Shown piece by piece: positions 1 to 64,000 of a stretch of DNA of 64,000 nucleotides (position 1 is the stretch's first letter; each line of letters begins with the position of its first letter). The position numbers and the translations under genes were made by a program. The stretch lies in NCBI GenBank assembly GCA_903932865.1, contig CAIZHQ010000023.1, positions 1 through 64,000 of the forward strand. Direction: 5' to 3'. Below the pieces are notes generated by a model. The model was not told the DNA's origin. It did no database searches and was given only the letters and a program-made list of their open reading frames with translations. Source of the DNA: an uncultured Burkholderiales bacterium (GTDB taxonomy: Bacteria > Pseudomonadota > Gammaproteobacteria > Burkholderiales > Burkholderiaceae_C).

Positions 1-45
1 GGCACACGCCCATCCCCCACGGGTTGGGCTCCCACGAAATCAGCC

Positions 46-2916
46 TCAGTGCGCCTGCTCCCAGTTGGGCCCAAAACCCACCTCGGCCAACAGCGGCACC
101 TTCAGTTCGGCGACCCCGGCCATGATGCGCGGCACCTCGGTGCGCACCCATTCAACTTCTGATTCAGGCACCTCGAACACCAGTTCGTCGTGCACCTGCA
201 TGATGACTTTGGTCGCCTTGCCTTGCTCGTCGAGCGCTTTTTGCACCGCCACCATGCTCAGCTTGATCAGGTCGGCTGCTGTGCCCTGCATGGGCGCGTT
301 GATCGCGGCCCGCTCAGCCCCGGCGCGGCGCGGGCCATTGGGGCTGTTGATCTCGGGCAACACCAAGCGGCGGCCAAACACCGTCTCGACATAGCCCAGC
401 GCCTTGGCCTGTTCACGGGTGGCGTCCATGTAGTGCTTGACCCCAGCAAAACGCTCAAAGTAGCGGGTGATGTAATTCTTGGCAGCGGTATTGTCGATCG
501 AGAGCGCCTTGGCCAAACCGAACGCGCTCATGCCGTAAATCAGGCCAAAGTTGATGGTCTTGGCGTAACGGCGCTGCTCGCTGCTCACCGTGTCGGCCGT
601 CATGCCAAACACCTCGGCGGCGGTGGCTTTGTGCACGTCCAGGCCTTCATGGAAGGCCTTGAGCAAAGCCGGGTCATCGCTCAGGTGCGCCATGATGCGC
701 AGCTCGATCTGGCTGTAATCGGCACTCGCCATCACGCAACCTGCGGGGGCCACAAAGGCCTCGCGCACCTTGCGCCCTTCGGCGGTGCGCACCGGGATGT
801 TTTGCAGGTTCGGCTCATTGCTCGACAGACGGCCCGTGACGGCCACGGCCTGCGCGTAATGCGTGTGCACCCGGCCGGTACGCGGGTGGGCCAGTTGCGC
901 GAGCTTGTCGGTGTAAGTGCCTTTGAGTTTGGACAAGCTACGGTGCTCCAAGATGCGCGCGGGCAGTGGGTAGTCTTCGGCCAATTTTTCCAGCACTTCT
1001 TCGTCGGTGCTGCGCGCACCCGTGGCGGTTTTTTTGACCACGGGCAAACCCAACTTGTCAAAGAAAATCTCGCCCAACTGCTTGGGGCTGGCCAGGTTGA
1101 AGGGCTGGCCCGCGATCTCGTAGGCCTCGGTTTCGAGCTGAACGATGCGCTCGCCCAACGCCTGGCTTTGCGCGGCCAGCGTGGGCGCGTCGATCAGCAC
1201 GCCATTGCGCTCGATGCGGAACAGCGCTTCGCTGGTGGCGATTTCTAAGTCGTACACGTACTTCAGCCCGGCATGCGCCTCAATCTGAGGCCACAGCGCC
1301 AGATGCACGTCCAGGCACTGGTCGGAGTCTTCGCACGAATAGTGCGCGGCTTTGTCCACTTCCACCTGCGTAAACGGGATCTGGTGCACGCCCTTGCCGC
1401 ACAGGTCTTCATAGGTCACGCCACGGCGGCCCACATGGCGCTCGGCCAGACTGGAAAGGCCATGCGGCTTATGCACTTCCAGCACATAACTTTCCAACAT
1501 GGTGTCGTGGGCGTAACCCTGCACCTCAATGCCGTGGTTGGCGAACACATGGCGGTCGTATTTGATGTTCTGGCCCAATTTGAGGTGGGCCGGGTTTTCC
1601 AGCCAGGGCTTGAGCCGGGCCAGCACCTCGGCCAAAGGCAGTTGCGCGGGCGCACTGGGTCCGTTGTGGGCCAACGGGATGTAAGCCGCCTCGCCGGGCT
1701 TGACGCTCAGCGAGACGCCCACGATTTCGGCGCGCATGGCATCCAAAGACGTGGTTTCGGTGTCAATCGCTGTCAGGGATGCTTGTTCGATGCGGGCCAG
1801 CCAGGAGTCGAATGCGGCCCAGTCAAGCACCGTGTCGTATTTCAGATCGCCTTGCACCGAGCTGGCGGCGGTGTCCAATTCCTGCAATGCCACAGGCGCA
1901 TCGGCAGCAGCGTCACCAAACAAATCGCCCATGCCCGTGTCTTTGGGTTTCATCGCTTTGGCTTTGGGCGTTGACGTTGACGAGGGGGCAGGCACGGCCC
2001 CGCCCAGCGACTGCACCAGCCCCTTGAAGCCATAGGTCTGGTAAAAATTCAGCAGCTTGTCTTTGTCGGGCGCATGCAGGTGCAAGCTTGCCAATGAAGG
2101 CAAGCCAGGCACCCAGCCATTCAGGTCGCAATCGGTTTTCATGGTCACCAGCGCTCGGCCTTTGGGCAACCAGTCCACCGCCTGGCGCAGGTTCTCGCCC
2201 GCCACACCCTTGATGTCTTGCGCGTTGTCCATCAACTTGTCGAGCGAGCCGTATTCCATCAGCCACTTGGCGGCTGTCTTGGGGCCGACCTTGGCCACGC
2301 CAGGCACGTTGTCCACCGTGTCGCCAACCAGGGTCTGGTAGTCGACCATCAGCGATGGCGGCACGCCAAACTCTGCAGTCACACCCGCCACGTCGCGCAC
2401 CTTGCCGTTCATGGTGTCGATGATGGTGATGTGCTCGTTGACCAACTGGCTCAGGTCTTTGTCGCCACTGGACACGGTCACCTGGATACCTTGCTGCGCG
2501 GCCACATGGGCCAAAGTGGCGATCACATCGTCGGCTTCCACGCCGGGCACGTCCAGCACCGTCCAGCCCATCAGGCGCACCAACTCGTGGATCGGCTCGA
2601 TTTGGCTGCGCAAGTCGTCGGGCATGGGGCTGCGGTTGGCTTTGTACTCGGGGTAAAGCTCATCGCGGAAGGTCGGTCCCTTGGCGTCGAACACACAGGC
2701 CGCATAAACGGCAGGCACATCCTTGCGCAGCCGCTCCATCATGTTGATCATGCCGCGAATGGCGCCCGTGGCGGCACTCGTCGGGTCGCCGGGCACGGCC
2801 CGCAGGTCAGGCATGGCATGGAAGGCACGGTACAGGTAGCTGGAGCCATCGACGAGCAGCAAGCTCGGGGGCGTGGGGGCGCAAGTGGGGGCGGTGTCAG
2901 GGGTGTTTTCGCTCAT
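46..2916 (-). CDS. polA: DNA polymerase I
   Basis: This 956-residue protein fills Okazaki-fragment and repair gaps in the cytoplasm. An N-terminal 5'-3' exonuclease domain (about residues 18-300) starts with LLVDGSSYLYRAF. A 3'-5' proofreading domain follows (about 360-560) and keeps the DTETTS motif with its metal-binding Asp and Glu. The C-terminal polymerase domain has motif A (DYSQIELR), motif B (RRYAKTINFGLIYG) and motif C (QVHDELVFEVPE). All three activities therefore look intact. The ATG at 2914-2916 is preferred: upstream in-frame sequence would run into the preceding gene, and the family N-terminus fits this start. It lies 40 bases behind a SRPBCC gene on the same strand. The assignment is very secure. 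Confidence 0.98.
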   Translation of the reverse strand: MSENTPDTAPTCAPTPPSLLLVDGSSYLYRAFHAMPDLRAVPGDPTSAATGAIRGMINMMERLRKDVPAVYAACVFDAKGPTFRDELYPEYKANRSPMPDDLRSQIEPIHELVRLMGWTVLDVPGVEADDVIATLAHVAAQQGIQVTVSSGDKDLSQLVNEHITIIDTMNGKVRDVAGVTAEFGVPPSLMVDYQTLVGDTVDNVPGVAKVGPKTAAKWLMEYGSLDKLMDNAQDIKGVAGENLRQAVDWLPKGRALVTMKTDCDLNGWVPGLPSLASLHLHAPDKDKLLNFYQTYGFKGLVQSLGGAVPAPSSTSTPKAKAMKPKDTGMGDLFGDAAADAPVALQELDTAASSVQGDLKYDTVLDWAAFDSWLARIEQASLTAIDTETTSLDAMRAEIVGVSLSVKPGEAAYIPLAHNGPSAPAQLPLAEVLARLKPWLENPAHLKLGQNIKYDRHVFANHGIEVQGYAHDTMLESYVLEVHKPHGLSSLAERHVGRRGVTYEDLCGKGVHQIPFTQVEVDKAAHYSCEDSDQCLDVHLALWPQIEAHAGLKYVYDLEIATSEALFRIERNGVLIDAPTLAAQSQALGERIVQLETEAYEIAGQPFNLASPKQLGEIFFDKLGLPVVKKTATGARSTDEEVLEKLAEDYPLPARILEHRSLSKLKGTYTDKLAQLAHPRTGRVHTHYAQAVAVTGRLSSNEPNLQNIPVRTAEGRKVREAFVAPAGCVMASADYSQIELRIMAHLSDDPALLKAFHEGLDVHKATAAEVFGMTADTVSSEQRRYAKTINFGLIYGMSAFGLAKALSIDNTAAKNYITRYFERFAGVKHYMDATREQAKALGYVETVFGRRLVLPEINSPNGPRRAGAERAAINAPMQGTAADLIKLSMVAVQKALDEQGKATKVIMQVHDELVFEVPESEVEWVRTEVPRIMAGVAELKVPLLAEVGFGPNWEQAH

Positions 2917-2956
2917 CCCCCGATTGTGCCCGTCCGTGGCAGGCCGGCTGGCAGGA

Positions 2957-3403
2957 TCAACCCGGAATATCCGGTTCCACCAAGTTGGCCAGCTGCGCCA
3001 GTGACTCCTGCCAACCCAGGTAGCACATCTCCAGCGGAATCGCCTGCGGAATGCCCGCCTGCTCAATGCTGAGTTCGGTGCCGCACACCACGGGCGTGAG
3101 CCGCACGGTCACCTCCAGCACGCCCGGTACATTCGGGTCTTCAAACTGCTCAGAGTACCGAATCAGTGCATCAGGCACAAGTTCGAGGTACTCGCCGCCA
3201 AAGGAATGGGCTTTGCCCGTTGAGAAATGTTGAAAAGACATGCGGAACGTGCCGCCCACACGCGGCTCCATGTGGTGCACCTTGCAGGTAAACCCATAAG
3301 GCGCAAGCCATTTGCCCATCGCATCTGCTTCCAGAAAAGCCCGATAGGCCTTGTCTGGGGTGGTTTTGAGAACCCGGTGAAGGCGGACGGTGCGGTCGGA
3401 CAT
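2957..3403 (-). CDS. SRPBCC/AHSA1-type START-fold protein
   Basis: A 148-residue protein of the activator-of-Hsp90-ATPase-like (AHSA1) branch of the SRPBCC superfamily. It begins MSDRTVRLHRVLKT and carries the typical pattern of an early helix (PDKAYRAFLEADAMGKWLAP), a mid-protein VGGTFRMSF strand pair and the terminal helix LGWQESLAQLANLVE. This fold binds hydrophobic ligands; many bacterial members have no known substrate, and none can be deduced here. The ATG at 3401-3403 has AGGAG 7-8 bases upstream, which decides the start over a longer reading. It sits just upstream of polA on the same strand and may share its transcript. Confidence 0.85.
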   Translation of the reverse strand: MSDRTVRLHRVLKTTPDKAYRAFLEADAMGKWLAPYGFTCKVHHMEPRVGGTFRMSFQHFSTGKAHSFGGEYLELVPDALIRYSEQFEDPNVPGVLEVTVRLTPVVCGTELSIEQAGIPQAIPLEMCYLGWQESLAQLANLVEPDIPG

Positions 3404-3538
3404 GAGCAACTCCTGCGTTGGGATGAGAAAAGACACCAGCTGTCACGCAGATCATGCCCGAGGCGAGCCCTCCCTGCCCCGCCTACAATCTCACATTTGT
3501 CCATTTACAGGCCTCACTTCAGGCCACCGATTGCAACC

Positions 3539-4501
3539 ATGGCGGTATACACCGAAGTCACCCCAGCACAGGCCAACGACCTGATGCAAGCCCTGAATCT
3601 GGGCCAGCTCACCGCTTTGCGCGGCATCGAAGGTGGCATCGAAAACACCAACTACTTCGCCAACACTGAACAGGGTGAGTACGTTCTCACCCTGTTTGAG
3701 CGTCTGACACACGAGCAACTGCCCTTTTATCTGTTCCTGATGAAGCACCTGGCCGAGCGAGGCATCCCGGTGCCCGACCCGGCCGCCAACCGCGACGGGG
3801 ATGTGCTGCACACCGTGAACAGCAAACCCGCCGCAGTGGTCAACAAGCTCGCGGGTAAAAGCCAGCTGCAACCGAAGGCCGTGCACTGCGCTGCCGTGGG
3901 CGATATGCTGGCGCGCATGCACCTGGCAGGTGTCGACTACAACCGCAGCCAGCCCAATTTGCGCGGTCTGCCCTGGTGGAATCAAACAGTGCCGGTGGTG
4001 TTGCCCTATTTGGACGAAACCCAGTCAGACCTCTTGCGCAGCGAGCTGGCCTACCAAAACCACATCGCTCAGGGCGCAGCTTATGCCGCCCTGCCCCGGG
4101 GCCCAGTGCATGCCGACCTGTTTCGCGACAACGTCATGTTCGAAGGCGAGCAGCTGACGGGGTTCTTTGACTTTTACTTTGCGGGTGTGGACACTTGGCT
4201 GTTTGACTTGGCCGTGTGTCTGAACGACTGGTGCACCGACTTGCCCACAGGCACCCACGTCAGCGAACGTGCCCAGGCCATGGTGCAGGCTTACAACCGA
4301 GTCCGTCCCCTGGCAGCAGCCGAGCGCACATTGTTGCCCGCCCTTTTACGTGCGGGGGCTTTGCGTTTTTGGATTTCGCGCCTGTGGGACTACCATTTGC
4401 CCCGCGAAGCCGCCATGCTCACACCGCATGACCCGACCCATTTCGAACGCGTGCTGCTGGGCCGCGTCCATCACCCTGTCTGCACTTCCGAGCTCCTGTG
4501 A
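3539..4501 (+). CDS. thrB: homoserine kinase, APH-fold type
   Basis: A 320-residue kinase that phosphorylates homoserine in threonine biosynthesis. It belongs to the choline-kinase/aminoglycoside-phosphotransferase fold used by pseudomonads and Burkholderiales, not the GHMP type of E. coli. Signs are GIEGGIENTNYF near the N-terminus, the catalytic loop VHADLFRDNVMF (HxDLxxxN) and the metal-binding FFDFYFAG. The start MAVYTEVTPAQANDL matches the family; a longer in-frame reading from 3227 would enter the divergent gene. A TACAAT hexamer at 3484-3489 is a possible -10. The stop lies 4 bases before the next ATG. Confidence 0.95.
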   Translation: MAVYTEVTPAQANDLMQALNLGQLTALRGIEGGIENTNYFANTEQGEYVLTLFERLTHEQLPFYLFLMKHLAERGIPVPDPAANRDGDVLHTVNSKPAAVVNKLAGKSQLQPKAVHCAAVGDMLARMHLAGVDYNRSQPNLRGLPWWNQTVPVVLPYLDETQSDLLRSELAYQNHIAQGAAYAALPRGPVHADLFRDNVMFEGEQLTGFFDFYFAGVDTWLFDLAVCLNDWCTDLPTGTHVSERAQAMVQAYNRVRPLAAAERTLLPALLRAGALRFWISRLWDYHLPREAAMLTPHDPTHFERVLLGRVHHPVCTSELL

Positions 4502-4505
4502 CACC

Positions 4506-5300
4506 ATGAACCTGCAAATTGTTCCCGCCAGCGCCGGCTTGAAATGGGCCCGCCAAGGCATGCGCACCTTCTGGCGTCAGCCACTGGCCATGACCGGACT
4601 GTTTTTCCTCTTCATGATCACCGTGTCGTTGGCTTCGGTCGTGCCGTTCATCGGCAGCGCGTTGGCCTTGGTGGTGCTGCCCGCGCTCACGCTGGGCATG
4701 ATGGCGGCCACACAAGTGGCCTCTGATGGCAAATTTCCCATGCCCAGCGTGCTGTTTGTGGCGTTCAAAGCGGGGCCGCACCGCAAAAACATGCTCCAAC
4801 TGGGCGGGCTTTACGCGCTGATTTTCTTGCTGGTCATGGGCGTATCGACGGTGGTCGATGGGGGCACTTTTGCCAAGGTCTATTTTGGCGGTGCGCCCAT
4901 GACACCCGAAGTGGTCACGGCCGAATCGTTCCAGACTGCCTTGTGGGTGTCGATGCTTTTCTACGTGCCTTTGTCGATGATGTTTTGGCATGCGCCGGCA
5001 CTGGTGCATTGGTACGGCATGCCCGCGGTGAAAAGTCTGTTTTTCAGTTTCGTGGCCTGCTGGCGCAACCTCAAAGCATTCCTGGTTTACGTGGCGGTTT
5101 GGGCCGTGATTTTTATGGCCTCTGGTGTGCTGGCCTTGTTGATCACCAGCCTTTTAGGCAATCCCCAGCTGATGATGGCCACTTTCATGCCCATGGCCCT
5201 GATGGTGGCGGCCATGTTTTTCAGCTCGATGCTGTTTTCGGTGCGCGACTGCTTTGCCACCAACGTGCTCGACGAAGCGGCACCCGAGCCGATCCACTGA
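4506..5300 (+). CDS. BPSS1780-like integral membrane protein
   Basis: A 264-residue inner-membrane protein with about six hydrophobic segments: FFLFMITVSLASVVPFIG, ALALVVLPALTLGMMA, YALIFLLVMGVSTVV, LWVSMLFYVPLSMMFW, FLVYVAVWAVIFMASGVLA and MALMVAAMFFSSMLF. The N-terminal pattern (GLKWARQGMRTFWRQPLAMTG) and the overall layout match the BPSS1780 family, which commonly sits behind thrB in Burkholderiales. Its function is unknown. The ATG is 4 bases after the thrB stop, so the pair is very likely co-transcribed and probably translationally coupled. Confidence 0.82.
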   Translation: MNLQIVPASAGLKWARQGMRTFWRQPLAMTGLFFLFMITVSLASVVPFIGSALALVVLPALTLGMMAATQVASDGKFPMPSVLFVAFKAGPHRKNMLQLGGLYALIFLLVMGVSTVVDGGTFAKVYFGGAPMTPEVVTAESFQTALWVSMLFYVPLSMMFWHAPALVHWYGMPAVKSLFFSFVACWRNLKAFLVYVAVWAVIFMASGVLALLITSLLGNPQLMMATFMPMALMVAAMFFSSMLFSVRDCFATNVLDEAAPEPIH

Positions 5301-5339
5301 GTGGCATGGTGGATGCGGGGGAGGACGACTCAGGTCTGA

Positions 5340-5816
5340 TCAGTGGTGGTGGCCGTGAGCACCGTGCGCGTGACGGTGCGTCACCTCATCGGCGCTGGCG
5401 GCGCGCACCTCCAACACCTTGAGCGTGAGCGTCAGGTGTTGACCTGCCCAGGGGTGGTTGGCGTCCAAAATCACTTTGTCGCCCTTGATCTTCACCACAT
5501 TAAAAACCTGCTCTTGCCCCTCAGCAGAGCGCCCGCGCAGCTGCCCCCCCACTTTCACACCCGGTGGAAATTCGCTTTTGGGGATGGTCTGAACCAGGCT
5601 CTCGTCGCGCTCACCAAAGGCGTCGGCCGGGGCCAACTTCAAGGTGGTGCTGAAGCCCACTTCTTGGCCTTCCAGCGCTTGTTCAATTTTCGGAAAAGTG
5701 TTGTCGTAGCCACCATGCAGGTAAGCGGTGGGCTCTTGCGTCTTGTCGAGCAACTGGCCTTGGGCGTTCACCACTTTGTGGTGCATGGTCACGACGGTGT
5801 CTTGGGTGATTTTCAT
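5340..5816 (-). CDS. slyD: FKBP-type peptidyl-prolyl isomerase, SlyD-like
   Basis: A 158-residue cytoplasmic prolyl isomerase/chaperone. The FKBP half begins MKITQDTVVTMHHKVVNAQG and includes GGYDNTFPKIEQALEG. The insert-in-flap domain lies around residues 65-125 (PADAFGERDESLVQTIPKS). The end is a short His-rich tail (HRHAHGAHGHHH), the nickel-binding feature of SlyD proteins, shorter than in E. coli. SlyD family members assist folding and, in some bacteria, nickel delivery to hydrogenase; no hydrogenase genes are nearby, so only the general role is supported. It is convergent with the BPSS1780-like gene. Confidence 0.92.
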   Translation of the reverse strand: MKITQDTVVTMHHKVVNAQGQLLDKTQEPTAYLHGGYDNTFPKIEQALEGQEVGFSTTLKLAPADAFGERDESLVQTIPKSEFPPGVKVGGQLRGRSAEGQEQVFNVVKIKGDKVILDANHPWAGQHLTLTLKVLEVRAASADEVTHRHAHGAHGHHH

Positions 5817-5881
5817 GAAAATGGTCTGGTTAAAGTGTCATTGCAAGATGATGGAATCATGGCGCCGTGCGTCCACTGCAA

Positions 5882-6478
5882 CTATTTGCCGATGGCCACG
5901 AATTCCCAAAGAATATGGGCCATACCGCCTCGCAGAAATTGACGGTGCACACGTCTCATGGTTTTACGCCATGGCGGTTGGTTCAAATCATAAACATTGG
6001 CAGGGGCTTCCCAACGAACTTGCAAGGCTTCAAAAGCCCCCTGAAAACCGTACATGGCCCCGCTGGGCTTGGACCCCACAAAGTACTCGTGCGTTTTCTC
6101 GGTGATGAAGTTCACATGGGTGGGGTCTGTGAAGGCTTCTGCCCGGGGATAAGCGGGCGTCAATGCCAACAAGCGCCCGCCAGGCACCAAAACACGGTGG
6201 ATTTCGCTCATCACGTTGATGAACGGATTGGTCACATCGCCGTTGGACAAAACCATTTGCCTTGGGATGTGTTCCAGAAAATCAAAGGCCGAGACCGAGT
6301 CAAAAAAACCATCGGGATGGGGAATGGGCTCCACCACCAGATTGACACGCTTGTAATCAAAGCCGATTTTCTCCACAGCCAAGTCGATGTTGCGTACATC
6401 GCAGCCGAAGGTCGCATCGGCCCCATAGGGGTTGCGCGGTTTCAGGCCACAGCCGAGATCCAAATGTTTTGTCATCAT
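5882..6478 (-). CDS. class I SAM-dependent methyltransferase
   Basis: A 198-residue protein with the Rossmann methyltransferase signature KHLDLGCGLKPRNPYG (motif I) at the N-terminus and an acidic post-I strand (GCDVRNIDL). SVSAFDFLEHIPR (motif IV region) and EIHRVLVPGGRLLALTP (motif VI) follow. This arrangement is typical of Methyltransf_11/23 domains. The substrate cannot be read from sequence. The start has two adjacent ATGs (6478 and 6475) with only a weak GGAA behind them. Neighbours are slyD downstream and uvrD upstream, all leftward, with no clear functional link. Confidence 0.82.
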   Translation of the reverse strand: MMTKHLDLGCGLKPRNPYGADATFGCDVRNIDLAVEKIGFDYKRVNLVVEPIPHPDGFFDSVSAFDFLEHIPRQMVLSNGDVTNPFINVMSEIHRVLVPGGRLLALTPAYPRAEAFTDPTHVNFITEKTHEYFVGSKPSGAMYGFQGAFEALQVRWEAPANVYDLNQPPWRKTMRRVHRQFLRGGMAHILWEFVAIGK

Positions 6479-6541
6479 TTTGAGAGTTCCATCAAAAGCG
6501 TCTTGGCTTGCATTGGCCGCAAAAAAGGGGCATAAAAGGGC

Positions 6542-8968
6542 TCACACCAAGGTGAGTTTAGCCACACTCAACGCCAGCCATTTGATGCCGTGGCGTGGAA
6601 AGTTGACCTGGGCACGGGCATCGTTGCCCACGCCCTCAACAGCCAGGACATTGCCCTCGCCAAACTTGGTGTGGAACACATTTTTGCCTGCGCTGATGCC
6701 GTGTTCGGGCTCGGCTTTTTGCACCGGCACGGGCGGGCTTTTGTAGGTTTCGGTGCTCAGGCTGCTTTGACCCCAGGCAGGACGGACGAGGCGGTTGAAG
6801 GCCGGGGTTTGCGGCCAGCCGGCGCCCAATGCCCTAGTGCCAGTATCGCCCCCGCCCCCAGCGCTGCTCAGGTTCGAAAACCCGGCACTTTTGGGTGTCA
6901 CCCACTTCAGGCATTCGTCAGGCAACTCTTGCAGAAAGCGGCTTTTCAGGTTGTAGCGCGTCTGCCCGTGCAGCATGCGGGTTTGCGAATGGCTCAGGTA
7001 CAGGCGCTTGCGAGCGCGGGTGATGGCCACGTACATCAGGCGGCGCTCTTCCTCCAGTCCGTCAAAATCGTTCATCGCGTTTTCGTGCGGGAACAGGCCC
7101 TCCTCCAAACCCGTGATGAAAACCGCATCAAATTCCAGCCCCTTGCTGGCGTGCACCGTCATCAGCTGCACGGCGTCTTCACCGGACTGCGCCTGGTTGT
7201 CGCCCGCCTCCAGAGAAGCATGTGTGAGAAAAGCCGCCAACGGGCTCATGATCACGCCGTCTTCGCTGAACTCGTCGATGGTGCCCAAGTCTGTGTCCGT
7301 TGAAGTGCTCAAACCTTGACTGGCCGGGCTTTGAGAAAAGGCTTGGGGCAGGGCCACCGCGCTGCGGCCAAAGCCTTCTTGCGTGACAAAGCTCTCGGCA
7401 GCGTTGACCAGTTCTTCCAAGTTCTCCACCCGATCCGCGCCTTCTTTTTCGGCGCGGTAGTGGTTCACCAGTCCGGTCTTGTCCAGCACCAAGTCGATGA
7501 TCTCGCGCAAGGTCATGCCCTCGGTCTGCTCGCGCAGCACATCGACCATGGCCACAAACGCCGCCAAATTGGCCCCGGCCTTGCCGGTGGTGGTGCTCAC
7601 CGCGTCGTGCAACGAACAACCCGCGGCGCGTGCGGCGTCTTGCAATTGCTCGATACTGCGCGCCCCGATGCCGCGTGGCGGAAAGTTGACCACCCGCAAA
7701 AAACTGGTGTCGTCGTTGGGGTTCTCCATCAGGCGCAAATAGGCCAGCGCGTGCTTGATCTCGGCACGTTCAAAAAAGCGCAAACCGCCATACACCCGGT
7801 ACGGAAACCCGGCGTTGAACAGCGCGGTCTCCAGCACCCGGCTTTGTGCGTTGCTGCGGTACAGCAGCGCCACTTCTTTGCGTTCAAAGCCGTCTTGATT
7901 CACCAACTGGCGCAGCTCTTCAATCAGCCACTGCGCCTCGGCAAAGTCGGAGGGCGACTCCACCACCCGCACCGGCTCGCCCGCACCTTGGGTCGTGCGC
8001 AAGGTTTTGCCCAGCCGGGTCTTGTTATGGCTGATCAGGTGGTTGGCCGAATCCAAAATGTTGCTGAAGCTGCGGTAGTTTTGCTCCAGCTTGATCTGGT
8101 GGCGCACCTGAAACTCGCGTACAAAGTCGGCCATGTTGCCCACGCGGGCACCCCGGAAGGCGTAAATGCTCTGGTCGTCATCGCCCACGGCCAGGATGGC
8201 GCATTCACCACCCTCCCCCGGCAGACCCGCCAGCAGCTTGAGCCATGTGTACTGCAATTTGTTGGTGTCCTGAAACTCGTCCACCAAAATATGGCGAAAG
8301 CGGCGGCGGTAATGCTCGCGTACATGCGCGTTGTCGCGCAGTAATTCATACGAGCGCAGCATCAGCTCGCCAAAGTCCACCACGCCCTCGCGCTGGCATT
8401 GCTCTTCGTACAGTTGGTAAAGCTCCACCTTGCGGCGGGTCTCGTCGTCGCGCACCGTCACATCTGCGGGGCGCTGGCCGTCTTCCTTGCAGCCCGAAAT
8501 GAAATACTGCACCTGCTTGGGCGGAAAGCGGTCTTCGTCCACATTGAACTGCTTGCACAGCCGCTTGATGGCCGACAACTGGTCTTGCGTGTCCAAAATT
8601 TGAAAGGTCTGGGTCAAACCGGCCAACTGGTGGTGCGCCCGCAAAAACCGGTTGCACAGCCCGTGAAAAGTGCCAATCCACATGGCGTTCACATTCACCG
8701 GCAGCATGGTCTGCAGGCGCAGCTTCATCTCTTTGGCCGCCTTGTTGGTGAAGGTCACCGCCAAAATGCCGCCGGGCGAAACCTGAGAGGTCTGCAACAG
8801 CCAGGCAATGCGCGTGGTCAGCACCCGCGTCTTGCCCGAACCCGCCCCAGCCAAGATCAGCGCATGCTCGGGCGGCAGGGCTACTGCACGGTGCTGCTCT
8901 TCGTTGAGCTGGGCGAGCAAAGGGGAAGAAGTGTTCGGAAATGTGTTCGGGGAAGTGTCTGACTGCAT
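6542..8968 (-). CDS. uvrD: UvrD/PcrA-family DNA helicase II
   Basis: An 808-residue superfamily 1A 3'-5' helicase used in nucleotide excision and mismatch repair. Walker A is AGAGSGKT at about residues 40-47, the Walker B/DExx motif is VDEFQDTN, motif III is VGDDDQSIYAFRGA, and motif VI is YVAITRARKRLYL. The last 55 residues (NVFHTKFGEGNVLAVEG) form the Tudor-like C-terminal domain that binds RNA polymerase in UvrD/PcrA. Length and domain order are normal. A perfect 7-bp inverted repeat lies just upstream at 8982-9002. No LexA-type CTGT-N8-ACAG box was seen. Confidence 0.95.
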   Translation of the reverse strand: MQSDTSPNTFPNTSSPLLAQLNEEQHRAVALPPEHALILAGAGSGKTRVLTTRIAWLLQTSQVSPGGILAVTFTNKAAKEMKLRLQTMLPVNVNAMWIGTFHGLCNRFLRAHHQLAGLTQTFQILDTQDQLSAIKRLCKQFNVDEDRFPPKQVQYFISGCKEDGQRPADVTVRDDETRRKVELYQLYEEQCQREGVVDFGELMLRSYELLRDNAHVREHYRRRFRHILVDEFQDTNKLQYTWLKLLAGLPGEGGECAILAVGDDDQSIYAFRGARVGNMADFVREFQVRHQIKLEQNYRSFSNILDSANHLISHNKTRLGKTLRTTQGAGEPVRVVESPSDFAEAQWLIEELRQLVNQDGFERKEVALLYRSNAQSRVLETALFNAGFPYRVYGGLRFFERAEIKHALAYLRLMENPNDDTSFLRVVNFPPRGIGARSIEQLQDAARAAGCSLHDAVSTTTGKAGANLAAFVAMVDVLREQTEGMTLREIIDLVLDKTGLVNHYRAEKEGADRVENLEELVNAAESFVTQEGFGRSAVALPQAFSQSPASQGLSTSTDTDLGTIDEFSEDGVIMSPLAAFLTHASLEAGDNQAQSGEDAVQLMTVHASKGLEFDAVFITGLEEGLFPHENAMNDFDGLEEERRLMYVAITRARKRLYLSHSQTRMLHGQTRYNLKSRFLQELPDECLKWVTPKSAGFSNLSSAGGGGDTGTRALGAGWPQTPAFNRLVRPAWGQSSLSTETYKSPPVPVQKAEPEHGISAGKNVFHTKFGEGNVLAVEGVGNDARAQVNFPRHGIKWLALSVAKLTLV

Positions 8969-8981
8969 AAGGGGAGATTGT

Positions 8982-9002
8982 AGGAAGTTCGCATCACTTC
9001 CT
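8982..9002. repeat. 7-bp perfect inverted repeat upstream of uvrD
   Basis: AGGAAGT (8982-8988) and ACTTCCT (8996-9002) are exact reverse complements separated by 7 bases, 13 bases upstream of the uvrD ATG. It could be an operator or a 5'-leader hairpin. It lies in a 254-bp divergent gap shared with the MFS gene, and nothing else obvious is seen in that gap. Confidence 0.5.
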
Positions 9003-9222
9003 GCGCCAAACTCGGCTTGCGCCTTGCCAATCCGCCTTCACGGCCCCGGAACGCTGTTTTTCGTCCGCTTCGGGACACATGGCGTGGCCCGAGCGTGCCA
9101 ACATACAAACTCTAAAACGACACCCCGTCAAAGCTCCCCCCCATGACACCACCCGCCAGACCCATGCCCCAATTGCCCAAGGGCTGGTTGGGCCGGGACA
9201 GCTGTGCCAAGAAAGACGCGGC

Positions 9223-10470
9223 ATGAAGGTGTTTTACGGCTGGCGCATGGTGGGGGCCGCTTGTGGCATCCAGTTCCTTCTGGCAGCTTTCCTCACCCAA
9301 GCGCTGGGGCTGTACATCGCGGTGCTGTCCGACGAGATGGGTTGGAGCAAAACCACTTTGTCCGGTGCAGCCGCGCTGCAATCGGTCGAGGCGGCCATCA
9401 TTGGCCCGGTGCTGGGCTGGGTGATGGACCGGGCAGGGCCCCAAAAAATGATCCGCTTGGGCATGGTGCTGTTCAGTGCTGGTTTGCTCTTGCTCAGCCA
9501 GGTCGACAGCGTGACCACTTTTTACGCCAGCGCCTTGCTGATGGCCATCGGGGCCAGTTTGGGTGGCTACTTTCCCCTGTCGGTGGCCTTGGTGCAGTGG
9601 TTTGAAAAATTCCGCGCCCGCGCCCTGTCCATCATGAGCCTGGGCCTGGCCATGGGCGGCTTGGTGGTGCCACTGATGGCCTGGTCCATGCAGCAATGGG
9701 GCTGGCGCACCACCGCGGCCGGTTCGGGCGTGCTGGTCCTGCTGGCGGGCCTGCCCTTGGCCAACATGATCCTCAGACGCCCCGAAGACCATGGCGAGCA
9801 CATCGACGGCATCGACCCCGCCATGCGCGCTGCGGCTGTGCTGGAGGGTCAAGCCGTGCCACCGCCTCAATTCGAGTTCACCGTCGGACAAGCCTTGCGC
9901 ACCCGCGCCTTCTGGATGCTGGCCATCGGCCATGGCCTGGCCCTGCTGGTGGTTTCGGCCGTCAACGTGCACGCCATCACCCACATGAAAGAAGGCTTGG
10001 GCTATTCGGTGGCCACGGCCAGTTGGGTGATCCTGATCATGACCTTTGGGCAACTGGCCGGTGTGTTGATGGGGGCCAGCATGGGGGACTGGTTTGAGAA
10101 AAGAAAGGTCGCGGCACTGTGCATGCTGGCCCACGGCATCGGCATGCTGTGCCTGACCTACGCCAGCCACATGGCCATGCTGGTGGCATTTGGGGTGTTC
10201 CACGGCATCGCTTGGGGCTTGCGCGGCCCCTTCATGCAGGCCATCCGGGCCGATTACTTTGGGCGCAATGCGATTGGCCTGATCTTGGGACTGTCAGCGG
10301 CGATCATTGCCCTGGGGCAAATTGCCGGTCCCATGATCGCCGGTGTGCTGGCCGACCTGACGGGCGATTACCAACTGGGCTTTAGCCTCTTGGCCTTGCT
10401 GGCAGCATTGGGTTCGCTGTCCTTCATGCTGGCCACAAAACCAGATCAGCCAGTGCAGGCACAAGGGTAA
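9223..10470 (+). CDS. MFS transporter, monocarboxylate/oxalate-like
   Basis: A 415-residue major facilitator with twelve predicted membrane helices, starting MKVFYGWRMVGAACGIQFLL. The cytoplasmic loop 2-3 motif is present as GWVMDRAGPQKMIRLG, and a second-half counterpart appears as GDWFEKRKVAALC. The FYGWR start and the YGW-type first helix are common in the OFA/MCT-like branch that takes up organic anions, but the substrate is not determinable. The ATG at 9223 is chosen because it opens directly into the first helix; upstream in-frame sequence is hydrophilic. The gene ends 11 bases from the convergent GMC oxidoreductase, a candidate partner for a transported alcohol. Confidence 0.85.
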   Translation: MKVFYGWRMVGAACGIQFLLAAFLTQALGLYIAVLSDEMGWSKTTLSGAAALQSVEAAIIGPVLGWVMDRAGPQKMIRLGMVLFSAGLLLLSQVDSVTTFYASALLMAIGASLGGYFPLSVALVQWFEKFRARALSIMSLGLAMGGLVVPLMAWSMQQWGWRTTAAGSGVLVLLAGLPLANMILRRPEDHGEHIDGIDPAMRAAAVLEGQAVPPPQFEFTVGQALRTRAFWMLAIGHGLALLVVSAVNVHAITHMKEGLGYSVATASWVILIMTFGQLAGVLMGASMGDWFEKRKVAALCMLAHGIGMLCLTYASHMAMLVAFGVFHGIAWGLRGPFMQAIRADYFGRNAIGLILGLSAAIIALGQIAGPMIAGVLADLTGDYQLGFSLLALLAALGSLSFMLATKPDQPVQAQG

Positions 10471-10481
10471 GCACCCACCCT

Positions 10482-12095
10482 TCAGGCCTGGGCAGCATCC
10501 TGCCGGATCATGTCTACGGCTTTTTCGGCCATCATGACGATCGGGGCATTGGTGTTGCCCGACACCAAGGTCGGCATGGCCGAAGCATCGACCACCCGCA
10601 AGCCCTGAACCCCGCGTACTCGCAACCGTTCATCGAGCACCGCCATAGGGTCTAGCCCCATTTTGCAAGTGCCGCTGGGATGAAAGATCGTGGCGCCTTG
10701 GTCTCGGCAAAAATCCAGCCATTGCGCATCGTTGTGTGTCTGTGGACCAGGTCGCACTTCGCGCTTGACAAGGCCTTGCATGGCCTGCGTTTGAGCCAAA
10801 GCGCGAGCCAACTTGACACCGGCCAACAGGGTATTTCTGTCTTCCGGGGTTGATAAATAGTTGGGCACCATTTCGGGCGCTGCCAGTGGGTCCGTGGACC
10901 GGATGTGAACATGCCCCCTCGAACTCGGACGCAACTGACACACGGAAAATGTGAAGCCAGAATACGGGTGCACTTGGCCGCCGGCCATGTCCGCAGACAG
11001 CGTGGCCACATGAAATTGGATGTCCGGCGTCAGCGCATCGGGCAAAGCCTTCATGAAACAGCCCCCTTGGTTGATGCCCACAGCCAAGGGGCCGCTGCGG
11101 TGACGCAGCCACTGCCATGCCAAACCCAGCTTCCCCGTCCATGTACGCAAGCTGTCGTTGGTGGTGGGCTGGGTTGACTCAAAGATCATGCGCACCTGCA
11201 AATGGTCTTGCAAATTCTGGCCAACGCCGGGCAAGTCCTGGACCAAGGGGATGCCCAAACCTTGCAGCAGTGGCGCAGGTCCAATTCCCGAAAGTTGCAG
11301 CAACTGGGGGGACTGAATGGCCCCCGCGGACAGCAGCACTTCGGCACGGCAAAAAGCCTCGCGCTCCACTCCGTCTTGCAAGAACCGCACCCCCTGGGCC
11401 CGCGCTTGAGGGCCGCGGGTATCCATCAACACGCGCGCAGCGTGCGCACCTGTCAGAACCGTCAAATTGGGCCTGTGCCGAGCTGGCTTGAGGTAGCCTT
11501 TGGCTGTACTCCAGCGCCAGCCTTTCCAAGTAGTGAGTTGGTAATAACCAGCGCCTTCTTGGTCGGCGGCATTGAAGTCCTCATTGCGGGGCACCCCCAG
11601 TTCGCTGGCGGCATCGATGAATCGCTCAATCAACGGATCGCGGCGGCCAATGTCAGAAACCGACAAAGGACCTTCGGCTCCGTGCCACGGGTTGGCGCCA
11701 CGCTGGTTGCGCTCGGAGCGAATGAAATAGGGCAGCACATCGCCATAAGACCAGCCGGCATTGCCCAGTGCCGCCCAATGGTCATAGTCTTGGTGCTGCC
11801 CCCGGATGTAGATCAGGCCATTGATGGCGCTGGAGCCGCCCAGTGTTTTGCCTCGGGGCCAGTAGATGCGTCTCCCGTTCATGTGAGGGTCGGGATCGGT
11901 GTGAAAACACCAGTTGTAACGCGGGTCCCACATGGTTTTGCCGTACCCAATCGGCAAATGCAGCCACAATGACCGATCAGGGGGCCCGGCTTCCAACAGC
12001 AGCACTCGCACGTGTGGGTCTTCGCTCAGGCGCCCAGCCAGCACACAGCCCGCGGATCCGGCACCCACCACGATGTAGTCAAAGGTGTCTCTCAT
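10482..12095 (-). CDS. GMC-family FAD oxidoreductase (choline/alcohol dehydrogenase-like)
   Basis: A 537-residue flavoprotein that oxidises a primary alcohol. The FAD-binding motif is at the extreme N-terminus (YIVVGAGSAGCVLAGRL). GMC signature 1 is visible as WPRGKTLGGSSAINGLIY and signature 2 as GAIQSPQLLQLSGIGP. The catalytic His region is HPSGTCKMG and the C-terminal SGNTNAPIVMMAEKA is typical. Relatives include BetA and AlkJ; a choline role is not supported because no betaine genes are near. The ATG at 12093-12095 is preceded by GGGGAGTTGACC. A longer in-frame reading to 12170 lacks family similarity. Confidence 0.9.
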   Translation of the reverse strand: MRDTFDYIVVGAGSAGCVLAGRLSEDPHVRVLLLEAGPPDRSLWLHLPIGYGKTMWDPRYNWCFHTDPDPHMNGRRIYWPRGKTLGGSSAINGLIYIRGQHQDYDHWAALGNAGWSYGDVLPYFIRSERNQRGANPWHGAEGPLSVSDIGRRDPLIERFIDAASELGVPRNEDFNAADQEGAGYYQLTTWKGWRWSTAKGYLKPARHRPNLTVLTGAHAARVLMDTRGPQARAQGVRFLQDGVEREAFCRAEVLLSAGAIQSPQLLQLSGIGPAPLLQGLGIPLVQDLPGVGQNLQDHLQVRMIFESTQPTTNDSLRTWTGKLGLAWQWLRHRSGPLAVGINQGGCFMKALPDALTPDIQFHVATLSADMAGGQVHPYSGFTFSVCQLRPSSRGHVHIRSTDPLAAPEMVPNYLSTPEDRNTLLAGVKLARALAQTQAMQGLVKREVRPGPQTHNDAQWLDFCRDQGATIFHPSGTCKMGLDPMAVLDERLRVRGVQGLRVVDASAMPTLVSGNTNAPIVMMAEKAVDMIRQDAAQA

Positions 12096-12152
12096 GGTCA
12101 ACTCCCCATTCTTGCTGATCTTTGCATGGATTTTCCGCTGCTCATGACGCAT

Positions 12153-12182
12153 TGGCGCCTTGTCAGACAAAGCGGGTAGAAT
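12153..12182 (+). promoter_or_regulatory. candidate sigma70 promoter of guaC
   Basis: TTGGCG (12153-12158) and TAGAAT (12177-12182) are separated by 18 bases and point at guaC. A start near 12189 would give a leader of about 137 bases. This is a pattern match only. Confidence 0.4.
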
Positions 12183-12188
12183 CAGACA

Positions 12189-12222
12189 CCGGGCCCAAGA
12201 TTCTTGCGTCCGGTTTTTTTTT
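12189..12222 (+). terminator. intrinsic-terminator-like hairpin in the guaC leader
   Basis: CCGGGCCCAAG (12189-12199) pairs with CTTGCGTCCGG (12203-12213): ten pairs including one G-U, one C-C mismatch, loop ATT. It is followed by nine T (12214-12222). There is no rightward gene upstream for it to terminate, since the neighbour is divergent, so it is more likely an attenuator. Its 3' strand can pair instead with 12259-12267. Confidence 0.6.
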
Positions 12223-12267
12223 GCCCTGAACCTGCAACGGGTTCACACCCAAGGGCTCAAAAACCGG
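12210..12267 (+). promoter_or_regulatory. alternative nested hairpin in the guaC leader
   Basis: CCGGTTTTT (12210-12218) is exactly complementary to AAAAACCGG (12259-12267). Nested inside are GCCCT (12223-12227) with AGGGC (12252-12256), and GAACC (12228-12232) with GGTTC (12240-12244) closing a 7-base loop. This fold uses bases 12210-12213, the 3' strand of the preceding terminator hairpin, so the two folds exclude each other. It matches no riboswitch class I recognise. Confidence 0.5.
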
Positions 12268-12325
12268 CCAAGCCAAGCGCTCACTCGTTCTTTCAACGAA
12301 TCCTTCTTTGGAGCTTGGTTTTCTC

Positions 12326-13303
12326 ATGGAAATTTTTGACTACGACAACATCCTGTTGCTGCCACGCAAGTGCCGCGTGGAAAGCCGTTCCGAATGCGAC
12401 GCCGGTGTCGAACTGGGTGGACGCAAGTTCCGCCTGCCGGTGGTGCCCGCCAACATGAAAACGGTGATCGACGAAAAGATCTGCCTTTGGATGGCGCAAA
12501 ACGATTACTTCTACGTCATGCACCGCTTTGACCTGGACAACGTCCAGTTTGTGCGCGACATGCATGGCAAGGGCGTTTATGCCTCCATCTCGCTGGGCGT
12601 TAAGGCACCTGACCGCGCCACAGTGGACCGCCTGGCTTCTGAGAACCTGGTGCCCGAGTACATCACCATTGACATCGCCCACGGCCATGCCGACAGCGTG
12701 CGCGACATGATCGGCTACATCAAGGCCAAACTGCCCAAGAGCTTCGTGATCGCCGGCAACGTGGCCACCCCCGAAGCCGTGATTGACCTCGAAAACTGGG
12801 GCGCCGACGCCACCAAAGTGGGCGTGGGCCCGGGCAAGGTCTGCATCACCAAGCTCAAGACCGGTTTTGGCACGGGCGGCTGGCAGTTGTCAGCCCTCAA
12901 GTGGTGCGCACGTGTGGCCACCAAGCCCATCATTGCCGACGGTGGTATCCGTAGCCACGGCGACATTGCCAAGAGCGTCCGCTTTGGTGCGAGCATGGTC
13001 ATGATCGGCTCCTTGTTTGCGGGCCACGAAGAGTCACCCGGCAAGACCGTCGAGGTCGATGGCGAGCTGTTCAAGGAGTACTACGGCTCGGCGTCTGACT
13101 TCAACAAGGGCGAGTACAAGCACGTCGAAGGCAAGCGCATTTTGGAGCCCATCAAAGGCAAGCTGGCCAACACACTCATTGAGATGGAGCAAGACGTGCA
13201 AAGCTCCATCAGCTACGCCGGTGGCACCAAGCTGATGGACATCCGCAAGGTGAACTATGTCACCTTGGGTGGTGACAACGCGGGTGAACACTTGCTCATG
13301 TGA
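12326..13303 (+). CDS. guaC: GMP reductase
   Basis: A 325-residue TIM-barrel enzyme that converts GMP to IMP with NADPH and ammonia release, in purine salvage. It starts [18 protein letters not shown]. The catalytic cysteine is in [17 protein letters not shown], the phosphate-binding loop is [15 protein letters not shown], and the flap segment is [10 protein letters not shown]. The absence of CBS domains and the length separate it from IMP dehydrogenase (about 490 residues). The ATG at 12326 is preferred over an in-frame codon at 12308 because the conserved N-terminus begins there. A strong terminator follows at 13325-13349, so the gene is monocistronic. Confidence 0.95.
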
Positions 13304-13324
13304 ACCCATGGCTGCATTCCAAAG

Positions 13325-13349
13325 AAAGGGGGCTTGCGCTCCCTTTTTT
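13325..13349 (+). terminator. intrinsic terminator after guaC
   Basis: AAAGGGGGC (13325-13333) pairs with GCTCCCTTT (13338-13346) around loop TTGC, with one G-T pair, and a run of six T ends at 13349. It begins 22 bases after the guaC stop. Confidence 0.85.
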
Positions 13350-13385
13350 CATTGCACATCTGCCCAGCATTAGCGGCCCCCTCTA

Positions 13386-13421
13386 GGTGAAAACCATAGT
13401 GCTGGCTCTATGGTTTTCACC
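13386..13421. repeat. perfect 14-bp inverted repeat upstream of the ABC operon
   Basis: GGTGAAAACCATAG (13386-13399) and CTATGGTTTTCACC (13408-13421) are exact reverse complements with an 8-base spacer TGCTGGCT. There is no T run, so terminator function is not supported. Its right half contains CTGGCTCTATG (13402-13412), which recurs in the control region of the MocR gene at 23582-23592. A regulator-binding site for the ABC operon is the favoured reading. Confidence 0.6.
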
Positions 13422-13475
13422 ACTGTGGATCTCTCTGAACCACTTGCATTTTGATATCTTTCTGATTGAATGAGG

Positions 13476-13490
13476 TTATCGCTTCGATAA
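13476..13490. repeat. 15-bp palindrome in the ABC operon leader region
   Basis: TTATCG (13476-13481) and CGATAA (13485-13490) flank CTT, 31 bases before the substrate-binding protein ATG. It could be an operator or a small hairpin. Confidence 0.4.
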
Positions 13491-13521
13491 GCAAAATCAT
13501 CCAACCAATCAGGAGCAACGC

Positions 13522-15111
13522 ATGCAAGGCTTTGGCAAACGAGATTTTCTTAAACTGGCTGCGGCAGGCTCTGCCACCAGCCTCATGGGTATTCCGCTGC
13601 ATGCTTTGGCTCAAGCGGCCAAGGGTGGTGTCGTGGTGATTGGCACCACACAAAAACCTCGGCACCTGAATTCCGCTGTGCAAAGCGGCATCGCCACCAT
13701 GATGCCCTCCGCCCAGTTGTTTGCCTCACCCATCCGCATGGATGCCAACTGGAAGCCGCAGCCCTATCTGGCCGAGCGCTGGGATTTGTCATCCGACAAC
13801 CGCAGTGTCACCCTGTACCTGCGCAAAGACGCTGTCTTCCACGATGGCAAGCCCATCACCGCGGAAGACGTGAAGTTCTCCATCGAGACCATCCGCGACA
13901 ACCACCCCTTCAAGACCATGTATGGCCCGGTCAATGCCGTCACCATTTCGGACACGCACACCGCTGTGGTGCGCCTGTCCGAGCCCCATCCGGCGCTCCT
14001 GCTGGCCATGTCCACATCGCTCACGCCCATCATTCCCAAGCACATATTCGGCGATGGCACCGATGTCAAGGTCCACCCACGCAACGCCAACCCGGTGGGT
14101 TCTGGGCCCTTCAAGTTGGTGGAATTCAAGCCGGGTGAATTCATCGTGATGGAACGCTTCGACAAATTTTTCATGAAAGGCGCACCCAAGTTGGACCGCA
14201 TCATCGTGCGCGAATTCAAGGACTCATCCAGCATGATGCTGGCCTTTGAACGCGGCGAAATCGACGTCCATTCCGAATTGACCGATGCCGGGCTGATTGA
14301 ACGGGCCAAGAAAAACACCAACGTCTCTGTGACCCGCATGGCTCCGGCCATCGGCCCGCTGATTTGGCTCGCCTTCAACACCAAGAGCCCCAAGCTCAGC
14401 GACAAGAGGGTGCGCCAGGCCATCAACTTTGCGCTGGACAAAAAGTACCTGACCGACACCCTGCTGGGCAAGGTGCATGGCCGCTCCACCGGTCCGATTG
14501 CTTCGGGCAGCCCCTACTACGAGGGTCAAGTCGAAAAGTACGACCTGAATTTGCAAAAGGCGGCCAAGCTGCTTGACGATGCGGGCTACAAACCTGGTGC
14601 CAACGGCACACGGCTCACCCTGGACTTGGACTACATTCCCGGTGCAACCGAGGGCAAAGTGATTCAGGAATACACCAAGGTCGCCTTGGGCAAGGTCGGC
14701 ATTGAGGTCAATGTGCGCAACTCGCCCGACTTTCCAACTTGGGCGCGTCGCATCTCTTCACACCAGTTCGACATGACGGTCGATTCGGTCTGGAACTGGG
14801 GTGACCCAGTGATCGGTGTGCACCGCACTTGGTTGAGCTCCAACATCAAGCCGGGCATCATCTGGTCCAACACGCAAAACTACAGCAACCCCAAGGTGGA
14901 CGAACTCCTGGCCTCCGCAGGCAAAGAGTCGGTCATGGCCAAGCGCAAGGCCATGTACTCGCAGATGCAAAAGATCGTCGTGGACGAGTGCCCAGTGGCC
15001 TTCCTGCTGGAGTTCAACTTCAACATGGCCTTCAACGCCAAGGTGCAAAACCGCCCGGCTGGCATCTGGGGTCTGGTCGATGGCATCACCGACACCAGCA
15101 TCAAAGGCTGA
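13522..15111 (+). CDS. ABC transporter substrate-binding protein, oligopeptide family 5
   Basis: A 529-residue periplasmic binding protein (SBP_bac_5). The N-terminus KRDFLKLAAAGSATS resembles a Tat signal with a KR pair in place of RR, followed by a hydrophobic stretch and a likely cleavage after ALAQA. The family core is clear: FHDGKPITAEDVKFSIE, the NPVGSGPFKL motif and VRQAINFALDKKYL. Family 5 proteins bind peptides, nickel complexes, opines or glutathione; the ligand is not readable here. The ATG has AGGAGC upstream. It is the first gene of a seven-gene operon with its own permeases and ATPases, and two inverted repeats precede it. Confidence 0.93.
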   Translation: MQGFGKRDFLKLAAAGSATSLMGIPLHALAQAAKGGVVVIGTTQKPRHLNSAVQSGIATMMPSAQLFASPIRMDANWKPQPYLAERWDLSSDNRSVTLYLRKDAVFHDGKPITAEDVKFSIETIRDNHPFKTMYGPVNAVTISDTHTAVVRLSEPHPALLLAMSTSLTPIIPKHIFGDGTDVKVHPRNANPVGSGPFKLVEFKPGEFIVMERFDKFFMKGAPKLDRIIVREFKDSSSMMLAFERGEIDVHSELTDAGLIERAKKNTNVSVTRMAPAIGPLIWLAFNTKSPKLSDKRVRQAINFALDKKYLTDTLLGKVHGRSTGPIASGSPYYEGQVEKYDLNLQKAAKLLDDAGYKPGANGTRLTLDLDYIPGATEGKVIQEYTKVALGKVGIEVNVRNSPDFPTWARRISSHQFDMTVDSVWNWGDPVIGVHRTWLSSNIKPGIIWSNTQNYSNPKVDELLASAGKESVMAKRKAMYSQMQKIVVDECPVAFLLEFNFNMAFNAKVQNRPAGIWGLVDGITDTSIKG

Positions 15112-15199
15112 TGGCCCCTGGCGATCTTCCATGGACAAGGGCAGCGTGCATGGTCCTGTTTGAACCCTCTGCACCCTGCCACTCGCCGAAAGCCGCGCA

Positions 15200-16177
15200 T
15201 TGAATACCCTTTTCACGATATTGCGCCGCTTGGCAGTGGCCGCCGGTCTCATGGTGGCGGTGCTGGCGATCAACTTCACGCTCATTCACGCCGCACCCGG
15301 GGACCCAGCCAGCGTCATTGCCGGCGAAATGGGCGGTGGCGATCAGGCCGTGATCGACAGCATCAAGAAAGCCTATGGGCTGGACAAACCCTTGCCAGAG
15401 CAGTTCATCACCTACCTGGGCAAAAGCGTGCGGGGCGATCTGGGCATGTCCTACACCTACAACAAGCCCGTCAGCAGCCTGATCGCCGAACGCATCGGCC
15501 CCACCATTTTGCTGGTGCTGACCGCTCTGCTCGTGGCCATCGTGGTGGGCACTTTGCTTGGGGTGTTTGCATCACTTAAACCCAAAAGCTTCTCCAGCGC
15601 AGTGGTGACGGTTTTTTCACTCACCGGACTGGCCATGCCGGTCTTCTGGACGGGTATTTTGCTGGTGATCTTGTTTGGCAAGGTCTGGCCCGTGATGCCC
15701 ATAGCGGGCATGTACGACGTTCGCAACTACGGCGCCACCGGATGGGCCGCCGCTCTTGATGTGCTGCACCACCTCGTCTTGCCCGCCCTGACCCTGACCC
15801 TGGTCTATCTGGCCCAGTACAGCCGTCTGGCCCGGGCCAGCATGCTGGAGGTGCTGAGCTCGGACTATGTGCGAACTGCCAAGGCCAAGGGCCTGCACCA
15901 AGGTGTCGTGGTTTTTAAACATGCCCTGCGCAATGCACTGATGCCTTTGGTCACCATCGCGGGTTTGCAGTTTGGCAACCTGGTTTCGGGTGCAGTGCTG
16001 GTGGAAACCGTTTTTTCCTGGCCTGGCTTGGGTACGCTGGCATTGGATGCCATCCTCGGACGCGACTACCCGACCTTGCTGGGCGTGCTGACTTTCTCGT
16101 CTTTGTTTGTGATCACAGCCAATTTGCTCACCGATTTGAGCTACCGCTGGATTGATCCCCGATTGCGTGGCAAATGA
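15200..16177 (+). CDS. ABC transporter permease, DppB/OppB type
   Basis: A 325-residue inner-membrane permease with six helices. The N-terminal segment (LMVAVLAINFTLIHAAPGDPA) is typical of DppB-like subunits, and the EAA loop is VLSSDYVRTAKAKGLHQGVVVFKHALRNAL. The best start is TTG at 15200: the frame is closed by a stop at 15161, no ATG or GTG lies between, and the next ATG would remove the first helix. Shine-Dalgarno support is weak. It follows the binding protein by 88 bases, and its stop overlaps the next gene by 4 bases (ATGA). Confidence 0.92.
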   Translation: MNTLFTILRRLAVAAGLMVAVLAINFTLIHAAPGDPASVIAGEMGGGDQAVIDSIKKAYGLDKPLPEQFITYLGKSVRGDLGMSYTYNKPVSSLIAERIGPTILLVLTALLVAIVVGTLLGVFASLKPKSFSSAVVTVFSLTGLAMPVFWTGILLVILFGKVWPVMPIAGMYDVRNYGATGWAAALDVLHHLVLPALTLTLVYLAQYSRLARASMLEVLSSDYVRTAKAKGLHQGVVVFKHALRNALMPLVTIAGLQFGNLVSGAVLVETVFSWPGLGTLALDAILGRDYPTLLGVLTFSSLFVITANLLTDLSYRWIDPRLRGK

Positions 16178-17082
16178 TGACTGCTACTCCTCTTGCACCT
16201 CTCCTGCCCGACCTTCCGTCGCAAAAACCGGTGAGCACATTGTCGCCCTGGCGCGAAGCCTGGCGCGTGTTCCGTGGCAACAAGGCGGCCATGTTGGGCC
16301 TGGTCTCGCTCATTTTGATCATGCTGGTCATGCTGGTCGGCCCCGCTTGGTATGGCGTCGATCCGTTTGGCATTGTGGCGCCACCGTTTCATGAACCGTT
16401 TGTGGACTCCCGCTACTGGCTAGGCAGCGACTACCTGGGCCGCGACATCGTGGCGGGCATGCTGATCGGTGGCCGTGCCACGCTGCTGGTGGGCGTCAGC
16501 TCGGCCGCCATCACGGTGGTGATTGGCATCTCTGTGGGTGCTCTGGCAGGCTACTTCGGCGGGTGGCTTGACGTCTTGCTCTCGCGCCTGACCGAACTCT
16601 TCCAGGTGCTTCCCGCCTTGCTGTTTGCCATGGTGCTCGTCACGCTGTTTCAGCCCAGCTTGGGCGTGGTCATCTGCGCCATCGGCATGGTCAGTTGGAC
16701 CGGCACCGCGCGCTTAACGCGGGCCGAATTCATCCGTTTGCGCGGACTCGAATACGTCAACGCAGCACGCACCATGGGCGCGGGCCACTGGCGCCTGATC
16801 TGGCGCGAAATTCTGCCCAACGCCATGGCACCGCTCATCGTCTCGGCCACCTTGGTGGTCGGCGTGGCCATCTTGTTTGAAGCGGGCCTGAGCTTTCTGG
16901 GCCTGTCCGACCCCAATGTGATGAGCTGGGGCATGATGATCGGCTCCAACCGCCGCCACATTCTGGAATGCTGGTGGGCTGTGACGCTGCCTGGCGCTGC
17001 AATTTTCCTGACAGTGTTGTCGGTCAGTCTGGTGGGCGATGGCCTCAACGATGCACTCAACCCCAAAATGCATTTGCGCTGA
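16174..17082 (+). CDS. ABC transporter permease, DppC/OppC type
   Basis: A 302-residue permease. The N-terminal OppC-type segment (AWRVFRGNKAAMLGLVSLI) precedes the first membrane helix. The conserved HEPFVDSRYWLGSDYLGRDI loop follows, then the core domain with EAA loop EFIRLRGLEYVNAARTMGAG and GLSFLGLSDPNVMSWG. It pairs with the DppB-type subunit to form the membrane channel. Its ATG overlaps the preceding stop by 4 bases, indicating translational coupling. Confidence 0.93.
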   Translation: MMTATPLAPLLPDLPSQKPVSTLSPWREAWRVFRGNKAAMLGLVSLILIMLVMLVGPAWYGVDPFGIVAPPFHEPFVDSRYWLGSDYLGRDIVAGMLIGGRATLLVGVSSAAITVVIGISVGALAGYFGGWLDVLLSRLTELFQVLPALLFAMVLVTLFQPSLGVVICAIGMVSWTGTARLTRAEFIRLRGLEYVNAARTMGAGHWRLIWREILPNAMAPLIVSATLVVGVAILFEAGLSFLGLSDPNVMSWGMMIGSNRRHILECWWAVTLPGAAIFLTVLSVSLVGDGLNDALNPKMHLR

Positions 17083-17098
17083 GGCCAAAGACACCCGC

Positions 17099-18130
17099 AT
17101 GACCTCCCCCATTGACATGACAGAAACAGCGACCAACAAGGCGCCCTTGCTCGAAGTACGCGGCCTGGGCGTCGAGTTCCAAACCCGGGGCGGTACAGCC
17201 CATGTGCTGGAAGACATCCACCTGCAACTGCGCCGGGGCGAAACGCTCGGTCTGGTGGGTGAATCGGGCTGCGGCAAAAGCATCACGGCACTGGCCTTGA
17301 TGCGCCTGATTCCTCAGCCGCCCGGTCGCATCACTTCGGGCCAAATCCTGTTTGAAGGGAAGGATCTGCTGCAACTGCCCGAAGCGCAAATGCGGCGCGT
17401 GCGTGGCAACCGCATCTCCATGATTTTTCAGGAACCCATGACCTCTTTGAACCCCGCTTACAGCGTGGGCGAACAAATCATGGAATCGGTGCGCCTGCAC
17501 CAGGGGCTCGATGCGCAGGCCGCTTTGGCGCGGGCCATCGAGATGCTCGAAGCCGTGGGCATACCGGACGCCGCAGGCCGCGTGCACCAGTTTCCGCACC
17601 AATTTTCGGGCGGCATGCGCCAGCGCGTCATGATCGCCATGGCCCTGGCCTGCCAACCGGATGTGCTGATCGCCGATGAACCCACCACGGCGCTCGACGT
17701 GACGGTGCAGGCACAAATTTTTGACCTCATCAGCGAGATGCGCGAGCGCACCGGCACTGCCGTGCTCTTGATCACCCACGACATGGGCGCAGTGGCCGAG
17801 ATGACCGACCGGATGGCCGTGATGTATGCGGGTCGCATGGTAGAAGAAGGGCCGACCGATCTGATCCTGTCGCGCCCCAGCCATCCCTATACCCAGGGCC
17901 TGATCGCCTGTGCTCCGGGCCGCAACCCGCAAAGCCACGGTCAGCCCTTGCAAGAAATTCCGGGCACCGTGCCTTCCTTGCTGGAACGACAAGGTGGCTG
18001 CACCTTTGCCGACCGCTGCAGCCACACGCAACCGCGCTGCCGCACCCATGTGCCGCCCAGCACCTGGGTGCAAAGCGGCCACCGCGTGATGTGCTGGCTC
18101 TACCCCGACACGGAAGGAGCCCGCGCATGA
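17099..18130 (+). CDS. oligopeptide-type ABC transporter ATPase, DppD type
   Basis: A 343-residue cytoplasmic ATPase. It has Walker A GESGCGKS, Q-loop IFQEPMTSLNP, signature FSGGMRQRV, Walker B VLIADEPTTALD and the H-loop ITHDMG. The C-terminal oligopeptide-family extension has the Cys pattern GGCTFADRCSHTQPRC, which in DppD/DppF homologues binds an iron-sulfur cluster. The ATG at 17099 (MTSPIDMTETATN) is chosen because a longer reading from 17039 overlaps the permease. A second candidate ATG is at 17117. The stop overlaps the next start as ATGA. Confidence 0.92.
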   Translation: MTSPIDMTETATNKAPLLEVRGLGVEFQTRGGTAHVLEDIHLQLRRGETLGLVGESGCGKSITALALMRLIPQPPGRITSGQILFEGKDLLQLPEAQMRRVRGNRISMIFQEPMTSLNPAYSVGEQIMESVRLHQGLDAQAALARAIEMLEAVGIPDAAGRVHQFPHQFSGGMRQRVMIAMALACQPDVLIADEPTTALDVTVQAQIFDLISEMRERTGTAVLLITHDMGAVAEMTDRMAVMYAGRMVEEGPTDLILSRPSHPYTQGLIACAPGRNPQSHGQPLQEIPGTVPSLLERQGGCTFADRCSHTQPRCRTHVPPSTWVQSGHRVMCWLYPDTEGARA

Positions 18131-19137
18131 GTGACACCTTGTTACAGGTGCGTGATCTGCAAGTGCATTACCCCCTCAAGGGCGGTTTTCTCAAGCCCAA
18201 AACCATGCTGAAGGCGGTGGACGGCGTGAGCTTCGAGATCGAACGCGGCCGTACCTTTGGCATCGTGGGCGAAAGCGGCTCGGGCAAAAGCACCACCGCC
18301 CTGGCCGTGATGCGCCTGGCCCCAGTGACTGCAGGACATGTCGCGCTGGGCGACGCCCCCATCAGCACACTGCAGGGCGAAGCCCTGCGGCTGCAGCGCA
18401 AGCGCTTTCAGATGGTGTTTCAGGACCCGTTTGCCTCGCTCAACCCGCGGGTGCGCGCCGGTCAGGCCATCCGCGATGCACTGGATCTGATGAACGTGGG
18501 CGCGCCCACCGAACGCGACGACCTGGCGCGCACGCTGTTCATGCAAGCCGGTCTGCGCCCGGAACAGATGCAGTTGTTCCCACACCAATTCTCTGGTGGG
18601 CAGCGCCAGCGCATCGCCCTGGCCCGCGCCCTGGCCGGCAGGCCCGAACTGCTGGTCTGTGATGAACCCGTGTCGGCACTCGACGTGGCTATCCAGGCCC
18701 AGATCCTGAACTTGATGCAGCGGCTACAAAAAGAGCTGGGCCTGACCTACCTGTTCATCTCGCACGACCTGGGCGTGATCCGCCACATGTGCGATGACAT
18801 CGCCGTCATGTACCTGGGGCAATTCGTCGAACGCGCACCCCGCGAAGACCTGTTTGCCCACCCCCTGCACCCCTACACGCTGGCCCTTTGGTCGGCGGCG
18901 CCCTCCATGGATGCACGCGGCCAAAAACGCAAGCTGCGCATCCGCCTGCAAGGCGATCCTCCCAGCCCGCTCAATGTGCCCAGTGGCTGCCGTTTTGCCA
19001 GTCGCTGCCCCTTTGCCGAAGACGCCTGCCGCGCCACACCGCCGCCCTTGCGCGAAGTGCTGCCCGGCCACCATGTGGCTTGTCACCGCGTGTCCGACAG
19101 CGGCCAAGCCCTTTACCCCTTGCCCACGATCAGCTAA
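18127..19137 (+). CDS. oligopeptide-type ABC transporter ATPase, DppF type
   Basis: A 336-residue ATPase, the partner of the DppD-type subunit. Motifs are GESGSGKST (Walker A), VFQDPFASLNPR (Q-loop), FSGGQRQRIALARAL (signature), LLVCDEPVSALD (Walker B) and ISHDLG (H-loop). The oligopeptide-type C-terminal Cys motif appears as SGCRFASRCPFAEDAC. It starts at the ATG that overlaps the previous stop by 4 bases. The two ATPases would form the heterodimer that powers the two permeases. Confidence 0.93.
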   Translation: MSDTLLQVRDLQVHYPLKGGFLKPKTMLKAVDGVSFEIERGRTFGIVGESGSGKSTTALAVMRLAPVTAGHVALGDAPISTLQGEALRLQRKRFQMVFQDPFASLNPRVRAGQAIRDALDLMNVGAPTERDDLARTLFMQAGLRPEQMQLFPHQFSGGQRQRIALARALAGRPELLVCDEPVSALDVAIQAQILNLMQRLQKELGLTYLFISHDLGVIRHMCDDIAVMYLGQFVERAPREDLFAHPLHPYTLALWSAAPSMDARGQKRKLRIRLQGDPPSPLNVPSGCRFASRCPFAEDACRATPPPLREVLPGHHVACHRVSDSGQALYPLPTIS

Positions 19138-19168
19138 AGCGCTGGCCCCACATTTCAGGAGAACTGCC

Positions 19169-20839
19169 ATGAGCACCACCACCATTTACGTGGCCCGCGA
19201 GATCATCACCATGAACCCCATGCAGGCCACAGCCACGCATGTGGCGGTGCGCGATGGCCGCATCCTGGGCGTGGGCCATTTGGACGAACTGGCCCAATGG
19301 GGCCCTTACACGCTGGACACCCGCTTTGCCGACTGCACGCTGATGCCGGGCCTGATCGAGGGTCATTGCCACCTCAAGGAAGGCGGCATGTGGGACTTGG
19401 AGTACCTGGGCTGGTTTGACCGCCTGAACCCCTGGGGCCAGACCGTCAAGGGCCTGCGCTCGATGGAAGCGGTGGTGCAGCGCCTGATCGAGATCGACCG
19501 CACAATGCAGCAAAGTGGCGAACCGGCCGACAAGCCCTTGCTGGCCTGGGGGTTCGATCCGATTTATTTTGGTGGCGAGCGCATGACGGTGGACCACCTG
19601 GACCGCGCCAGCAGCACCCGCCCCATCGTGATTGCGCACGCCAACGGCCACCTGATGAACGTCAACAGCCCCATGCTGCGCATCGCCGAGATCGACGAAG
19701 ACATCGAAGTCGAAGGCGTTGTCAAATTCAGGGATGGCCCCCGCAAGGGCCACCCCAACGGCGAATTGCAGGAACCAGCGGCCATGCACCTGGTCATGCG
19801 CCATGTCGGAACGGCCGGGCTCATGTCGCCCATGAACGAGACCGGCATGATGAACTTTGCGCGCCTGGCCAAGATGCAGGGCGTGACCACCGCCACCGAC
19901 TTGGTCAACACCCTGAGTGAAGCCGACTGCGCCGTGTTGGAATCGGCCCTGGCCCAAGACGAATGCTGCGTGCGCATCCTGCCCGCCTTCAAAGCATTTC
20001 ACGGCACTCACGGCGCCACGCAAGGCGCCGAGCACGTCAATGCGATGAAAAAGCGCAACACCGACAAGCTGCGCTACGGCCTGGTCAAGATGATGCTGGA
20101 CGGCTCGATCCAAGGCTTTTCGGCGCGCATGCGCTGGCCCGGCCACTTCAACGGTGAACCCAACGGCATCTGGGTCACCGCCCCCAGCCAGTACGAGGCC
20201 GACTTCGAGATCTACCACCGCGCTGGCCTGCACATTCACACCCACACCAACGGCGATGAAGCGAGCTTGGCGGCGATTGACGCGTTGGAACGCGTGCTGG
20301 CCCGTGCCCCGCGCACCGACCACCGCCACACCCTGCAACACGCGCAAATGGTCGATACCCCGATGTTCCGCCGCATGGCCAGTCTGGGCCTGTGCGTCAA
20401 CCTGTTTGCCAACCACCTGTGGTACTGGGGCGACCAGCATTACGAAATGACCATGGGCCCCGACCGCGCCCACCGGCTTGATGCCTGCGCCAGCGCCCTG
20501 GCCGCCGGGGTGCCCTTGGCCATCCACTCGGACGCCCCGGTCACGCCGCTGGGCCCGCTGTTCACCGCTTGGTGCGCCGTCAACCGCATCACACCCAAAG
20601 GCCGCCTGCTGGGCGAAAAAGAACGCCTCACGGTGCCGCAAGCCCTGCACGCGATCACTTTGGGCGCGGCCTGGACCCTGAAGATGGACCACGAAATCGG
20701 CAGCATCGAAGTGGGCAAACGCGCCGACTTTTGCGTGCTGCTGGACAACCCGCTGACCCTGGGCGCCGAAAAGCTCAAGGATGCCCGGGTCTGGGGCACC
20801 GTGTTGGGCGGCCAAATTTTCCCATCGCAAGTGGCCTGA
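19169..20839 (+). CDS. YtcJ-type metal-dependent amidohydrolase
   Basis: A 556-residue cytoplasmic hydrolase of the amidohydrolase_3 (YtcJ) family. Metal-ligand candidates are the GHCHLKEGG motif near residue 65, HTHTNGDE in the middle, HTLQHAQMVD, and the terminal Asp motif AIHSDAPVTPLG. The C-terminal beta domain (GSIEVGKRADFCVLL) is typical. These enzymes cleave C-N bonds of cyclic or N-acylated compounds; the true substrate is unknown but should relate to what the adjacent ABC system imports. The ATG has AGGAGA at good spacing. It lies 31 bases after the second ATPase gene and 29 bases before the COG0523 GTPase gene, so it belongs to the operon. Confidence 0.88.
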   Translation: MSTTTIYVAREIITMNPMQATATHVAVRDGRILGVGHLDELAQWGPYTLDTRFADCTLMPGLIEGHCHLKEGGMWDLEYLGWFDRLNPWGQTVKGLRSMEAVVQRLIEIDRTMQQSGEPADKPLLAWGFDPIYFGGERMTVDHLDRASSTRPIVIAHANGHLMNVNSPMLRIAEIDEDIEVEGVVKFRDGPRKGHPNGELQEPAAMHLVMRHVGTAGLMSPMNETGMMNFARLAKMQGVTTATDLVNTLSEADCAVLESALAQDECCVRILPAFKAFHGTHGATQGAEHVNAMKKRNTDKLRYGLVKMMLDGSIQGFSARMRWPGHFNGEPNGIWVTAPSQYEADFEIYHRAGLHIHTHTNGDEASLAAIDALERVLARAPRTDHRHTLQHAQMVDTPMFRRMASLGLCVNLFANHLWYWGDQHYEMTMGPDRAHRLDACASALAAGVPLAIHSDAPVTPLGPLFTAWCAVNRITPKGRLLGEKERLTVPQALHAITLGAAWTLKMDHEIGSIEVGKRADFCVLLDNPLTLGAEKLKDARVWGTVLGGQIFPSQVA

Positions 20840-20868
20840 TCAAGCCCCTGCTGCCTGCTGCGACCCAC

Positions 20869-21876
20869 ATGCAGAAGACCCCGACACCGCCCCCCATTCC
20901 CCTGACCGTGATTGGCGGATTTCTGGGCGCAGGCAAAACCAGTTTGGTGGTGCACTGGCTAAAGCAAGCACAAGGCCAGCGCATCGCGGTGCTGGTCAAT
21001 GACTTTGGCGCCATCAACATCGACGCCGAACTGCTGAGTGAAAGCAACAGCGACACCATCGCGCTGAGCAACGGCTGCGTGTGCTGCCAAATTGGCGGCG
21101 ACCTGAGTCAGGCCCTGCTGCAAGTGCTGGACAGGCCTCAACCCTTTGATGCCATCGTCATCGAGGCCAGCGGCGTGTCCGACCCCTGGCCCATCGCCCA
21201 AATCGCGCTGGCCGACAAACGCCTGAGCCTGCATGGCGTGCTGGTGGTGGTGGACGCTGCGGCCGTGCGCGGTCACGCGGCCGACCCCTTGCTGCACGAC
21301 AGCCTGCTGCGCCAACTGCGGGCTGCCGACCTGCTGGTGCTCAACAAAACCGATCTGTGCAGCGCTGACGAGATTCACTCTTGCACTACCTGGCTACACG
21401 ACACCGTCGGGCCAGTGACCTGCCTGCACTCCCAACACGGACAACTGCCCCTGTCCTTGCTGCAAACGGACTGGGAGCCACAGGCTCAGGCGACCACGCA
21501 TGTTTGCAGCGAACAATGCTCTCATGAGCATGAGCATGAGCATGCAACATCACACAGCCACCACGGCGCAGACCATGCCAGCCTGTTCACCAGCGAAAGC
21601 CGCAGTCCCGCGCAGGTGTTTCACACCGCCTGGCTGCGCGAACAACTGCAGCAAACACCCGCCTGGGTGATGCGCCTCAAAGGCTGGGTGCGCACCCACG
21701 AACACGGCTGGTCTGAAATCCAGTTCGCAGGCCGCCACGCCAGCGTGCAACGCGTCCGGCACACCCCCGTGCAAGCCCGCGTGCTGACGATTGCGCTGCG
21801 CAGCCCCTTGCAGGCCCGCGCCATGCCCTCCTGGATGGATGCGGTGTGGGGCGCCGCATCAACCGCAGACCTTTAG
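20869..21876 (+). CDS. CobW/COG0523 G3E-family GTPase (putative metallochaperone)
   Basis: A 335-residue P-loop GTPase. Walker A is GGFLGAGKTS at the N-terminus, the metal-binding CxCC motif is NGCVCCQIGGD, the switch segment is VIEASGVSDP, and the base-recognition motif is LNKTDL. A His-rich linker (CSEQCSHEHEHEHATSHSHH) separates the GTPase from the CobW C-terminal domain. COG0523 proteins insert or traffic Zn, Co, Fe or other metals. Placement directly behind a metal-dependent amidohydrolase suggests it supplies that enzyme, which is inference. The ATG at 20869 directly precedes the P-loop; a longer reading enters the amidohydrolase gene. Confidence 0.9.
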   Translation: MQKTPTPPPIPLTVIGGFLGAGKTSLVVHWLKQAQGQRIAVLVNDFGAINIDAELLSESNSDTIALSNGCVCCQIGGDLSQALLQVLDRPQPFDAIVIEASGVSDPWPIAQIALADKRLSLHGVLVVVDAAAVRGHAADPLLHDSLLRQLRAADLLVLNKTDLCSADEIHSCTTWLHDTVGPVTCLHSQHGQLPLSLLQTDWEPQAQATTHVCSEQCSHEHEHEHATSHSHHGADHASLFTSESRSPAQVFHTAWLREQLQQTPAWVMRLKGWVRTHEHGWSEIQFAGRHASVQRVRHTPVQARVLTIALRSPLQARAMPSWMDAVWGAASTADL

Positions 21877-21936
21877 CCCAGCATCGCCAGCAGCGCTGAG
21901 CCCAACAAGGTCAGCAATAAGCGCTGTGGTCAAGCC

Positions 21937-23535
21937 TCAATGCAAACGCGCCAGCTGACGCGGCACTCCGCGTGCTTGGGCCAGGGCGTGCACCGCCACG
22001 GCCAGGGCCCGGATGCCCGGGCCAATTTGCTCCATCCCGATGGAGGACAAGCGCATGCGAAAGAAGGGACAGGGATAAGGCGGTTGCATGAAAAACACCT
22101 CACCCGCTTCAATCAGGACACCCTGCTCACGCGCCATGAGCGCCAGTTCGGCGGTGTCCACCCAGTCGGGGGCTCGTACCCACACGGAGGCGCCGCCGGT
22201 GGGCAACTCGAACTGAAAATCTGGCAGCTCGCGCCGCAGCGCCTCACCCAAGGCCTGCATGCGTGCCTGCAAGGCCTGGTTCACGCGCCGGGCATGCGTC
22301 TCATGGTGCCCCAGCGACAAAAAGTGGGCAAAGGCATGCTGCAGAAATGCGCTGGGGTGACGCACCATGGCGTGGCGCAAAACCCGCAACTCGGCAATCA
22401 GGGCACGCGACGCCACGATGTAGCCCAAGCGCAAAGACGGTGACAAGCTCTTGGAAATTGAGCCCACATAAATCACACGCCCGACCTTGTCCAGGCTTTT
22501 GAGCGCAGGCACGGGTTCGCCCACATAAAGATTTTCGGCCTCGTAGTCGTCTTCGATGACCACAAAGTCGCGCTGCTCGGCCAGGGCCAGCAAATGCTTG
22601 CGCCGCTCCAGAGACAAGGTGCGCGTCGTCGGGCTCTGGTGCGAGGGCGTCACATACACATAGTCCAGCGGTGGCAAGTGTTCGACCACCAGCCCCTGAT
22701 CGTCCACCGCCAAGGGCTGCCACTGCGGCTCACGCGCAGCAAAGCTGTTGCGCGCATGCGGGTGCCCAGGCTCTTCCAGGCCTACGCGGGATTGGGCATC
22801 GAACAGGGCCTCGCCCAGCATGTAGTAGGCGTGCTGGGCGCCCACGGTGATCAGGATTTCTTCGGGCAGTGCAAACACCCCGCGCTTGGGCAAAAGGCGC
22901 AGACGAATCTGTTCAATCAACTCGGGCACATCGCTCAACTCAAAGTCAGGCGTCCACTGAGGCAAATGAACGCGTGCCAGGCTGTGCACACAACACTCGC
23001 GAAACGCTTCGGTCGGAAACAGCTGCGGATCAAAGGTGCCGTAAACGAAGGGGTAAGGGTATTGACGCCATTGGTCGGGCTTGGCCAGGGTGCGCCGGTC
23101 GCTCAGAGAGCGGATCAAACGCGCAGACCAGTCCGGCGAGGTCAGAGGGGCCATCGCGGGCGCCTCACGCTCGGGCGAGCTTTGTGGCATGCGCACAGGA
23201 TCGGGCAAGGCGTGGGCGCGCCAATCGGCCTTGGTGATACCGGATGAACGCGGATCGGCATGCACTTTGACAAACACACCGCTGCGCGGATGCGCTTCCA
23301 AAAATCCGTCGTCGATCAAGCGCATATAGGCCGAAGTGACTGTGTTGCGACTAAGCCCTAGCGCCTTGGCCAACTCTCGCGAGGAGGGCAAGGTGGCGCC
23401 GGGAGGCAAACGACCTTCCAAAATGGCCTCGACAGCAGCCAGCCGCAGGCGCTGCTGCAAGGGCATGGCGGGCTTGTCCTGCAAGGCAAACAAGCTCTCC
23501 CACTGGACATCTTTGGTGCGGTGTCGACTGGTCAT
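21937..23535 (-). CDS. MocR/PdxR-type transcriptional regulator (GntR HTH plus aminotransferase domain)
   Basis: A 532-residue regulator. The N-terminal winged-helix domain (about residues 24-95) has the GntR pattern LRLAAVEAILEGRLPPGATLP and SRELAKALGLSRNTVTSAY. The C-terminal class I aminotransferase fold has the PLP lysine context YVGSISKSLSPSLRLGY and the VIEDDYEAENLY motif. MocR proteins sense PLP-linked amino compounds. It is convergent with the ABC operon and divergent from the NTF2/oxidase genes. The chosen ATG (23533-23535) is 7 bases after TATACT, with no Shine-Dalgarno, so it may be leaderless. Repeated CTGGC elements precede it. Confidence 0.93.
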   Translation of the reverse strand: MTSRHRTKDVQWESLFALQDKPAMPLQQRLRLAAVEAILEGRLPPGATLPSSRELAKALGLSRNTVTSAYMRLIDDGFLEAHPRSGVFVKVHADPRSSGITKADWRAHALPDPVRMPQSSPEREAPAMAPLTSPDWSARLIRSLSDRRTLAKPDQWRQYPYPFVYGTFDPQLFPTEAFRECCVHSLARVHLPQWTPDFELSDVPELIEQIRLRLLPKRGVFALPEEILITVGAQHAYYMLGEALFDAQSRVGLEEPGHPHARNSFAAREPQWQPLAVDDQGLVVEHLPPLDYVYVTPSHQSPTTRTLSLERRKHLLALAEQRDFVVIEDDYEAENLYVGEPVPALKSLDKVGRVIYVGSISKSLSPSLRLGYIVASRALIAELRVLRHAMVRHPSAFLQHAFAHFLSLGHHETHARRVNQALQARMQALGEALRRELPDFQFELPTGGASVWVRAPDWVDTAELALMAREQGVLIEAGEVFFMQPPYPCPFFRMRLSSIGMEQIGPGIRALAVAVHALAQARGVPRQLARLH

Positions 23536-23542
23536 GCAGCTC

Positions 23543-23592
23543 AGTATAAGCAAGCCTGCTGGCACACCGGATTTACCCGATCTGGCTCTATG
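23543..23592. promoter_or_regulatory. MocR control region: -10 and CTGGC repeats
   Basis: On the minus strand TATACT occupies 23543-23548, 7 bases from the MocR ATG. On the plus strand CTGGCACACC (23559-23568) and CTGGCTCTAT (23582-23591) are direct repeats 23 bases apart, about two helical turns. MocR-type regulators are known to bind direct repeats, and the TauR motif has a CTGG core. The second copy matches the inverted repeat at 13386-13421 over 11 bases. Confidence 0.45.
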
Positions 23593-23648
23593 CAGCGCGC
23601 CGCGATGGGCTATTCTCGAAGTGAGTCAACACCCTCTGGAGAGCCACC

Positions 23649-24041
23649 TTGTCAACCCCTGTCACCATCGCCACCCTCGAAGCCTTCTCCGACGCCTGGA
23701 ACCGCCACGATGTGGACGCACTGCTGAGCTTCATGCACCCCGATGGCGTCTTCATGACCGCGGGTGGCCCGGACGCCTGCGGCTCACGCCACCAGGGCCA
23801 CGAGGCCTTGCGCAAGGCCTTTCCGGGGGCTTGGGCCACCGTGCCTGATGCACAGTGGATCAACGGCAAGCATTTTGTTCAGGGCGACTTTGGTGTCTCC
23901 GAATGGACCTATGTCGGCACCGCCACCGACGGTTCGCGCGTGGAAACCGACGGTGTAGACATCTTTGCCTTCAAGGACGGCAAGATCCTCTCCAAAAGCG
24001 CTTTCCGCAAAAACCGCCCCAACCTGCCTGCCGCGAAATAA
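23649..24041 (+). CDS. SnoaL/NTF2-like protein
   Basis: A 130-residue single-domain protein of the NTF2-like superfamily. The typical first helix and strand pattern is ATLEAFSDAWNRHDVDALLSF with MHPDGVFMTAGG. Conserved sheet segments follow, ending DIFAFKDGKILSKSAFRK, where SAFRK is a common SnoaL/ketosteroid-isomerase-like tail. A catalytic role cannot be assigned. The start is TTG at 23649 with GGAG upstream. It precedes the FAD oxidoreductase by 68 bases and is likely co-transcribed with it, divergently from MocR. Confidence 0.8.
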   Translation: MSTPVTIATLEAFSDAWNRHDVDALLSFMHPDGVFMTAGGPDACGSRHQGHEALRKAFPGAWATVPDAQWINGKHFVQGDFGVSEWTYVGTATDGSRVETDGVDIFAFKDGKILSKSAFRKNRPNLPAAK

Positions 24042-24109
24042 GTTCACCTGCCGCCCGGTACCTGCCGCGCTGTCAGAGAAACCACCTTGCCCCTTTTCGA
24101 GAGCAGCTC

Positions 24110-25528
24110 ATGACGACCCACGCCCCCGCCCGCAGCGACACCCGATACGATCCCCAATACGACCCGCTGGTGCACGCCACCCCCGGTGCAGGCCGCGTCT
24201 ACGCGCCCAGCTACTGGGTCGCCAGTGCAGGCACACCACCGCCTGACGATGGTCCGGTGCGGCAGGACATGGATGTGGATGTGGTGGTCATCGGTGCGGG
24301 CTCGACCGGCATCTCAACCGCCCTGTACCTGGCGCAAGAACACGGCATTCAGGCTGTGGTGCTCGAAGCCAACCAAAGCGCCTGGGGCTGCTCCAGCCGC
24401 AGCGGTGGCCAGGGCCAAAACGCCAGCGGCCGCCTCTCGCGTGCGCAGTGGATCGAGCGCTGGGGCCTGGACGTGGCCAAAAAACTGGACACCGAAATCC
24501 GCACGGGCTTTGAGAACTTCAAAAACCTGGCCTTCGAAGTCGACTGCGACGCCACCGACGGCGGTCACCTGTATGTGGCACACCGCCCCGAAAAAGTCGC
24601 CTACCTGAAAGAGCAGGCCCGGGTTCGCAACGATATCTTTGGCTACCAAACCCAAATCCTCTCGGCCGACGAATTGCGGCAAAACCACTTCAACGACCAC
24701 GACGCCGCAGGCGCCATGTGGGAGCAAGAAGGAGTGGGCGTGCACCCGCTCAAGTTCACCTATGGCCTGATCCGCAAGGCCCGCGCCCTGGGTGTGTCAC
24801 TGCACACCGCGAGCCCCGTGCAAGGCTGGGAAACCATCCATGGCGTGCACCACCTGCGCACCCCGGGCGGCACCGTGCGCGCCAAACGCGTGGCGGTGTG
24901 CACCGGCGGCTACACCGGCCAGGCCCTGAGCCCGCTGACCAAAAACAAACTGCTGCCCATCTTGTCCAACAACATGGTCACCCAGCCCTTGACGCCAGCG
25001 CAAATTGAGGCCGCTGGCCTCAAAACCCGCGTCTTCCTGACCGACACGCGCACCCTGCGCTTTTACTACCGGCTGCTGCCTGACAACCGCCTGCAAATCG
25101 GCAGTCGCAGCGCCGTGACCGGGGCCGAAGCGCCCGAGCCCAAACACCTGAAACTGCTGACCGACGGCATTGCACGCAAATTTCCGACCCTGGCGGGCAT
25201 CCCCATCGAGCACTCCTGGTGGGGCTGGGTGGACGTGAGCCACGACATGATGCCGCGCATCACCCAACCCGACCCGAGCCAAAGCGTTTGGTACGCGCTG
25301 GGTTACGGCGGCAATGGGGTGTCGTTTTCCACCTGGGCGGGCAAGCGCCTGGCCGAGCGCGTGGCCGGCAAAGACGAAGGCCAGGAAGTCTTTCAGCTGC
25401 CGATCTACAACAGCGAACTGACCTACCCGCACTTTTTACACCTGTTCCGCTCCGAAGCCCTCGCCCCCTTCCGCCGCCTGGGCCAGCGGTGTTTGTACAA
25501 GTGGTATTGGTGGCAAGACGAGATGTGA
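24110..25528 (+). CDS. DAO-family FAD-dependent amine/amino-acid oxidoreductase
   Basis: A 472-residue flavoprotein of the DAO superfamily, resembling gamma-glutamylputrescine oxidase (PuuB). The dinucleotide motif VVVIGAGSTGISTALYLA lies at about residues 60-77. SSRSGGQGQNASGRLSR matches the second FAD-contact region, and the C-terminal GYGGNGVSFSTWAGK matches the family end. A roughly 55-residue N-terminal arm precedes the Rossmann fold, as in PuuB-like proteins. The substrate is an amine or N-alkyl amino acid by family, not proven here. A MocR regulator of amino-compound metabolism lies next door. The ATG at 24110 follows a weak GAGAG. Confidence 0.87.
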   Translation: MTTHAPARSDTRYDPQYDPLVHATPGAGRVYAPSYWVASAGTPPPDDGPVRQDMDVDVVVIGAGSTGISTALYLAQEHGIQAVVLEANQSAWGCSSRSGGQGQNASGRLSRAQWIERWGLDVAKKLDTEIRTGFENFKNLAFEVDCDATDGGHLYVAHRPEKVAYLKEQARVRNDIFGYQTQILSADELRQNHFNDHDAAGAMWEQEGVGVHPLKFTYGLIRKARALGVSLHTASPVQGWETIHGVHHLRTPGGTVRAKRVAVCTGGYTGQALSPLTKNKLLPILSNNMVTQPLTPAQIEAAGLKTRVFLTDTRTLRFYYRLLPDNRLQIGSRSAVTGAEAPEPKHLKLLTDGIARKFPTLAGIPIEHSWWGWVDVSHDMMPRITQPDPSQSVWYALGYGGNGVSFSTWAGKRLAERVAGKDEGQEVFQLPIYNSELTYPHFLHLFRSEALAPFRRLGQRCLYKWYWWQDEM

Positions 25529-25602
25529 AAACCCGTTGGGGTCTTTGCCAGGCCCGCACCAGTCGGCGCTGAAGTCCGGACCTGCGGGACGCCTGCACCG
25601 CA

Positions 25603-26529
25603 TCAAGACACGGTTTGGTAGTACAGGTTTTGCGGATGGCGGGCCTGGGCGAAGAAGACCCAGCGTTCGGCCAAGAGGCCGATAAACTGCAGCAGCACAG
25701 CGCCCAGCCAGACCAGGGTCGACTGCGTACCGAGCAGGCCCAGCAAAAGCAAAGGCAGCGCAAACAACAGCAGCTGAAACACCCAGGGCATGCGGTGCAC
25801 GGTGCGGGCTGTGGCACCGTGAAAAAACTCGCGGGTGTTGAAGGAGCCGGCGGACATGCCCATGGATTTTTGCACCAGTTGCGGCCGGTGGATACCGGTG
25901 GCCGATTGAAGGCTTGACATGGGGGACAGGCGAGCATTACGGCGAAGGGCCTGGCGGCGCAGGAACCAGGCCAGCAAAGTGCTGACCAACACCCAAGGCT
26001 GCAACCAGGCCAGCAGCGCGGTTTGCCCAGTGGCACTGGCCAGAGCGCACAGCAGCACGCTGCCCGAACTCATGCCCAACAGGGTGAAGTTGATCACCGT
26101 GAGCGGGTGCGCCCACTCTTGCAAAAAGCGCAGGCAAGCGTAGATCATGGCGGTGCACACCCACAGCGCCAGCGAGACCCCCACCACCGCCGCAGACAGC
26201 ACCTGCAAGGCAAGGGTTGACGCGCCCAAGTACAAAGCCAGCCACCACAGCGCCACCCCCCCCATGAGCAGGGGCAGCACGATGACTTCGCGCGACATCC
26301 ACGAGGTGCGCCACATGGCCGCAGCCCGCCAGGCACGGGATTTTTGGCCAAGATGAAAAAACGAGGCCAGCAGACCACCGACCAGCAGCACTTCGGCCAA
26401 GGCAATGGCTGTGAGGGCAAAGCCCGTGTCCAGGGGCATCAGCCAGCTGGCCACGGCCAACGCCAGCAGCAGACCCTGGGCCGTACCGGACAGGGTGGTG
26501 AACAAAAGGATGGACCAGGCAGGACGCAT
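25603..26529 (-). CDS. soeC: membrane anchor subunit of sulfite:quinone oxidoreductase, DmsC/SoeC-like
   Basis: A 308-residue DmsC-type quinone-reactive membrane anchor with eight predicted helices, starting MRPAWSILLFTTLSGTAQG. Within this operon (Xsc, acetate kinase, Mo enzyme, FeS protein, anchor) it fits SoeC, which passes electrons from cytoplasmic sulfite oxidation to quinone. Alone it could be a DMSO-reductase anchor, so the name rests on context. It lies 7 bases downstream of the FeS subunit and is the last gene of the leftward operon. Confidence 0.8.
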   Translation of the reverse strand: MRPAWSILLFTTLSGTAQGLLLALAVASWLMPLDTGFALTAIALAEVLLVGGLLASFFHLGQKSRAWRAAAMWRTSWMSREVIVLPLLMGGVALWWLALYLGASTLALQVLSAAVVGVSLALWVCTAMIYACLRFLQEWAHPLTVINFTLLGMSSGSVLLCALASATGQTALLAWLQPWVLVSTLLAWFLRRQALRRNARLSPMSSLQSATGIHRPQLVQKSMGMSAGSFNTREFFHGATARTVHRMPWVFQLLLFALPLLLLGLLGTQSTLVWLGAVLLQFIGLLAERWVFFAQARHPQNLYYQTVS

Positions 26530-26536
26530 GTAGACC

Positions 26537-27331
26537 TCAATGTGGAGAAGTTTTACCCGCTGGGCTTGCCAGGGGCGTCACCGCCGCTGGGGTGACGCGG
26601 CGCGGCAAGTACTGGTTGGCCGGCCGGGTGTTCCACTCGGGCATCAGGGCATAACCGCCCCGTTCGCGGATGGCCTGACTGACTTCGCTGTTCGGGTCTT
26701 TCACGTCGCCAAACAGGCGGGCGTTGGTCGGGCAGGCATTGACACAGGCGGGTTTGCGGTCGGCTTCGGGCAGCAGGGGATTGTGGATGCGGTCCACGCA
26801 CAGGGTGCACTTGGTCATGATGCCGCTGGCTTCGTCAAATTCACGCGCACCATAAGGACAAGCCCAGGCGCAGTATTTGCAGCCGATGCATTTGTCGGCA
26901 TCGACCAGCACGATGCCGTCAGTCTGGCGTTTGTAGCTGGCGCCTGTGGGGCACACCGGAACGCAGGGCGGGTCTTCGCAGTGCAGGCAGCTTTTGGGAA
27001 AGTGCACCGTGTCGGTGTTCGGAAAGTTGCCCGCTTCGTAGGTCTGCACCCGGTTGAAAAAGGTGCCGGTGGGCTCAGCAGCATAAGGGTTGACATCGCT
27101 CAGCGGCCCGGCCATGCCCGAGGTGTTCCACTGTTTGCAGGCCGTCACACAGGCGTGGCAGCCCACACAAACGTTCAGGTCGATCACCAGTGCGAGCTGG
27201 CGCGCCAGTGTGGGGGTGTTGGTGTCCACTGCTGGCGCCGCGCCACCGCCACGGCCACCGGGCTCCATCAGATGGGGGCTGACAGAAGAGGGTGCATGGC
27301 CTTGTACAAGGTCTTTGAGCCACTGGATCAT
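26537..27331 (-). CDS. soeB: iron-sulfur subunit of sulfite:quinone oxidoreductase, SoeB-like
   Basis: A 264-residue DmsB/SoeB-type electron-transfer protein. Four Cys clusters are visible: VCVGCHACVTACKQWN, CLHCEDPPCVPVCPTG, KCIGCKYCAWACPYG and KCTLCVD with a later CVNACPTN. Together they would hold four [4Fe-4S] clusters that wire the Mo subunit to the membrane anchor. No signal peptide is present, so it is cytoplasmic. Its start overlaps the end of the catalytic subunit gene by 4 bases, and it is followed at 7 bases by soeC. Confidence 0.85.
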   Translation of the reverse strand: MIQWLKDLVQGHAPSSVSPHLMEPGGRGGGAAPAVDTNTPTLARQLALVIDLNVCVGCHACVTACKQWNTSGMAGPLSDVNPYAAEPTGTFFNRVQTYEAGNFPNTDTVHFPKSCLHCEDPPCVPVCPTGASYKRQTDGIVLVDADKCIGCKYCAWACPYGAREFDEASGIMTKCTLCVDRIHNPLLPEADRKPACVNACPTNARLFGDVKDPNSEVSQAIRERGGYALMPEWNTRPANQYLPRRVTPAAVTPLASPAGKTSPH

Positions 27332-30318
27332 GGTTTGGATTTCCCTGCAAAAAAGCGCATGACATGGGACACGCCCCCGCGAAAGCCTTGCACACCAGGC
27401 ACGGGGTGCATGGTGTCAACCTGCGGAAAACTCTGGGCCGCCTCTGCAGGCTCGGCCGGTCGAATGCGCACGCGCACGTCGTACCAGCCCGCCTGGCCGG
27501 TGATGGGGTCGGAGTTGCTGACCTTCGCACCGGCTGGCGAGCCCGTGCCTTGAGGAAGTGGCAATTCTTCCGAGATCAGGTGGTTGAGCAAAAAGCCTTT
27601 GCGCGCTTCGTCCGAACCAGGCGCCAGGTGCCAAGCGCCGTCGCCTTTGCCAATCGCGTTCCAGGTCCAGACGGTGCCCGGCTCCACAGCTTCGCTGTAG
27701 CGCAGCATGCAACGCACCTGGCCCCAGTGGCTTTCGACCCAAGCCCAGCCGCCATCGGCCACGCCCGCCGCCTGCGCGGTGCTGGGGTGCACATGCAGGT
27801 AGTTGTGGCTGTGAATTTGCCGCAGCCAGGCGTTTTGCGAGTCCCACGAGTGGTACATGGCCATGGGCCGCTGGGTGATGGCGTTGAGTGGGAAAGCCTT
27901 CAGGTCAACCGCAGCGTCTTCGAGCGGTGCATACCAAAACGGCAAGGGGTCGAAATAGGTGTTGATGCGTTCGCGCAGATGCTCGGGCGGCTGACGCCCT
28001 TTGGTTTTGCCTTGCGCGGCCAGACGAAAGGACTGCAAGGTGTCGGAATAAATGGCCAATTGCACCGGGTCGTTGCGTTGACGCCAGCCTTTGTCTTTGG
28101 CAAAGTCCAGGTAGTCACGATTCCAGTTGCGCATGTAATGCATGTTCTCGGGCAGGGTGTACTGGAACACGCAGTTGTTTTGCGCGTAGGTCTCCCACTG
28201 CTTGGGGTTGGGCGCGCCGCGCAGGTGCTGGTCACCGTTTTCGCCGCGCCAGCCCATCAAAAAACCAATGCCCGGCTGGGCCTCGAAGTTCACGATGAAG
28301 TCGGTGTAGCCCTTGAACTTGCGCCCACCCTCGGGCGTGGTGAAGGCCGGAAACTTCAGGCGCGAAGCCAGTTCCACCAGCACTTCCTGAAACGGCTTGC
28401 ATTCGCCCAAAGGCTGCAGCACCGGGACACGCACCGAGTCCACCGGGCCGTCGAACTCCGAAATCGGCCTGTCCAGCATGCTCATGGTGTCGTGCCGCTC
28501 CAGGTAGGTGGTGTCGGGCAGCACCAGGTCGGCAAAGGCCACGGTCTCGCTCTGAAAGGCGTCGCACACCACCAAAAACGGAATCATGTACTCGCCCTGC
28601 GCGTCCTTGCGGTTGAGCGATTCGCGCACGGACATGGTGTTCATGCTGCTGTTCCAGGCCATGTTGGCCATGAACAGCATCAAAGTGTCGATGCGGTAGG
28701 GGTCACCTTTGACGGCGTTGGTGATGACGTTGTGCATCATGCCGTGGGCCGACAGCGGGTGCTCCCACGAAAACGCGTGGTCGATGCGCATCGGCGTGCC
28801 ATCCGGGTGAATGGCCAGCTCTTCAGGGCTGGCCGGAAAACCCAGCGGCGCCGCGTTCAGCGGCGTGTTGGGTTTGACCATGTCCGGGTCGTTGAAGGCG
28901 CGGTAGTTGGGCACGATGTGACGCGGGTAAGGCGCTTTGTGTCTGAACCCCCCGGGCGCATCGATGGTGCCCAGCAGGCTCATGAGCACCGCCAGCGAGC
29001 GCACCGTTTGGAAACCGTTGGAGTGCGCGGCCAGACCGCGCATGGCGTGAAAAGCCAGCGGACGCGCCTGGGTGGTGGGGTGTTTTTTACCCCAGGCATC
29101 GGTCCAGGGGATGGGCAGCTCAAAGGCCTGCGTGAGGGCCGCATGTCCCATCTCCTGTGCCAGCAGGCGAATGCGATCTGCCGCAATGCCGGTGATGGCC
29201 TGCGCCCATTCGGGCGTGCAGCTGAGCACGCGCTGGCGCAACAGGGCAAAGGCAGGCACCACCCGCGTGCCATCGGCCAAGGTGTAGTGGCCTTCGGGCG
29301 GGGCGTCCAGTGCCGGGTCGCAACCGTCGGCAATGCCTTCAGGATAGGCATTCAGGATGCGGCCGCTTGTGCGGTCAAACACCAATTTGTTGTGCGGGTT
29401 GCGGCCGTCGCCGGGCGGGCCTTTGGCCGGGTCGGGGTCAAAGGCAAACAGGCCTTCGCGCTCGCCCTCGTCCAGCACCACCAGTTGCGGCGCGTTGGTG
29501 AATCGTTTCAGAAAAGCATGGTCCAGCGTGTCGGTGCGGACCAGTTCATGCAACAAGGCCATGAGCAGCGCGCCATCGGTGCCGGGCTTGATGGGAATCC
29601 ACTCGTCGGCAATGGCCGAGTAGCCGGTGCGCACCGGGTTGATGGAGATGAAACGACCGCCTGAGCGCTTGAATTTGGACAGCGCAGTTTTCATGGGGTT
29701 ACTGTGGTGGTCTTCGGCTGTACCCAGCATCACAAACAGTTTGGAGCGCTCCAGGTCCGGACCGCCAAACTCCCAAAAGCTGCCGCCCACGCTGTAGATC
29801 ATGCCGGCGGCCATGTTGACCGAGCAAAAGCCGCCGTGCGCCGCGTAATTGGGCGTGCCGAACTGGCGGGCAAACAAGCCTGTGAGCGCCTGCATCTGGT
29901 CGCGCCCGGTGAACAGTGCGAATTTTTTGGGGTCGGTGTTTCGGATGTACGCCAGGCGTTCACTCAGGATGTCAAAGGCCCGCTCCCAAGAGATGGGCTC
30001 AAACTCACCCGCCCCGCGTTCGCTGCCCGGTTTGCGCAGCAGCGGCTGCGTCAGGCGAGCTGGCGAGTACTGCTTCATGATGCCGGCCGAGCCTTTGGCG
30101 CAGATCACCCCCTGGTTGAGCGGGTGGTCCGGGTTGCCGTCGATGTAGCGCACCTCGGGGCCTTTGTCGCCTTCAACCAGGTGCACCCGAATGCCGCAGC
30201 GGCAGGCGCACATGTAGCAGGTGGTGCATTTCACGGTGGTCTGCGCCGTGGGGTTCGGCTCGGACAAGGGGTCCTGCAGGGTCGTCTGTTCAGAGGGCTT
30301 AGAAAACAGTTTCAGCAT
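27328..30318 (-). CDS. soeA: molybdopterin oxidoreductase catalytic subunit, SoeA-like sulfite dehydrogenase
   Basis: A 996-residue enzyme of the DMSO-reductase superfamily. The N-terminal [4Fe-4S] site is CTTCYMCACRCG with the fourth Cys in GVICAKGSAG, and the molybdopterin domains continue through the C-terminal MopD fold (HPSTAQAAGVADGGWAWVE). There is no Tat or Sec signal, which argues for a cytoplasmic enzyme and fits the SoeABC type that oxidises sulfite with quinone as acceptor. Co-location with xsc, whose product is sulfite, is the main reason to prefer sulfite over DMSO, polysulfide or tetrathionate as substrate. It overlaps ackA by 7 bases. Confidence 0.85.
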   Translation of the reverse strand: MLKLFSKPSEQTTLQDPLSEPNPTAQTTVKCTTCYMCACRCGIRVHLVEGDKGPEVRYIDGNPDHPLNQGVICAKGSAGIMKQYSPARLTQPLLRKPGSERGAGEFEPISWERAFDILSERLAYIRNTDPKKFALFTGRDQMQALTGLFARQFGTPNYAAHGGFCSVNMAAGMIYSVGGSFWEFGGPDLERSKLFVMLGTAEDHHSNPMKTALSKFKRSGGRFISINPVRTGYSAIADEWIPIKPGTDGALLMALLHELVRTDTLDHAFLKRFTNAPQLVVLDEGEREGLFAFDPDPAKGPPGDGRNPHNKLVFDRTSGRILNAYPEGIADGCDPALDAPPEGHYTLADGTRVVPAFALLRQRVLSCTPEWAQAITGIAADRIRLLAQEMGHAALTQAFELPIPWTDAWGKKHPTTQARPLAFHAMRGLAAHSNGFQTVRSLAVLMSLLGTIDAPGGFRHKAPYPRHIVPNYRAFNDPDMVKPNTPLNAAPLGFPASPEELAIHPDGTPMRIDHAFSWEHPLSAHGMMHNVITNAVKGDPYRIDTLMLFMANMAWNSSMNTMSVRESLNRKDAQGEYMIPFLVVCDAFQSETVAFADLVLPDTTYLERHDTMSMLDRPISEFDGPVDSVRVPVLQPLGECKPFQEVLVELASRLKFPAFTTPEGGRKFKGYTDFIVNFEAQPGIGFLMGWRGENGDQHLRGAPNPKQWETYAQNNCVFQYTLPENMHYMRNWNRDYLDFAKDKGWRQRNDPVQLAIYSDTLQSFRLAAQGKTKGRQPPEHLRERINTYFDPLPFWYAPLEDAAVDLKAFPLNAITQRPMAMYHSWDSQNAWLRQIHSHNYLHVHPSTAQAAGVADGGWAWVESHWGQVRCMLRYSEAVEPGTVWTWNAIGKGDGAWHLAPGSDEARKGFLLNHLISEELPLPQGTGSPAGAKVSNSDPITGQAGWYDVRVRIRPAEPAEAAQSFPQVDTMHPVPGVQGFRGGVSHVMRFFAGKSKP

Positions 30319-31598
30319 CTTGTGTCTCCTGGCGCGAACACCATGCGCCAGGTGTGGCGGGCGATCACGGCTTCTTCGTTGGTGGCCAGCACATACACCG
30401 GCACACGGCTGCTGGGCGCGCTGATCAAGGTGCCGCCCGGGCCCGGACGGCCACGCTCGCGGTTACGGGCTTCGTCCAGTTCACAGCCCATCCATTGCAG
30501 GCCCTGCACGATTTCGCCACGCAGGGCATGGGCGTTTTCGCCAATGCCACCGGTGAAAACCAGCGCATCCAGGCCCTGCACGGCGGCGGCCATGCCCGCG
30601 ATTTCGCGCCGGGTGTGTTCGGCAAAATAGGCCAGCGCCATGCGCGCTGCCGCGCTGTCTGACTGCGTCAGGCTGCGCACATCGCTGGAGGTGCCCGACA
30701 GGCCCAAGAGGCCGGACTGGCGGTAAAGCAAATCCGTGATGGCCTCGGCACCCAAGCCCTGCGCCAGCAGGTGCAGCACCACGGCGGCATCGAGCCGACC
30801 ACAGCGCGTGCCCATGGGCAAGCCATCGAGCGGCGAAAACCCCATGGTGGTGGCCACCGAGCGCAAACCGCGCAGGGCGCACAGCGAGGCCCCGTTGCCC
30901 AGATGCGCCACCACCACACGGGCTTCAGGCTGGGCCAGCTCGGACCGCGACTCGCGCAACTGGTCCGAAATGGATTCATACGACAAACCATGGAAACCGT
31001 AGCGGCGAATGCCTTGTTCAAAGCAGCTTTGCGGCAAGGCGTAGCGCTGGTGCAGCTCGCTTTGGCTGCGGTGAAAAGCCGTGTCCGGACAGGCCACTTG
31101 CGGCACCTGGGCAAAGGCCTCACGCGACGCATGGACCCCGGCCAAGTTGTGCGGCTGGTGCAGCGGCGCCAAGGGGGTCAGGGCCTGCAGCTGGGCGATC
31201 AGCGCATCGTCCACCCGCACAGGCCCAGCCAGTTCGGGGCCACCGTGCACGATGCGGTGCCCCACCGCCACCACACGAACGTTTTGGGCGTGCACCGAGA
31301 GCCAATGCAAGATGCTCTCCAGGGCCGTGGCATGGGCTGAGATAGCCTGGCCCTCAGAGCCCTTGTGCACAGACGCATCCCCAAAAGGGGCCAGTGGCAC
31401 GCTGTGTTGCAAACCGCCCAGCCCCTGGATGTCCAGCCGCGCAGAAGCTTGCCCCAGTCCCTGAGCCTGGCCCGAATAGACCGGAGAATCGAGCACCGCA
31501 CCGCCCCCTTGCGCCGAGACCTCGGCCACAGCAAACAAGGCGAACTTGAGCGAAGAAGACCCCGCGTTCAGCGTGAGCACATGGTCTTGCATGGTCAT
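30312..31598 (-). CDS. ackA: acetate kinase
   Basis: A 428-residue ASKHA-fold kinase that makes ATP and acetate from acetyl phosphate. Motifs are VLTLNAGSSSLKFALF at the N-terminus, the active-site stretch HRIVHGG, HLGNGAS, the signature MGFSPLDGLPMGTRCG and the adenosine motif FTGGIGENA. Acetyl phosphate is the direct product of Xsc, encoded just upstream (stop 14 bases from this start), so it completes that pathway with substrate-level ATP. No phosphotransacetylase gene is present in the locus. Alternative start ATGs are at 31598 and 31592. Confidence 0.94.
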   Translation of the reverse strand: MTMQDHVLTLNAGSSSLKFALFAVAEVSAQGGGAVLDSPVYSGQAQGLGQASARLDIQGLGGLQHSVPLAPFGDASVHKGSEGQAISAHATALESILHWLSVHAQNVRVVAVGHRIVHGGPELAGPVRVDDALIAQLQALTPLAPLHQPHNLAGVHASREAFAQVPQVACPDTAFHRSQSELHQRYALPQSCFEQGIRRYGFHGLSYESISDQLRESRSELAQPEARVVVAHLGNGASLCALRGLRSVATTMGFSPLDGLPMGTRCGRLDAAVVLHLLAQGLGAEAITDLLYRQSGLLGLSGTSSDVRSLTQSDSAAARMALAYFAEHTRREIAGMAAAVQGLDALVFTGGIGENAHALRGEIVQGLQWMGCELDEARNRERGRPGPGGTLISAPSSRVPVYVLATNEEAVIARHTWRMVFAPGDTRC

Positions 31599-31612
31599 GC
31601 GCCCAGGTGTGC

Positions 31613-33430
31613 TCAGACGTAGTCCTTGTACTTGTCCAAGAAGCGGATCGGCTTGGCCAGCGCGTCGCGGCGGAAGGGATCACCCAACTCGCGGTTGCAC
31701 ATGATCTCGATCACGCAGGTCTTGCGCTGGTTCATCTGCAGGTCGATGGCCTTTTTCAGGGCCGGGCCCACGTCTTCGAGGCGATCCACCACGATGCCTT
31801 GGGCACCCATGGCCTGGGCGATGCCCGCAAAGCTTTCGCTTTCCAGCTCACCGGCCACAAAGCGGCGGTTGTAGAAGTCCACCTGGTTTTTCTTTTCGGC
31901 ACCCCATTGGCGGTTGTGAAAGACCACCGCTGTGACCGGAATGTCGTGACGCACAGCCGTCATGACCTCGACCATGCTCATGCCCCAAGCGCCGTCACCG
32001 GCATAGGCCACTGCCGGGCGGTCAGGCGCGGCGCACTTGGCACCGATCATGGTGGGCAGCGAGTAGCCGCAATTGCCAAAGCTCATGGGCGCGAAGAAGC
32101 TGCGGGGTTCGTCAAAGCGCAGGTAGCTGTTGGCCACGGCGTTGATGTTGCCAATGTCGGTGGACACCATGACGCGCGGCGGCATGGCTTTTTCCAGCTC
32201 GCGCAGCACTTGGCGGGGCGACAGGTAGGTGCCGCCCGTGGGGGTGCGCTCGCCCTTGGCCTCTTCCACCATGTCCAGGCTGAAGGGGTCTTTTTCGTGG
32301 GTCCAGGCGTCGAGTTCCTTTTCCCAGGCGTCTTTTTCGGCCTGGATTTTGGCGGCGCGCTCGGCCTTGTTGGCATCACAGGCCAGGGTGCGGGCCGACA
32401 GGCGCTTGAGCAGCTCGATGGCCACCGCCTTGGCGTCACCGTGGATGCCCACGGTGATTTTCTTGACCAAGCCCAAATTGGTGTGGTCGGCTTCGACCTG
32501 GATGATCTTGGCGTCTTTGGGCCAATAGTCCATGCCGTGCTGCGGCAAGGTGCCAAACGGCCCCATGCGCGAGCCCAGTGCCACCACCACGTCAGCCTGT
32601 GCGATCAACTTCATGGCCGCCTTGGAGCCCTGGTAACCCAGAGGGCCAGCCCACAGCGGGTGGCTGGCCGGGAAAGAGTCGTTGCGCAAATAGCCGTTGG
32701 CCACGGGTGAGCCCAGGCGCTCGGCCAGGGCCACGCACTCCTTGACCGCGTCCCCCATGACCACACCGCCGCCCGACAAAATGACCGGGAACTTGGCGTT
32801 GGCCAGCAGCTCCACCGCGGCGTTCAGGCTGTTTTCGCCGCCCGCACCGCGTTCCACGCGCATGGGTTGCGGAATTTCACAACTGATTTCGCCGTAGAAA
32901 TAGTCGCGCGGGATGTTCAGCTGGGTGGGTCCCATTTCCGAGATGGCACGGTCAAAGCAGCGCGCCGTGAACTCGGCCATGCGCTTGGGGTTGTTCACAT
33001 GGCCCTGGTACTTGGTGAATTCCTGAAACATGGGCAGCTGCTGCGCTTCCTGGAAGCCGCCCAAGCCCATGCCCATGGTGCCGGTTTCGGGGGTGATCAT
33101 GACCACCGGGCTGTGTGCCCAATAGGCCGCCGCAATGGCGGTGACGCAGTTGCTGATGCCCGGGCCGTTTTGGCCGATGACCACGCCGTGGCGGCCGCTC
33201 ACACGGGAATAGCCGTCCGCCATGTGCGCCCCGCCCTGCTCGTGCACCACCGGGATCAATCGAATGCCTGCGGGGGCAAAGATGTCCATGGCGTCCATGA
33301 AGGCCGAGCCCATGATGCCGAACATGTCGGTCACGCCGTTGGCGACCATGGTCTCCACAAAGGCCTCGGACGGCGTCATCTTCTGCACGCCGCTGGCCAC
33401 GGTGCGTTTGTCGGTTTTGGGGGTGCTCAT
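31613..33430 (-). CDS. xsc: sulfoacetaldehyde acetyltransferase
   Basis: A 605-residue thiamin-diphosphate enzyme that converts sulfoacetaldehyde and phosphate to acetyl phosphate and sulfite, the desulfonation step of taurine, isethionate and other C2-sulfonate degradation. The N-terminal domain has the catalytic-Glu context VVHEQGGAHMADGYSR and NGPGISNCVTAIAAAYW. The C-terminal ThDP site is AYAGDGAWGMSMVEV followed by VVFHNRQWGAEKKNQ. Length and the AEKKNQVDFYNRRF segment fit Xsc rather than acetolactate synthase. The ATG at 33430 has AGGAG upstream; a longer reading to 33544 runs into the promoter. It heads the leftward xsc-ackA-soeABC operon. Confidence 0.93.
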   Translation of the reverse strand: MSTPKTDKRTVASGVQKMTPSEAFVETMVANGVTDMFGIMGSAFMDAMDIFAPAGIRLIPVVHEQGGAHMADGYSRVSGRHGVVIGQNGPGISNCVTAIAAAYWAHSPVVMITPETGTMGMGLGGFQEAQQLPMFQEFTKYQGHVNNPKRMAEFTARCFDRAISEMGPTQLNIPRDYFYGEISCEIPQPMRVERGAGGENSLNAAVELLANAKFPVILSGGGVVMGDAVKECVALAERLGSPVANGYLRNDSFPASHPLWAGPLGYQGSKAAMKLIAQADVVVALGSRMGPFGTLPQHGMDYWPKDAKIIQVEADHTNLGLVKKITVGIHGDAKAVAIELLKRLSARTLACDANKAERAAKIQAEKDAWEKELDAWTHEKDPFSLDMVEEAKGERTPTGGTYLSPRQVLRELEKAMPPRVMVSTDIGNINAVANSYLRFDEPRSFFAPMSFGNCGYSLPTMIGAKCAAPDRPAVAYAGDGAWGMSMVEVMTAVRHDIPVTAVVFHNRQWGAEKKNQVDFYNRRFVAGELESESFAGIAQAMGAQGIVVDRLEDVGPALKKAIDLQMNQRKTCVIEIMCNRELGDPFRRDALAKPIRFLDKYKDYV

Positions 33431-33478
33431 GGGCTGCTCCTGAAAAAATAGGGGGATCACAAAGATTTGAAACTTGGG

Positions 33479-33495
33479 GTTCCGAAATCCGAAAC
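33479..33495. promoter_or_regulatory. candidate IclR operator in front of xsc
   Basis: GTTCCGAA (33479-33486) and TCCGAAAC (33488-33495) form an imperfect palindrome around a central A, with 6 of 8 arm positions complementary. It would lie just downstream of the predicted xsc start site (near 33497), a typical repressor position. The divergent IclR gene is the obvious candidate binder. Confidence 0.4.
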
Positions 33496-33503
33496 TGAAG
33501 GTG

Positions 33504-33532
33504 ACTATAGACAGCCGCCCCCCACAAATCAA
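33504..33532 (-). promoter_or_regulatory. candidate sigma70 promoter of the xsc operon
   Basis: Read on the minus strand, TTGATT (33527-33532) and TATAGT (33504-33509) are 17 bases apart, close to consensus. The start would be near 33497, giving a leader of about 67 bases before xsc. Confidence 0.5.
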
Positions 33533-33594
33533 TCGAAATTTCACTTATCGATCCGATTTGTTCCATTTTTCGGGTTTTCCACTATGATGCAGCG

Positions 33595-34401
33595 ATGTCA
33601 CTCGCCCCCGTCCCCCTGCCCGCATTGGCCCCCGCAGAAATCAACGGGGACACGCCCACCCTGCGCCTGTTTGCCCTGCTGGAGGTGATTGCCAGCAAAA
33701 GCAGCTACTTCTCGCTGCAAAACCTGGCCGATGAAACCGGTCTGCCCAAGGCCACCTTGCACCGCATGCTGCAGCAACTCGAAAGCGCGCATTTGCTGGA
33801 GCGCACCGCCGACGCCCGGCTTTACGGCACGGGCAATCGGCTGCGCAAACTGGCAGAAAACCTGCTCATCAACGACACCGCGCACGGCGCGCGCCACGCT
33901 GTGCTGCGCCATCTGGTCAACGAAGTGGGCGAGAGTTGCAACCTGACGGCCTTGAGCGGCAGCGAGGTGATCTACCTGGACCGGGTGGAGACATCGGCCC
34001 CCTTGCGCTTTTACCTGCACCCGGGCTCGCGGGTGCCCGTGCATTGCTCGGCCAGCGGCAAAGTGTTTTTGTCACAAATGAGCCCGACCCAACGCCAGCG
34101 CCTGCTGGCCCATGCCCCGCTGGACACTTACACCCCCAAAACCCTGACCGACATGGCTGCGCTGGAGCAAGAAGTCAAGCAGGTCAAGCGCCAGGGCTTT
34201 GCACTGGACAACGAAGAATTTTTGCCCGGCCTGATGTGCGTGGCGGTGTTGGTGCCTTCGGCGCAGGGCACATCCAACCTTTGCGTGGCGGTGCAGGCGC
34301 CAGTGTTGCGCCTGACACCGGAGCGCTGCCTGCAACTTTTGCCAGCCCTGCAACGCGCAGCCCAAGCCATCAGTGCCATTGAAACCGAGGCCATGCCATG
34401 A
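33595..34401 (+). CDS. IclR-family transcriptional regulator
   Basis: A 268-residue regulator with an N-terminal winged helix (about 22-85: FSLQNLADETGLPKATLHRMLQQL) and the IclR effector domain (SGSEVIYLDRVETSAPLRF, VHCSASGKVFLS, GFALDNEEFLPGLMCVAVLV). It is divergent from xsc and leads a rightward four-gene set, so it probably controls both directions. TATGAT at 33583-33588 ends 6 bases before the ATG, and no Shine-Dalgarno is visible (GCAGCG), which suggests a leaderless message. Its stop overlaps the next start as ATGA. IclR, rather than the MocR-type TauR, is one of several regulator types seen near xsc genes. Confidence 0.92.
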   Translation: MSLAPVPLPALAPAEINGDTPTLRLFALLEVIASKSSYFSLQNLADETGLPKATLHRMLQQLESAHLLERTADARLYGTGNRLRKLAENLLINDTAHGARHAVLRHLVNEVGESCNLTALSGSEVIYLDRVETSAPLRFYLHPGSRVPVHCSASGKVFLSQMSPTQRQRLLAHAPLDTYTPKTLTDMAALEQEVKQVKRQGFALDNEEFLPGLMCVAVLVPSAQGTSNLCVAVQAPVLRLTPERCLQLLPALQRAAQAISAIETEAMP

Positions 34402-35345
34402 ACACCTCCCCCGATCTGCAGCGCCTGGATGTGCGCAGCATTTTTGGCATCGACAGCCCTCTCAAGGTCACCGGCTTTCGCGAACGCTCCGAGCATGTGC
34501 CCGACATTGACCCCGATTACCGCTTCAACCGCGAAGTCACTTTGGCCCTCCTGGCCGGTTTTGAACACAACCGCCGGGTCATGCTGCAAGGCCTGCACGG
34601 CACCGGAAAATCCACCCACATTGAACAAGTGGCCGCTCGGCTGAACTGGCCTTGTGTGCGCATCAACCTGGACGGGCACCTGAGTCGCCTGGACCTGGTG
34701 GGGCGCGATGCGGTGGTGCTGCGCGACGGCCAGCAGGTGACCGAATTCCAGCCCGGCATCGTGCCGTGGGCGCTGCAGCGGCCGGTGGCGCTGATCTTTG
34801 ACGAGTACGACGCGGGTCGGCCCGAGATCATGTTCGTGATCCAGCGACTGCTGGAGCGTGACGGGCAATTCACCCTGCTCGACCAGAACCAGGTGATCAA
34901 GCCGCATGCGCAATTTCGCCTGTTTGCCACCAGCAACACGGTGGGCCTGGGCAACCTCAATGGCCTGTACCACGGCGCCCAGCAACTCAACCAGGCCCAG
35001 ATGGACCGCTGGAACATTGTGGCCACGCTCAACCACCTGCCGCCCGAGCAAGAGATGGCCATCGTGCGCGCCCGCGTGCCCAGCATGCGCGACGACGCCC
35101 GCCAGGCTCAGCTGCAGGCCATGGTGCAGTTTGCCAACCTCACGCGCCAGGGCTTCAAGGTAGGCGACTTGTCCACCCTCATGTCACCGCGCAGCCTGAT
35201 CAGCTGGGCCGAAAACCTGGACATCTTTGGTGACTTGCAGCTGGCGCTTTACCTGAGCTTCATCAACAAGGGCGACGAGTCCGAACGCCCGGTGCTGGGC
35301 GAGTATTTTCAGCGCTGCTTTGACCAGGAGCTGGGCACGCCATGA
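34398..35345 (+). CDS. CobS-like AAA+ ATPase (MoxR/cobaltochelatase family)
   Basis: A 315-residue AAA+ protein closely resembling the CobS subunit of aerobic cobaltochelatase. It has an N-terminal arm (VRSIFGIDSPLKVTGF), Walker A LHGTGKST, Walker B PVALIFDEYDAGRP, sensor-1 RLFATSNTVGLG, and the CobS-specific GLYHGAQQLNQAQMDRW. CobS and CobT form a chaperone-like motor that drives metal insertion by CobN; no cobN or other cobalamin gene is present here. Position inside the sulfonate locus, coupled to IclR upstream and CobT-like downstream by ATGA overlaps, implies a role in that pathway, possibly enzyme maturation. That role is inference. Confidence 0.88.
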   Translation: MNTSPDLQRLDVRSIFGIDSPLKVTGFRERSEHVPDIDPDYRFNREVTLALLAGFEHNRRVMLQGLHGTGKSTHIEQVAARLNWPCVRINLDGHLSRLDLVGRDAVVLRDGQQVTEFQPGIVPWALQRPVALIFDEYDAGRPEIMFVIQRLLERDGQFTLLDQNQVIKPHAQFRLFATSNTVGLGNLNGLYHGAQQLNQAQMDRWNIVATLNHLPPEQEMAIVRARVPSMRDDARQAQLQAMVQFANLTRQGFKVGDLSTLMSPRSLISWAENLDIFGDLQLALYLSFINKGDESERPVLGEYFQRCFDQELGTP

Positions 35346-37126
35346 GCGAGGCGGGTTTGGCGGCTGTACCTGGCGCGGGAACGGGCGCAGACCATGGCGG
35401 CCTGAGCGAGCAAGCCCTGCTGCGTCAACAGCACGCGCAAGACGATTTGTGCGCGGCCAGCGCCCGTGCCCTGAGCGCCGAGTCCCAGCTGCACTACCGC
35501 CAGCGCCGCCTGTACCGCAACCATCAACGCCTGCCCGACTTTGCCCCCCACCTGCACCCTGTGCATGGACAGGACGACTGGCGCTCGTTTCGCGCCGCCA
35601 GCGACGGTGCGGCGTTGCGCCTGCGCCATTCCGATGCGGCGCTGCACCACACGCTGTGCCAGCGCCAGCCACTGATGCCGCTCGAGCGGTTGATCGTGGA
35701 AATGCTGGAGCAAATCCGCGTCGAGTCACTGGCCACGGAGTTGGGCCTGCCCGGTGCAGCGCACAACCTGCACCACCGTTTCGAGGTCTGGGCCGTGGCG
35801 CTGGGCCAGTCGGATCTGGCCGAAACCGTGCAAGGCCTCACGCTGCTGACGGTGGCCCTGATCTGCCGCTCAAGGGTGGTGGGCGAGGCTGTGCCCGAGG
35901 CGCTGATGGACTTGATCGAATCCACCCGCTTTGACTTGTCCGAAGTCATTGGCCACGACGTGAGGGGCCTGCGCCTGACGCGTCACAACCAGGCCCTTTA
36001 TGGCGAGCACGCCCTGAACATTGCCCGCAGCGTCGCCCAGCACACGGTGGCTAGCCAGCAGCAGCCCCCCGCCAAGAGCATCAACCCGGCACAGCCCACG
36101 CGCGAGCGCTTGTCGCTGTGGATCGACTTTGAGGGCGGCGAGGACAAGGACGCGACCATCGCGGCACCGGGCCGCAGCCTGAGCCCCGAAGAGGTGTTGC
36201 GCGGCTACACCGTCTTCACCACCGCCTATGACCGCACAGTGCAGGCGGCAGACTTGGTGCGTGCGGCCGAGCGGCAAGCCCTGCGCCTGCAGCTGGACGA
36301 GCGCATCGCCCAGCAAGGCGTGGCCTTGCAGCCGCTGGTGCGCCAACTCAAGGTGCTGCTGAGCCCGCCGCGCTGGCAGGGCCATGACAACGGCCAAGAC
36401 GAAGGCCGCATCGACGGCAGCCGCCTGTCGCAGCTGGTGGCCAACCCGCTGCAGCGGCAGCTGTTTGTGCGCGAACGCCAGCGCCCTGTGCCCGATGCGG
36501 CGGTGTGCTTTTTGATCGACTGTTCGGGCAGCATGAAGGCGCAGCGGGAATCCATCGCCTTGCTGGTGGATGTGATGAGCCGCGCCCTGGACCTGGCGGG
36601 CATACCCTGCGAGGTGCTGGGTTTCACCACCGGTGCCTGGAGTGGCGGGCGCGCCCTGCGCGACTGGCGCCGCGCCGGTCAGCCGCCCGCACCGGGCCGA
36701 CTGAACGAGCGCTGCCACATCGTCTTCAAACCCGCCGAAAAAGCCTGGCGCTTGGCCCGGCGCGACATCGCGGCCCTGCTCAAACCCGATCTGTACCGCG
36801 AATGCCTGGATGGCGAAGCCCTGCTGTGGGCCGAACAACGCTTGCTGGCGCAAAGCGCCTCTCGCCGCATTCTGCTGGTCATCTCGGACGGCTGCCCGAG
36901 CGACAGTGCCACGGCGCAAACCAACGACCCCTTGTACCTGGAGCAGCATTTGCTGGCCGTGACCGATCGCATGGAACGCAGCGGCCGCGTTGAGCTGACC
37001 GCTCTGGGCGTGGGCCTGGACATGAGTGGCTATTACCGCCACAGCGACATGCTCGACCTGTCGGACTTGCAAGGCCAGCGGGTCTTCACGCAAATTCTGG
37101 GGGCCTTGCGACCACGACGAAGATGA
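35342..37126 (+). CDS. CobT-like protein with C-terminal VWA domain
   Basis: A 594-residue protein resembling cobaltochelatase CobT. The N-terminal half is helical and charged. The C-terminal von Willebrand A domain (about 380-590) has an intact MIDAS DCSGSM and the CobT-type segments EVLGFTTGAWSGG, GRLNERCHIVFK, LDGEALLWAEQRLL and ILLVISDGCPSDS. The acidic linker usual in CobT is shorter here (DFEGGEDKD). It should act with the CobS-like ATPase encoded immediately upstream (4-base overlap). It overlaps the TSUP gene downstream in the same way. The client protein or metal is unknown. Confidence 0.87.
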   Translation: MSEAGLAAVPGAGTGADHGGLSEQALLRQQHAQDDLCAASARALSAESQLHYRQRRLYRNHQRLPDFAPHLHPVHGQDDWRSFRAASDGAALRLRHSDAALHHTLCQRQPLMPLERLIVEMLEQIRVESLATELGLPGAAHNLHHRFEVWAVALGQSDLAETVQGLTLLTVALICRSRVVGEAVPEALMDLIESTRFDLSEVIGHDVRGLRLTRHNQALYGEHALNIARSVAQHTVASQQQPPAKSINPAQPTRERLSLWIDFEGGEDKDATIAAPGRSLSPEEVLRGYTVFTTAYDRTVQAADLVRAAERQALRLQLDERIAQQGVALQPLVRQLKVLLSPPRWQGHDNGQDEGRIDGSRLSQLVANPLQRQLFVRERQRPVPDAAVCFLIDCSGSMKAQRESIALLVDVMSRALDLAGIPCEVLGFTTGAWSGGRALRDWRRAGQPPAPGRLNERCHIVFKPAEKAWRLARRDIAALLKPDLYRECLDGEALLWAEQRLLAQSASRRILLVISDGCPSDSATAQTNDPLYLEQHLLAVTDRMERSGRVELTALGVGLDMSGYYRHSDMLDLSDLQGQRVFTQILGALRPRRR

Positions 37127-37923
37127 ACATCGGGTCCCTTTTCTCGTTGCCAGAAAACGCCAATGCCATCAGCCTGCTGCTGAGCAGCGGGGTGGTGCTG
37201 TTTGCCGGTTTTGTGCGAGGGCTGACAGGCTTTGGCTTTTCGGCCCTGTGCGTGAGCTGCCTGTCGGTGTTCCTGCCGCCTGCGCAAGTGGTACCCGCTC
37301 TCTTTGTGCTCGAAATTTTGGCCAGCCTCAGCCTGCTCAAAACCTGTTGGCCCGATGTGCACTGGTCTTGGCTGCGGGTGCTGATTCTGGGCAATGTGGT
37401 GTTCATTCCGCTGGGTGTGCTGACCCAGCAAAGCCTGCCCGCCGACACCCTGCGCCTGTTGATTGCGGGGATCATCGGCGTGATCGCTCTGGCGCAGCTG
37501 CAGGGTCTGCGGCCACAAGGCCCGCCTGGCAAAGCCCTGCAATGGGGCACCAGCATGGTCAGTGGCTGGCTCAACGGGCTGGCGGCCATTGGCGGCATTG
37601 CGGTGGCCATGGTGTTCAACCAAACCCGGCTGGCCCCGGCGGTGATGCGGGCCAGCCTGTCGGTTTTTTTCTTGTTCACCGATCTGTTCGCCCTGATGTG
37701 TCTGTTCGGCATGAGCAGTCTGGGCATCGTGCCTGCGAGCATGCAGGACATCACCGGCCCCACCGCTTTTTGGTCAATCGCCTGGCTGCCCGCCATGCTG
37801 CTGGGCATCTGGCTGGGGCACCAGCAAAGTGACAGGATATCGCCCGAACGTTTTCGGCGGGGTGTGCAAATCTTGCTGTTGCTGATCGCCTTGCTGATGG
37901 GCCTGCGGGTCGGGCTGGCGTGA
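37123..37923 (+). CDS. TSUP/TauE-SafE family membrane transporter, probable sulfite exporter
   Basis: A 266-residue integral membrane protein with about eight helices and the duplicated TSUP pattern: GFVRGLTGFGFSALCVSC in the first half and SGWLNGLAAIGGIAVAM in the second. The family (TauE, SafE, YfcA) exports sulfite, sulfoacetate or related anions, and members are often encoded beside xsc. Sulfite is produced by Xsc in this locus, so export as a safety valve alongside SoeABC oxidation is the likely role. The ATG overlaps the CobT-like stop by 4 bases. Confidence 0.85.
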   Translation: MNIGSLFSLPENANAISLLLSSGVVLFAGFVRGLTGFGFSALCVSCLSVFLPPAQVVPALFVLEILASLSLLKTCWPDVHWSWLRVLILGNVVFIPLGVLTQQSLPADTLRLLIAGIIGVIALAQLQGLRPQGPPGKALQWGTSMVSGWLNGLAAIGGIAVAMVFNQTRLAPAVMRASLSVFFLFTDLFALMCLFGMSSLGIVPASMQDITGPTAFWSIAWLPAMLLGIWLGHQQSDRISPERFRRGVQILLLLIALLMGLRVGLA

Positions 37924-37929
37924 TCCATA

Positions 37930-37969
37930 GGCGTGCGGTGCACGCCCATCGCACCCGCCCTGGCGGTGC
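37930..37969. terminator. paired hairpins between convergent genes
   Basis: GGCGTGC (37930-37936) pairs perfectly with GCACGCC (37940-37946). A second stem joins GCACC (37951-37955) with GGTGC (37965-37969) and is extended by GCC/GGC. No T run follows either, so factor-independent termination is uncertain, but the placement between two convergent stops fits a bidirectional transcription end. Confidence 0.35.
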
Positions 37970-37981
37970 GCAGCGCCCACC

Positions 37982-38905
37982 TCAAGATTCAATGCTTGCA
38001 GCCTGTGGCATTTGCTGAGCCACAAATGAACGGAATACCGACATCACCGGCAACTCGGTGCGGCCCGCCAAAGTCATGACGGCCAGACGCGCGCCCCCCA
38101 GAAACGGCGGGTCCATGTCCAAAGCGACCAGCGACCCATCGGCCAGGCCTTGACGTGCCGCACCCACGATGCCCAGATAAACCGCATCGGTTTGACGCAC
38201 CACGTCGATCAGGCTGGCGATCTCCTCGCACTGCAAGGTGGTCAGCTGCGCTGGATTCGCCCGGGGGCCATAGTGGTCCACCAGCAAGCGGGCCACCTCT
38301 TGCGACAAAGGTGTGGAGGCCAACGGGTAATCCAGCAGCGCTTCAAACGGCACGTGCACGGGGTGACGCTTCAAGACAGGATGACCCTGCCGGCATACGA
38401 AACCGGCGGGCATCTCGACCACCTGCGTCATGTTCAGGTCGGGCGCAACCGCCACCCGGCGCACATCGACCACCAACGCATCCAGTTCGCGCTCACGCAA
38501 CTGCACCAGTTGCTGCTCGGTCGGGCCGCGCGACACGCTCACCTGCACCGTCGGATGGTGTTCGGCCATGTAACGCAGCCATGGGGTCATCAACATGGCC
38601 CCTGGGCCTGAACCCAGACCCACCCGCAAACTGCCCATGCCCCCTTGCTGCAGCAAAGCAGCGCCTTGTTTGAGCTCCTGGGCCTCGTGCACGATGCGCC
38701 GCGCCCGCTCCAGCACGGAGCGGCCCAAAGGTGTGAGCTCGTTTTTTTTGCCCACACGGTCAACCAAGAGGCCACCCAGGTCATCCTCCAGCGCCTGGAT
38801 GCTGCGGCTCAGGGCAGACTGGGTGATGTGCAGTTTCTCTGCCGCGCGGCTGAAGGAGCCGGTATCGGCCAAGGCCAGCCAGTGTTCAAGGTGTCTGAGG
38901 TTCAT
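37982..38905 (-). CDS. LysR-family transcriptional regulator
   Basis: A 307-residue LTTR. The N-terminal helix-turn-helix is MNLRHLEHWLALADTGSFSR and LHITQSALSRSIQALEDDLG. The periplasmic-binding-like effector domain starts near residue 90 (GSLRVGLGSGPGAMLM). It is divergent from the Bug protein gene, its probable target. TAAAAT (38912-38917, minus strand) ends 6 bases before the ATG and there is no Shine-Dalgarno, so translation may be leaderless. The 120-bp intergenic region is AT-rich and contains an ATTCATT/AATGAT near-inverted repeat that could be an LTTR box. Confidence 0.92.
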   Translation of the reverse strand: MNLRHLEHWLALADTGSFSRAAEKLHITQSALSRSIQALEDDLGGLLVDRVGKKNELTPLGRSVLERARRIVHEAQELKQGAALLQQGGMGSLRVGLGSGPGAMLMTPWLRYMAEHHPTVQVSVSRGPTEQQLVQLRERELDALVVDVRRVAVAPDLNMTQVVEMPAGFVCRQGHPVLKRHPVHVPFEALLDYPLASTPLSQEVARLLVDHYGPRANPAQLTTLQCEEIASLIDVVRQTDAVYLGIVGAARQGLADGSLVALDMDPPFLGGARLAVMTLAGRTELPVMSVFRSFVAQQMPQAASIES

Positions 38906-39025
38906 TCATTCATTTTACGAATGATTATTAGGAAAATAAGTCATTGGACACATTGATTTGTCATTTCTACGATTTGGCCATGGTCATTTCAACCATGCAG
39001 AACCCTTGAACCTAACGGAGACACC

Positions 39026-40003
39026 ATGAACTTCAAAACCCTCATCACCAGCCTGGCCGTGGCCGCCAGCGCTTTCGGCCCTGCCCTGGCGCAAACCTAT
39101 CCCGCCAAAACCATCAACCTGATCGTGCCCTACCCGGCCGGTGGCCCCTCGGACTTTTTTGCCCGCAAGGTCCAACCCGATGCCGCCGCCAAACTGGGGC
39201 AAACGATGATCATTGAAAACATCGGCGGCGCGGGCGGCGCGATTGGCATGGCCAAACTGGTCAACGCACCGGCTGACGGCTACACCGTGAGTCTGGGCAG
39301 CCCCATGGAGCTGGTGCTGGCCCCCATGGCCATCCAGGGCGTCAAGTACAAATCCGAAGATTTCAAACTGGTCGCGCAATTTGCCACCACCACGACGATT
39401 TTGGCCGTGCGCAACTCGCTCAACGTGAAAACCGTGGACGATCTGCTGGCACTGGCCCGCAAGAACGCCAACAAGCCCCTGAGCTATGGCAGTGTGGGTC
39501 CGGGCTCGCTGTACCACCTGGTGGGCGAAAAGTTCTCTCAACTCACCAAAGTGGACATGCTGCATGTGCCCTACAAAGGCATAGCTCCCCTGCTGTCCGA
39601 CTTGATGGGCGGGCAGATCGACATGGCTTTTTTGCCCATGGCAGGCTCGATCCCGCAAACCCTCATCGACGGCAAAATTCAGGGCTTGGCCGTGACCGCC
39701 AAAACCCCGCACGCGCTGTTCAAGCAATTCCCGGCCATGGCCGCCATGAAAGGGCTTGAGGCGATGGAATTTGACATCTGGGCCGGTGTGCAGGTGCACA
39801 AAAACACCCCGGACGCTGTGGTCACCACCCTGAACAAGGCCTTCTATGCGGCGGCTGAAGTGCCCGAAACCCGCAAGGCGCTGGAAGCCAGCGGCAACGT
39901 GGTCCTGCCTACTCGCACACCGGCCGAGCTGGCCCGCATTTACCTTGGCGACATCGAGCGCTACCGCGCCATCGCCAAATCGATTAATCTGCAAGCCCAG
40001 TAA
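39026..40003 (+). CDS. Bug-family (TTT) periplasmic solute-binding protein
   Basis: A 325-residue binding protein of the Bordetella uptake gene family. A Sec signal peptide is clear (LITSLAVAASAFGPALAQ, cleavage after ALA). Family motifs are INLIVPYPAGGPSDFFAR, NIGGAGGAIGMAKLVNAPADGYT, LSYGSVGPGSLYHL and HVPYKGIAPLLSDLMGGQIDM. Bug proteins capture carboxylates for tripartite tricarboxylate transporters; as often in this order, no TctA/TctB permease genes are nearby. GGAG precedes the ATG. It is 16 bases upstream of the M20 hydrolase gene, suggesting the ligand is that enzyme's substrate. Confidence 0.92.
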   Translation: MNFKTLITSLAVAASAFGPALAQTYPAKTINLIVPYPAGGPSDFFARKVQPDAAAKLGQTMIIENIGGAGGAIGMAKLVNAPADGYTVSLGSPMELVLAPMAIQGVKYKSEDFKLVAQFATTTTILAVRNSLNVKTVDDLLALARKNANKPLSYGSVGPGSLYHLVGEKFSQLTKVDMLHVPYKGIAPLLSDLMGGQIDMAFLPMAGSIPQTLIDGKIQGLAVTAKTPHALFKQFPAMAAMKGLEAMEFDIWAGVQVHKNTPDAVVTTLNKAFYAAAEVPETRKALEASGNVVLPTRTPAELARIYLGDIERYRAIAKSINLQAQ

Positions 40004-40019
40004 CCGACAAGGTCCCGCC

Positions 40020-41231
40020 ATGAACGCCCCCACCGACGCTTTCCTGCACGACAAACTGCACGCCTTGCAAGCCCAGGCCGATGAATTCATTGCGGTGCGC
40101 CGCGACATTCACAAGCACCCGGAGATGGGCTACAAGGAGTACCGCACCAGCGACCTGGTGGCAGAGCAGCTGAGCGCCTGGGGCTACCAAGTGACACGCG
40201 GTCTGGGCGGCACCGGTCTGGTCGGGCAGATCAAAAAGGGCTCGGGCCACCGCGCCATTGGTATTCGTGCCGACATGGACGCCCTGCCGATTGACGAGGC
40301 CACCGGACTGGCTTATGCCAGTTGCAACGTGGGCATCATGCACGCCTGCGGCCACGACGGGCACACCGCCATGCTGTTGGCGGCGGCCAAGCACATCGCT
40401 CAAAAAGGGGTGTTCTCGGGCACCGTGAACCTGATTTTTCAGCCCGCCGAAGAAGGCTTGGGTGGGGCCAAAAAGATGATGGAAGACGGCCTGTTCCAGC
40501 AGTTTCCGTGTGATGCCATCTTTGCCATGCACAACATGCCCACCCACCCACAAGGCCACCTGGTCTTGCGCGATGGCTCGGCCATGGCGTCCTCTGACAA
40601 CGTGACCATCACCTTGCACGGCAAAGGTGGGCACGGCGCCATGCCGCATGTGGCCGCTGATCCGGTGGTGGCCGGGTCGGCCATCGTCATGGGTTTGCAA
40701 AGCATCGTGGCCCGCAACATCGACCCACAGCAAATGGCCATCATCACCGTTGGCGCGTTCAATGCGGGCGTGGCCAACAACGTGATCCCGCAGACCGCCA
40801 CGCTGCGCTTGAGCGTGCGCTCGCTGGACCGCGACGTGCGCATCTTGCTGGAAAAACGCATCACCGAACTGGTTCATGCCCAAGCCCAAAGCTATGGGGT
40901 TTCAGCGGACATCGACTACCAACGCGGCTACCCGGTTTTGGTCAACCACCTGCAAGAGACCGACTTCGCCCGCGATGTGGCCGAAGAGCTCGTGGGGGCT
41001 GACAAAGTGGTGCGCCAAGGTCGCGCCCTGACGGGCAGCGAAGACTTTGCCTTCATGCTCGAAGAGGTGCCCGGCTGTTACTTGCTCATTGGCAATGGCG
41101 ATGGCTCGGGCGATGGCCACGGCGCCTGCATGGTGCACAACCCCGGCTACGACTTCAACGACCAGAACGTGGCCGTGGGTTCGGCCTATTGGTCTTTGCT
41201 GGTGGAGCGCTTTTTACCCGCTCAGGCGTAA
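40020..41231 (+). CDS. M20-family amidohydrolase (hippurate hydrolase-like)
   Basis: A 403-residue metallo-amidohydrolase that removes an acyl group from an N-acyl amino acid or similar amide. Motifs are RRDIHKHPEMGYKEYRTS, IRADMDALPIDE, MHACGHDGHTAMLL, FQPAEEGLGGAKKM and the late GSEDFAFML. The His, Asp and Glu metal ligands of the M20D group are in place, and the lid/dimerisation domain (about 190-300) is present. The ATG at 40020 lies 16 bases after the Bug gene; a longer reading from 39846 overlaps it. The substrate is unknown; an N-acyl compound taken up with the Bug protein is the natural guess. Confidence 0.92.
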   Translation: MNAPTDAFLHDKLHALQAQADEFIAVRRDIHKHPEMGYKEYRTSDLVAEQLSAWGYQVTRGLGGTGLVGQIKKGSGHRAIGIRADMDALPIDEATGLAYASCNVGIMHACGHDGHTAMLLAAAKHIAQKGVFSGTVNLIFQPAEEGLGGAKKMMEDGLFQQFPCDAIFAMHNMPTHPQGHLVLRDGSAMASSDNVTITLHGKGGHGAMPHVAADPVVAGSAIVMGLQSIVARNIDPQQMAIITVGAFNAGVANNVIPQTATLRLSVRSLDRDVRILLEKRITELVHAQAQSYGVSADIDYQRGYPVLVNHLQETDFARDVAEELVGADKVVRQGRALTGSEDFAFMLEEVPGCYLLIGNGDGSGDGHGACMVHNPGYDFNDQNVAVGSAYWSLLVERFLPAQA

Positions 41232-41232
41232 A

Positions 41233-41274
41233 CAGCGCCGGCCGGGCCGTGTGGCCTGGCTTGGCCTGGCGCTG
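41233..41274 (+). terminator. GC-rich hairpin after the M20 gene
   Basis: CAGCGCCGGCC (41233-41243) pairs with GGCCTGGCGCTG (41263-41274) with one bulge, and an inner GGGCC/GGCCT stem closes on GTGT. No T run follows. It starts 2 bases after the stop, so a transcription end or mRNA-protecting structure is plausible. Confidence 0.35.
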
Positions 41275-41381
41275 GCGGCAAGTCCCAGACCTGGGCAGTG
41301 CCGCCGCTGGATCTCCCTTGAGAGGCTTCAAGCCCTGTCCACGCCGACGCCAGGACGGGTCTGAGACAATCAGGGGTGAAC

Positions 41382-42044
41382 ATGTCTGACCTCATCCAAA
41401 CCGTTTTGATTTACGCCCTGCCCGTGATCTTAGCGATCACCTTGCACGAGGCGGCTCACGGCTACGCCGCGCTGCGCCTGGGCGATAACACCGCCTCGAT
41501 GCTGGGGCGCGTCACGCTCAACCCTTTCCCGCACATCGACCCGCTGGGCACCATCTTGCTGCCCCTGCTCTTGTACTTCAGCACCAGTGGCGCGTTTTTG
41601 TTCGGATACGCCAAGCCGGTGCCGGTGCGCTTTGACCGTTTGCGCCACCCCAAACGCGACATGGTCTGGGTGGCGCTGGCCGGGCCGGGTGCCAACCTGG
41701 TACAGGCATTGATCTGGGGCGTGTTGTTGTATGTGCTGACAGGCAACGGCATCAGCGAGCGCTTTTTCATTGAGATGTGCAAAGCCGGCATGCTGACCAA
41801 TGTGGTCATGTTCGCCTTCAACCTGTTTCCGCTGCCACCGCTGGACGGTGGGCGCATCCTGGTGGGCGTGCTGCCCTGGCGGCAGGCGCTGCTGGTATCC
41901 CGAGTGGAGCCCTGGGGCTTTTTCATCGTGATGGCGCTGGTCCTCACCGGTCTCATCAGTACTTGGTGGATGCAGCCTCTGATGGCTGCAACCTTTGAGT
42001 TTCTCAAGTTCACGCTCAGCCCCCTGGCCGCTTTCTTGCGCTGA
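41382..42044 (+). CDS. site-2 protease family (M50) membrane metalloprotease
   Basis: A 220-residue intramembrane protease-like protein. The zinc motif HEAAH lies in the first helix (ILAITLHEAAHGYAALRLGD), and the third ligand is in NLFPLPPLDGGRILVG. In between are FGYAKPVPV and LAGPGANLVQA, typical of the small S2P subgroup without PDZ domains (YdiL/Rip-like). The ATG at 41382 has GGGG 5 bases upstream; an in-frame GTG at 41376 is the alternative. The natural substrate is unknown. trpS follows after 29 bases, a neighbourhood common in this order. Confidence 0.88.
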   Translation: MSDLIQTVLIYALPVILAITLHEAAHGYAALRLGDNTASMLGRVTLNPFPHIDPLGTILLPLLLYFSTSGAFLFGYAKPVPVRFDRLRHPKRDMVWVALAGPGANLVQALIWGVLLYVLTGNGISERFFIEMCKAGMLTNVVMFAFNLFPLPPLDGGRILVGVLPWRQALLVSRVEPWGFFIVMALVLTGLISTWWMQPLMAATFEFLKFTLSPLAAFLR

Positions 42045-42073
42045 TTTTTTAATTCTCAGTTTTTGTTTTTCTC

Positions 42074-43390
42074 ATGACAACCCAGACCCGCACACGCGTT
42101 CTCACCGGCATCACCACCACCGGCACTCCCCACCTGGGCAACTACGTGGGCGCAATTCGCCCCACCGTGCAAGCCAGCCGCGACCAGAGCACCGACGGTT
42201 TTTACTTTCTGGCCGACTACCACGCCCTCATCAAGTGCGACGAGCCGGCCCGCATCCAGCGCTCCACCTTGGAGATCGCCGCCAGCTGGATCGCCTCGGG
42301 CCTGGACCCCGACAAAGTCACCTTCTACCGTCAGTCGGACATTCCTGAAATCCCCGAGCTCACATGGCTCCTGACCTGCGTCACAGGCAAAGGCGTGCTC
42401 AACCGCGCCCACGCCTACAAAGCAGCGGTAGACAAAAACAACGCCGCCAGCCAAGACCCCGACAGCGACGTGACAGCGGGTCTGTTCATGTACCCGGTGC
42501 TGATGGGCGCCGATATTTTGATGTTCAAGGCACACAAGGTGCCCGTGGGCCGAGACCAGATCCAGCACATTGAAATGGCGCGCGACATGGCGTCCAGCTT
42601 CAACCACCTGTATGGCGAACACTTCGTTCTGCCCGAGGCGGTGATCGAAGAATCGGTGGCCCTGTTGCCGGGGCTGGACGGCCGCAAGATGAGCAAGAGC
42701 TACGACAACACCATCCCGCTGTTTGCACCTGCTGCGCAAATGCGCAAGCAAATCGCAGCCATCGTCACCGACTCCAAGGCGCCGGGCGAGCCCAAGGTCA
42801 CCGAAGGCTCCGCCCTGTTCCAGATTTACCAGGCCTTTGCCAATGCCGAAGAAACCGCCGCCATGGCCCGTGCCTATTCCGAGGGCATCGGCTGGGGCGA
42901 CGCCAAGCAAATGCTGTTCGAGCGCATCGACCGCGAAATCGCGCCCATGCGGGCGCACTACCAAGACCTGATCGACAACCCCGCGCAAATGGACAAAATT
43001 TTGCGGGCGGGGGCCGACAAAGCCCGCCAATTGGCCACACCTTTCATGGTCGAATTGCGCCATGCCGTTGGCCTGCGTGCCTTGTCATCTGGCAGCGCTG
43101 CGCCTGTGGCCAAAGAAACCAAAAACGCACTGCCCAGCTTCAAGCAATACCGCGAAGAAGACGGTCAGTTCTATTTCAAGCTGGTGGATGCCAAAGGCCA
43201 AGTCTTGCTGCAAAGCCTGGGTTTTGCCTCTCCCAAGGAAGCTGGGCAAAGCATCGCTCGGTTGCAATCAGAAGGACCGGACGCCTTGGCCGACCTGAAG
43301 CCCATTCTGGAATTCGCCCCCCAAACTGCTGGTGCTTTGAGCAAAGTTCTGATGTTGTTGAAAGCCCACACCGCCACCAACAAAAAATGA
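42074..43390 (+). CDS. trpS: tryptophan--tRNA ligase with C-terminal DUF1508-like domain
   Basis: A 438-residue class Ic synthetase. The HIGH-equivalent is TGTPHLGNYVGAIRP and the KMSKS motif is DGRKMSKSYDNTI. The canonical enzyme ends near residue 340. The extra ~85 residues contain FKQYREEDGQFYFKLVDAKG and LQSLGFASPKEAGQSIARL, which resemble the YegP/DUF1508 repeat. The extension is in frame and well formed, so it is a fusion rather than read-through. Its role is unknown. Only a T-rich stretch without a clear ribosome-binding site precedes the ATG. Confidence 0.95.
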   Translation: MTTQTRTRVLTGITTTGTPHLGNYVGAIRPTVQASRDQSTDGFYFLADYHALIKCDEPARIQRSTLEIAASWIASGLDPDKVTFYRQSDIPEIPELTWLLTCVTGKGVLNRAHAYKAAVDKNNAASQDPDSDVTAGLFMYPVLMGADILMFKAHKVPVGRDQIQHIEMARDMASSFNHLYGEHFVLPEAVIEESVALLPGLDGRKMSKSYDNTIPLFAPAAQMRKQIAAIVTDSKAPGEPKVTEGSALFQIYQAFANAEETAAMARAYSEGIGWGDAKQMLFERIDREIAPMRAHYQDLIDNPAQMDKILRAGADKARQLATPFMVELRHAVGLRALSSGSAAPVAKETKNALPSFKQYREEDGQFYFKLVDAKGQVLLQSLGFASPKEAGQSIARLQSEGPDALADLKPILEFAPQTAGALSKVLMLLKAHTATNKK

Positions 43391-43473
43391 TTTTGTTGCT
43401 TCCAATAAAAAAGATGGTAAAAAATTGTTAAACTGATATTCTTGTACTTTCAGTCTAGCGCGGAGATTAAAAC

Positions 43474-44079
43474 ATGACTGTTTATGTCATTGACGACCAC
43501 CCCCTGATGCGTGATGCATTGACCATGTTGTTGCATCGGGTCAAACCAGGTCTGAAGATCATCCCGATTCACAAGCTGAATGTTGTGGAATCTACGGTTG
43601 AAAAAAACGGTCCTGCAGAGCTGTTTTGCCTTGATCTGCAACTGCCAGACACCCTGGGCATGTCCGGCGTACAGGTGCTGAAAGCCAAGTTCCCCGGCGT
43701 CCCTTTGGTGGTTGTAACCAGTTCCAGCGCCAGTGAATACGAAGCGCGTTGCCTCGAGGCGGGCGCCGATGCCTTCATCGAAAAATCCAACAACCCCGCT
43801 CAAATCATCGCGGCTTTGCGCAGTCTCTTGGTGACCGAAGAACAAGCGGCGATTGAAGATGCGGCAACGCCCGCCGGCCCGACCAAACTGTCCAAACGCC
43901 AAAAACAACTGATCCTGATGCTGGACCAAGGCCTGTCCAACCGCGACATCGCCGAAAAACTCGACATCAGCGAGCACACCGTGAAGGTGCACTTCTGGCG
44001 CTTGTTCCGCCGCCTGGGCGTCAACAGCCGCACACAAGCGCTGCACTTTGCCCGCACCAACGGCTGGTTGGGAATCTGA
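43474..44079 (+). CDS. LuxR/NarL-type response regulator
   Basis: A 201-residue two-component response regulator. The receiver domain (1-120) has the acidic pocket IDDH, the phospho-acceptor Asp in LFCLDLQLPDT, the Thr/Ser in VVTSSS and the Lys in AFIEKS. The C-terminal LuxR helix-turn-helix is LSKRQKQLILMLDQGLSNRDIAEKLDISEHTVKVHFWRL in outline. No cognate sensor kinase gene is adjacent, so it is an orphan. The AT-rich 83-bp upstream region and GGAG before the ATG give it its own promoter and start. It is 9 bases upstream of the tautomerase/NTF2 fusion gene. Confidence 0.92.
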   Translation: MTVYVIDDHPLMRDALTMLLHRVKPGLKIIPIHKLNVVESTVEKNGPAELFCLDLQLPDTLGMSGVQVLKAKFPGVPLVVVTSSSASEYEARCLEAGADAFIEKSNNPAQIIAALRSLLVTEEQAAIEDAATPAGPTKLSKRQKQLILMLDQGLSNRDIAEKLDISEHTVKVHFWRLFRRLGVNSRTQALHFARTNGWLGI

Positions 44080-44088
44080 TCCGAACCC

Positions 44089-44640
44089 ATGCCTGTCGTC
44101 TCGATCACCTTGCTGCCGGGCTATGCACCGGACACACAGCACCTCATGGTCAACCGTGTGGCGCAGGCAGTGCGGTCAGTGATCGACACACCAGAAGCTG
44201 GCACCACGGTCTTTGTCAACGAGGTCAGCACCTACCGCCGAGATGGCCGCGTGTTCAGTGGTGGCCGGGCAGCCCATCCCGTGGCCTCAGAGGTGGTCAA
44301 GTCTTTTTTGCAAGCCATGCAAGAACGCGACTTGCAAAGGGCCCAAAATTTTTTGCACCCCGACTTTGGCATGTGTTTCCCTGGCGGGGTGAAGATGCGA
44401 AGCTTGTCCGAGTTGATCACATGGGCGCAGCAGCGTTACAGCGCTGTTCGCAAGAACTACGAGCAGTTCGAAGAGAGTTGGCAAGGCGATGCCACGGTGG
44501 TGTTTTGCCACGGCACCTTGCAGGGCACCTGGCTCCAGGGTGAACCTTTTGAAGGCATCCGCTTCATCGACCGTATTGAAGTGCGCGATGGCCTGATCAC
44601 CCGCCAAGATGTGTGGAATGACTTGGCGGAACACCGCTAG
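44089..44640 (+). CDS. tautomerase-NTF2 fusion protein
   Basis: A 183-residue two-domain protein. Residues 1-60 resemble 4-oxalocrotonate tautomerase: MPVVSITLLPGYAPDTQ with Pro2 (the catalytic base after Met removal), a helix with NRVAQAVRSVIDTP, and the strand TVFVNEVSTYRRDGRVFSGG. Residues 66-183 are an NTF2/SnoaL-like domain (VKSFLQAMQERDLQRAQNFL, HPDFGMCFPGG, FIDRIEVRDGLITRQDVW). The combination is unusual. It is encoded 9 bases after the response regulator and could be co-transcribed. No reaction can be assigned. Confidence 0.72.
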   Translation: MPVVSITLLPGYAPDTQHLMVNRVAQAVRSVIDTPEAGTTVFVNEVSTYRRDGRVFSGGRAAHPVASEVVKSFLQAMQERDLQRAQNFLHPDFGMCFPGGVKMRSLSELITWAQQRYSAVRKNYEQFEESWQGDATVVFCHGTLQGTWLQGEPFEGIRFIDRIEVRDGLITRQDVWNDLAEHR

Positions 44641-44643
44641 ACC

Positions 44644-44844
44644 TCAATCCTTCTTTTTGTTTTTGTCCTTGTCCCGGTTGATGATGTCGGGTGTCACGGC
44701 ATCCACGACATTGACCACCGTCTTGACTCCGTAAATCACCGTCGACGCGGCAACATCCGCAATGGCCAACACCGTACAGCCTTGCAGCAAAGGCATGGCC
44801 AAAAAGGCGACGGTCAGGATACGGGTTCTCATCATTTTTTGCAT
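44644..44844 (-). CDS. small lipoprotein, NF038104-like
   Basis: A 66-residue lipoprotein. The signal peptide MQKMMRTRILTVAFLAMPLLQGC ends in lipobox LLQGC. The mature part (TVLAIADVAASTVIYGVKTV, then VVNVVDAVTPDIINRDKD) is a short hydrophobic segment with a Lys-rich tail (KNKKKD). It resembles a small family of proteobacterial lipoproteins with a VVDAVTPD motif; function unknown. Alternative ATGs are at 44835 and 44832; none has a strong ribosome-binding site. The longer in-frame extension to 44961 has no signal-peptide character and was not used. Confidence 0.65.
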   Translation of the reverse strand: MQKMMRTRILTVAFLAMPLLQGCTVLAIADVAASTVIYGVKTVVNVVDAVTPDIINRDKDKNKKKD

Positions 44845-44975
44845 TTTGAATTCAAACAGGTGGTGCGTGAGTGGTTTCACCATCGCACGATGGCGCGGGG
44901 GCCTCTCAGAAAAAACCCCACAGGGCATGCCATGCTGGGCCCATTTGACAGGGCAGAACATGCCTTGCCAAAAGA

Positions 44976-45500
44976 CTAAGTCATCTTAGCCCAGGCCAAA
45001 TGCCTGCTGCCACCAAGTCGTCGCGAAGCCTTCGGCGCCAGGGGGGTTTGATCGGTGAGGGTTCGCGCACGCTCTGTCAGCCTGGATAAAAGGCTGTCCA
45101 GGGTTTGCATTTCACTGGGCGTCAGGTCGCTGAGTAAAGTTTGGTGAATGCCCACTGAAATCGGAAACAGCTCGTCGTAAAGACTGCTGCCTCTTGGCGT
45201 CAAGTTGACCAGGGCTCGGCGTCGGTCTTGCGGGTCGGGCACCCGAACCACGAGCTGCTTTTCTTTGAGGGAACTGAACAGTCTTGAAATTCGATCGGGC
45301 TCAAGATTGGCGCGTTCAGAGAGTCTGCCCATGGATGTCGGTCCATCCACCGCGAGCAAGGCAATGATTCGCCACTCCCGACGCGTGATGCCAAAGCGGC
45401 CCTCGCACCAGCGCGTGGTCAAGGCACCGCTTTGCGCCAGCAAGACATTCAGTCGGTAATTGAGCAGCTCATCAACAGCCGAGGGGGAGGCAATAGACAT
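44976..45500 (-). CDS. MarR-family transcriptional regulator
   Basis: A 174-residue winged-helix regulator: ITRREWRIIALLAVDGPTS, MGRLSERANLEPDRISRLFSSL (recognition region) and the wing VRVPDPQDRRRALVNLTPRG. The dimerisation helices flank this. It is divergent from ligAB-pobA and probably represses them until an aromatic acid binds. AAGGAAG lies well placed before the ATG at 45500. A candidate operator is at 45544-45564. MarR control of hydroxybenzoate and hydroxycinnamate genes is common, which supports the inference. Confidence 0.92.
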   Translation of the reverse strand: MSIASPSAVDELLNYRLNVLLAQSGALTTRWCEGRFGITRREWRIIALLAVDGPTSMGRLSERANLEPDRISRLFSSLKEKQLVVRVPDPQDRRRALVNLTPRGSSLYDELFPISVGIHQTLLSDLTPSEMQTLDSLLSRLTERARTLTDQTPLAPKASRRLGGSRHLAWAKMT

Positions 45501-45543
45501 TCAAGTCTTCCTTTGACGCAGGGTCTTTGCAAAAGGCAACAGG

Positions 45544-45564
45544 ATACTTGTATTTTTCAAGCAT
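45544..45564. promoter_or_regulatory. candidate MarR operator for ligAB-pobA
   Basis: ATACTTG (45544-45550) and CAAGCAT (45558-45564) are inverted repeats (6 of 7 positions) with a 7-base AT spacer, the usual MarR operator geometry. It overlaps a weak -35 (TTTTCA, 45554-45559) placed 17 bases before TATACT (45577-45582). Confidence 0.5.
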
Positions 45565-45576
45565 TGACCCCAAACC

Positions 45577-45582
45577 TATACT
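45577..45582 (+). promoter_or_regulatory. -10 element directly before ligA
   Basis: TATACT ends 6 bases before the ligA ATG (45589). There is no Shine-Dalgarno between them, so the message would be essentially leaderless. Confidence 0.4.
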
Positions 45583-45588
45583 CAGACC

Positions 45589-45960
45589 ATGACCCTCGCC
45601 CACCACGCACAACTTGAGCCAGGTACGCGCATCGGCGGCTCGCTGGTCTTCGATTTGCGACTGTCTTGGCGCGGCCTGCGCATCAACACGATGTGTCATG
45701 CGCTGTGCACAGCGCAAGGGCGCGCGTCCTTCAAGTCAGATGAAGAAAGTTTCATGCATCGCTTTGACTTGACACAGGCAGAGCGGGTCCTGATTCGCGC
45801 GCGCGACTTTTCAGGCCTGCTAGAGGCTGGCGGAAATATTTACTATTTGATCAAGCTCGGCGCCGTGACTGGCCATGGCCTTTACCGCATGGGAGCCAGC
45901 ATGCGCGGCGAGACTTACGAAGCGTTTTTGGCAACCCGCAACGTCCCGCAGAGCGTCTGA
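45589..45960 (+). CDS. ligA: protocatechuate 4,5-dioxygenase alpha subunit
   Basis: A 123-residue LigA-fold subunit that caps the active site of the extradiol dioxygenase. Family landmarks are PGTRIGGSLVFDLRLSWRG near the N-terminus, ASFKSDEESFMHRFDLT, RVLIRARDFSGLLEAGGNIYYL and the MGASMRGETYEAF tail. The start matches the LigA family N-terminus even though no ribosome-binding site is visible. The stop TGA overlaps the ligB ATG by one base, so the two subunits are translationally coupled. Gallate dioxygenase is less likely because its two parts are fused in one chain. Confidence 0.88.
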   Translation: MTLAHHAQLEPGTRIGGSLVFDLRLSWRGLRINTMCHALCTAQGRASFKSDEESFMHRFDLTQAERVLIRARDFSGLLEAGGNIYYLIKLGAVTGHGLYRMGASMRGETYEAFLATRNVPQSV

Positions 45961-46802
45961 TGGCACGCATCGTCGCCGGCATCGGCACCTCACATGTGCC
46001 ATCCATTGGGGGGGCTTACGACCGCGGTCAAACTGATACACCGGCGTGGAAGCCTTTGTTCGACGCCTATGTCCCTGTGCGTCAATGGCTCAAAGCATTG
46101 CAACCGGATGTATGCATCATGGTCTACAACGACCATGGCGCCGATTTTTTCTTCGACCGTTACCCCACATTCGCCGTGGGTTGTGCAAACCATTACGCCA
46201 TTGCTGACGAAGGCTTTGGTACACGTGCGCTGCCGACGATCCGTGGTGATGTGGCGTTCTCTCAGCACCTTTGTCAGTCCTTGGTGTACGACGAGTTCGA
46301 CCTGACCATCTGCCAGAAAATGGCCGTCGAGCATGGTTTTTTGGTGCCCATGCATTTGTGCTTTGATCCCTCAGACACGGGCTGGCCTGTGGCTTCAGTA
46401 CCTATCGCTGTCAATGTACTGCAACACCCCTTGCCCACCGCGCGCCGCTGCTGGCGACTGGGACAAGCCATCCGACGTGCCGTTGACAGCTACCCCGCTG
46501 ACATCAAGGTTGCCATCATAGGCACAGGCGGGATGTCACATCAACTGACCGGCCCCCTCTTCGGTCAGATGCAAGCGGACAACGATCAGGATTTCTTGGA
46601 CCGGATTGAACGGGACCCCGAGAGCCTGACCCACATCACACACCAAGCCTTGATGAATCGTTTTGGTGCGGAGGGGATCGAGCTCATCATGTGGCTGGTC
46701 ATGCGTGGTGCCCTGTCGCCCACAGCCCGGAAAATCCATCGCCATTACTACGCGCCGATGACGACCGGCATGGGGATGATCACCTTTGAGGAACAACAGT
46801 GA
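45960..46802 (+). CDS. ligB: protocatechuate 4,5-dioxygenase beta subunit
   Basis: A 280-residue catalytic subunit of the LigB extradiol family, which opens the protocatechuate ring between carbons 4 and 5 with Fe(II). Iron and active-site motifs are [15 protein letters not shown] (His), [12 protein letters not shown] (His/Asp), [13 protein letters not shown], and [14 protein letters not shown] (His). The C-terminal [12 protein letters not shown] and [10 protein letters not shown] segments are typical. It lies between ligA (1-base overlap) and pobA (4-base overlap). The product, 4-carboxy-2-hydroxymuconate semialdehyde, would need further genes not in this window. Confidence 0.92.
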
Positions 46803-47980
46803 TACGGACACAAGTGGGCATCATCGGCGCTGGCCCAGCGGGGTTGATGCTTTCCCATCTGCTGCATCTGGAAGGTATCGAGTCGGTCATCATTGAACGC
46901 TCGCAGAAAGACCATGTGCGCTCCCGTCTTCGCGCCGGGGTGCTCGAACAGGGGACTGTTGAGATGATGCGCGAGGTCGGCTTGGGTGAACGCATGGACC
47001 GACTGGCGCTTGAACAACAAGCGCTGGATTTTCGCTTCAACAACCGCTCCCACAGGCTGGACTTCCACGAGGCATCGGGCGGTAAAAGCGCCTGGGTCTA
47101 TCCACAACACGAAGTGGTGGCCGATATCATGCGCGTGCGCGAGGAGGCAGGTGCCCAAATTTTCTATGATGCGCCCGTGCGTCACATCGAAGGCCTGGAA
47201 GGCAGCCGACCCGTCATCCATTTCGAGTCCGAAGGCCAGCCACTCGCCTTGTCCTGCGATTTCGTGGCCGGTTGTGACGGCTTTCGGGGCATCAGTCGCT
47301 GCGCCATCCCTGACGACAAGCTGCGGCTTTATGACCGTGTTTACCCCTTTGGATGGCTGGGCATATTGGCTGACGCCCCCCCGGCCATCCAAGACATCAC
47401 CTGGGGTTGCCATCCCGATGGCTTCGCCATGATGAGCATTCGCACGCCAGAGATCACCCGCTTGTATTTACAGTGCGACCCTGACGACAGCCCCGACAAT
47501 TGGTCGGACGATCGCATCTGGACGGCACTGCACAAAAGGCTGGATGTCGATGGGCAGCCGCCCATCAACGAAGGTCGCATCACGCAAAAAGCCGTCACTG
47601 GCATGCGCAGCTTCATCTGCGAACCCATGCGCTTTGGCCGCCTGTTCCTGGCCGGTGATGCGGCCCACATCGTTCCACCCACCGGCGCCAAGGGCTTGAA
47701 TGCAGCAATGGCGGACATCAAGGTGCTGGGCCGCTCGCTGGTGGAACACTACAAACGCCATGACTCACGCTGGCTAGACCGCTACGCCGAGACCTGCCTC
47801 GAACGCATGTGGTTGGTCCAGCGGTTCTCGGCGGGCCTGTGCACGATGGTCCACCAATTTCCGGGGCAAAGCGCATTCGAACGCGGTATGCAACTGGCAG
47901 ATTTGAACTACATGACCGGTACTCGGGAAGGGCGTGCGGTATTCGCGCACAACTTCACGGGCCTGCCCATTCACACCTGA
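46799..47980 (+). CDS. pobA: 4-hydroxybenzoate 3-monooxygenase
   Basis: A 393-residue group A flavoprotein hydroxylase that converts 4-hydroxybenzoate to protocatechuate with NADPH and oxygen. Motifs are [17 protein letters not shown] (FAD), [17 protein letters not shown], the [14 protein letters not shown] motif and [19 protein letters not shown]. Length matches PobA. The start is GTG at 46799, overlapping the ligB stop (GTGA). Its product is the substrate of LigAB encoded just upstream, so the operon forms two consecutive steps. Confidence 0.95.
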
Positions 47981-48160
47981 CCAACGAGGCGGGATTGGGT
48001 CAGGCGCTTCAAACAAAAAACCAAGCCTGGTGCAGCGCTGAGGTTGCCTCTGGACCAGCCGAGATGGGCGACCCCTAGAATGGGGGGACCTGGTTCAACC
48101 ATCACCGACTGCTGAGCTCGATTGCGACCATTCCAACGACTGAAGTGGAGGCGAACGACT

Positions 48161-48197
48161 CCCGGCAACTGGCCGGGAAAAGCGAGACCGAGGTCTC
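48161..48197 (+). promoter_or_regulatory. two adjacent inverted repeats in the Bug-leuCD leader
   Basis: CCCGGC (48161-48166) pairs with GCCGGG (48172-48177) around AACTG. GAGACC (48184-48189) is the reverse complement of GGTCTC (48192-48197). They lie 55-92 bases before the Bug protein ATG. They may mark a structured 5' leader or binding sites; the remainder of the 272-bp gap after pobA shows no gene. Confidence 0.35.
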
Positions 48198-48252
48198 AAC
48201 TTAAACCAACGGGCCTCTACGAAATCCGAGGCGATTCATAGGAGATGATTCA

Positions 48253-49245
48253 ATGAGTTCTTGCAATCGAAGGGATGTTTTCAGAGGACTGGTCGGCGGG
48301 CTTTCTGTTGGATTTTTACCGAGGCTTCAAGCTCAAAACGCCAGTGGCCAATTTAAACCACTCCGGCCCGTGAAACTCATCTCACCGCTGCAAGCTGGCG
48401 GTGCAACCGATGCCATCATCCGTCCCATTGCTCAAAAATTGAGTGAACTATGGGGCCAATCCGTCATTGTTGAAAATAAGCCCGGAGGAGGCACCATCGT
48501 TGGCACGCAGTTTGTGGCCCAAGCTGCTCCTGACGGTCACACAATTGGTGTTGTGATCAGCGCTTTGACCATCAACCCGAGTTTGCGCACCGATCTGCCT
48601 TACGACACTTTCAAAGACATCACGCCTGTGACCCAAATTGGAACCGTCACCAGCGCGTTGGTGGCGCATCCAAGCCTGCAAGCCAATACGCTGCAAGAAG
48701 TCATCGATTTTGCAAAGGCTAAGCCAGGCGCTCTATCGTGGGCATCTTTGGGTATAGGGACTGCAGGTCACATCACGGGAGAGTTATTGCGCAAGAGGGC
48801 AGGACTTGACATCATTCACGTCCCTTTTGCAGGCAGCACTGGCGCCTACAGGGAACTACTTCCTGGTCGCGTTCAGATGGGTTTTGTGGTTTTGGAATCA
48901 GCGCTGCCTCATGTCAAGGCGGGCAAACTCAAGATCATTGCTTTGTGTGATCGAAGAAAAAACAAGCTTTTTCCCCAAATACCTCTTCTGGACGACACAA
49001 TCAAAGGCCTGAGTTATGACGGAATTTTTGGGTTGATCGCCCCCGGCAACATGCCCCCGGAAATTTTGAAAAGCTTGCATTCTGATATTTTGAAAGTTCT
49101 GTCTGATCCCGAAATTAAGCATCAACTTGACCGTCAATCCATGGATATTCTTGCATCAAGCCCATCAGAATTTGCAAATTCCATTCGACTCGATGTGAAT
49201 CATTGGAAGAACGCCGTCAGAGAGTCGAACGCCAATGTCAGTTGA
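48253..49245 (+). CDS. Bug-family (TTT) periplasmic solute-binding protein
   Basis: A 330-residue Bug protein. The N-terminus has a twin-arginine pair (NRRDVFRGLVGGLSVGF) suggesting Tat export. Family motifs are KLISPLQAGGATDAIIRP, VENKPGGGTIVGTQFVAQAAP, LSWASLGIGTAGHITGELL and HVPFAGSTGAYRELLPGRVQ. Codon use is visibly more AT-rich than the lig/pob genes before it, which hints at transfer together with leuCD. Its end overlaps the leuC-like start by 11 bases, so the uptake protein and hydro-lyase are tightly linked. No permease genes are present. Confidence 0.9.
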   Translation: MSSCNRRDVFRGLVGGLSVGFLPRLQAQNASGQFKPLRPVKLISPLQAGGATDAIIRPIAQKLSELWGQSVIVENKPGGGTIVGTQFVAQAAPDGHTIGVVISALTINPSLRTDLPYDTFKDITPVTQIGTVTSALVAHPSLQANTLQEVIDFAKAKPGALSWASLGIGTAGHITGELLRKRAGLDIIHVPFAGSTGAYRELLPGRVQMGFVVLESALPHVKAGKLKIIALCDRRKNKLFPQIPLLDDTIKGLSYDGIFGLIAPGNMPPEILKSLHSDILKVLSDPEIKHQLDRQSMDILASSPSEFANSIRLDVNHWKNAVRESNANVS

Positions 49246-50653
49246 TGGAACGCTGTTCAACAAAATTTGGAATCGCCACCTTGTAGCCGACCTTGGCGAG
49301 GGCTTCCATCTTCTTTATGTTGACCGGCACGTTGTGCCGGATTTCAATGGCAGTGCTTTCACCAGACTGCGTGACCGCGGCTTGAAGGTGAGAAAACCAG
49401 AGTTAACCTTTGCAACTGCTGACCATTCTGTTTCGACAGATCCAAATACGCCCGATGTCCTTCAACGATTGAATCCTCATGTGCAAAATTTGCGTAAAGA
49501 AACGCAAGAATTTGGCGTGAAGAATTTTGATATTGGACAAATTGGGCATGGCATTGTTCATGTCATCACCCCTGAAATGGGCATTGCCCTTCCCGGTTTA
49601 ACGGTGACGATTGGTGACAGCCATACCTGCACCCATGGCGCTTTGGGTGCATTGGCTTGGGGCGTAGGTCAAGGTGAAATTGTGCACATTCTGGCGACCC
49701 AGACCTGTGTTCAACAAAAACCCAAAACGATGCGGGTGAACCTTGAAGGTTCATTGCCGCCTGGAATTGGGGGCAAAGACTTGATTCTTTTTATCATCGG
49801 AAAATTGGGAGTGGCTGCGGGCAACGGCTATGCCGTTGAGTATGCCGGCGCTGCAATTGAGTGTTTGAACATGGAGTCTCGATTCTCTTTGTGCAACATG
49901 TCAGTCGAGTGGGGAGCTCGTTATGGAATGATCGCACCGGATCAAATTACTTTTGATTACGTCCAGGGCCGCCCCTATGCACCCCAAGGAGAAAAGTGGG
50001 AGGCGGCCCTTGAAGATTGGAAGCAATTGTCGACCGATCCGGATGCGGTTTTTGACAAGGAAGTCACCTTGAATGTGACAGGATTGAAACCTCAAATCAC
50101 ATGGGGCAACAGTTTGGATATGGTCAGCTCGATCGATGCAAGAGTTCCTTATTTGGACAGTACCATCGACGCAGCCCAGCGCGCCAACATGAAAGCAGCC
50201 ATCTCATATATGGATTTGCAGGAGGGTGGTGAACTGTTGGGTTTGACTGTTCACCGGGTGTTTATAGGTTCATGTACCAACAGTCGCATCACCGACTTAC
50301 GGGCTGCTGCAGCAATTGTCAAAGGACGCAAAGTGGCACCCCATGTGACGGCGTGGGTTGTTCCTGGCTCTGAAATGGTGAAAAGACAAGCCCAACAAGA
50401 GGGTCTAGATAAGATTTTTCTAGCTGCTGGATTTGAATGGAGGAATCCTGGTTGCTCAATGTGCTTGAGTGCAAATGGTGAAACCATCGGACCCGGTGAA
50501 CGCGCGATCTCAACGGCCAATCGTAATTTTGCAGGCCGTCAAGGACCTGGTAGTCGAACGCATATTGCGTCCCCTTCCGTCGCTGCAGCATCAGCTTGTG
50601 CGGGGGTCATTGTGGATCCCACTCAGATGTTTTTGCATGAGTCAATTTCATGA
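49235..50653 (+). CDS. leuC: LeuC-like aconitase-family hydro-lyase, large subunit
   Basis: A 472-residue protein like the large subunit of 3-isopropylmalate dehydratase. The [4Fe-4S] ligands are in FIGSCTNSRITDLR and NPGCSMCLSAN, and the active-site region TIGDSHTCTHGALGALAWG is intact. No leuB or leuA is near; instead it overlaps a Bug binding protein, and coding is AT-rich. A catabolic paralogue acting on a citramalate-, dimethylmalate- or tricarboxylate-like acid is possible, but genuine isopropylmalate isomerase cannot be excluded. The stop overlaps leuD (ATGA). Confidence 0.85.
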   Translation: MSVDGTLFNKIWNRHLVADLGEGFHLLYVDRHVVPDFNGSAFTRLRDRGLKVRKPELTFATADHSVSTDPNTPDVLQRLNPHVQNLRKETQEFGVKNFDIGQIGHGIVHVITPEMGIALPGLTVTIGDSHTCTHGALGALAWGVGQGEIVHILATQTCVQQKPKTMRVNLEGSLPPGIGGKDLILFIIGKLGVAAGNGYAVEYAGAAIECLNMESRFSLCNMSVEWGARYGMIAPDQITFDYVQGRPYAPQGEKWEAALEDWKQLSTDPDAVFDKEVTLNVTGLKPQITWGNSLDMVSSIDARVPYLDSTIDAAQRANMKAAISYMDLQEGGELLGLTVHRVFIGSCTNSRITDLRAAAAIVKGRKVAPHVTAWVVPGSEMVKRQAQQEGLDKIFLAAGFEWRNPGCSMCLSANGETIGPGERAISTANRNFAGRQGPGSRTHIASPSVAAASACAGVIVDPTQMFLHESIS

Positions 50654-51282
50654 CAGCCCTGGTCACAATGAAAGGTATTGCTGCCTCTTTGATGAGGTCG
50701 GACATCAACACTGACACGATCGCCCCTTTGGTCAGAGCCGGCCAAGGGCTTCAGCCTGCAGGTCTCAGAAGTACTTCAGAATTGGCGCAGCGGCTTTTTG
50801 GCCCTTGGCGGTATGCAACAGATGGACAGGAAAATCCCGATTTTGTTCTCAACAAAATGCCTTTCCGAGAGGCTAAATTTTTGGTCACTGGTGATAACTT
50901 TGCTTGCGGGAGTTCACGAGAAACTGCTGCAACAATGTTGCAAGCCTTTGGTATCCGATGCATCATTGCGCCAAGTTTTGGTTTGATTTTTAAAGACAAT
51001 TGCTTCAGAAACCACATGCTTCCTTTGGAGTTGCCAATCGATGACATTGAAAAGCTCAGCGTCATGGCAGACCAAGAAGAGCCATTTTTATTGGATCTCA
51101 ATGATTGCACTCTCAAGACCGAATCAGGATTTGAGATTTCATTTTCTTTGCCTATTTTTAGGCGTGAGATGTTATTGAATGGTACGGATGAAGTGTCTAC
51201 CACCTTGAGCCGCGAGCAAGCGATCCTTCAATTTGAAGCAGCTGTTTTAAAAAGTAGGCCATGGGAGCAATTTCCGATTTAA
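50650..51282 (+). CDS. leuD: LeuD-like aconitase-family hydro-lyase, small subunit
   Basis: A 210-residue swivel-domain subunit. Landmarks are RSDINTDTIAPLVR, GDNFACGSSRETAATML and FGLIFKDNCFRNHMLPLEL, all standard for LeuD. It starts 4 bases inside the end of leuC, as expected for the heterodimer. It carries the same AT-rich codon use. It ends the operon; 473 bases of non-coding DNA follow. Confidence 0.87.
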   Translation: MTALVTMKGIAASLMRSDINTDTIAPLVRAGQGLQPAGLRSTSELAQRLFGPWRYATDGQENPDFVLNKMPFREAKFLVTGDNFACGSSRETAATMLQAFGIRCIIAPSFGLIFKDNCFRNHMLPLELPIDDIEKLSVMADQEEPFLLDLNDCTLKTESGFEISFSLPIFRREMLLNGTDEVSTTLSREQAILQFEAAVLKSRPWEQFPI

Positions 51283-51526
51283 AACATGACGCCTCGACAA
51301 CTATTTTCGGGACTTTGATTGCGGCTTAGACTACCCCTCCAATGTCATGATGCTCTGCGGTCGCGCTTTTCAACGATCACCGTTGCAGTGCGGCCTACCA
51401 TCGTGTCGGCGTTCGGCTGTGGCTCATACGACTATCGCAATAGCTGGCAAAAATTCATGCCGACTGTGTTTTTTGAACAGGCAGGCAACGCCATTCAATT
51501 ACGCGGGCAATGGCCAACACGAATGA

Positions 51527-51551
51527 AAAGCGCGCCCAAAGGCGCGTCTTT
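51527..51551 (-). terminator. bulged hairpin beside the tRNA-like fragment
   Basis: AAAGCGCGCC (51527-51536) pairs with GGCGCGTCTTT (51541-51551) around CAAA, with one bulged T. In the leftward direction it sits where a tRNA terminator would be, as at 55846-55870 for the intact tRNA-Ser. No long T run accompanies it. Confidence 0.35.
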
Positions 51552-51561
51552 ACTGGGAGCT

Positions 51562-51584
51562 TGGCGGTCTGATGAGGATTCGAA
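51562..51584 (-). other. tRNA 3'-end-like fragment (possible att remnant)
   Basis: On the minus strand it reads TTCGAAT (T-loop), CCTCA (T-stem 3' strand), TCAGACC (acceptor 3' strand), G (discriminator) and CCA: 23 bases with exact tRNA spacing. The bases 5' of the T-loop (AAGAC) cannot pair with CCTCA, so only the 3' end is present, the usual footprint of tRNA-targeted integration. Confidence 0.45.
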
Positions 51585-51755
51585 GTCTTGATACGACCGC
51601 AGTTTTAAAAAAATGTTCGACGTTCGTGCAGAACAAGGTGCAGAGTAATGCTTGAGGGACCCAAATAGAAGTTGGAAGGGTGGGGGCAGGGTGGGGTAGT
51701 ATCTGTCCCATTTTTTACCAGACCCATGCATGCATCTGGTTGGACCGCAGATGTG

Positions 51756-53603
51756 TCAATGCCCACGCAAGCGCACCAACCCCAGCATAACCATCAAAGA
51801 TGCCACCAAGATCATGGCCCATTCGGACAAGGTCGGGACGGAAGCCACAACAGACGCCACATAAGTGAACAGGGTGTTCGCCGCATTCGTGCCATTGGGC
51901 GTTGTCACGATCACGCTCGCTGTGCCTGGAGTGCCTGCTGGTGTACTACAGGTTGCTGAGGTGGCAGAGGATACGTTGAAGACAGAACAAGCCGAACCAC
52001 CAACGGTGATGCCGGTGGCCCCGGTCAAATTAGTTCCCGTGATGGTGATGGATGTACCACCAGCCGTTGGGCCGCTGGTCGGGGAGATAGCAGTCACTGT
52101 GGGAGCGGCAACGTAGGTGAACTGATCAGCCACGGAGGTGGCGCTGGTGCCTCCTGCTGTGGTCACTGTGATGTCCACCGTGCCGGCAGACCCAGCAGGA
52201 GCTGTGGCCGTGATCTGGGTAGCCGAGTTCACGGTAAAGCTGGTGGCGTTGGCAGCACCAAACTGCACTGCCGTAGCGCCGCTGAAGTTGGTTCCTGTGA
52301 TGGTGATGGACGTGCCACCAGTAGTTGACCCACTGGCTGGAGAGACAGAGGTCACTGTCGGAGCGGCAACGTAGGTGAACTGATCAGCCGCGGAGGTAGC
52401 GCTGGTGCCTCCTGCTGTGGTCACTGTGATGTCGACCGTGCCAGCAGACCCAGCAGGAGCAGTGGCCGTGATCTGGGTCGCTGAGTTCACGGTAAAGCTG
52501 GTGGCGTTGGCAGCACCAAACTGCACTGCCGTAGCGCCGCTGAAGTTGGCTCCTGTGATGGTGATGGATGAACCACCAGCCGTTGGGCCGCTGGTCGGGG
52601 AGATGGCAGTCACTGTGGGAGGATTTGTTGCAATACCCAGTCCAATGCTTGTAGCGGCGTAGATGGAAGAATCGCTTGCAAAAACGCCATAAACGAAGCT
52701 ACTGCCAAGCCCGTTGGCTGTTATGTTGGTAAAACTTGTCCCGCCATCTGTAGAAATACCCAGTCCACCTTGAGTAGCAACGTAGACGTTAGAACCGCTT
52801 GCGAAAACGCCTTGAGCATAGTTATTGACAAGCCCGTTGGTTATGTTGGTAAAGCTTGACCCGCTATTGGTAGAAATACCCAGCCCACCTTGTGTAGCTG
52901 CGTAGACGGTAGAACCGCTTGCGAAAACGCCGGTAACGTTGTTATTGCCAAGCCCGTTGGCTAAAGTAGTTTTGTTGGTAAAGCTCGACCCGCCATCGGT
53001 AGAAATACTCAATCCAGCGCTTGTAGCTGCGTAGACGGTAGAACCGCTTGCGAAAACGCCCCGAACGGTGTTACTGCCAAGCCCGTTGGCGGTTGTTTTG
53101 TTGGTAAAGCTCGACCCGCCATCGGTAGAAATACTCAATCCAGCGCTTGTAGCTGCGTAGACGATAGAACCGCTTGCGAAAACGCCTAAAACGATGTTGT
53201 TGCCAAGCCCGTTGGTTGTTGTTATGTTGGTAAATGTGGCCCCGCCATCGGTAGAAATACTCAATCCAGCGCTTGTAGCTGCGTAGACGGTAGAACCGCT
53301 TGCGAAAACGCCCCGAACGTTGTTATCGCCAAGGCCGTTGGCGGTTGTTTTGTTGGTAAAGCTCGCCCCCCCATCGGTAGAAATACTCAATCCACCGCCT
53401 GTAGCTGCATAGACCGTAGCACCGCTTGCGAAAACGCCCCGAACGGTGAAACTTCCAAGCCCGTTGACTGGCATTTTGTTGTTAAAGACTTGTGCCTGAG
53501 CTGCCGTTGAGCAAATGACCACTGCCCAAATTGCCATCAACAGTTGAATTAAAGCCGTCAAGACAGCTCGACAAGCATTTCTAGAGGTTGGCAGTGCTTG
53601 CAT
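51756..53603 (-). CDS. exported IPTL-CTERM protein with beta-propeller-like repeats and three IPT/TIG domains
   Basis: A 615-residue surface or exported protein. A signal peptide spans about 1-37 (LLMAIWAVVICSTAAQA). Residues 40-327 are seven ~42-residue repeats built on GVFASGSTVYAATSAGL and SISTDGGSSFTN, like BNR/propeller blades. Residues 328-584 are three IPT/TIG immunoglobulin-like domains (TSVSPASGSTTGGTSITITG). The end is SVPTLSEWAMILVASLMVML plus an Arg tail, the IPTL-CTERM sorting signal handled by an exosortase-type system. Function is unknown; adhesion or surface display fits. A 751-bp AT-rich region lies upstream. Confidence 0.85.
   Translation of the reverse strand: MQALPTSRNACRAVLTALIQLLMAIWAVVICSTAAQAQVFNNKMPVNGLGSFTVRGVFASGATVYAATGGGLSISTDGGASFTNKTTANGLGDNNVRGVFASGSTVYAATSAGLSISTDGGATFTNITTTNGLGNNIVLGVFASGSIVYAATSAGLSISTDGGSSFTNKTTANGLGSNTVRGVFASGSTVYAATSAGLSISTDGGSSFTNKTTLANGLGNNNVTGVFASGSTVYAATQGGLGISTNSGSSFTNITNGLVNNYAQGVFASGSNVYVATQGGLGISTDGGTSFTNITANGLGSSFVYGVFASDSSIYAATSIGLGIATNPPTVTAISPTSGPTAGGSSITITGANFSGATAVQFGAANATSFTVNSATQITATAPAGSAGTVDITVTTAGGTSATSAADQFTYVAAPTVTSVSPASGSTTGGTSITITGTNFSGATAVQFGAANATSFTVNSATQITATAPAGSAGTVDITVTTAGGTSATSVADQFTYVAAPTVTAISPTSGPTAGGTSITITGTNLTGATGITVGGSACSVFNVSSATSATCSTPAGTPGTASVIVTTPNGTNAANTLFTYVASVVASVPTLSEWAMILVASLMVMLGLVRLRGH
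52104..52622 (-). repeat. two near-identical TIG-domain repeats
   Basis: The first and second IPT/TIG domains (52362-52622 and 52104-52361) are encoded by about 260-bp units that match over long stretches, including the segment encoding AVQFGAANATSFTVNSATQI in both. The third domain (51852-52103) is clearly diverged, so the first two result from a recent duplication or conversion. Confidence 0.8.
52623..53486 (-). repeat. seven tandem ~126-bp coding repeats
   Basis: Each unit encodes about 42 residues; units 1-4 are 42 residues, unit 5 is 43, unit 6 is 40 and unit 7 is 37. The segment for GVFASGSTVYAAT is almost unchanged across copies while NGLG-flanking residues vary. High DNA identity makes copy-number change by recombination likely. 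Confidence 0.85.
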
Positions 53604-54054
53604 TTATTGAATTCATCTATGTAAGTTAGAAATCTTATAAAAAACTCGTAATATTTTACTTTACTTATATTGATTTTCGATTTCTTGCAAATTCAAAACC
53701 AAATAAAAGTCTAATATGAAATAGCTATCAAAATATTAGAAATGGTGTTGCTGGCTTGGACGCTGGGAATGGCGGGTCGCTGCTTCTTGTCCAAAAACTG
53801 GTGGGCAGACGCGAGATGTTTGAGGCGGAGGACTCAGGGAAGAAATGCAACAAAGATGAACCCGCGGTAACGGGTGGCAGAGGGCCTGACCTCAAAAACG
53901 GACAGGGGATAGGGTGGGTTCTGCGCAGTCCGAGCATCAGAAATCGGTATGACATCAAAGATCGCAACTTAGCCCAAAGGGCCGCGACCAAATGTGCGGA
54001 CTGATGGCAATGAGCCACTTGAAATTTTGGGCATACTTTTGGGCATGTAGAAAT

Positions 54055-54084
54055 AAAAAATGCGCCGGAAGGCGCATTTTTTTT
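54055..54084. terminator. strong bidirectional terminator
   Basis: AAAAAATGCGCC pairs with GGCGCATTTTTT around GGAA (perfect 12-bp stem including the A/T part), followed by further T to 54084. The A run upstream makes it functional in both directions. No gene ends directly next to it, so it may be what is left of a lost gene. Confidence 0.75.
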
Positions 54085-54223
54085 GGGTCACTGGCGGGGC
54101 AGACCACACTTCATCACAAACTACCTAAGTTTTTGATAGGAACGCCGATCAAGCACTTAGGGGTCAATTCATCGTTCTAAATGTTGAGACAGCAACATGT
54201 TGCGTGAGTTTCCGGAACCCCTT

Positions 54224-54246
54224 TTTTGTAGGGCCGGGAATTCGAA
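54224..54246 (-). other. second tRNA 3'-end-like fragment
   Basis: On the minus strand: TTCGAAT, TCCCG, GCCCTAC, A, then AAA in place of CCA. Spacing equals that of a tRNA T-loop to 3' end, but the 5' side (TCGAG) cannot pair with TCCCG, and no matching acceptor 5' strand follows within tRNA distance. Weaker than the fragment at 51562. Confidence 0.3.
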
Positions 54247-54354
54247 CTCGATTCTGATTTTTGCATTCCGATCGATCAGTGTTTTCCCGGGGATTATTTG
54301 CACTAGAGACTGGAATCTGCATACTGAAGCCGAACCACATTTCAGGAGCCAGCA

Positions 54355-54762
54355 ATGCCAAGAGCAAAGAAAACATGGGGTGAAAAGATGAAGGCCAAAC
54401 CGCCCCACCATGTCATCCTTGAGAAGGATTTCGCAGGCATCCCCAAGGGGGCGAAATTGCTCATTTCATGCCCAGTTGAGATTGCAGCAGAACTCAAGAC
54501 AATCACGCCAGGCTCCACCATGTCGATCCAAGCTTTAAGGCGCAAACTGGCGGCGAAAAACAATTGCGATGCCACATGCCCCGTCTCAACATCCATTTTT
54601 CTGAGAATCGTGACGGAACATGCTTGGGAGGAGTACAGCCGTACGGGCAGCACCCGGGACGTAGCCCCTTTTTGGCGGGTTGTCGAATCCAGTTCACCCA
54701 TGGCAAAAAAACTGAGTTTTGATCCAGCTTGGATTGACTTACAGAGGGAACTTGAATCTTGA
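54355..54762 (+). CDS. MGMT-like small protein
   Basis: A 135-residue protein: a basic start MPRAKKTWGEKMKAKPPHH, then ISCPVEIAAELKTITPGSTM, a helix-turn-helix-like SIQALRRKLAAKNNCDATCP, and the end FWRVVESSSPMAKKLSFDP with WIDLQREL. The order resembles a bacterial group annotated as MGMT-family (alkyltransferase-like) proteins, in which STSIFLRIVTEHAWEE follows CP and a PYWR-like segment comes next. The classical PCHR active site is absent, so any alkyl-transfer activity is doubtful; DNA binding is possible. The ATG has AGGAG at good spacing. It stands alone in the accessory stretch. Confidence 0.6.
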   Translation: MPRAKKTWGEKMKAKPPHHVILEKDFAGIPKGAKLLISCPVEIAAELKTITPGSTMSIQALRRKLAAKNNCDATCPVSTSIFLRIVTEHAWEEYSRTGSTRDVAPFWRVVESSSPMAKKLSFDPAWIDLQRELES

Positions 54763-54921
54763 TTCGAGTCCTGCTGTGCGCATGGACTACCGAGCAAGTC
54801 TTGGATTTACGACATCAACCAGTACAAGTTTTACGCAGCCCCCCCCCGGCGGTCAATATTGGAAGGCTTCAAGGCCTTTTCGTGCGATTTATCAACCGGC
54901 CAAATTCCCGGACCTTTTATC

Positions 54922-55434
54922 TCAGGCTTTGCCTACCATGGCCTTGATGTCCTTCATCAAAAGGAACAGGTGAAACGGGTCAGATGGGCTGGGTTCAAAC
55001 TCCCAATGGAGATACCACTGCCTGGCAGGCTCGTCCTTGGCGTGAACCAACAGTGCACGAATCCCGGCAATATCCGCCGCCTGCGCAGTGCGCAGCAGCG
55101 CATCTTTGAGCAGTGCTTTGCCAAGCCCTGCGCCTTGGTGCTGAAGGTCCACGGCAAGCCTGGCCAGAATCATCACCGGCACGGGGTGTTGTGGAATGCC
55201 TTTGGTCACACGCGGTGCCGCGTTGGATGGCTCGACACTGCCAACCGCCAAGCTGTAGAAACCAACGACCGAGCCGGATTGGCAGCTCACGTAGGTTTGC
55301 GCGCTGTTGGATTTTTGGTTGACAAACGCAAAGCGCTGCAAGAACTGGTTCAGTGCGCTCTGACCACAATCAAAGGACTCAACGGCGTCCGAACCGGCCA
55401 GTTTGCGTACTGGCTCATAAGCCCGCGAACTCAA
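54922..55434 (-). CDS. GNAT acetyltransferase toxin, TacT-like
   Basis: A 170-residue GNAT protein of the type that acetylates aminoacyl-tRNA and stops translation. Landmarks are ESFDCGQSALNQFLQRFA, VGFYSLAVGSVEP, PVPVMILARLAVDLQHQGAGLGKAL (acetyl-CoA loop QGAGLG), IRALLVHAKDEPARQWY with the catalytic-Tyr region, and FEPSPSDPFHLFLLM. The start appears to be TTG at 55434, overlapping the antitoxin stop as TTGA. The pair order, antitoxin first, fits TacAT/AtaRT systems. Confidence 0.88.
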   Translation of the reverse strand: MSSRAYEPVRKLAGSDAVESFDCGQSALNQFLQRFAFVNQKSNSAQTYVSCQSGSVVGFYSLAVGSVEPSNAAPRVTKGIPQHPVPVMILARLAVDLQHQGAGLGKALLKDALLRTAQAADIAGIRALLVHAKDEPARQWYLHWEFEPSPSDPFHLFLLMKDIKAMVGKA

Positions 55435-55715
55435 CCAAGCAACCCAGGCTCAGACAAAAGTTTCTTTAGCTTGAGCTTGGTCTTGGTGCTCACGGGCTGA
55501 TCCAGTGCAACCTGAAACGCCAGCCACTTCTCGTCACTCAGCTCGAAACGGGTGCGGTCAGCTAGGGTCTGATTGGCCGCGACGATGCCCGCATCGAGCA
55601 GAAACTCACTCACATTTTTGTGCGCCACCCGCGCCGCTTCCTGAAGCAATTGCTTCACGGGCATCGTGGCGCGCACATCGATGCGCTCAGATTTGGAATA
55701 AATGACTGTAGTCAT
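55431..55715 (-). CDS. DUF1778 antitoxin, TacA-like
   Basis: A 94-residue ribbon-helix-helix antitoxin. The N-terminal strand-helix-helix is SERIDVRATMPVKQLLQEAARVAHKNVSEFLLDAG, as in DUF1778. The C-terminal toxin-neutralising arm has LSDEKWLAFQVALDQPV. It precedes and overlaps the toxin gene and should autorepress the operon. The ATG at 55715 has AAGGG behind it; the longer reading to 55760 is not conserved in type. Confidence 0.88.
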   Translation of the reverse strand: MTTVIYSKSERIDVRATMPVKQLLQEAARVAHKNVSEFLLDAGIVAANQTLADRTRFELSDEKWLAFQVALDQPVSTKTKLKLKKLLSEPGLLG

Positions 55716-55845
55716 GGCAACCCTTTTTTGTAAAGTTGCTCCATCATAGCGTCCGGACAACGTACTGACAAGCGCTTATTCACGACTGCACCTGTCATGC
55801 ACCGCCCACACCCCGGCAGCACAGGTCGCATCAGGGTGCAGAAGC

Positions 55846-55870
55846 AAAAAAGCCCCGCGGGGTGCGGGGC
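55846..55870 (-). terminator. terminator of tRNA-Ser
   Basis: On the minus strand GCCCCGC pairs with GCGGGGC around ACCCC, followed by six T (55851 down to 55846). It lies 46 bases downstream of the tRNA 3' end. Confidence 0.8.
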
Positions 55871-55916
55871 CTGAGGCTGCCTCAAGGCCTGCTGAGCAGG
55901 TTTGAGGTCTTTGTAC

Positions 55917-56006
<90 letters not shown>

Positions 56007-56040
56007 TGGTTCGGTTTAGTTTGTCGAAGCCAATATTCTA

Positions 56041-58317
<2,277 letters not shown>

Positions 58318-58318
<1 letters not shown>

Positions 58319-58761
58319 CACAGCACTCCAATCAGTTCAACTTCAAAGGTCACAGGCTGACCGGCCAAGGGGTGGTTGAAGTCAAACCACACCGCGCCTT
58401 CCGAGCTCACTTCCAGCACCGTGCCCGCATACGAGCCCAATCCGTCCGGTGTGGGGAATTGCACCACATCTCCAGCCGCGTATTTTTCGGACGGATCACC
58501 CAATTCATTCAGCAACTTACGGGCCACCCATTGCTGCATATCGGCAATGCGCTCGCCAAAAGCTTCGCCTGCCGGGATCTCTATCACCATTCGGGTGCCT
58601 TCGGCCAAACCCAACAAACGCTGTTCCAGGGCGGGCGACAAAGTGCCCGAACCCAGCGACAGGGTGGCGGGCTTTTCATGGAATGTGTTGATGATGTCGC
58701 CCTGCGGCCCGGCCAGGCGGTAGTGAAGCGTCAAAAATGAACCGGGTTCAACAATGGACAT
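58318..58761 (-). CDS. FKBP-type peptidyl-prolyl isomerase, SlpA/FkpB-like
   Basis: A 147-residue prolyl isomerase with an insert-in-flap domain. It reads SIVEPGSFLTLHYRLAGP, then NTFHEKPATLSLGSGTL and LEQRLLGLAEGTRMVIEIPAGEAFGER, with the end FDFNHPLAGQPVTFEVEL. It lacks the His-rich tail of SlyD. The ATG at 58761 starts at the conserved domain; a TTG at 58794 is possible. It is the first gene of the leftward operon with ispH and serS. Confidence 0.88.
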
Positions 58762-58890
58762 AAGGGTTTTCTGGAATGCCGCAAACGCGGCCAAACGGGC
58801 ATAAAGAAGCCATTATTGTAAAAAGCCCGGCCAACCCGCCCCACAAAAGGGGCAAGAAGGACCGATGGCCGCTCCGGGGAGGGGCAAGAC

Positions 58891-59562
58891 ATGAGCATCA
58901 AGGACTTGCCTGTCGACGCGCGGCCGCGCGAAAAACTGCTCGCCCGAGGGCCCCAAGCGCTGAGCGATGTGGAATTGCTGGCCATCTTGCTGCGCACCGG
59001 CATGGCGGGCAAAAATGTCTTCCGTCTGTCCGAAGAACTGTTGGGGCCGGACGGCATCGCGGGCTTGCTGCAAGCCACGGCGCAGTCGCTCAAATTGGTC
59101 AAGGGGCTGGGCCCAGCCAAACAGGCCGAGTTGCTGGCCGTATTCGAACTGGCCCGCCGGGCCTTGAGCCAGCGCCTGCAAGAGCGCGCTGCCTTCCAAA
59201 CGCCCGACGCCGTCAAACAGTATTTGCAGCTGCAGCTGGCGCACAAAAACCACGAAGTCTTCGCAGTGCTGTTTTTGGACAACCAAAACCGCATGCTGGC
59301 CATGGAAGAACTTTTTCGGGGCACACTGAGCCAGACCTCGGTCTACCCCCGCGAAGTGGTCATGCGCGCCCTGCACCACCAGGCCGCTGCCGTGGTGCTC
59401 TCGCACAACCATCCCAGCGGCTCGGTGCAGCCCAGCCGGGCTGACGAGCATCTGACCCGGAACCTCAAGGCCGCTTTGGCACTGGTCGATGTGCGTGTGC
59501 TCGACCACATCATCGTCAGTCAGGGTCAAACCCTGTCGATGGCGGAGCAGGGTTTGATGTAA
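58891..59562 (+). CDS. radC: RadC-family JAB-domain protein
   Basis: A 223-residue protein. The N-terminal helix-hairpin-helix part includes [20 protein letters not shown] and [16 protein letters not shown]. The C-terminal JAB/MPN domain has the metal motif [16 protein letters not shown] with upstream Glu in [10 protein letters not shown]. RadC was once linked to repair, but its role is unresolved. It is complete, of normal length and chromosomal-type. It is divergent from the slpA operon. Confidence 0.93.
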
Positions 59563-59668
59563 GTGAATCGGGGTCCATGCATTCGGTCGCATGGGCGGCC
59601 TCCCGGAATGAAGAAGCAGGGGCGGGGCAGCCGCTAAACTCCTCGTTTTTCCTCATACCCATACGGCC

Positions 59669-60667
59669 ATGTCTCACTACCACCTTTACGCCATCGGCAA
59701 TGCCCTCGTCGACACCGAATACGAAGTCTCTGACGCTTTGCTGCACGCCATGGGCGTGAGCAAGCGGCACATGACGCTGATCGACACCCCCCAACGCGCC
59801 GAACTGCTCACCCATGTGCACGGCCTGCACGCCCGGCGCACCGGTGGTGGCTCGGCTGGCAACACCGTGGTGGCGCTGGCCCAATTGGGCGGCAAAGCGT
59901 TTTATTCGTGCCGCGTGGCGGACGATGAACTGGGCGCTTTTTACAGCCAGGACCTGCAAACCAATGGCGTGGCCACCAACCTGACCCACACACAGGCCCA
60001 AGAAGGTCAAACCGGCAGCTGCATGGTGCTCGTCACCCCCGATGCCGAGCGCAGCATGTGCACATTTTTGGGTGCCACCTCGCAACTGGACGCCAGCGCG
60101 TTGCACCCACATGACATTGCCAAGTCCAAAATTTATTACATGGAAGGCTATCTGGCCGCTTCGCCCACGGGGTTGCAAGCCGCCGTCCAAGGTCGCCAGA
60201 TCGCCATCGAGCACAAAGTGGCCACGGCGCTGACGCTCAGCGATGTGAGCATGATCAATTTCTGCCGCGCAGGCCTGCAAGCCATGATCGGCAACGGCCT
60301 GGACTATTTGTTTGCCAACGAGGAAGAAGCTCAAACCTGGTGCGGCACCACTGACCTGGACGCCATCATTGGCCAACTGGCGGCTTTGGCGACCACGGTC
60401 TGTCTGACACGTGGGCCCCAAGGCTGCATCGTGGTGCAAGGCGGCCAGCGCACCGAAGTGCCCGCCGTGCCCACCAAGGCGGTAGACACCAACGGCGCAG
60501 GCGACATGTTTGCAGGTGCCTTCTTGTATGGCATCACCCATGGCCAAAGCCTGGCGCAAGCCGCAGCCTTGGCCAACCGCGCAGCCGCGGCGGTGGTCAG
60601 CCAACACGGCAACCGTTTGACCGCCGAGCGACTGCAAGGCATTGCCGCAGAAGCGGCAAAAGCCTAA
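59669..60667 (+). CDS. PfkB-family kinase, adenosine-kinase-like
   Basis: A 332-residue ribokinase-fold enzyme. The N-terminal signature is [20 protein letters not shown] and the ATP/anion-hole motif is [17 protein letters not shown] with its catalytic Asp. The start ([17 protein letters not shown]) is typical of adenosine kinase-like proteins in proteobacteria. The substrate (adenosine, inosine or a sugar) is not certain. Its stop overlaps the convergent ATPase gene by 4 bases. Confidence 0.88.
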
Positions 60668-61353
60668 GTCTGGATCAGGCCATCCACCACCTGGATGGTC
60701 TTGTCGCAGCGCTGGCCCAGTTCCGGGTTGTGGGTGACCAGCAGCACGGTGGTGCCCTGCTCTTGGTTGATGCGGCGCAGCAGCGCAAACACCGCATCAG
60801 CACTTTTGGTGTCCAAGTTGCCAGTGGGTTCATCGGCCAGCAGCAAAGCCGGGTTCATGGCCAAGGCCCGCGCCAAAGACACACGCTGCTGCTGCCCGCC
60901 ACTCATGTTATTGGCCATGTTGTTTTTCCAGGGCGTCAAGCCCACGCTCTCCAACAGGGCCTCGGCACGCTCGCGCATCTCGGGGTTCGGAAAACCGGCC
61001 GCACCCAGCAGGGGCATCATGACATTTTCCAATGCGGTAAAGGCAGAGATCAGGTGGTGGTACTGGAACACAAAACCAATGTGGTGCCCCCGCAATCGCG
61101 TCAAGGCCTGATCGGCCAACTGCGTGGTTTCTTCGCCTGCCATTTGCAGCAAGCCCGAGGTGGGCCGGTCCAGCAAACCGATGATGTTGAGCAAGGTACT
61201 CTTGCCCGAGCCCGAGGGCCCCATCACCGCACAAAAATCGCCCCGGTGCAGCGTCAGGTCGATGCCATGCAACACCTCGGTCTCGATGCCGGTGCCCACG
61301 TTGAAGGCCTTGCGCACCCCCTGCAGGCCCACCACCACATCCGTCTTATCCAT
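60664..61353 (-). CDS. ABC transporter ATPase, LolD/MacB type
   Basis: A 229-residue ATPase of the mechanotransmission (MacB/LolD/FtsE) class. Walker A is GPSGSGKST, the Q-loop is VFQYHHLI, the signature is [15 protein letters not shown], Walker B is [12 protein letters not shown] and the H-loop is VTHNPE. The start overlaps the permease gene by 8 bases. With the adaptor and permease it forms a complete export unit acting from the inner membrane towards an outer-membrane channel. The substrate is unknown. Confidence 0.9.
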
Positions 61354-62578
61354 GGATCGCTTCCACCGGGTCCAAACGGGCTGCCCGCAAGGCTGGCGCG
61401 TAGGCAGCGGCCAGCCCCGTCACCGTGGCCAGGCCCAGCGCCACCGCAAACAACAGCGGATCCAGCACCAGCGGAAACAGCGCCGTGCCATCGGCATTCA
61501 GGGTCAGCTTTTGCCACAGCACCAGCCCCAAAGCGCCCACCATGCAGCCCAGCACCGCCCCACCCCATCCCAGCAAACCACCTTGCAGCAAAAACACACG
61601 CAGCACCTGACCCCGTGAAATGCCCATGGCCCGCAGGATGCCGATCTCGCGTGACTTTTGCACCACCGACACCACCAGCACACTGGCAATGCCAAAGGCC
61701 ACCGACAAGCCTACAAAAAACCGGATCGCGGTGTTGGCCGTGCTCTGTGCACTCACAGCGGAAAAAAACTGCGCGCCGGTTTTGATCCAGCTGTCGGCCT
61801 GCACCCCGGTCGCAGCCTGAATGCGCTGAGCGACGACTTCGGCCGCATACACATCGCGCACAGTGACTTCGATGCTGGTCACCCCGCCCAACAAACCCAG
61901 CAGACTTTGTGCTGTGCGAAGCGTCACAAAGGTGCTGCGCTGGTTGGCCCCTTTGTTGCCGAGGTCAAACACGCCGCTGATGGTCAAGCTGGTGGCCTCG
62001 CCTGCGGCATTGGCCACGCGCAGCTTGTCCCCCACATCCACGCCCAGGTCGCTGGCCAAGTCGGTGCCGATCAGCATGTCCTGCCCCGTCAAGCGCGGCT
62101 TGCCCCGCACAATTTTTTCGGGCAACTTGACGATTTGGAAATACCCCTCGGGTTCCACCCCCGTCAGGCTGATCGCACGGTTGGCACTGCCGCGCACCGC
62201 CAGCGCAGAGCCGCCAACCACAGGCGAAACCACCACCACATCGGACATGTCGCGCACCGTGGTGCGCAAGGATTGCCATTGGTCAATCGACTTGAGCCTT
62301 TGCAAAGGCGGCTGGACGATGGATGCATCTGCCTCGCCAGGCATGACCCGGTGCAAAGTGCGCGTGACCTCTTTGGAGGGCAAAAGCTGAATGTGCGCCT
62401 GCCCCGACAAGACCCGCGCAATGAAGTTGCCCTGCAAGCCGGCCAGCAATGCCGACATGAACACGATCACGCCCACACCAATGGCCACGCCGACCAAAAT
62501 GAACACCGTCTGCATCCGGCCTTCGCGCAAAAAGCGGATCGCCACAATCCATTCAAACGGCACCCAGGGCTTGAACAT
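61346..62578 (-). CDS. FtsX/MacB-type ABC transporter permease
   Basis: A 410-residue permease with one N-terminal helix ([20 protein letters not shown]), a large periplasmic MacB_PCD-like domain (about 45-260) and three C-terminal helices of the FtsX core ([20 protein letters not shown], then [11 protein letters not shown]). The [17 protein letters not shown] loop is a hallmark of the family. The ATG at 62578 is preferred; a longer reading to 62689 overlaps the adaptor gene. It is 14 bases behind the adaptor. Confidence 0.9.
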
Positions 62579-62592
62579 GCGATGCCCCCCGC

Positions 62593-63816
62593 TCAAGACC
62601 GCGTTCGCACGCGCTGGCCTTCGCGCAAAGCCGTGGGCCATGCGATCACGGCATCGCCCTCGCGCAGGCCGTCCAGCACCTCCACCCACGCACCACCCCG
62701 CAAACCCAATCGCACCGGGCGACGCACTGCATGGCCAGCCTGCAGCAGCCAGACCCAGGACGATGCCCCGCCGATGTCGTTGATACGGCCCACCTGCAGC
62801 GCCAAGACCTGTGGTTTGCGTGCCACCACCAAGTCCACCGACACGGTCATGTCCTGCTTGAGATTTTGCTGTGGCTCCAGCACATCCAACTTGATTTCTA
62901 CCGCACCGGTCTGGGCATTGATGCCGGGGTTGATGTAGCCCACTTGGGCCTTGAATGGATACAGCGGATAGGCATCGGCCGAGGCCAGAGCCTGCTGCCC
63001 GAGCGCCATCAGGCGCAGGTTCTTTTCATCGATCTGCACCACCAACTGCATGGCCCCTTCAGGCGACAAGGTCATCAAGACCTTGCCCGCCTGGACCACA
63101 TCGCCGACCTCTACGTTGCGGCCGATGAGCTGCCCACTCGCGGGCGCTTGGATGACCGCATAGCGGGCCTTGGCGTTGACCATTTCCGCATTGGCCTGAG
63201 CCTCAGCCACCGCCCCTAAGGCCAGGCTGTGCTCAGCGCCACCGGCCCGGGTGGAGGTCACTTGTTTTTGTGCGGCCCGCATTTGGGCATCGGCCAGTGC
63301 CCACACCTTGCGCGACTCGTCCAGCGCCACCTGTCCGATGAAGCCTTGGTCAAACAAAACGCCATTGCGCTGCAAACTCGCCTGCGCCGTGTCCAGACTG
63401 GCCTGTGCCTGGCGCAGCGTCTGCTGCACCACAGGTCCCTGCAACTCATTCAGCTGCCGCAGACGGTTCTGCGCCTGCACCACAGCCTGCTGGGCCTGAC
63501 GCCGGGCAGACTGCAGCTCGGTGCCGACCAATTCAACCAGCACGTCGCCCGCCTTCACGGTTTGCCCTTCGGTCACAGGCACACGCGCCACGGTGCCGGT
63601 GATTTGCGCGCCAATGTTCACCCGGTGCGGTGTCTCTGCGCGGCCACTGGCCACCACGGTTTGCAGCAAATCACGGCGCTGCACCGCCTCGGTCTGCACC
63701 TGAGGCCCCAACCACCAACGCAGCAAGGCAGCGCCCAAAAACAGGACCAGCAAGCCCCACAACAATTGGCCGCCATGTTGGCGAATCCGGGTCCAAACAG
63801 CATTCATGCGGCCCAT
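62593..63816 (-). CDS. periplasmic adaptor (membrane-fusion) protein, MacA/HlyD-like
   Basis: A 407-residue adaptor. An N-terminal membrane anchor (LLWGLLVLFLGAALLRWWLG) precedes the biotinyl-lipoyl halves (NIGAQITGTVARVPVTEGQT and AVIQAPASGQLIGRNVEVGD). A coiled-coil hairpin (about 100-200, LQSARRQAQQAVVQAQNRL onward) and a beta-barrel with membrane-proximal domain follow. It links the permease to an outer-membrane protein, not encoded here. ATGs at 63816 and 63807 are both possible. It is the first gene of the three-gene export operon. Confidence 0.9.
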   Translation of the reverse strand: MGRMNAVWTRIRQHGGQLLWGLLVLFLGAALLRWWLGPQVQTEAVQRRDLLQTVVASGRAETPHRVNIGAQITGTVARVPVTEGQTVKAGDVLVELVGTELQSARRQAQQAVVQAQNRLRQLNELQGPVVQQTLRQAQASLDTAQASLQRNGVLFDQGFIGQVALDESRKVWALADAQMRAAQKQVTSTRAGGAEHSLALGAVAEAQANAEMVNAKARYAVIQAPASGQLIGRNVEVGDVVQAGKVLMTLSPEGAMQLVVQIDEKNLRLMALGQQALASADAYPLYPFKAQVGYINPGINAQTGAVEIKLDVLEPQQNLKQDMTVSVDLVVARKPQVLALQVGRINDIGGASSWVWLLQAGHAVRRPVRLGLRGGAWVEVLDGLREGDAVIAWPTALREGQRVRTRS

Positions 63817-63937
63817 TGTGGGGACCGGTGCGGTTCATGCCCATGATCCATGTCAAGATGGCACCATGTGCAGGGGGTGCATCAGGCAACTGAGCAACAA
63901 TATCGTTTGCCCCCTTCTAGACACGTTCCTTGTTCTT

Positions 63938-64000
63938 ATGAAAAAAATACTGCTTTTGGGTTCTGGTGAACTCGGCAAAGAATTCGTCATCAGCGCCAAA
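63938..64000 (+). CDS. purT: formate-dependent GAR transformylase, N-terminal fragment (cut by window end)
   Basis: Only 21 codons are inside the window. They read MKKILLLGSGELGKEFVISA plus Lys, which matches the N-terminal ATP-grasp pre-domain of PurT (LLGSGELGKEV in the family). PurT makes formyl-GAR from formate in purine synthesis. No clear Shine-Dalgarno precedes the ATG. The call depends on this short match. Confidence 0.75.
   Translation, partial: MKKILLLGSGELGKEFVISAK

Follow-up and report, generated by a model that had tools for sequence, protein, structure and literature searches.

The window, the whole 64,000-nucleotide stretch of DNA analysed here, carries a functional locus that extends to about position 13522 and spans ~24 kb (13522–37923; Table 1). 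A first-pass annotation had described the part at 25603–37923, whose edge lies 74 bases past the end of tauY. All of its open reading frames were re-found with identical coordinates, as were the gaps and overlaps of the leftward gene set (14, −7, −4 and 7 bases) and the three 4-base overlaps of the rightward set. The gene arrangement is not a product of chance, because the same genes cluster in many other genomes. Ribosomal RNA was considered as the cause of an ORF-poor part of the window at 48–56 kb; none was found there, and a tRNA at its edge was the only RNA gene.

Table 1 Features of the sulfonate locus and the matches on which their assignments are based
Feature	Coordinates	Strand	Evidence
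Opp/Dpp-type ABC transporter, binding protein	13522–15111	+	Pfam SBP_bac_5; start approximate
Opp/Dpp-type permeases	15200–16177, 16174–17082	+	BPD_transp_1, OppC_N; starts approximate
Opp/Dpp-type ATPases	17099–18130, 18127–19137	+	ABC_tran, oligo_HPY; starts approximate
YtcJ/COG1574-like amidohydrolase	19166–20839	+	Amidohydro_3, 233 bits; COG assigned from Pfam match
CobW/COG523-type GTPase, possible metal chaperone	20866–21876	+	cobW, 159 bits
TauR, MocR-type regulator (GntR + aminotransferase fold)	21937–23535	−	Pfam GntR + Aminotran_1_2
TauX, taurine dehydrogenase small subunit, SnoaL-like	23649–24041	+	SnoaL_2, 82 bits
TauY, taurine dehydrogenase FAD subunit	24107–25528	+	DAO, 200 bits
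SoeC-like membrane anchor	25603–26529	−	DmsC, 52 bits
SoeB-like 4Fe-4S subunit	26537–27331	−	Fer4_11 and others
SoeA-like molybdopterin subunit	27328–30318	−	Molybdopterin + Molydop_binding
AckA-type acetate kinase	30312–31598	−	TIGR00016, 322 bits (over cut-off, 293)
Xsc, sulfoacetaldehyde acetyltransferase, clade Xsc-I	31613–33430	−	TIGR03457, 1047 bits (cut-off 676); tree
Divergent regulatory region, xsc/iclR	33431–33594	none	Sequence
IclR-family regulator	33595–34401	+	IclR_C, 132 bits
CobS-like AAA+ ATPase, proposed Xsc chaperone motor	34398–35345	+	AAA_5/CobS_N; TIGR01650, 472 bits (cut-off 558)
CobT-like VWA protein, proposed Xsc adaptor	35342–37126	+	CobT/CobT_C; TIGR01651, 279 bits (cut-off 759)
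TSUP (TauE/SafE) exporter	37123–37923	+	PF01925, 96 bits

Xsc catalyses the common desulfonation step for C2 sulfonates, and taurine is an abundant organosulfonate. The first-pass call of the ThDP enzyme as Xsc holds, and acetolactate synthase was rejected as its identity, the best model of that family scoring 312 bits against 1047 bits for TIGR03457; we took an ATG as the start of xsc, the longest reading frame reaching a GTG at 33544. In a survey of the slot that ackA occupies here, the loci of relatives hold Pta or a Ptb-like Pta. The SoeABC-like genes encode the expected domains (molybdopterin, 4Fe-4S and a DmsC-type anchor) and are linked to xsc in other genomes. Among the NCBIfam matches listed for soeA, none is to a SoeA model and all fall below cut-off, as do those of soeB, and soeC has none; a search for a solved structure of a close SoeA returned only thiosulfate reductase, and no twin-arginine signal was seen by eye at its N-terminus. 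The earlier outline, of a C2-sulfonate module built from Xsc, AckA, SoeABC-like proteins and a TSUP exporter, is supported; what it missed are the taurine genes inside the window and the non-cobalamin nature of ‘CobS-CobT’.

Predicted taurine catabolism

The gene that makes sulfoacetaldehyde had been placed outside the window, but tauXY (23649–25528) lies within it, together with tauR. When the window proteins were aligned to the matching plasmid DNA of Sinorhizobium meliloti and Paracoccus, TauR was 40–42% identical to the regulators transcribed divergently from tauABCXY there (40% for S. meliloti), TauX 48% identical to the S. meliloti gene lying between tauC and tauY, and TauY 54% identical to the one that occupies the tauY position in S. 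meliloti; at a threshold of 1e-20, no solved structure matched TauY. The order TauR/TauX-TauY, with the regulator divergent, matches S. meliloti tauR/tauABC-tauX-tauY-xsc, in which taurine catabolism requires TauR and TauY, according to the available part of PMC4254191. On this gene order and identity, TauXY is predicted to be the taurine dehydrogenase that makes sulfoacetaldehyde, and taurine is most likely the substrate of the locus.

The S. meliloti and Paracoccus clusters (TauR-TauABC-TauXY-Xsc-Pta) share the arrangement of TauR, TauX, TauY and Xsc with the window, but their alpha-type Xsc is 45–46% identical to the Xsc-I found here, Pta stands in place of AckA, and TauABC in place of the Opp transporter; the window also has Soe-like genes inside the xsc operon and an additional CobS-like/CobT-like pair. 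The Comamonadaceae TauR regulons (Suvorova and Rodionov 2016, PMC5320631), in the available part of that source, include OppABCDF, COG523 and COG1574, all common to the window. As described there, beta TauR regulons contain no ackA and CobS/CobT are unnamed, whereas the window has both ackA and the pair; the term ‘cobs’ has 0 occurrences in the main text. For Rhodobacterales, the same portion lists bisC, dmsC and hybA as TauR regulon members, which we read as Soe-like subunits.

It is very unlikely that the locus serves mainly other C2 sulfonates, such as isethionate or sulfoacetate, and handles taurine only incidentally. These compounds share the Xsc step, and TauY is absent (E 1e-100) from 8 of the 50 named Xsc-I genomes searched, which were drawn from 77 listed named loci and are mostly ones without tauY in the stretch examined. 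In the window, however, tauR and tauXY are adjacent, and in two congeners (L026 and L027) tauABC also adjoins tauR.

A CobS-like/CobT-like pair

The unusual part of the locus is the CobS-like/CobT-like pair, neither member of which had been given a function. The two genes are adjacent with a 4-base overlap, and their products bear the marks of an AAA+/VWA chaperone pair, in which intact Walker A and B motifs accompany an adjacent VWA partner with a full MIDAS. The Walker motifs of the CobS-like protein are intact in 79 of 79 sequences; in the CobT-like protein D393, S395, S397, T430 and D516 are invariant (36/36), and by our assignment T430 and D516 complete the MIDAS (DxSxS-T-D). Among PDB folds, the CobT-like model is matched best by the VWA domain of NorD from NorQD (E 9.6e-8), with a TM-score of 0.59 on the target and 0.31 on the whole model.

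The nearest sequence relatives of the pair are the cobaltochelatase subunits of CobNST, and an alternative reading makes the two proteins genuine or relict subunits hitch-hiking in the locus. Kinship with CobS shows in the sequence: the CobS-like protein is 58–63% identical to 30 CobS from other classes and scores 424 bits to the CobS in the PDB. Yet both proteins score below their equivalog cut-offs (472 versus 558 and 279 versus 759 bits), and the CobS-like proteins from Xsc genomes (40 rows) form a clade of their own, set apart from CobS over cut-off by a 100/100 branch. The CobT-like protein reads DCSGSM at the MIDAS where CobT of CobNST has DNSGSM, and lacks the acidic linker of CobT. CobN exceeded its cut-off in just 2 of the 22 same-class genomes searched, with weaker, unassigned matches elsewhere (599 bits in G154, for example), and the CobN-family matches in the host genome, which is without CobN, are to BchH only. 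We rejected a cobaltochelatase function on the sub-threshold scores, the separate clade and the presence of only BchH for CobN, and consider it highly improbable.

The other protein known as CobT, the DMB phosphoribosyltransferase, was also rejected as an identity, a separate one being located on contig 15. Absence of CobN is by itself a weak argument in such genomes: two of four control genomes with CobS are likewise without a CobN match.

Co-occurrence with Xsc-I

The CobS-like/CobT-like pair tracks one clade of Xsc. In a tree of 56 rows from 54 loci, a set picked by hand, all 43 CobST-bearing rows and 2 without CobST form a single clade (98/93), Xsc-I, which takes in Rhodococcus, Amycolatopsis and Cobetia; the ‘alpha’ genomes in the trees presumably belong to the same phylum and another class. 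Across 300 genomes of the order, CobS-like proteins of the distinct clade occur in 12 of 13 genomes with Xsc-I versus 0 of 24 with other Xsc, or 1 of 24 if any CobS is counted (Fisher p 7e-9, uncorrected for relatedness); the CobS-like protein of G214 is a fragment of 141 residues from the end of a contig, typed with the Xsc-linked CobS by identity only. Among named Xsc-I loci, cobS lies in the stretch examined in 68 of 80, at a median distance of 2.4 kb, and 9 of the 10 remaining loci searched genome-wide (all but L039 and L071) have it elsewhere in the genome. Two genomes of the same class and another order (G531 and G568), found with the CobS model and without use of Xsc, have a divergent Xsc-I adjoining cobS. 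A literature search aimed at a link between CobST and Xsc found no report of one.

The association has exceptions. G224 (~99% complete) has Xsc-I and TauY and no CobS-like match at E 1e-50, which shows that the pair can be dispensable; it is also missing from one metagenome-assembled genome with Xsc-I (L068). Xsc-II and alphaproteobacterial Xsc occur without the pair, and the chemistry itself therefore does not need it.

Xsc-I proteins also possess an acidic loop found only in this clade, including E390 and E394, with E394 present in 102 of 102 Xsc-I sequences; all 9 Xsc-II compared either lack the loop or have a shortened one. This residue comparison excluded L001–L020 (L005 kept), L039, L074, L120, L129, L192 and L198 as repeats, its Xsc-I rows still contain near-copies, and its L118 alpha row is mostly gap and uninformative. 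Both Xsc-I genomes without the pair retain E390 and E394, so the loop may serve another role.

Candidate client and mechanism

Clients other than Xsc were also weighed. Maturation of taurine dehydrogenase TauXY would fit some Cupriavidus (L208–L210 and L141), in which the pair adjoins tauR-tauXY, about 18–24 kb from xsc. It would also fit the 300 genomes, where full-length TauY and CobS-like proteins occur together in 11, TauY only in 3 and CobS-like only in 2; TauY was counted here at full length and at least 56% identity, which holds for 14 of the 17 genomes with a TauY match and omits G135 and G148 (41–43%) and G180 (partial, 59%), all three without a CobS-like match. Set against this, cobST still adjoins xsc in 7 of the 8 named genomes that lack TauY, including Rhodococcus opacus, two Amycolatopsis and the complete chromosome of Diaphorobacter aerolatus; G344 (92% complete) has the pair and Xsc-I with TauY absent, G221 and G310 combine TauY with Xsc-II in the absence of the pair, and TauXY of S. 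meliloti adjoins a non-Xsc-I enzyme. We regard TauXY as quite an unlikely client.

Service to another shared step (sulfite handling, the SoeABC molybdenum site or TSUP) or to an unseen component of Xsc-I loci is likewise unlikely. NorQD-type AAA+/VWA pairs insert metals, according to the available parts of PMC9976466 and PMC13036017, but soeA is in the stretch examined in 20 of 80 named loci compared with 68 of 80 for cobS, and of 97 loci, 7 have the TSUP cluster of the window and 14 a second TauE-family cluster. TauXY and SoeABC were both rejected as less likely clients, the pair being kept without TauY, and soeA lying in the stretch examined of fewer named loci than cobS.

We propose that the pair is a dedicated chaperone or activase, similar to CbbQO and NorQD, for Xsc-I, a client predicted from co-occurrence only, and give a probability of roughly 0.6 to the overall reading of the window as a complete taurine-dissimilation locus with such a dedicated chaperone. 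From the genes, their order and the known families, we infer reactions in the host organism that would begin with taurine, and possibly a taurine conjugate that enters through the Opp-type transporter and is split by the amidohydrolase. TauXY would oxidise taurine to sulfoacetaldehyde, which Xsc would convert to sulfite and acetyl phosphate; AckA would yield ATP and acetate, the SoeABC-like enzyme would oxidise sulfite to sulfate, and TSUP would export the anion, under the probable control of TauR and IclR.

The pair probably keeps Xsc-I working, as a MoxR-type AAA+/VWA chaperone specific to this clade. Precedent comes from the Rubisco activase CbbQO, in which a MoxR AAA+ protein works with a VWA partner that binds one particular client enzyme, its MIDAS docking on an acidic residue there (PMC4660213, in its available part). 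The make-up of the two systems is similar, but the putative client here is a ThDP enzyme and the VWA protein resembles CobT in its N-terminal part. NorQD, which matures nitric oxide reductase and supplies the top fold match, differs from the pair in that the putative client here is soluble, no metal insertion is known and the N-terminal domain is another one. By analogy, the CobT-like VWA protein may dock through its MIDAS metal on the acidic loop of Xsc-I, and the AAA+ hexamer may spend ATP to open the enzyme, either ridding the ThDP site of a dead-end inhibitor or adduct or aiding cofactor loading. This specific version, an ATP-driven activase that evolved with Xsc-I, docks on the E390/E394 loop and frees or loads the active site as CbbQO does, is tentative, and we rate it at slightly less than even odds.

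Were an Xsc clade to have its own ATP-driven chaperone, the proper way to express and assay the enzyme would change, a likely misannotation, that of cobaltochelatase names in genomes without CobN, would be corrected, and MoxR AAA+/VWA machines would gain a new class of client. If the activase reading is true, many ‘cobaltochelatase’ genes of taurine degraders in more than one phylum would be Xsc activases. The pairing yields clear predictions that can be tested by co-expression in E. coli.

Regulatory features

IclR-type genes, paralogues counted, occur in 59 of 97 clustered loci, which include 3 loci of the host genome without xsc. The TauR box CTGGACYTAA, searched with up to 2 mismatches, was absent before tauX, opp and xsc; this box is of the R. 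capsulatus type, and that of the present lineage may differ. The region between xsc and iclR contains one sigma-70-like match, facing xsc (33532–33504, − strand), where 0.2 were expected.

Sulfoacetaldehyde locus and adjoining taurine genes

ORF checks returned exactly the coordinates, gaps and overlaps that the first-pass annotation had assigned to nine genes at 25603-37923 (soeC-soeB-soeA-ackA-xsc leftward; iclR-cobS-like-cobT-like-TSUP rightward), and domain scans agree with the names given to them. Xsc reached 1047 bits with the equivalog model for its family, whose cut-off is 676, versus 312 with the best acetolactate synthase model, and therefore does not side with the acetolactate synthases, the outcome that the annotation had itself named as contrary to its reading. 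The Soe naming is plausible but unproven, with soeA and soeB matching NCBIfam far under cut-off and soeC having no NCBIfam match.

The annotation had also placed the sulfoacetaldehyde-producing gene outside the window; this was wrong, as genes for a SnoaL-like and a DAO-type protein lie 74 bases past the edge of the nine-gene stretch (Table). S. meliloti plasmid pA (L119) has the order regulator < tauA > tauB > tauC > SnoaL > DAO > xsc, and Paracoccus pantotrophus (L118) has the same; both records lacked annotation, and the tauA, tauB and tauC queries were genes of other loci recognised by NCBIfam. Identity between the window and these two loci is 40-42% for the regulator, 40-48% for TauX and 54-55% for TauY. 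We adopt the putative names TauR, TauX and TauY because of this order and identity with S. meliloti, in which taurine catabolism requires TauR, TauC and TauY according to PMC4254191.

Table. Putative taurine genes next to the soe-ackA-xsc operon
Feature	Position	Arrangement	Basis
TauR, MocR-type regulator	21937-23535	divergent from TauX/TauY genes	domain scan, synteny
TauX, SnoaL-like protein	23649-24041	convergent with soeC	domain scan, synteny
TauY, DAO-type FAD protein	24107-25528	convergent with soeC, 74 bases away	domain scan, synteny

The CobS-like/CobT-like pair is distinct from cobaltochelatase

A cobalamin role was considered for the adjacent CobS-like AAA+ ATPase (34398-35345) and CobT-like VWA protein (35342-37126), hereafter the pair or cobST, and rejected, both falling short of the equivalog cut-offs (472 of 558 and 279 of 759). 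The CobS-like gene is the sole CobS match in the window's genome, and both CobN-family matches there are the magnesium chelatase BchH, an identity that fits neighbouring ORFs resembling, by eye, bacteriochlorophyll genes. These BchH matches stand at the ends of two contigs (L035, end of contig 16 of genome G000; L036, contig 24), so the photosynthesis gene cluster was seemingly split by assembly. CobN exceeded its cut-off in 2 of 22 genomes searched from the window's class, where weaker matches were left unassigned except in the window's genome; its absence is weak on its own because two of four CobS-bearing control genomes from other classes also lacked a CobN match.

A CobS tree was built from 72 sequences selected among 161 matches. 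A 100/100 branch separates all 40 sequences of Xsc genomes from the 30 of other classes and from two Burkholderiales CobS that lack a linked Xsc (G172, G249). The CobT-like MIDAS, the metal site of the VWA domain, reads DCSGSM in 72 of 76 proteins (the pattern was not matched in the other four) and DNSGSM in 6/6 partial CobT sequences of other classes. An acidic linker is missing from the CobT-like proteins, in which acidic residues make up a median of 0.26 (range 0.16-0.38, n=76) of the most acidic 50-residue stretch; the partial CobT reach 0.48-0.52 (n=6). In the structure model (mean pLDDT 83, pTM 0.68), the best fold match, for the VWA part only, is the NorD VWA domain in NorQD, followed by the Rea1/MDN1 MIDAS domains.

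The CobS-CobT pairs of the two Burkholderiales genomes that fall outside the Xsc-type clade (L135 in G172, L136 in G249) have no Xsc nearby and represent another setting for this kind of pair; one lies near TonB-receptor-like ORFs.

The pair tracks one Xsc clade

The pair tracks a single Xsc clade, that of the window (Xsc-I). Of 300 genomes of the window's order, 37 encode Xsc and 15 encode a CobS-like protein. Xsc-I, defined here as at least 80% identity to the window's Xsc, was present in 13, 12 of which carry a CobS-like gene; in the CobS tree every one of these 12 belongs to the Xsc-type clade. In 24 genomes the only Xsc is 62-72% identical to the window's, and that CobS clade is absent from all of them, G172 among them having CobS of the other kind. 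Fisher p for this contrast between Xsc-I and other Xsc is 7e-9, uncorrected for relatedness. The exceptions are G224, with Xsc-I and no pair, and G214, with a CobS piece at a contig end and no Xsc found.

Named Xsc-I loci had cobS within the examined DNA in 68 of 80 cases, and in 49 of the 56 extending at least 9 kb either side of the xsc middle; genome-wide searches for 10 of the 12 without cobS nearby recovered it in 9. There is overlap between the two sets, as some named genomes look identical to genomes of the order sample. All 43 Xsc tree rows that have the pair group into one clade (98/93) together with two that lack it (L068, L138); Rhodococcus, Amycolatopsis and Cobetia belong to this clade.

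The association was also checked blind: a screen of 249 phylum genomes with the CobS model gave matches in 99. Six of the matching genomes belong to the window's class. The four from the window's order all carry Xsc-I, and in G531 and G568, which belong to a different order, Xsc-I is directly divergent from cobS. No Xsc was found in the 20 kb neighbourhoods examined around six lower-scoring CobS matches from other classes.

Xsc-I as putative client

PMC4660213, PMC9976466 and PMC13036017 describe CbbQO and NorQD as binding an acidic client residue through the VWA MIDAS while the AAA+ ring remodels the client. By analogy, we infer that the CobT-like MIDAS would bind an acidic residue of Xsc-I and the CobS-like ring would remodel the enzyme, perhaps for dead-end ThDP adduct removal, cofactor loading or assembly. 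Comparison of 102 Xsc-I with 9 Xsc-II (other Xsc) sequences revealed a clade-specific acidic loop at ~386-399 (E390 in 99/102, E394 in 102/102), absent or shortened in 9/9 Xsc-II, and a D-Y/F-V C-terminus in 101/102 Xsc-I versus 1/9 Xsc-II. The two Xsc-I without the pair retain both glutamates. G224, which lacks the pair, alone departs at the otherwise constant A52 (T) and L58 (F), near the active-site segment of the N-terminal ThDP domain; spotted post hoc and on a long branch, these changes are only suggestive.

TauXY could be the client instead, and in some Cupriavidus the pair does adjoin tauR-tauXY, away from xsc. TauXY fits less well than Xsc-I: TauY (E 1e-100) occurs in 42 of 50 named genomes, 7 of the 8 without it keep cobST adjoining xsc, and G221 and G310 have TauY and the other Xsc yet no pair. 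As for soeA, just 20 of the 80 loci had it within the examined DNA. In G240 (L139, L140), xsc and cobST are ~31 kb apart, and L106 and L115 have two xsc copies each; such genomes could help to tell Xsc from TauXY as client.

A literature search that covered few subscription papers yielded no report linking Xsc to CobS, CobT, MoxR or VWA proteins; an earlier mention is possible.

Wider module and remainder of the window

Upstream of tauR (13522-21876) and adjoining it are genes for an Opp-type ABC transporter, an Amidohydro_3 protein and a CobW-type GTPase; this gene content suggests that a taurine conjugate (for example, N-acyl taurine) may be imported and cleaved, rather than free taurine only. 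OppABCDF, COG523 and COG1574 proteins are listed in Comamonadaceae TauR regulons (PMC5320631, section 14), and some Rhodobacterales TauR regulons include bisC, dmsC and hybA (same section), which look like SoeABC-type subunits.

The acetyl-phosphate slot after xsc (30312-31598 in the window; also L021-L027 and L038-L117) is exchanged among AckA, Pta and Ptb-like Pta. In a survey of 87 loci that includes two pairs of identical DNA, it held AckA in 10, Ptb-like Pta in 33 and Pta in 24, never two; 15 had none within 1.5 kb and five were cut by a contig end. This agrees with TauR regulons, where Pta and AckA are never both found (PMC5320631, section 14). Even members of the window's genus differ in this slot: L022, L024 and L025 carry AckA, and L021, L023, L026 and L027 carry the Ptb-like form.

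At ~48000-55900, long ORFs showing the codon bias typical of this genome are scarce and no rRNA was found, the only tRNA being at 55920-56006(-); the region is possibly foreign or decayed DNA. ORFs at 45960-47980 resemble, by eye, an aromatic ring-cleavage dioxygenase subunit and a flavin hydroxylase.
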